Made by a program: the position numbers and the translations under genes
Notes under the pieces: generated by a model
What the model was told of the DNA's origin: nothing
Database searches by the model: none
What the model saw: the letters and a program-made list of their open reading frames with translations, nothing else
Shown: positions 1 to 18,031 of the stretch, in pieces
How the letters are laid out: each line of letters begins with the position of its first letter
Position numbering within the stretch: the stretch's first letter is position 1
NCBI GenBank assembly: GCA_025361385.1
Contig: JANYAJ010000028.1
Coordinates: 1 to 18,031 of the forward strand
Length of the DNA stretch: 18,031 nucleotides
Reading direction: 5' to 3'
Origin: Nitrospira sp.
GTDB lineage: Bacteria; Nitrospirota; Nitrospiria; Nitrospirales; Nitrospiraceae

Positions 1-647
1 GCGAAATGAATATGGGCTTGCAAGCGAAGTTGCTGCGGGTGATTCAGGAACGAGAGGTGGATCGAGTCGGAGGGCGTGAACCGGTTTCCGTCAACATCCG
101 TCTGATTGCGACAACCAATCGTTCGTTGTATCACGAAGTCGAGCAGGGGCGGTTTCGAGAGGATTTGTATTATCGGCTGAATGTCTTCCCCATTACAGTG
201 CCTCCGTTGCGGGAGCGCCCTGCGGACATTCCTTTACTGGTGAGGCATTTCGTGGCCGTCTCGGCGGTGCGCAATGGCCTTCCGCAACCGGCGGTGTCGG
301 CGGCGGCGTATGCCATCCTTCAGGATAGGCGATGGAAAGGGAACGTGCGTGAGTTGGAGAATGTCATGGAGCGTGCTGTGCTCTTAGCCGGAAACGAGCC
401 GATTCTCCCGAGCCATTTATTGGTGGAGGCTGGCGGACAACCGGTATTCTGCGCGCCAGCGCCCTCGGTGCCACAGTCTTCTGTCAACGGATCGTTGTGG
501 GAAATGGAGCGCGAGCTGATATTTCAAACCTTGGCGCGGGTCCATGAGAATCGGACCCATGCGGCGAAAGAACTGGGCATCAGTATTCGAACCTTGCGAA
601 ACAAGCTTCGGGAGTACCGGGGGGCAACGTGCCAAGTCTCGGCTTGA
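1..647 (+). CDS. Sigma-54-dependent transcriptional activator (FlrC/FleR/AtoC-like), C-terminal part, 5' end outside window
   Basis: Enhancer-binding protein that would remodel sigma-54 RNA polymerase using ATP. The frame is open from base 3 and enters just after the Walker B region (GLQAKLLRVIQE). Further along are the sensor I stretch RLIATTN, the arginine-finger region FREDLYYRLNVFPI, the segment VPPLRERPADIPLL, and sensor II, WKGNVRELENVMERAV. The end of the protein is a Fis-type helix-turn-helix (NRTHAAKELGISIRTLRNKL), the DNA-binding part. The Walker A motif, the GAFTGA loop and any receiver domain lie upstream of the window, so I cannot say whether it is an orphan activator or a response regulator. 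It sits directly before a consensus sigma-54 promoter and flagellar genes, so a FlrC/FleR-like role as flagellar master activator is the natural inference. The family call is secure; the exact orthologue is not. Confidence 0.93.
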   Translation, partial: EMNMGLQAKLLRVIQEREVDRVGGREPVSVNIRLIATTNRSLYHEVEQGRFREDLYYRLNVFPITVPPLRERPADIPLLVRHFVAVSAVRNGLPQPAVSAAAYAILQDRRWKGNVRELENVMERAVLLAGNEPILPSHLLVEAGGQPVFCAPAPSVPQSSVNGSLWEMERELIFQTLARVHENRTHAAKELGISIRTLRNKLREYRGATCQVSA

Positions 648-690
648 CCTATCGGTATTGGCGGGAATGGACCGTACCCGGTGGGCAACT

Positions 691-763
691 CCTGCCGATC
701 GGCAGGAAGCGTATTAGACGAAACGATCCGGCAGGCTTTGTCGTTGCAGTCAGACTCTGCCGG
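691..763. promoter_or_regulatory. Candidate activator-binding region (palindrome plus half-sites) upstream of flgB
   Basis: Positions 691-706 read CCTGCCGATCGGCAGG, a perfect 16-bp palindrome. The same half-site returns at 728-734 (CCGGCAG) and inverted at 757-763 (CTGCCGG), so four CTGCCG/CGGCAG half-sites fall within about 72 bp. The palindrome centre is about 98 bp upstream of the predicted start of the sigma-54 transcript, a usual distance for an enhancer site bound by a Fis-type activator. The activator gene ends 44 bp before it. No T-run follows the palindrome, so it does not look like an intrinsic terminator. That it binds the neighbouring activator is inferred. Confidence 0.55.
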
Positions 764-770
764 TTAAAGA

Positions 771-786
771 TGGCATCACGATTGCA
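771..786 (+). promoter_or_regulatory. Sigma-54 promoter (-24/-12) for flgB operon
   Basis: TGGCATCACGATTGCA matches the sigma-54 consensus TGGCAC-N5-TTGCA, with the invariant GG (772-773) and GC (784-785) at the correct spacing. The predicted transcription start is near 797, giving a leader of about 39 nt before flgB. The same TGGCAT-N4-ATTGCA pattern recurs upstream of fliL. A sigma-54 activator gene lies directly upstream. Confidence 0.85.
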
Positions 787-835
787 AGGCTCACGATGAT
801 GTCATCGACTGCAACGAGTGAAGAGGAGGCGGATC

Positions 836-1243
836 ATGAAGATCTTCGATCACACCATGGAAATGGTCCATCGTACCTTGGATTTGCGAGGGGCCAGGCA
901 GCGGGTCATTGCCTCGAATATTGCAAACGAAGAGACCCCCGGCTATCGCGCCACCGATTTTAACTTCCTCGACTCGTTGCAAGCGGCACAGCGTGGTCAA
1001 GGACCTGTGGCATTAGCTGTGACGCAGGGCAAACATTTTAGCCCACATGGGGAGGGGCTTCAGCGGGTCGTCGGGACGCTCAGTGAGGTGCCTGCGGGAG
1101 ATCTTCCCTTGGATGCGAATTCGGTGAACATGGAGCTTGAAATGGCCAAGATGTCCGACAATGCGATGCAGTACAACGGTGCTGCGGCAATCATGGCCAT
1201 CCGCTTTCGTCAGTTGATGGGTGCGGTACGGGACGCGCGATAA
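836..1243 (+). CDS. flgB: Flagellar basal-body proximal rod protein FlgB
   Basis: FlgB is one of the proximal rod subunits that sit on the MS ring in the periplasm. The 135-residue product has the family pattern: RQRVIASNIANEETPGYRATDF near the N-terminus and a C-terminal helix with DANSVNMELEMAKMSDNAMQYN. The length is normal for FlgB. A GTG further upstream (818) is in frame, but AGGAGG at 824-829 lies 6 nt before the ATG at 836, which fixes the start there. It is the first gene after the sigma-54 promoter and is followed by flgC and fliE, the classic flgBC-fliE order. Confidence 0.95.
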   Translation: MKIFDHTMEMVHRTLDLRGARQRVIASNIANEETPGYRATDFNFLDSLQAAQRGQGPVALAVTQGKHFSPHGEGLQRVVGTLSEVPAGDLPLDANSVNMELEMAKMSDNAMQYNGAAAIMAIRFRQLMGAVRDAR

Positions 1244-1263
1244 TTTAAGTCCGAGACATGCGA

Positions 1264-1299
1264 CGAGTGCCACGAGGCAGAGACTAACTCGGCACCTCG
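1264..1299 (+). other. Possible RNA hairpin between flgB and flgC
   Basis: CGAGTGCC at 1264-1271 can pair with GGCACCTCG at 1291-1299, giving an 8-bp stem with one bulged C and a loop of about 19 nt. There is no T-run, so it is unlikely to stop transcription. It could affect mRNA stability or processing, or be chance. The evidence is only visual pairing. Confidence 0.25.
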
Positions 1300-1321
1300 C
1301 CTCTAACCAGGAGGAACGACC

Positions 1322-1771
1322 ATGGAAATGACCGATAGCATGGCGGTGTCCGTCACCGCATTAGATGCACAGCGTCGTCGGCTCAACGTAATCTCCAGTA
1401 ACCTGGCGAATGCACAGTCTACCCACATGCCAGGGGGAGGGCCCTACAAACGTCGGGATGTGGTCTTCCAGTCCACGCCAGTCACCAGTCCATTTCAGCG
1501 TACGTTCCGGCAGGTGTCGACGGGGCCTGGAGCCCACGCACTTGATGGCGTCAAGGTGTTGCGGGTGCGGGAGGATTCGAAGCCTGGACAGGCGATTTAC
1601 GATCCGCGCCATCCGGATGCCGATAAGAAAGGGTTCGTCAAGATGCCGAATGTGAATGTCATGGAAGAAATGGTGAACATGATCGGTGCATCGCGTTCGT
1701 ATGAAGCGAACGTGCAGGCGATTAATGCCACTCGTGCCATGATGAATAAGGCTCTGGATATCGGGAGGTAG
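1322..1771 (+). CDS. flgC: Flagellar basal-body rod protein FlgC
   Basis: FlgC is a proximal rod subunit of the periplasmic drive shaft. The 149-residue product shows the rod/hook family N-terminal motif (RRRLNVISSNLANAQST). It also has the FlgC-specific middle and C-terminal block: YDPRHPDADKKGFV, then MPNVNVMEEMVNMIGASRSYEANVQAINATRAMMNKALDI. The length is slightly above the common ~135-145 residues. AGGAGG at 1309-1314 lies 7 nt before the ATG and supports the start. It follows flgB after 78 nt and precedes fliE by 2 nt. Confidence 0.96.
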   Translation: MEMTDSMAVSVTALDAQRRRLNVISSNLANAQSTHMPGGGPYKRRDVVFQSTPVTSPFQRTFRQVSTGPGAHALDGVKVLRVREDSKPGQAIYDPRHPDADKKGFVKMPNVNVMEEMVNMIGASRSYEANVQAINATRAMMNKALDIGR

Positions 1772-1773
1772 TT

Positions 1774-2079
1774 ATGGATCAGATCAAGCCGATTGCGATT
1801 CCGACACCGTCATTTGGAGAACTGGGCACGGCGTCTCAGGGCTCAGGTGGCACCCCTGCCACTGGATTTATGGATACGTTGCAGCATGCGATCAGTAAGG
1901 CCAACGATATTCAGCTGCAAGCCAGCCAGGCCACAGATGCATTGATGACCGGCCAGTCTCAGAATGTACATGGGACGATGGTGGCGTTACAGGAGGCGGA
2001 TATCTCCTTCCAGCTGATGATGCAGATCCGGAACAAGCTGGTGTCGGCCTATGACGAAATTCAACGGATGCAGATGTAA
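1774..2079 (+). CDS. fliE: Flagellar hook-basal body complex protein FliE
   Basis: FliE joins the FliF MS ring and the export gate to the proximal rod and is among the first substrates exported. The product is 101 residues, the normal size. The C-terminal half carries the family signature: a helix with ATDALMTGQSQNVHGTMVALQEADISFQLMMQIRNKL and a short tail YDEIQRMQM. The start codon follows the flgC stop by 2 nt. Its ribosome-binding site, GGGAGG, lies inside the end of flgC, so the two are probably co-translated. Confidence 0.95.
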   Translation: MDQIKPIAIPTPSFGELGTASQGSGGTPATGFMDTLQHAISKANDIQLQASQATDALMTGQSQNVHGTMVALQEADISFQLMMQIRNKLVSAYDEIQRMQM

Positions 2080-2111
2080 GCCAGTTGTTGCGTAGCGAGG
2101 AGTAGGGTCCT

Positions 2112-3671
2112 ATGTTGTCAAAGTTTTCCATCAATCAACGCTTGATCATTCTGGTCGCGCTCGCCGGCTCGATCGCCGGATTGATTGCCGTGACCCTCTG
2201 GACGCAACAACCAGACATGCAGGTGTTATTTACCAACCTCAACCCTGAGGATGCATCGGGGATTGTGGATAAACTGAAAGAAACGAAGGTGCCGTACGAG
2301 ACGACCGGTGGGGGCACGACCATCTTGGTTCCTAGCGCGCAAGTGCATGAATTGCGGTTGCAGTTGGCCTCCCAGGGGCTCCCGCATGGGGGCGGTGTAG
2401 GATTTGAAATTTTCGATCGTTCGTCGATCGGGATGTCGGATTTCGTGCAAAAACTCAATTATCGGCGCGCACTGCAAGGCGAATTGGCTCGAACCATTGC
2501 CCAAATGCCGGAGATCGAACGGGCCCGCGTGCATCTCGCGACCCCGGAACGGCGGCTCTTTGGAACCGAGGAAAACCGTGCACGCGCGTCGATCGTGGTG
2601 TCGTTGCGGAACGGACAGGCTCTTGCCAAGACTCAAGTCAACGGCATCGTCCACCTTGTGGCGAGCAGCGTTGAGGGGCTCCAAGTGAAAGATGTGACCG
2701 TGGTGGATGGCCATGGACGGCTCCTCTCGTCGGCAGCCGGGAGCGATGACGCGGCAGGGCTCACTGGGTCGCAATTGGAATACCAGCGGACGGTGGAGAA
2801 GGATATTGAGACCCGTATCCAATCGATGTTGGAGCGGATCGTCGGACAGAATAAAGCGGTCGTGCGCGTCTCGGGTATCCTCGACTTCCGCAAAATCGAA
2901 ACGACGGAAGAGCGGTACGATCCGAACGGTCAAGTCGTGCGGAGTGAACAGCGAGGACAGGAGAAATCGAATGGCGTCAATGGCGTATCCGGTGGCGTCC
3001 CTGGCGTCCAATCGAATGTGCCGCCCGGGACCGACCAAGAGCCGCCTCAGACCAGTTCGACCAGCAATCAGACCAAAAATGAGACGGTGAACTACGAAAT
3101 CAGCCGGACTGTGTCCCGTATCGTGGAATCCAGCGGCAGCATTAAACAACTCTCTGTGGCGGTGCTCGTGGATGGCATCTATGAAGGGGCCAAGGCCTCT
3201 GCAGACGGAAAGCCTGCAGCCGATCAGGCCAAAAAGTATGTTGCACGGTCTGAAGAAGACATGAAGCGCATTGAGGAGATCGTGAAAAAAGCGATGGGCT
3301 ATTCCGCGGAACGTCAGGATCAAGTCCAGGTCACGAATGTCCAGTTCGACATTGCGACTGAAGAGCCGTCCACTCAGGGTGTCGAGGCCGCGGCCGATGT
3401 GACGAATCCCTTCTTGCCCTATCTTCGGTATGGGGTCGGCGGGCTGCTCTTTCTCCTGATTCTGTTCATGGTCGTGCGCCCGTTGTTGGGCATGTTGGGA
3501 TCGACGGGGACCGCATTGGAGCAGAGCGCCACCGCGTCATTGCCCGCCTCGGTCAGTCAGGTGGAAGCGGCCTTGGAGGGGAAACCGCGCTCACAACTCA
3601 TCGATATGGCACGCAGCAATCCTGAAGCGACGGCTGTCATCGTGAAACAATGGTTGAAGACCGATCAGTAA
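2112..3671 (+). CDS. fliF: Flagellar MS-ring protein FliF
   Basis: FliF forms the membrane and supramembrane ring on which the rod, export gate and C-ring are built. The 519-residue product has a first membrane helix at about residues 11-29. Ring-building domains of the YscJ/FliF family follow (DFVQKLNYRRALQGELARTI, RARVHLATPERRLF, VNGIVHLVASSVEGL). The periplasmic segment at about 275-330 is rich in Gly, Ser, Thr and Asn. A second membrane helix lies at about 440-460, after NPFLPYLRYGVGG. The cytoplasmic tail ends with SNPEATAVIVKQWLKTD, which matches the FliG-binding peptide at FliF C-termini. The length is a little short but complete. GAGGAG at 2097-2102 supports the ATG. Confidence 0.97.
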   Translation: MLSKFSINQRLIILVALAGSIAGLIAVTLWTQQPDMQVLFTNLNPEDASGIVDKLKETKVPYETTGGGTTILVPSAQVHELRLQLASQGLPHGGGVGFEIFDRSSIGMSDFVQKLNYRRALQGELARTIAQMPEIERARVHLATPERRLFGTEENRARASIVVSLRNGQALAKTQVNGIVHLVASSVEGLQVKDVTVVDGHGRLLSSAAGSDDAAGLTGSQLEYQRTVEKDIETRIQSMLERIVGQNKAVVRVSGILDFRKIETTEERYDPNGQVVRSEQRGQEKSNGVNGVSGGVPGVQSNVPPGTDQEPPQTSSTSNQTKNETVNYEISRTVSRIVESSGSIKQLSVAVLVDGIYEGAKASADGKPAADQAKKYVARSEEDMKRIEEIVKKAMGYSAERQDQVQVTNVQFDIATEEPSTQGVEAAADVTNPFLPYLRYGVGGLLFLLILFMVVRPLLGMLGSTGTALEQSATASLPASVSQVEAALEGKPRSQLIDMARSNPEATAVIVKQWLKTDQ

Positions 3672-3686
3672 AGAGGAATTGCTGCA

Positions 3687-4679
3687 ATGGCGACGCAATT
3701 AACCGGTGAAAAGAAAGCGGCGATTCTCCTGCGAGCGATCGGTGAAGATGCGGCGGCGCTGGTGATGAAGAGTCTCGACCCCAAGGAAATCAGAAAATTG
3801 GGCACGTTCATGAACGATACCGCCAATATCTCGAAGGAAGAAGAGCAGAGCGTGATGGGGGATTTTGAGAAAGCCAGCGCGACCGGCGAAGTCTCATTTC
3901 AGGGAAAAGACTACATCAAAACCATTCTCACCAAGGCACTCGGTCCTGAAAAAGCGGCCCGTTTGCTTGAATCCATGAATAGCCGCGTCTATCCGGGGCT
4001 CGATGCATTGAAGTGGGTGGATGCCAAGGCCGTGTCGCAAATGCTCAAGATTGAGCACCCACAAACCATTTCCCTCATCATGGCCCATATGGAGCCAGAG
4101 CAGGCTGGGCAGGTGCTCACTGGCTTACCTGCCGAACTGCGGGCGGATGTGGCCCATCGGTTGGCCACGATGGAGGAAGTGCAGCCGGATGTGCTCGAGG
4201 AACTCAGCGGTGCCCTCCAAGACCTTTTGATTGCCAATTCTGGTGTCCAATCCTTGACCGTCGGGGGATCCAAGGTGATCGCGGATATTCTCACTCGGGT
4301 GGATAAAGCGACCGAGGGCGGCATTATGGCCAAGATTGCCGAGCGGAACCAGACCCTGGCCGATGCCATCCGCGCCTTGATGTTCGTGTTCGACGATTTG
4401 ATCAAACTCGACGATCGCGGGATGCAAGAGCTGATGAAAGAAGTCAGCAAGGAAGATCTGCCTGTCGCGCTCCGTGGGGCCAGTCCGGACGTGAAGGAGA
4501 AGTTCCTGAAGAACATGTCGAGCCGCGCGTCAGAAATGTTGAAAGATGATATGGAGGCTCGAGGACCGGCGAAGGTGGCGGATGTGGAGCGGGCACAACA
4601 GAATATCCTAAAAGTTTGCCGGAAGTTGGAAGAAGAAGGCCGCATTGTGATTTCAGGCGCTGGGGAGGCGCTGGTATAA
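3687..4679 (+). CDS. fliG: Flagellar motor switch protein FliG
   Basis: FliG is the C-ring subunit that binds FliF and meets the stator, so it generates torque. The 330-residue product is full length. The N-terminal domain begins TGEKKAAILLRAIGEDAAALV. The middle domain carries the EHPQ motif at residues 123-126 (FliM-binding face). The C-terminal domain has the charged torque helix MFVFDDLIKLDDRGMQELMKEV at about 232-253, followed by DLPVALRGASPDVKEKFLKNMS. The gene follows fliF by 15 nt and its stop is directly abutted by the next start codon. Confidence 0.97.
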   Translation: MATQLTGEKKAAILLRAIGEDAAALVMKSLDPKEIRKLGTFMNDTANISKEEEQSVMGDFEKASATGEVSFQGKDYIKTILTKALGPEKAARLLESMNSRVYPGLDALKWVDAKAVSQMLKIEHPQTISLIMAHMEPEQAGQVLTGLPAELRADVAHRLATMEEVQPDVLEELSGALQDLLIANSGVQSLTVGGSKVIADILTRVDKATEGGIMAKIAERNQTLADAIRALMFVFDDLIKLDDRGMQELMKEVSKEDLPVALRGASPDVKEKFLKNMSSRASEMLKDDMEARGPAKVADVERAQQNILKVCRKLEEEGRIVISGAGEALV

Positions 4680-5729
4680 ATGGCGAGTCCTCTGAGTATG
4701 GAATCTACCCTGTCGCAGCCTGCACCACGCGCCACCTGGCAGCGTGACACCTCCATCTTGATCGTCGACGATGAGTTCTCGATCCAGAAGGTACTGACCG
4801 TATTATTAGAATCAGATGGGTACCGCGTCCGTGCGGTTGGGTCGGCGCGGGAAGCTCTCGCAGCGCTCAAGATCGCACCGGCTTCGTTGATGATCACCGA
4901 CATTAAATTGCCTGACCAGGATGGTCTGTCCATGCTCCAGCAGGCCTCCAAGATCGATCCACGCATGATCGGGGTGGTGATGACGGGATATGCCACGGTC
5001 GATCTTGCCGTTCAAGCGATGAAGGCCGGTGCGACAGAGTTTCTGATGAAGCCCTTCGAGTGCGACATGGTGCTCCTGACGGTCAAACGACTCCTCGAGC
5101 TCTATCGCCTGCGAGTAGAAAATGCCGTCTTGAAACAGGCGGTCGTGCGTGAGGGCGGCGTGCGGTTGGAAAATCCGTCACTGATCGATTTCGGGACCGG
5201 CCATCAGTTCGTCACGACCAGCGGCCCGTCCGACTATGACCGGGGGATTGCCGAAGGCGAACGTCGAGCCGCGGTGCGGGACGATGCCACGCAGCGGCGT
5301 GAGCAGACGCTGTTCGCCAATGCCGTGCAGCAGTTGGAGGAAGTTTGGCGGTCGTTCGGCAGCACGATGGAGTCCGATGTCACCGCCGTGGCCTTCAGTT
5401 TAGCGACACGGATCTTACGGGACACGATCGCCGAGCATCAGGATGTCATGAGGGCGCAGTTGAAAGCCGCCTTGGCGACAATTCGTGAATCAGGCGTGGT
5501 GACGGTCCGTACCCACCCTTCCGATGTGTCAGTCCTTGAAGCGGCGCGGCCGGAGCTGAGCCGCGATCGAGAGACGGCATTGGTGCTGCACATTGAAGGC
5601 GATGCCTCGCTCTCGCGGGGCAGTTGTGTGGTGGCCACGACGAACCGATTGGTCGATGCCTCCCTGGACGCGCAGCTACTGCGGCTCGGAGAGGTATTAC
5701 AGAAACGGGGGCGTGGTGGATCTCGCTGA
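4680..5729 (+). CDS. fliH: Fusion protein: CheY/NtrC-type receiver domain joined to flagellar export regulator FliH
   Basis: This single 349-residue frame occupies the fliH position. Residues ~24-126 form a complete response-regulator receiver: acidic pair D30-D31, phosphoacceptor D74 in MITDIKLPDQDG, T102 in MTGYAT, and K124 in FLMKPF. An NtrC-like exit helix follows (LELYRLRVENAVLKQAV, about 139-155). After a linker (~157-185), the FliH part starts with YDRGIAEGERRAA, a remnant of the Gly-rich FliH helix. It ends with the family C-terminus: VRTHPSDV (276-283), LSRGSCVVATT and DASLDAQLLRL (326-336). FliH normally binds the ATPase FliI and docks it at the export gate and C-ring; no other fliH lies between fliG and fliI. 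The DNA-binding and AAA+ parts of NtrC proteins are absent. The ATG abuts the fliG stop, with GGGGAGG just upstream. Both domain calls are strong; control of export by phosphorylation is inferred. Confidence 0.9.
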   Translation: MASPLSMESTLSQPAPRATWQRDTSILIVDDEFSIQKVLTVLLESDGYRVRAVGSAREALAALKIAPASLMITDIKLPDQDGLSMLQQASKIDPRMIGVVMTGYATVDLAVQAMKAGATEFLMKPFECDMVLLTVKRLLELYRLRVENAVLKQAVVREGGVRLENPSLIDFGTGHQFVTTSGPSDYDRGIAEGERRAAVRDDATQRREQTLFANAVQQLEEVWRSFGSTMESDVTAVAFSLATRILRDTIAEHQDVMRAQLKAALATIRESGVVTVRTHPSDVSVLEAARPELSRDRETALVLHIEGDASLSRGSCVVATTNRLVDASLDAQLLRLGEVLQKRGRGGSR

Positions 5730-7023
5730 ACTGATTGAACGGACAGACCCGCTCGCCGTCTCCGGTCGTGTGGCCCAGGCGGTCGGGATTGTGATCGAGG
5801 GTTATGGTCCCATGACCTCGGTGGGCGAACTCTGCGAGGTCACTCGCGAGGACGGAGAAGGGACCGTACTCGCCGAGGTCGTCGGATTTCGCGGCGACCG
5901 TGTTTTGCTGATGCCGCTTGGGGAGATGCGGGGGATCGGTCCGGGGAGCCGGCTGTTGATGAAAGGGCATTGTGCGTCGGTACCGGTTGGCCCGCAACTG
6001 CTCGGTCGGGTGCTGGATGGGCTTGGCGAACCACTCGATGGAAAGGGTCCATTGGTGACGGAGCGCCAATATCCGCTCCATGCGGCGCCGCTCAACCCGC
6101 TCCAGCGCGCGCGCATTACAAAACCGCTCGATCTCGGCGTCCGGGCGATCAATGCCTGCTTGACGTGCGGTTTGGGTCAAAAGATCGGGATCTTTGCCAG
6201 TGCAGGTGTGGGCAAGAGTGTGTTGCTCGGCATGATGAGCCGCTACACCAGAGCCGACGTGAATGTGATTGCCCTGATCGGTGAGCGAGGCAGAGAGGTG
6301 AACGAATTTCTCGAACGGGACCTCACACCGGCCGCACTTCAACGATCGGTCGTCATTGTGGCCACGTCGGATCAGCCTCCGCTGGTGCGGCTGCGGGGTG
6401 CATTGATCGCGACGGCGATTGCGGAATATTTTCGTGATTGCGGAAAGCAGGTCCTGTTAATGATGGATTCGCTGACCCGCTTGGCCCATAGCCAGCGTGA
6501 AGTGGGGCTCGCCATCGGCGAACCGCCGACCACAAAGGGGTATACGCCGTCGGTCTTTACGTTTCTTCCAAAGCTCCTGGAGCGAGTCGGGACCGGGCCA
6601 GGGGCCGGCACGATCACCGGACTCTATACAGTGCTGATGGACGGCGACGAGGTCTCCGACCCTATCGCCGAAACCGTGCGATCGATTCTCGATGGACATA
6701 TCGTGCTCTCACGGCAGATGGCCGCGCGCAACCATTTTCCGGCGATCGATCTGCTGAACAGCACGAGCCGGGTGATGAAAGACATCGTGGGACGGGAGCA
6801 TTATTCGGCTGCCCGGTCCATGGTCGAGCTCATGGCCCGCTACCAGCAATCGGAAGATCTCATTCTGTTGGGTGCCTATAAGGCGGGGACGAACAAGGCG
6901 CTGGACCGGGCCGTATCCGCACAAGATGGGATCAATGCCTTTCTTCGTCAGGAGATCGAACAACCGGCCGATCTTGGGGCATCGGTTCAGGATTTACTCG
7001 CGCTGGTGAAGAGCACCGCATGA
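5713..7023 (+). CDS. fliI: Flagellum-specific ATPase FliI
   Basis: FliI is the hexameric ATPase of the flagellar type III export apparatus, related to F1 beta. It has a Walker A loop in SAGVGKSVLLGM (Lys about residue 168 from this start) and the Walker B strand VLLMMDSLTRLAHSQREV. It also has the type III ATPase signature GEPPTTKGYTPSVFTFLPKL and, near the end, YQQSEDLILLGAYKAGTN. The frame is open back to an ATG at 5593, but that part is anti-family and overlaps fliH. The FliI-like sequence starts at VDLAELIERTDPL, so GTG at 5713 or 5716 is the likely start, with GGGGG just before and about 14-17 nt overlap with fliH. The product is about 436 residues, normal for FliI. The stop overlaps the fliJ start (ATGA). 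Confidence 0.95.
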   Translation: MVDLAELIERTDPLAVSGRVAQAVGIVIEGYGPMTSVGELCEVTREDGEGTVLAEVVGFRGDRVLLMPLGEMRGIGPGSRLLMKGHCASVPVGPQLLGRVLDGLGEPLDGKGPLVTERQYPLHAAPLNPLQRARITKPLDLGVRAINACLTCGLGQKIGIFASAGVGKSVLLGMMSRYTRADVNVIALIGERGREVNEFLERDLTPAALQRSVVIVATSDQPPLVRLRGALIATAIAEYFRDCGKQVLLMMDSLTRLAHSQREVGLAIGEPPTTKGYTPSVFTFLPKLLERVGTGPGAGTITGLYTVLMDGDEVSDPIAETVRSILDGHIVLSRQMAARNHFPAIDLLNSTSRVMKDIVGREHYSAARSMVELMARYQQSEDLILLGAYKAGTNKALDRAVSAQDGINAFLRQEIEQPADLGASVQDLLALVKSTA

Positions 7024-7460
7024 AACTGGATGCGGTACGACGGTATCGTGCACAAGTGGAAGACCTGTTGCGTATGGACCTGCTTCACGCCCGCCAGAAT
7101 CTTCAGGATGCTGAAGCCGCCTCTCAGGCCCTCGACGCACAGGCGCGGATGACGGCTGAGCGGTATGTAGCCAAGGCCAGTAGCGGGATGGCATTGGAGG
7201 AGTTTCTCGAATGGCAGATCACTTGTGACGCGGAAGCCGCCTTGCTCACGCAAGCCTGGCAGGCTGAATGTCGGTGCCGTGAAGCATGGCATCAGAAGCA
7301 GCAAGAGTTGCAGGCTGCGATGCAGGAGCGTCGGACACTCGACCGTCTGGCTGAACGGCTGCGCCAGCAGCAGCGAGTGATCCAGTATCGTGCCGAGCAA
7401 CTGCAAATGGATGAATCCGCGCGCCGTATGAGTGGGATGCCTAGCTTGCAGAATTCATGA
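7020..7460 (+). CDS. fliJ: Flagellar export protein FliJ
   Basis: FliJ is the small coiled-coil stalk of the export ATPase, comparable to the gamma subunit of F1, and carries chaperone-escort functions. The product is 146 residues, almost entirely predicted helix rich in Gln, Arg, Ala and Glu, with heptad-like spacing (RMDLLHARQNLQDAEAASQALDA and ERRTLDRLAERLRQQQRVI). Sequence identity in this family is low, so the call rests on length, coiled-coil character and position directly after fliI. Its ATG overlaps the fliI stop by ATGA, and its own stop overlaps the next start by ATGA, indicating coupled translation. Confidence 0.88.
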   Translation: MKLDAVRRYRAQVEDLLRMDLLHARQNLQDAEAASQALDAQARMTAERYVAKASSGMALEEFLEWQITCDAEAALLTQAWQAECRCREAWHQKQQELQAAMQERRTLDRLAERLRQQQRVIQYRAEQLQMDESARRMSGMPSLQNS

Positions 7461-8227
7461 TGAGCAAATACCGGATAGACCAGCAACGAGACCGGATTAC
7501 GCTTTCACGCACTCATGCGGAAAGACCTCGTCGTCCTCGCATGGGGTGGGAGAGGCAGATCTGGTCTGTCGCGATCATGCTGGCGGTGATCATGGTGTTG
7601 TGCTGGACGGTGGTGCAGCTCAACGATGCCTCGTCCGCTCCCGCGACTGCTCCTCCTGCCACCCGCAAGGCACTTCTCAAGGCTGGCATCTTCAAAGATC
7701 TTCCCGCCGAGTTGATGCCGCCGGAAGAGACCAAGGCCGCGGCGGCTGAATCCTCATCGGTGGAGGCGGCACAAACGCAGGGCCCCGCGATCAATATGCC
7801 GGAGGAAGTGGTGGCGATGTTTCAACAGCGGCAAGATGATTTGGACCACCGTGAGAAAACGGTTCGGACATCGGAGGATCGACTGGCGAATCTCAGAGCT
7901 GAAATTGAGCAGATCTTGAGCAAAGTTGAGGCAGCAGAACAGCGCCGCCTCCGCGCGAAGGAACAACAAGAAAAGGCGGCTGCAGGGCAGAGCGCCGTGC
8001 AGAAGAAACAAGCGGCCGACGAGCACACCCAGCGCTACGCACAGCTGACGAAGATCTATGAAAGTATGCCTGCCGAGGAAGCCGCCGCACGTATTGAAAA
8101 GATGCCGGATCGAAAGGCCTTGGAGATTCTCCGGTTGGTGAAAGGCAAGACTGCCGGATCGATCCTCGCACAGGTTAAAGTGGACCGCGCCGCAAAACTC
8201 ACCGAACAATTGCTCTCCAATCCCTGA
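7457..8227 (+). CDS. MotE-like membrane protein with MgtE N-terminal-type domain
   Basis: The product has 256 residues. A basic cytoplasmic N-terminus (RPRRPRMGWERQ) precedes one membrane helix at about residues 35-54. A Pro/Ala/Glu-rich stretch is followed by a long coiled coil at about 118-190 (DDLDHREKTVRTSEDRLANLRAEIEQIL onward). The C-terminal ~60 residues (YAQLTKIYESMPAEEAAARIEKMPDRKALEILRLV) resemble the MgtE N-terminal domain. This architecture is common for proteins placed after fliJ. The best-known relative, MotE of Sinorhizobium, is a periplasmic chaperone of the motility protein MotC; others are annotated only as flagellar or magnesium-transporter-like. A role with the stator or with FliG (which shares helical repeats with MgtE_N) is possible but inferred. 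The start is ATG 7457 or the adjacent ATG 7460. Confidence 0.8.
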   Translation: MMSKYRIDQQRDRITLSRTHAERPRRPRMGWERQIWSVAIMLAVIMVLCWTVVQLNDASSAPATAPPATRKALLKAGIFKDLPAELMPPEETKAAAAESSSVEAAQTQGPAINMPEEVVAMFQQRQDDLDHREKTVRTSEDRLANLRAEIEQILSKVEAAEQRRLRAKEQQEKAAAGQSAVQKKQAADEHTQRYAQLTKIYESMPAEEAAARIEKMPDRKALEILRLVKGKTAGSILAQVKVDRAAKLTEQLLSNP

Positions 8228-8427
8228 CCGGTTCCTGTCTTCTGTGTTCTCTCGGTATTCTTTACCCCATCATCCGGCATCTTTTTCCTCAGCCGTGTTT
8301 CTTGCCGCATCGATTGCCTGAAACTGCACGCCAATTGAGAGATGTCTTGCCATTCGGTCTGGCATGAGCCTTGAAAGATCCACAATCGACAATGTGCCTC
8401 CATTACCCATAAGGACAACGAGGACCT
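8228..8427 (+). promoter_or_regulatory. 200-nt intergenic region with sigma-54-like site (8360-8375) before fliK
   Basis: This gap splits the ATPase block from the hook block. Positions 8360-8375 read TGGCATGAGCCTTGAA. The -24 half is the same TGGCAT as in the two strong promoters, but the -12 GC is GA, so it is a weaker candidate. The predicted start would be near 8386, about 42 nt before fliK. CGGCA at 8275-8279 and TGCCG at 8303-8307 weakly echo the half-sites upstream of flgB. I see no convincing terminator after the motE-like gene, so read-through is possible. Confidence 0.4.
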
Positions 8428-10263
8428 ATGGCCTTTCAACAACTCAGCCCACAGATCGGCCTCGCACCGGCGAGCGGACACCTCCAGCCATTTGCCGCTG
8501 GAAACTCGGTTGGTGCGGCTTCTCGCGAGAGGGGATTCTCTTCGGTCTTACAGGCCGCCTCGCAGCGGGTCGAAGCCAGGAAGGACGCGAAGTCGCGTGT
8601 CGCTCAATCGAAGACCGAGGATCGTACGGCCACGACAGCTTCGGAGGGGAAGCGGGTCCAGTCACGGAGGAGCGACGGGAGCCGAGGAACAAAACATCGA
8701 GACTCTCAGTCAGAGAATGACAACCGGACCACAAGTACGACGTCCTCGGTGAATCGACGTCTGTCGCATAAGACGAGTGATGGCAGGGAATCAGACCATT
8801 CTCCTCAATCCGAGACTCCTGACCAACCTTCCCCCACGACCTCCAACATTTCCCCCGCCCAGGTCCAAGGGAGCTCCTCCGGCCCCGACACAGATTCTCA
8901 CGCCTCACAGTCTGAGACCAGTGAGGATACACCCTTGATCACGTCAGCTACCGACCCGCTGGTGATCTCCCTCTCCGGCACGACGGTGGCCACGCCGACA
9001 TCCCCGGTGGATCCCCGCAAGCCTATTGTTGCTTCCGGCACATCGACGAATGACGTTGACGGGCCATCTAGCTTATCGGCATCGACGATGATCCAACCGG
9101 TCACGCCATCTGTTGAAGGGGTTGGGAAACCAATCGTTTCAGCGAACAAGCTTGAGGATCTTGCCAATCAACATACGACTTCCGCCGCAGGGGATTCGGT
9201 TGCTACGGTACCTCTCCCCACGGGTGAGCAGACATCAGATACCGCAAAAATCGCTTCAGATATCGGGGGTGCTGCACAACCTGATAAGGGGGTGCCGCTT
9301 ACAGCCTTGCAGGGCCAGCAGATTGAGAATGTGGATCCCCATCAGGGTGTTCCCATCAAGGACCACCAGGAGCAGGGGGTGGCACCGGCTCCGGCTCCAT
9401 CCGCGCCGGTTGTTGTCCAGGGGCAAGAACCGGCCGAGCAGGTGGCCACGACGGCGACACAGTCGACTCTCCAGCATCAGGAAGAGGTTTCGGCAAAATT
9501 AGATCAGGCGCCGGTGCAGCAGATGCTGGGGAAGGGAGAGCTCTCACTTCATCAGAAGCATCTACAGGTACCAACACCGGCGTCTGAGGCTCAAGCAAAT
9601 GCGGCAGTATCAAGCCAGATTCAGGATGAGGGACAGGGCCTCAATTCGGGATCGGGCAGTAAGGGAAAGGACGATGGCTTGAAGTGGTTGTCTCATGTCG
9701 ACCTTCAATCGGCAGAGATGCCGTCTCGCACACCGGAACCATCAACGGTTGAGTCAGGCGACGGAGGCCACCAGTATTCGTCTTATCAACAGGGCCAAGG
9801 AGGTACTCCGCCGAATATTCGTCCTGCGTCGGCATCCTCTATTCCCGTGCCACTTCAGGCTAACCAGTTGAGCCCCGATCCTGAGCCGACGACTGTTCCA
9901 CGGACACAGGCCGTGCAGTTCGACATGTCTCCTGCCGACTTCGGTCAGCTTCGTGTCCGTGTCGTCTTGTCCGACCACACGATTCATACACACCTGTCGA
10001 CCGATCGTGCCGAACTCGGTCAGATGCTCACCGGGCAGCAGGAGCAATTGAGCACCCAGTTGACTGCAGCCGGATTGGATATGGGGAGGTTCCAGGTTCA
10101 AGTCGATCAAGAGCGCAGTCGCCAGTCTGGACAAGATGGGCAATCACAGGCCCATAGCGGCACCACGCCACAACAGCGAGATCCACAGCAGCAGGACCGG
10201 TTGCCTCATGATGCATCGGTCCCTCCGCAGAAGCGCACCGGCGTACTCAGCCTGTTTGCCTAA
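8428..10263 (+). CDS. fliK: Flagellar hook-length control protein FliK
   Basis: FliK is an exported molecular ruler that, when the hook reaches length, makes FlhB switch export to filament-type substrates. The 611-residue product is long for FliK (~400-450 in enterics). The first ~480 residues are low-complexity, rich in Ser, Thr, Gln, Pro and Asp (for example HASQSETSEDTPLITS), as expected for an unfolded ruler. At about 495-570 lies the globular C-terminal domain, with the family pattern FDMSPADFGQLRVRVVLSD, then TDRAELGQMLTGQQEQLSTQL and LDMGRFQVQV. A Gln-rich tail follows. The start is supported by GAGGA 3 nt before the ATG. It is followed by flgD and flgE, the standard hook block. Confidence 0.93.
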   Translation: MAFQQLSPQIGLAPASGHLQPFAAGNSVGAASRERGFSSVLQAASQRVEARKDAKSRVAQSKTEDRTATTASEGKRVQSRRSDGSRGTKHRDSQSENDNRTTSTTSSVNRRLSHKTSDGRESDHSPQSETPDQPSPTTSNISPAQVQGSSSGPDTDSHASQSETSEDTPLITSATDPLVISLSGTTVATPTSPVDPRKPIVASGTSTNDVDGPSSLSASTMIQPVTPSVEGVGKPIVSANKLEDLANQHTTSAAGDSVATVPLPTGEQTSDTAKIASDIGGAAQPDKGVPLTALQGQQIENVDPHQGVPIKDHQEQGVAPAPAPSAPVVVQGQEPAEQVATTATQSTLQHQEEVSAKLDQAPVQQMLGKGELSLHQKHLQVPTPASEAQANAAVSSQIQDEGQGLNSGSGSKGKDDGLKWLSHVDLQSAEMPSRTPEPSTVESGDGGHQYSSYQQGQGGTPPNIRPASASSIPVPLQANQLSPDPEPTTVPRTQAVQFDMSPADFGQLRVRVVLSDHTIHTHLSTDRAELGQMLTGQQEQLSTQLTAAGLDMGRFQVQVDQERSRQSGQDGQSQAHSGTTPQQRDPQQQDRLPHDASVPPQKRTGVLSLFA

Positions 10264-10286
10264 CGAAAGATCGAAGGAGACGCACT

Positions 10287-10952
10287 ATGGCCACGGTCAA
10301 CGCAGCAACATCCTCAACCATCGCATCCGCGGCCGCACCCGCGCCGGTATCGCTGAAACAGCCCGATCTTGGGAAAAATGACTTTCTCAATCTGTTGGTG
10401 GCACAGCTGAAGAATCAAGACCCATTGAAGCCGATGGACAGTTCGTCGTTTGTGGCGGAACTGGCTCAGTTCAGCCAACTGGAACAGAGCTCCAATCAAT
10501 CGGCGCTGCTTGGCAAGGTCCTCGACGCGCAGAACTCGAGTCTGCAGTATTCGTTATTGCCGCTGGTCGGACGAGACGTGAGCATTCAGGGCGCGGTCAT
10601 TCAATTGGGCACCACGCCGACCACGCTTGATTACAGTCTCAGTAAGGATGCTGCAGCGGTCAGTCTGTCTATTATGAATGCGTCGAACCAGGTCATTCGC
10701 ACGGGAACGCTCGGGCCGCAGGGCGCCGGCGCGCAAAAAGTAGAGTGGGATGGGCAAGATCAGAACGGCACGATGATGCCGCCAGGGACCTATACCTACG
10801 CGATTGCGGCACAGGATGCGCAGAAACAAGCGGTACCCGTGACAACGACCTCGCGGTTGACGGTGTCCGGCATCCGGGTGGAGGACGGCCAGCCGAAGCT
10901 GGCCGCGGGCGATACCACCATCGATCCAAGCGCTGTCGTCGAGTTTCGCTGA
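10287..10952 (+). CDS. flgD: Flagellar hook assembly (cap) protein FlgD
   Basis: FlgD caps the growing hook and guides FlgE polymerisation. The 221-residue product has the conserved N-terminal block GKNDFLNLLVAQLKNQDPLKPMDSSSFVAELAQFSQLEQ at about 29-67. It is followed by the FlgD Ig-like/tudor-type core with VEWDGQDQNGTMMPPGTYTY near 150-170, the FlgD Ig motif. The length is normal. AAGGAG at 10273-10278 lies 8 nt before the ATG. It follows fliK after 23 nt. Confidence 0.96.
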   Translation: MATVNAATSSTIASAAAPAPVSLKQPDLGKNDFLNLLVAQLKNQDPLKPMDSSSFVAELAQFSQLEQSSNQSALLGKVLDAQNSSLQYSLLPLVGRDVSIQGAVIQLGTTPTTLDYSLSKDAAAVSLSIMNASNQVIRTGTLGPQGAGAQKVEWDGQDQNGTMMPPGTYTYAIAAQDAQKQAVPVTTTSRLTVSGIRVEDGQPKLAAGDTTIDPSAVVEFR

Positions 10953-11012
10953 GAGGGTTGAGATAAACCAACGTCATGTATTGTCACAGAGTTCATAAGG
11001 AGGGAATAAACC

Positions 11013-12749
11013 ATGGGTCTTTTGTCCTCGTTGTTCGCAGGTGTCAGCGGTCTCAACGCCAACGCGACTGCCTTGTCGGTGATCGGCAACAATATCGCCA
11101 ACATGCAAACGGTTGGTTTTAAGTCCAGCAAGGCGACGTTTGCCGATCTGATCAGCTCCTCGATATCGGGCGGATCCGGTTCCGTCCAGACCGGTATCGG
11201 CGTCGCGCTGACGTCGGTGCAAGGCAACTTCTCACAGGGGTCCTTGGCCACCTCGTCTAACGTCCTCGATATGGCGATTGACGGCAACGGCTTCTTCATT
11301 GTGCAGGATGCCCAGGGAGGCACCTTTTACAGTCGAGCGGGGACGTTCCGGCTGGATAAAGACAACAACGTCGTCGATCCCAGTGGATTCAAATTGCAGG
11401 GATTCCTTGCGGACACGACCGGGACAATTACTGGATCGATTGGCGACGTAGCCCTTCCCTCTACCACGGCCTCGCCGAAAGACACAAATTTAGCGTTTCT
11501 GGCTGCGAACTTGAACTCCGCCGCGCCGATCACGGGCGTTCGAGGGAATGTCGTCGGCGCCGCGACATCTGCCACGACGAGTGCTGCTGGCAACCTCTCA
11601 TTCAATATCAATCTGAATGGCGACGGCGCCCAGGTCGTGACGGTGGCTGCCGGTTTGACGGGTGCAAGCCTCGCCACCGCCATTCAGAATGCCGTGCGGG
11701 CTCTGACTCCCGCGGATCCGTTTCGCACAGCCGCTTATACAGGCTTTACCGCTGGAGTCAACGCGGCAGGATTCTTCACCTTCACCTCCGGCCTCGCCGG
11801 GGTGACCAATAACACGACCGCCGGCACTGGAGCGGTCGTCGTCACGGCCAACGGCGCCGACACCTTGGGGGCGAACCTCAATATGGTAGCAGGGACGTCC
11901 ACGACGGGCACGAACTTCAATATTGCCAATCCGACGAGCACTTCGAATTTCTCGACGTCGATGACCGTCTACGATTCGCTTGGAAACAGCCACCTCCTTA
12001 CGACCTATTTTACCAAGGCCGGAAGTAATACCTGGAACTATAATGTGACGGCGAATAGTAATGACGTGGTGACGGCCAACTATAACACCGCCAACATCGA
12101 TGCCACGCTCGGCATCACCAGGGTCGGAGCTGGGACACTCACGTTCGGAACCGATGGTACGCTGGACCGTGAAAGTGTGGCCCTCCGGTTTGATACCGGA
12201 ACGGCTGCCGGCGCAGTCGGGACGGTGCCGGGGCAACTGCAAGTCGATTTCAACGGGGCGACGGCCGATCAGTTGATTACCTACAACTATGGCACTAGTG
12301 TCACAACGGAAGGTGGCAACGGATTGGACGGCACGACCCAGTTCGGCTCGCAATCCGCGGTGGTGCAGCTGACGCAAGACGGTTATGCGGCCGGTTCACT
12401 CCAGGCGTTTTCGGTCGATGGGAACGGGGTCATCAATGGACGGTTTTCCAACGGCCAGTTGCGGGCGCTGGCCCAAGTAGTTTTGGCGCGCTTTCCTGAC
12501 CCGCTTGGTTTGACTCGAACCGGAAACAATACCTTTGCGGAGTCCGGAAACTCAGGGCAACCTGTGACGGGAGTCCCGGAGAGCGCGGGATTGGGCAAAT
12601 TAAAGTCCAATACGTTGGAACTGTCCAATGTCGATTTGGGTGAAAGTTTTATCGACATGATCGCCGCTCAACGTGGGTTCCAGGCCAACTCTCGCGTCAT
12701 CACGACATCCGACGAAATTCTCCAAGAACTCGTCAATCTCAAGCGGTAG
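11013..12749 (+). CDS. flgE: Flagellar hook protein FlgE (enlarged)
   Basis: FlgE is the major hook subunit. The N-terminus (MGLLSSLFAGVSGLNANATALSVIGNNIANMQTVGFKSS) and C-terminus (LELSNVDLGESFIDMIAAQRGFQANSRVITTSDEILQELVNLKR) are the conserved helices of hook and rod proteins. DMAIDGNGFFIV at about 85-97 and FSTSMTVYDSLGNSHLLTTYFTK near 310-330 are typical FlgE landmarks. At 578 residues it is much longer than the enteric ~400. The extra length is mainly at about 190-292, Ala/Thr/Gly-rich, and looks like an added surface domain. The ribosome-binding site TAAGGAGGG near 10996-11004 is the strongest in the window and fits an abundant product. Confidence 0.96.
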   Translation: MGLLSSLFAGVSGLNANATALSVIGNNIANMQTVGFKSSKATFADLISSSISGGSGSVQTGIGVALTSVQGNFSQGSLATSSNVLDMAIDGNGFFIVQDAQGGTFYSRAGTFRLDKDNNVVDPSGFKLQGFLADTTGTITGSIGDVALPSTTASPKDTNLAFLAANLNSAAPITGVRGNVVGAATSATTSAAGNLSFNINLNGDGAQVVTVAAGLTGASLATAIQNAVRALTPADPFRTAAYTGFTAGVNAAGFFTFTSGLAGVTNNTTAGTGAVVVTANGADTLGANLNMVAGTSTTGTNFNIANPTSTSNFSTSMTVYDSLGNSHLLTTYFTKAGSNTWNYNVTANSNDVVTANYNTANIDATLGITRVGAGTLTFGTDGTLDRESVALRFDTGTAAGAVGTVPGQLQVDFNGATADQLITYNYGTSVTTEGGNGLDGTTQFGSQSAVVQLTQDGYAAGSLQAFSVDGNGVINGRFSNGQLRALAQVVLARFPDPLGLTRTGNNTFAESGNSGQPVTGVPESAGLGKLKSNTLELSNVDLGESFIDMIAAQRGFQANSRVITTSDEILQELVNLKR

Positions 12750-12757
12750 TCCGCTGT

Positions 12758-12818
12758 GGTGGGTGGGGCATACGCCGTCGTGCGTGTGACCCACCTCACG
12801 GGAGCCATTCTTTCTCCC
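12758..12818 (+). terminator. Hairpins after flgE, possible transcript end or processing site
   Basis: GGTGGGT at 12758-12764 pairs with ACCCACC at 12789-12795. Inside it, CATACG (12769-12774) pairs with CGTGTG (12783-12788) with one G-T pair. The result is a ~13-bp stem with a GGGG bulge. A smaller hairpin, GGGAG (12800-12804) with CTCCC (12814-12818), follows. There is no long T-run, so a classic intrinsic terminator is not proven. The position, 9 nt after the flgE stop and before a new promoter, favours a transcript 3' end or an RNase-blocking structure. Confidence 0.4.
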
Positions 12819-13003
12819 AGGAGCCGATACCCTCGTCATCGATCTGTTTCTTAACTGGCCTTCCCTGTCAGAATTTTGACATCGTCAATCGACTGGCGTC
12901 CCGTCCTCTCCCCCTCAGTGTGTCATCTCCTCCGTTACGACAAATCTACTCATCTGGCGCGAGGTTCCTTGTACGAGGCGCGTTGAATTGAGCGATTCTC
13001 TTG
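12819..13003 (+). other. Non-coding stretch between flgE hairpins and fliL promoter
   Basis: No plausible gene is visible in this stretch. The one item of note is TTGACATCGTCAA at 12876-12888, an inverted repeat of 5-bp arms with a 3-bp spacer. It lies about 148 bp upstream of the predicted fliL transcript start and could be an operator. The CTGCCG half-sites seen before flgB are not present here. GCCGATAC at 12823-12830 resembles a sigma-28 -10 box but lacks a matching -35. Confidence 0.35.
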
Positions 13004-13019
13004 TGGCATACGCATTGCA
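13004..13019 (+). promoter_or_regulatory. Sigma-54 promoter (-24/-12) for fliL operon
   Basis: TGGCATACGCATTGCA has the invariant GG (13005-13006) and GC (13017-13018) at sigma-54 spacing. It is identical to the flgB promoter at all twelve outer positions (TGGCAT-N4-ATTGCA). The predicted transcript start near 13030 leaves a leader of about 31 nt with a strong AGGAGG before fliL. It implies that fliL to flhB form their own transcription unit. Confidence 0.86.
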
Positions 13020-13060
13020 AACTCCCTGTTCCTGTCACCGTTGGACTAGAGGAGGATCTT

Positions 13061-13624
13061 ATGTCAGATGCAGCAGCCGCTGAAGATGGGAAGGCCCCGG
13101 CAGCAGTCTCCGCCGGGATCTCCATGAAAATGGTCATCATCATTGTTGTCGGGACTCTCTTGCTGGGCATCGGAGCGGCCTTCGCAATTTTCAAGATGAC
13201 CTCTGGAGGGCATGGGGGCGACGAGGCGAAAACAGAGGCGAGCGAGCCGAAAACCAGCGAATCGAAAGCCGAGAGTCACGGCGAGAGCGGGCATAAAGGA
13301 GAGGGGAAAGCCGGCGTGGCCAAGGGCATTATGTTTGATGTGGACCCCTTCATCGTCAACTTGGCCGATACACAAGATGTGAAGTACTTGAAGCTGACGG
13401 TGAAGCTGGAGATGGACAATCAGGAGGGAGCGGATGCCTTGACCGAACGCATGCCACAGGTACGCGATACGATTCTCGTGCTGCTGACCAGCAAAGAATC
13501 TTCGTCGATCCGCACGACTCAGGGGAAATTCCAGCTGCGCGATGAAATTACCCAGCGGGTCAACAGTCTGCTTCCCAAACCGGCCGTCCATACGGTGTAT
13601 TTCACTGATTTCGTCGTGCAATAG
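13061..13624 (+). CDS. fliL: Flagellar basal body-associated protein FliL
   Basis: FliL is an inner-membrane protein with a periplasmic stomatin-like domain that surrounds or stabilises the stator units. The 187-residue product has a short cytoplasmic N-terminus, one membrane helix at about 23-44 (MVIIIVVGTLLLGIGAAFAIF), and a charged Gly/Glu/Ser/Lys linker (~48-85). The FliL domain then runs from FDVDPFIVNLAD through YLKLTVKLEMD and MPQVRDTILVLLTSK to VYFTDFVVQ. The frame extends upstream to 13001, but that part contains the sigma-54 promoter. AGGAGG at 13050-13055 sets the start at ATG 13061. It is first in the fliL-M-N-O-P-Q-R-flhB run. Confidence 0.93.
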   Translation: MSDAAAAEDGKAPAAVSAGISMKMVIIIVVGTLLLGIGAAFAIFKMTSGGHGGDEAKTEASEPKTSESKAESHGESGHKGEGKAGVAKGIMFDVDPFIVNLADTQDVKYLKLTVKLEMDNQEGADALTERMPQVRDTILVLLTSKESSSIRTTQGKFQLRDEITQRVNSLLPKPAVHTVYFTDFVVQ

Positions 13625-13645
13625 CCAGAAGGACGATCCTGATCT

Positions 13646-14620
13646 ATGGAAAAAATCCTCTCCCAGGACGAAATCGATGCACTCCTGAATGGAGTCGGTT
13701 CCGGCGCCGTCGAATCCAAATCGCCGGAGGAGCCGGCTGCCGCATCGGGGGCCAAACAGTTCGATCTGTTCAATCAAGAGCGGATCATTCGTGGGCGGAT
13801 GCCGACGCTCGAGTTGATCAACGATCGTTTCATTCGTCGGCAAACGATTTCGTGGGGGGCGGCGCTCCATGACACGATTGAATTCGCCGTCGTCGGCACA
13901 CAGATCACCAAGTTCGGCGAATTCCTCAAGAAGGTGCCGATGCCGTCCTCGATGAACGTCTTTCATATGGAGCCGCTTCGCAGTAACGGGCTTTTTGTGA
14001 TGGACGCCTTTCTGGTCTATCTGATTGTCGATTACTTTTTCGGAGGTAAAGGGCAGACGCACGTCAAGCCGGAAGGTCGCGATTTTACTCCGATCCAATT
14101 GCGCGTCATCAAAAAACTGGTCCAGCAATCCTTCCTCGATCTCGAGAAAGCCTGGGAGGCGCTGATGACGGTCAAGATCCAGCATGTGCGCTCGGAAAGT
14201 AATCCCCAGTTTGCCATGGTGGTCTCCGCTTCCGAGATCGTGGCTGTAGTGACGCTGCAAGTGGTGATCGGCGAAACCGCCCGCGATATGTTTATCGTCT
14301 ATCCCTATTCCATGCTCGAACCCATCAAAGAAAAACTCTACTCAGGACTGGTGTCCGATCATGTTGAGCAAGACGGCGGGTGGACAGGCCGGTTTCGGGA
14401 GAGATTGCAAGAATGCGAGCTCAATGTCGTCGTCAGGCTCGGGACCGCCTCCGTCAAGGTGCAAGACGTGCTCAACTTTACGGCGGGAGATGTCATCGTC
14501 TTGGATCAACGGCCGGGCGATCCCCTGGATTGTTATGTCGAGGGATATCTTAAATTTCAAGGAAGCCCCGGTGTATTCAAGGGGAACCATGCCTGTCGTG
14601 TATCGAAAGTGATTGCGTAA
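13646..14620 (+). CDS. fliM: Flagellar motor switch protein FliM
   Basis: FliM is the C-ring subunit that receives phospho-CheY and reverses the motor. The 324-residue product starts MEKILSQDEIDALLNGV, containing the conserved EIDALL peptide that binds phospho-CheY. The middle CheC-like domain follows (RGRMPTLELINDRFIRR, then NVFHMEPLRSNGLFVMDAFLVYLIVDYFFGG), including the FliG-contacting region. The C-terminal SpoA domain ends at YLKFQGSPGVFKGNHACRVSKVI. The length is normal. The ribosome-binding site AGAAGGA is rather far (about 13 nt) from the ATG. Confidence 0.97.
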   Translation: MEKILSQDEIDALLNGVGSGAVESKSPEEPAAASGAKQFDLFNQERIIRGRMPTLELINDRFIRRQTISWGAALHDTIEFAVVGTQITKFGEFLKKVPMPSSMNVFHMEPLRSNGLFVMDAFLVYLIVDYFFGGKGQTHVKPEGRDFTPIQLRVIKKLVQQSFLDLEKAWEALMTVKIQHVRSESNPQFAMVVSASEIVAVVTLQVVIGETARDMFIVYPYSMLEPIKEKLYSGLVSDHVEQDGGWTGRFRERLQECELNVVVRLGTASVKVQDVLNFTAGDVIVLDQRPGDPLDCYVEGYLKFQGSPGVFKGNHACRVSKVIA

Positions 14621-14649
14621 GCGAGCCCTGTTGCTGAGGAGAACGATCT

Positions 14650-15006
14650 ATGGCTGATACCGACGTCGCAAAACCTGAATCTGGTGCATCGTCCCCTCCG
14701 GTGGCTTCGTTTCCACCGGTCGACAATGGTGGGGCTGTGCCGGCGCAGAAGAATTTGGATTTTATCCTCGATATTCCCATGCAGGTGACCGTGCAGGTGG
14801 GGTCGACCAAGATGGCGATTCGCGAATTACTGCAGCTCGGGCAGGGGTCTGTGGTCGAACTCGAAAAACTTGCGGGTGAAGCCATGGAAGTGCTGGTCAA
14901 TAACAAGCTGATTGCGCGCGGTGAAGTGGTGGTGGTGAACGAGAAATATGGCATCCGGTTGACCGATGTCATCAGCACGGTCGAACGGGTTCAGCAACTC
15001 GGCTAG
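14650..15006 (+). CDS. fliN: Flagellar motor switch protein FliN
   Basis: FliN forms the base of the C-ring and docks the FliH-FliI complex. The product is 118 residues. About 35 residues of Pro/Ser/Ala-rich leader are followed by one SpoA domain: LDFILDIPMQVTVQVGSTKMAIRELLQLGQGSVVEL, then EAMEVLVNNKLIARGEVVVVNEKYGIRLTDVIS. It lacks a CheC phosphatase domain, so it is FliN and not FliY. GAGGAG at 14636-14641 supports the start. As the usual FliH docking partner, it is relevant to the unusual receiver-FliH protein at 4680. Confidence 0.96.
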   Translation: MADTDVAKPESGASSPPVASFPPVDNGGAVPAQKNLDFILDIPMQVTVQVGSTKMAIRELLQLGQGSVVELEKLAGEAMEVLVNNKLIARGEVVVVNEKYGIRLTDVISTVERVQQLG

Positions 15007-15028
15007 GACAAGGGGAGACGGAGACGGC

Positions 15029-15415
15029 ATGGTCGACTTCTGGGACAGCTTCTTACGTATGGCGGCGGCCCTTGCGCTGGTCCTGGCTCTTATCGCCGGG
15101 CTGGTTGCGCTGGTTCGACGGTTCGGCGGCGCGCGACTGTTCACGCCGGTAACTGCGCCGATTGTGCAGGTGCTGGGGAGCGGCTACCTCGGTCCCCGCA
15201 AGACGATTTCGCTCGTATCGGTGGCAGGAGAGTTCCTGATTGTCGGCGTCACCCCCACGGATCTGGTGTCTTTCGGGCGGATTACGGATCAGGAGCAGGT
15301 CCGGCAAATGTTGGCCAAGGCGGCGTCCGTTCCGTCGCAGGTTCCTTCTGTGCCCTCACCTGGCATATCCTCGCAGATCGAGACGGGCATGAAAGGCGGC
15401 CATGCTATTGCCTAA
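15029..15415 (+). CDS. fliO: Flagellar biosynthesis protein FliO
   Basis: FliO is a small inner-membrane protein that helps assemble the FliP ring. The 128-residue product has a membrane helix at about 9-27 (MAAALALVLALIAGLVALV). A cytoplasmic domain follows with the family pattern VLGSGYLGPRKTISLVSVAGEFLIVGVTPTDLVSFGRI, and then a Ser/Pro-rich tail. The frame is open from 14966, inside fliN, but GGAG at 15020-15023 just before the ATG at 15029 and the family alignment favour this start. The last 14 nt overlap fliP. Confidence 0.88.
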   Translation: MVDFWDSFLRMAAALALVLALIAGLVALVRRFGGARLFTPVTAPIVQVLGSGYLGPRKTISLVSVAGEFLIVGVTPTDLVSFGRITDQEQVRQMLAKAASVPSQVPSVPSPGISSQIETGMKGGHAIA

Positions 15416-16184
15416 TCGTCGGCTGGCGCTGCCGGCACCTTCGACATGCCTGCTCTTCGTCGCACTGACGTGCGGGCTCTCATTCGGGCTTACGCACGAT
15501 GCCATAGGCGGGACCAACCCTTCTGTCACCATCGATTTGGGACAGACCGGTCCGAAGCAAACCGCCGTTGTGTTTCAAATCCTCGCGTTGTTGACGGTGC
15601 TCTCGCTCGCGCCAGCCTTCTTTATCATGGTCACGTCCTTCACCAGAATCGTGATCGTGCTTTCATTTCTCCGTCAGGCGTTGGGCACACAGCAAGTGCC
15701 CCCGAACCAGATCCTGATCAGCCTGGCCCTGTTCCTGACCGTCTTTGTCATGGCCCCGGTGGGGCAGACGGTATACAGCCAGGCGGTCGAGCCGTTGCTG
15801 GCTGAAAAGATTTCGTATGAGGAAGCCTGGACGAAAGGCATTCAACCCATTCGTGCCTTCATGCTGAGACAGATCCGAGATAAGGACCTGGAGCTCTTCA
15901 TCGACCTCGGCAAGATTCCAAAGCCGAACACGGTGGATCAGGTTCCTCTCCATGTGGTGATCCCGGCCTTTATTCTCAGCGAATTACGAATCTCGTTTCA
16001 GATCGGGTTCTTGATCTACATTCCCTTTCTGATTATCGACATGGTGGTGGCCAGCATTCTGATGGCCATGGGTATGATGATGTTGCCGCCGGTGATGATC
16101 TCTCTCCCGTTTAAACTGATTCTGTTTGTACTGGCCGACGGCTGGTATCTCATCGTGGGCTCGTTGGTCAAAAGTTTCCAGTGA
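15402..16184 (+). CDS. fliP: Flagellar export gate protein FliP
   Basis: FliP is the main ring protein (five copies) of the export gate. The 260-residue product starts with a cleavable-type signal sequence (residues ~1-37, hydrophobic core CLLFVALTCGLSFGL). The family core follows: ILALLTVLSLAPAFFIMVTSFTRIVIVLSFLRQALGTQQ, PPNQILISLALFLTVFVM, then HVVIPAFILSELRISFQIGFLIYIPFLIIDMVVASILMAMGMMMLPP and the final FKLILFVLADGWYLI. All of these are highly diagnostic. It overlaps fliO by 14 nt, with AAAGGCGG as a likely ribosome-binding site inside fliO. Confidence 0.98.
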   Translation: MLLPNRRLALPAPSTCLLFVALTCGLSFGLTHDAIGGTNPSVTIDLGQTGPKQTAVVFQILALLTVLSLAPAFFIMVTSFTRIVIVLSFLRQALGTQQVPPNQILISLALFLTVFVMAPVGQTVYSQAVEPLLAEKISYEEAWTKGIQPIRAFMLRQIRDKDLELFIDLGKIPKPNTVDQVPLHVVIPAFILSELRISFQIGFLIYIPFLIIDMVVASILMAMGMMMLPPVMISLPFKLILFVLADGWYLIVGSLVKSFQ

Positions 16185-16288
16185 ACAGTGAGGGGTGATC
16201 GGTCATGTGTCAGCAGCAGAAGTTCATCAAGACTCTTGTGATTCTTTCGAGATCGCTTCGCATCACACTTCACCCATTACACATCACG
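16181..16288. repeat. Inverted pair of heptamer arrays between fliP and fliQ
   Basis: At 16181-16208 there are four 7-nt units of the form GTGA-NNN (the last, GTCATGT, is degenerate); the fliP stop codon lies inside the first. At 16261-16288 there are four units close to CATCAC-N. These are the reverse complement of the same motif. Compared as an inverted repeat, the two ~27-nt arms agree at 19 of 27 positions, separated by 53 nt. The 3' array ends 8 nt before the fliQ start. This gap (112 nt) is unusually long for this tightly packed part. Function unknown; possibilities are an RNA hairpin or a remnant of a short dispersed repeat family. Confidence 0.55.
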
Positions 16289-16296
16289 AGGCATTC

Positions 16297-16566
16297 ATGA
16301 CTCCTGAGATGGTGACAGAGTTAGGGCGTCAGGCCTTAGAAACGACATTGCTCGTGTCCGCGCCCTTTCTGGGGCTCAGCCTCGTCGTCGGATTAGCGGT
16401 CAGCGCCTTGCAAGCCATGACGCAGTTGAATGAAGCCACGCTGACGTTTGTGCCCAAGGTGTTGACCATCTTCGCCGCGATTGTTGTGTTCATGCCCTGG
16501 GTGTTGGGTGTGATGACCACATTCATGACGGAATTATTCTCAAGTATCCCGAATTACGTGCATTGA
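16297..16566 (+). CDS. fliQ: Flagellar export gate protein FliQ
   Basis: FliQ is a small two-helix membrane protein of the export gate. The 89-residue product reads MTPEMVTELGRQALETTLLVSAPFL, then GLAVSALQAMTQLNEATLTFVPKVLTIFAAIVVFMPWVLGVM, the full family pattern with two membrane hairpin helices. The frame extends upstream to 16195, but that extra sequence is the heptamer-array region and does not belong to the family. ATG 16297 is preceded only by a weak GAGG (16289-16292), so its translation may depend on coupling or on the structure upstream. Confidence 0.96.
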   Translation: MTPEMVTELGRQALETTLLVSAPFLGLSLVVGLAVSALQAMTQLNEATLTFVPKVLTIFAAIVVFMPWVLGVMTTFMTELFSSIPNYVH

Positions 16567-16585
16567 CGCCGTCATCGAGAAAGCC

Positions 16586-17374
16586 ATGAATGTGACACAA
16601 CCGCTGCATCTTCTGTTGCCCGAGTTCCAGTCTTTTCTCGTCGTGGCCTCCCGCATCGGGGGAATCGTGACGGCGATGCCGATGTTGAGCGGACGGACCA
16701 TCCCGCCTCGAATCAAATTGGCGCTCGTGCTGATGTTGTCCCTCGCATTGGCGCCGGCGATGCATCTTCCGCCGGTTCCTCCAGACGCCCTCGCCATGAC
16801 GGCAGGTCTTGTGAGTGAATTGATGATCGGCTTCGTGATCGGCATGGCGGTGCGTCTGCTCTTTTCCGCGCTTGAGGTTGCCGGAGAAATTGTCGGAAGC
16901 CAAATGGGGTTCAGTATCGCGCAGCTTCTGGATCCGATGACCTCGCACTCCACGCCGATGGTCGGACAATTGTTCAGCGTCGTCGCCTCCTTGGTCTTCC
17001 TCTCGCTGAATGCCCACATGATGGTCGTGGCGGCCATCGTCTCCAGTTATGAGTCGATTCCGCCGTTCGGCGCACACCTCTCGCCCGCCGTCGGCGAGGA
17101 AGTGCTGCACCTGTCGCAGCATATGTTTCAAGTGGCCGTGCAGCTGGCGGGACCGGTTCTCGTGGCGGTCGTCCTCATTAATATCTTATTGGCCATGTTG
17201 GGTCGAGCCGTGACACAGATCAATATTTTCGTGCTGAGTTTTCCCCTGACCATTGCCGCGGGGCTCGTGGTCTTGGGGTTGTCGTTGCCCTTTATGGTCT
17301 CGCTGCTCGAACGTGAATTCATCGGATTGCACACGACGATCGAGGGTCTCTTGAGGCTCATGGGACATGGCTGA
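16586..17374 (+). CDS. fliR: Flagellar export gate protein FliR
   Basis: FliR is the single-copy subunit that closes the FliP/FliQ helical gate. The 262-residue product is normal in length. It has several hydrophobic helices and family landmarks: VVASRIGGIVTAMPMLSGRTIPPRIKLALVLMLSLAL, then GFVIGMAVRLLFSALEVAGEIVGSQMGFSIAQLLDP, then PVLVAVVLINILLAMLGRAVTQINIFVLSFPLTIAAGL. The start at 16586 has only a weak ribosome-binding site and lies 19 nt after fliQ. Its end overlaps the flhB start by 8 nt. Confidence 0.96.
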   Translation: MNVTQPLHLLLPEFQSFLVVASRIGGIVTAMPMLSGRTIPPRIKLALVLMLSLALAPAMHLPPVPPDALAMTAGLVSELMIGFVIGMAVRLLFSALEVAGEIVGSQMGFSIAQLLDPMTSHSTPMVGQLFSVVASLVFLSLNAHMMVVAAIVSSYESIPPFGAHLSPAVGEEVLHLSQHMFQVAVQLAGPVLVAVVLINILLAMLGRAVTQINIFVLSFPLTIAAGLVVLGLSLPFMVSLLEREFIGLHTTIEGLLRLMGHG

Positions 17375-18031
17375 CGATAAAGATAACAAGACAGAACCGG
17401 CGAGTGAGAAACGGAAAGCGGATGCCCGACTGGAGGGGAACATCCCGATGAGCCGTGATGTGACCACGGCGGCGATGCAGCTCGCAGGCGTTGGGCTGCT
17501 ATTTTTCCTGATTCGCCCCGGTGTGCAACAGTTGACGGAAGTCATTCGTCTGGGGTTGTCCCGCTCGTTCGATCGTGGGGTTCAGGCGAGTCTCACGATC
17601 GATCATATTCACTCCTTAGTCGTGCAGGTGTGCATGTCGACCATCCTATTGCTCCTTCCGGTCTTGGGCGGCCTTGCGATCGCAGGGGCCGGTGCTTCAC
17701 TTGCGCAGACGGGATTCATGTGGAAAGCCTCATTTCCGTTCGACGTCTCGCGGTTGAATCCCATGTCGGGATTTTCCCGCCTCGTGTCGTTCCGCTCTCT
17801 CTCGGAGTTGATCAAAGCGCTGCTCAAAATCTCGGTGATTGCCGCCATTGGGGTGTTCGTTCTTCGAGGGGAAATGGGACGGCTCCCGGAACTCGTGGAA
17901 TATGACATCTGGGGGCTGCTGACTGTCATGGGATGGCTGACGCTGAAAGTCGCTGCCTCGGTGATTGGCGCGTTCGTCGTGGTCGCAGGAGCCGACTATT
18001 TCTATCAACGGTTTGAATGGGAACGTTCGTT
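17367..18031 (+). CDS. flhB: Flagellar export switch protein FlhB, N-terminal part, 3' end outside window
   Basis: FlhB belongs to the export gate and changes substrate specificity after FliK signals hook completion. From ATG 17367 the frame stays open to the end of the window (221 full codons). The N-terminus has the family motif KTEPASEKRKADARLEGNIPMSRDV. Membrane helices follow, then NPMSGFSRLVSFRSLSELIKALLKISVIAAIGVFV and finally GADYFYQRFEWERS, which matches the end of the FlhB transmembrane domain. The autocleavage domain (NPTH motif) lies beyond the window. It overlaps fliR by 8 nt. Confidence 0.95.
   Translation, partial: MADDKDNKTEPASEKRKADARLEGNIPMSRDVTTAAMQLAGVGLLFFLIRPGVQQLTEVIRLGLSRSFDRGVQASLTIDHIHSLVVQVCMSTILLLLPVLGGLAIAGAGASLAQTGFMWKASFPFDVSRLNPMSGFSRLVSFRSLSELIKALLKISVIAAIGVFVLRGEMGRLPELVEYDIWGLLTVMGWLTLKVAASVIGAFVVVAGADYFYQRFEWERS

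Follow-up and report, generated by a model that had tools for sequence, protein, structure and literature searches.

A two-component receiver domain joined to FliH in the flagellar export locus of Nitrospira and most of its family

Introduction

In a stretch of 18,031 nucleotides from Nitrospira sp. (assembly GCA_025361385.1, contig JANYAJ010000028.1, positions 1 to 18,031 of the forward strand; hereafter the window), the gene at the fliH position encodes a protein that begins with the receiver domain of a two-component response regulator. The locus raises the question of whether such a protein is the cell's FliH, whether its receiver is still a working receiver, and what a receiver might do at that end of the export apparatus. 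An earlier note on this DNA had proposed that phosphorylation by a flagellar histidine kinase may tune export or its timing. The flagellar checkpoints FlgSR, FlrBC and FleSR act on transcription (PMC7064773), and the parts of PMC7064773 and of the review PMC7911332 used here mention no switch that acts by covalent phosphorylation of the export ATPase complex.

Results

The gene at 4680..5729 is one uninterrupted frame encoding 349 residues (this gene, its parts, fliG, fliI and the activator fragment at 6..647 lie on the forward strand). Its ATG stands immediately 3' of the stop codon of fliG (3687..4679, assigned by Pfam), and its end is overlapped by the gene of the export ATPase, fliI (5713..7023), whose probable start is a GTG at 5713 or 5716; the gene order around the fusion is fliG-FliH-fliI-fliJ. 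Between fliJ and fliK lies a gene (7457-8227) with a weak MgtE_N match of 22.6 bits, below the cut-off of 25.9, and its product resembles MotE-type proteins. In a Pfam scan of the 349-residue protein, Response_reg matched residues 26-130 (4755..5069) with 82 bits against a cut-off of 30.2, and the FliH domain matched residues 209-334 with 56.8 bits against a curated cut-off of 24.1. The scan returned these two domains only, without the AAA+ and HTH parts that usually follow such a receiver, as the earlier note had observed. All five active-site residues read by that note are present at the correct receiver positions: the acid pair D30 and D31 (4767..4772, placed by a receiver alignment over 78 fusions), the predicted phospho-acceptor Asp74 (4899..4901), T102 and K124. 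The best alignments of the receiver were to receivers of the NtrC/DctD type and extended along the exit helix as far as residue 156, bearing out the NtrC-like helix described earlier.

Structure prediction gave a confidently modelled receiver fold (10-residue pLDDT means of 82-96), which runs into a continuous, extended alpha5 exit helix of the NtrC/DctD kind (residues 128-157, 5061..5150; model and conservation). This helix is predicted to form a dimer coil. A poorly conserved linker (residues 158-184, 5151..5231), with pLDDT below 50 at residues 161-172 and 174-181, leads to the FliH fold, composed of a long helix (residues 185-252, 5232..5435) that begins with a GxxxG-type motif, GIAEG, and a C-terminal alpha/beta domain (5436..5717) with the fold of 5b0o FliH and of V-ATPase stalk subunit E. 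The best Foldseek match of the FliH half modelled alone was 5b0o, the FliH of a FliH-FliI complex (E 1.8e-5), which together with the Pfam match upholds the FliH C-terminal half recognized in the earlier note. A search of solved structures with the sequence of this half found nothing at E 1, and the link to 5b0o comes from the fold search alone; the fold match list of the full model was filled by receivers. The genome of the window (82% complete, 562 contigs) contained one FliH match, the fusion itself, and the 87 genomes of the family with a match had exactly one each, so that the second fliH named earlier as a counter-case did not turn up. The best explanation is that the fusion gene encodes the cell's FliH, the peripheral-stalk partner of the export ATPase FliI, the pairing with FliI being predicted.

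The earlier note had called for a survey of related genomes for the same fusion. Among 395 genomes drawn from the phylum, 218 had a FliH match, including the 87 in the family of the window. We read 81 family loci, consisting of 77 of these 87 genomes (the window included) and four more members of the genus, G030, G009, G010 and G022. Receiver and FliH occurred in one frame in 78 of the 81 loci, and FliH occurred alone in three, which belong to genera g4 and g6. Ten of the 87 genomes fall outside this sequence-level count: G120, G126, G202, G218, G236, G287, G289, G357 and G407, in which the locus position was missing or at a contig end, and G027, which has a full-length match to the fusion at 95%. 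Within the genus, 22 of 32 genomes had a FliH match, and in the same 22 the match covered almost all of the fusion, with truncation at 301 residues in one. The other ten genomes of the genus gave no FliH match, several of them being 98-99% complete, which suggests that flagella were lost repeatedly within the genus. One genome, G018, had no FliH but a match (E 1.2e-31) of the flagellar-regulator-receiver kind.

The fusion recurred in other assemblies from 95% down to about 35% identity, and its close matches were named Nitrospira sp., Nitrospira lenta and Nitrospirota bacterium. Among the best 120 of 148 matches and another 32 matches, every two-domain protein with a named organism came from Nitrospira, Nitrospirota or Nitrospiraceae. 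The 19 FliH loci that we fetched from elsewhere in the phylum, outside the family, all lacked a receiver in the FliH frame. In one group outside the phylum (198 genomes, 111 with FliH), none of 12 frames of at least 321 residues matched the receiver model; in L145-L149 of these 12 the frame exceeds the fetched stretch, where a receiver behind FliH would be missed, and L145 also gave no match to the FliH model. The frames of L145-L149 (the group of G413) are 538-563 residues long, with an early MASDxLRKKWGT stretch and no receiver in the part read. At L043 (3012-3941), FliH carries about ten AKGFAEGE-type GxxxG repeats ahead of the FliH domain.

The single frame in 78 of 81 loci argues against two readings that would deny the fusion any joint function or existence. 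The genome of the window is fragmentary, and a sequencing or assembly error could have merged two genes; the fusion is also found in several single-contig genomes, such as G086, G138, G268 and G271, and this counter-case of the earlier note is left with practically no likelihood. Alternatively, the receiver and FliH might be made or used separately, through an internal start or cleavage. In-frame start-like codons do occur in the linker, the commonest at residue 166 (ATG, GTG or TTG in 38 of 78 fusions); however, GTG and TTG double as ordinary Val and Leu codons, and between residues 135 and 215 no position is start-like in more than 40 of the 78. A consistent internal translation start was rejected, there being no such codon across the 78 fusions, and we consider separate proteins very improbable.

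In a tree of FliG and FliI from 42 loci, all seven fused genera formed one clade with a support of 100. The unfused g4 and g6 were sister to this clade (family node 71), and the unfused neighbouring family lay outside; L029 (G030), which matches the L005 locus, was omitted. Since the three unfused loci are sister to all fused genera, the fusion probably arose once.

We used the receiver alone as a query in 11 genomes. In the fused genomes G008, G155, G268, G214, G040 and G329, the best non-fusion match was located 10-11 kb upstream, in a frame of 474-532 residues, and the best receiver match of the unfused G091, G170 and G164 was at the same place, in frames of 486-501 residues. For G271 the best non-fusion match was elsewhere, and for the fragmentary genome of the window it was on another contig. 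Pfam identified the upstream copy of G008 (locus L028) as a receiver-AAA-HTH sigma54 regulator, and the remaining upstream matches are taken to be such regulators too, from their length, place and position in the tree. In a tree of 31 receivers, eight fusions formed one clade (94) that grouped with one such regulator (83), and a clade of all fusions and these regulators, with those of the neighbouring family excluded, had a support of 53. The nearest relatives of the receiver are mostly receivers of a flagellar sigma54-type regulator, from which it likely derives.

A candidate phosphate donor is known from one related genome, G008. Just upstream of the flagellar operons, its locus L028 encodes a PAS-HisKA-HATPase kinase (L028 9540-10844) together with two receiver-AAA-HTH regulators, one of which stands beside the PAS kinase at the place that corresponds to window 6..647. 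In the window this place holds the 3' part of a sigma54 activator (AAA+ part, lid and Fis HTH) at the contig end; because the contig (C91) starts inside the activator, an upstream kinase gene, if there is one, lies outside this contig. On the Kyte-Doolittle scale the L028 kinase does not exceed 1.5 in any 19-residue stretch, and it is probably soluble. The gene of a 720-residue TPR protein (L028 7373-9535) separates the PAS kinase gene from that of the first sigma54 regulator.

The MS ring, rotor and export gate are required by the kinases FlrB and FleS, and FlgS makes direct contact with the MS ring-rotor-export complex; the kinases studied in that source have no need of FliM or FliN, and FliH is unmentioned in its main text (PMC7064773). 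Given that flagellar kinases are active at this complex, a receiver on FliH would sit beside such a kinase. This location and the kinship of the receiver also bear on a reversed flow of signal, in which the FliH receiver would be a phosphate sink or competitor, and a docked export ATPase would lower phosphorylation of the flagellar sigma54 regulators and thereby report assembly to transcription. The donor may be shared, since the nearest receivers are mostly from the flagellar sigma54-type regulator, and FliH visits the complex at which the kinases are activated (PMC7064773). However, the origin from the regulator has modest support in the receiver tree, as its clade (94), grouping (83) and wider clade (53) indicate, and we regard this second rival as improbable.

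The active site was compared over the 78 fusions. D74 and K124 were each present in all 78, as were T or S at 102 and an acid (D or E) at position 30, and Gly directly followed T102 in 77. The metal-binding D31 was kept in 67 fusions, which have the complete five-residue set (65 D-D-D-T-K and two E-D-D-T-K). It was lost in 11 (nine Ala, one Gly, one His; L015, L017, L023 and L077 among them), with D, T/S and K retained. The earlier note had counted loss of receiver residues in relatives against its proposal; such loss occurs at D31 and not at D74, K124 or T/S102. The nine fusions with Ala at 31 were mutual nearest neighbours by identity, G228 (His) was nearest to two, and G155 (Gly) stood apart, an apparent drift to pseudo-receivers that took place mostly in one group of close relatives. 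A pseudo-receiver is defined in the part of PMC12632262 used here by the absence of at least one of the five active-site residues, and by this definition 67 fusions are true receivers and 11 are pseudo-receivers, the window protein not being one of the latter.

In three close pairs, dN/dS of the receiver ranged from 0.066 to 0.101 and that of the FliH half from 0.079 to 0.095; both halves are under purifying selection. Over the 78 fusions conservation was strongest in alpha4 (0.59 bits), and the exit helix (1.04) was more conserved than the linker (1.78). We also set eight fusions against eight-member draws from a pool of 23 other NtrC-type receivers, which gave 0.61 versus 0.91 for alpha4 and 0.64 versus 1.59 for the exit helix, the values of the pool being raised by its span of several families. 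Other NtrC-type receivers conserve alpha4 as well, which counts against the switch mechanism proposed below. By these measures the receiver looks functional, with phosphorylation predicted. Since 11 of the 78 fusions have lost the metal-binding acid, phosphorylation is probably dispensable in some members.

The FliH N-terminus that binds FliN and FlhA is reportedly that of Salmonella. The first residues of FliH bind FliN and its N-terminal region binds FlhA (review PMC7911332), and by analogy the N-terminal motif of the unfused relatives may have the same docking role. Most unfused FliH proteins fetched from the phylum start with [WL]SK[VI]xK, followed by YxL. We built a motif profile from 18 chosen of 22 unfused N-termini, after setting aside f14, f12, f7g31 and f23, which on visual inspection were long or showed no motif. 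In a left-out test, 16 of the 18 scored at least 8 bits; the failures were f19 and g6, and g6 is one of the closest unfused relatives of the fusions. The motif was not detected in the 78 fusion linkers (mean -1.8 bits, maximum 3.6), the controls being 390 shuffles (mean -2.3, maximum 7.5) and 25 NtrC linkers (mean -0.7). The highest score among 127 fusion N-termini was 2.8 bits. MAFFT had aligned linker residues of about 150-171 to the motif; its retention in the linker was rejected, as the scores were no better than those of shuffles or NtrC linkers. The receiver occupies the place of the relatives' N-terminal end, presumably the docking end. An altered partner surface on FliN was likewise rejected: fused and unfused family members are the same in the C-terminal part of FliN, and its VVVV stretch, which we take to be the FliH-binding patch, is identical in both and gives no sign of a changed partner.

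The main rival to a phosphorylation switch starts from a possible replacement of that end. The receiver could be a docking module that binds the C-ring or FlhA constitutively, independent of phosphorylation, with the pocket kept for fold or dimer. The undetected motif in fusion linkers and N-termini would fit such a module, as would the retention of the domain in the 11 fusions without D31, and phosphorylated CheY is a receiver that binds the C-ring (PMC7911332). However, the motif may have faded before the fusion, since g6 also fails the motif test, and the invariance of D74, K124 and T/S102, together with the Gly after T102, is like that of working receivers and unlike that of pseudo-receivers (PMC12632262, in the part used). 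We rate phosphorylation-independent docking as rather unlikely, if less so than the phosphate sink.

Discussion

We favor, with a probability of about 0.5, a reading in which a phosphorylation-responsive receiver at the docking end of FliH tunes the recruitment of FliI and probably takes its phosphate from a flagellar kinase. The donor, a flagellar histidine kinase and most probably one of the soluble PAS/HisKA type seen in the L028 cluster, would phosphorylate D74. The alpha4-beta5 face and the exit-helix coil would then change the pairing of the receivers, which would alter docking of the FliH dimer (FliH2) at the C-ring/FlhA and set the amount of FliI recruited or activated. This would tie export to the assembly checkpoint that governs flagellar transcription as well. 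The architecture, the single inferred origin, the conservation of catalytic residues, the purifying selection and the undetected motif come from sequence, and the steps from phosphorylation onward we infer. A rigid-lever mechanism is weakened by the low-confidence linker (161-181) that separates the exit helix from the FliH helix. More tentatively, a single kinase could serve both transcription and export, the assembly-checkpoint kinase directly switching the export ATPase complex between docked and undocked states. The interpretation in the earlier note is partly upheld: the fusion is real, fliH has one match, the phosphorylation residues are conserved, and the L028 cluster offers a plausible kinase. 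The D31 missing in 11 of 78 weighs partly against it.

The fusion protein shares with FliH/SctL the Pfam FliH domain, the FliH/V-ATPase subunit E-like fold, the gene order and the single match per genome, and differs in its N-terminal receiver and exit helix (residues 1-157) and in the undetected motif of its relatives. It has the receiver subfamily and exit helix of NtrC/FlrC/FleR-type regulators without their AAA+ ATPase and Fis-type HTH, FliH being the output part. PorX, a regulator of the type 9 secretion system whose receiver was among the fold matches, is also a receiver-bearing protein that serves a secretion machine, but its second domain is not known as an ATPase stalk, and PorX is not known to belong to a flagellar export complex. 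CheY at the C-ring is likewise a receiver acting at the flagellar base, and a structure of CheY with a FliM peptide was among the top fold matches; CheY is a free-standing protein with control of rotation as its role, whereas the fusion receiver is NtrC-type and a covalent part of the export stalk.

In the open-licence PMC literature, no description of a receiver-FliH protein was found among the titles and abstract starts of the matches listed. In sequence databases such proteins already appear under labels like FixJ family two-component response regulator or flagellar assembly protein FliH. Both families are known; their combination, and its presence across most of a bacterial family, appear to be undescribed in the literature covered.

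The conserved FliH receiver at 78 of 81 loci makes the idea of a phosphorylation switch directly testable. If the proposed switch is true, two-component signalling would gain a stalk protein of a rotary-type ATPase as an output. If the docking end of FliH is truly replaced, that end can be rebuilt as a signalling domain, and the replacement would be a natural experiment on FliH docking, phosphorylated or not. In these bacteria, flagellum assembly may be switched directly by phosphorylation, beyond gene expression.
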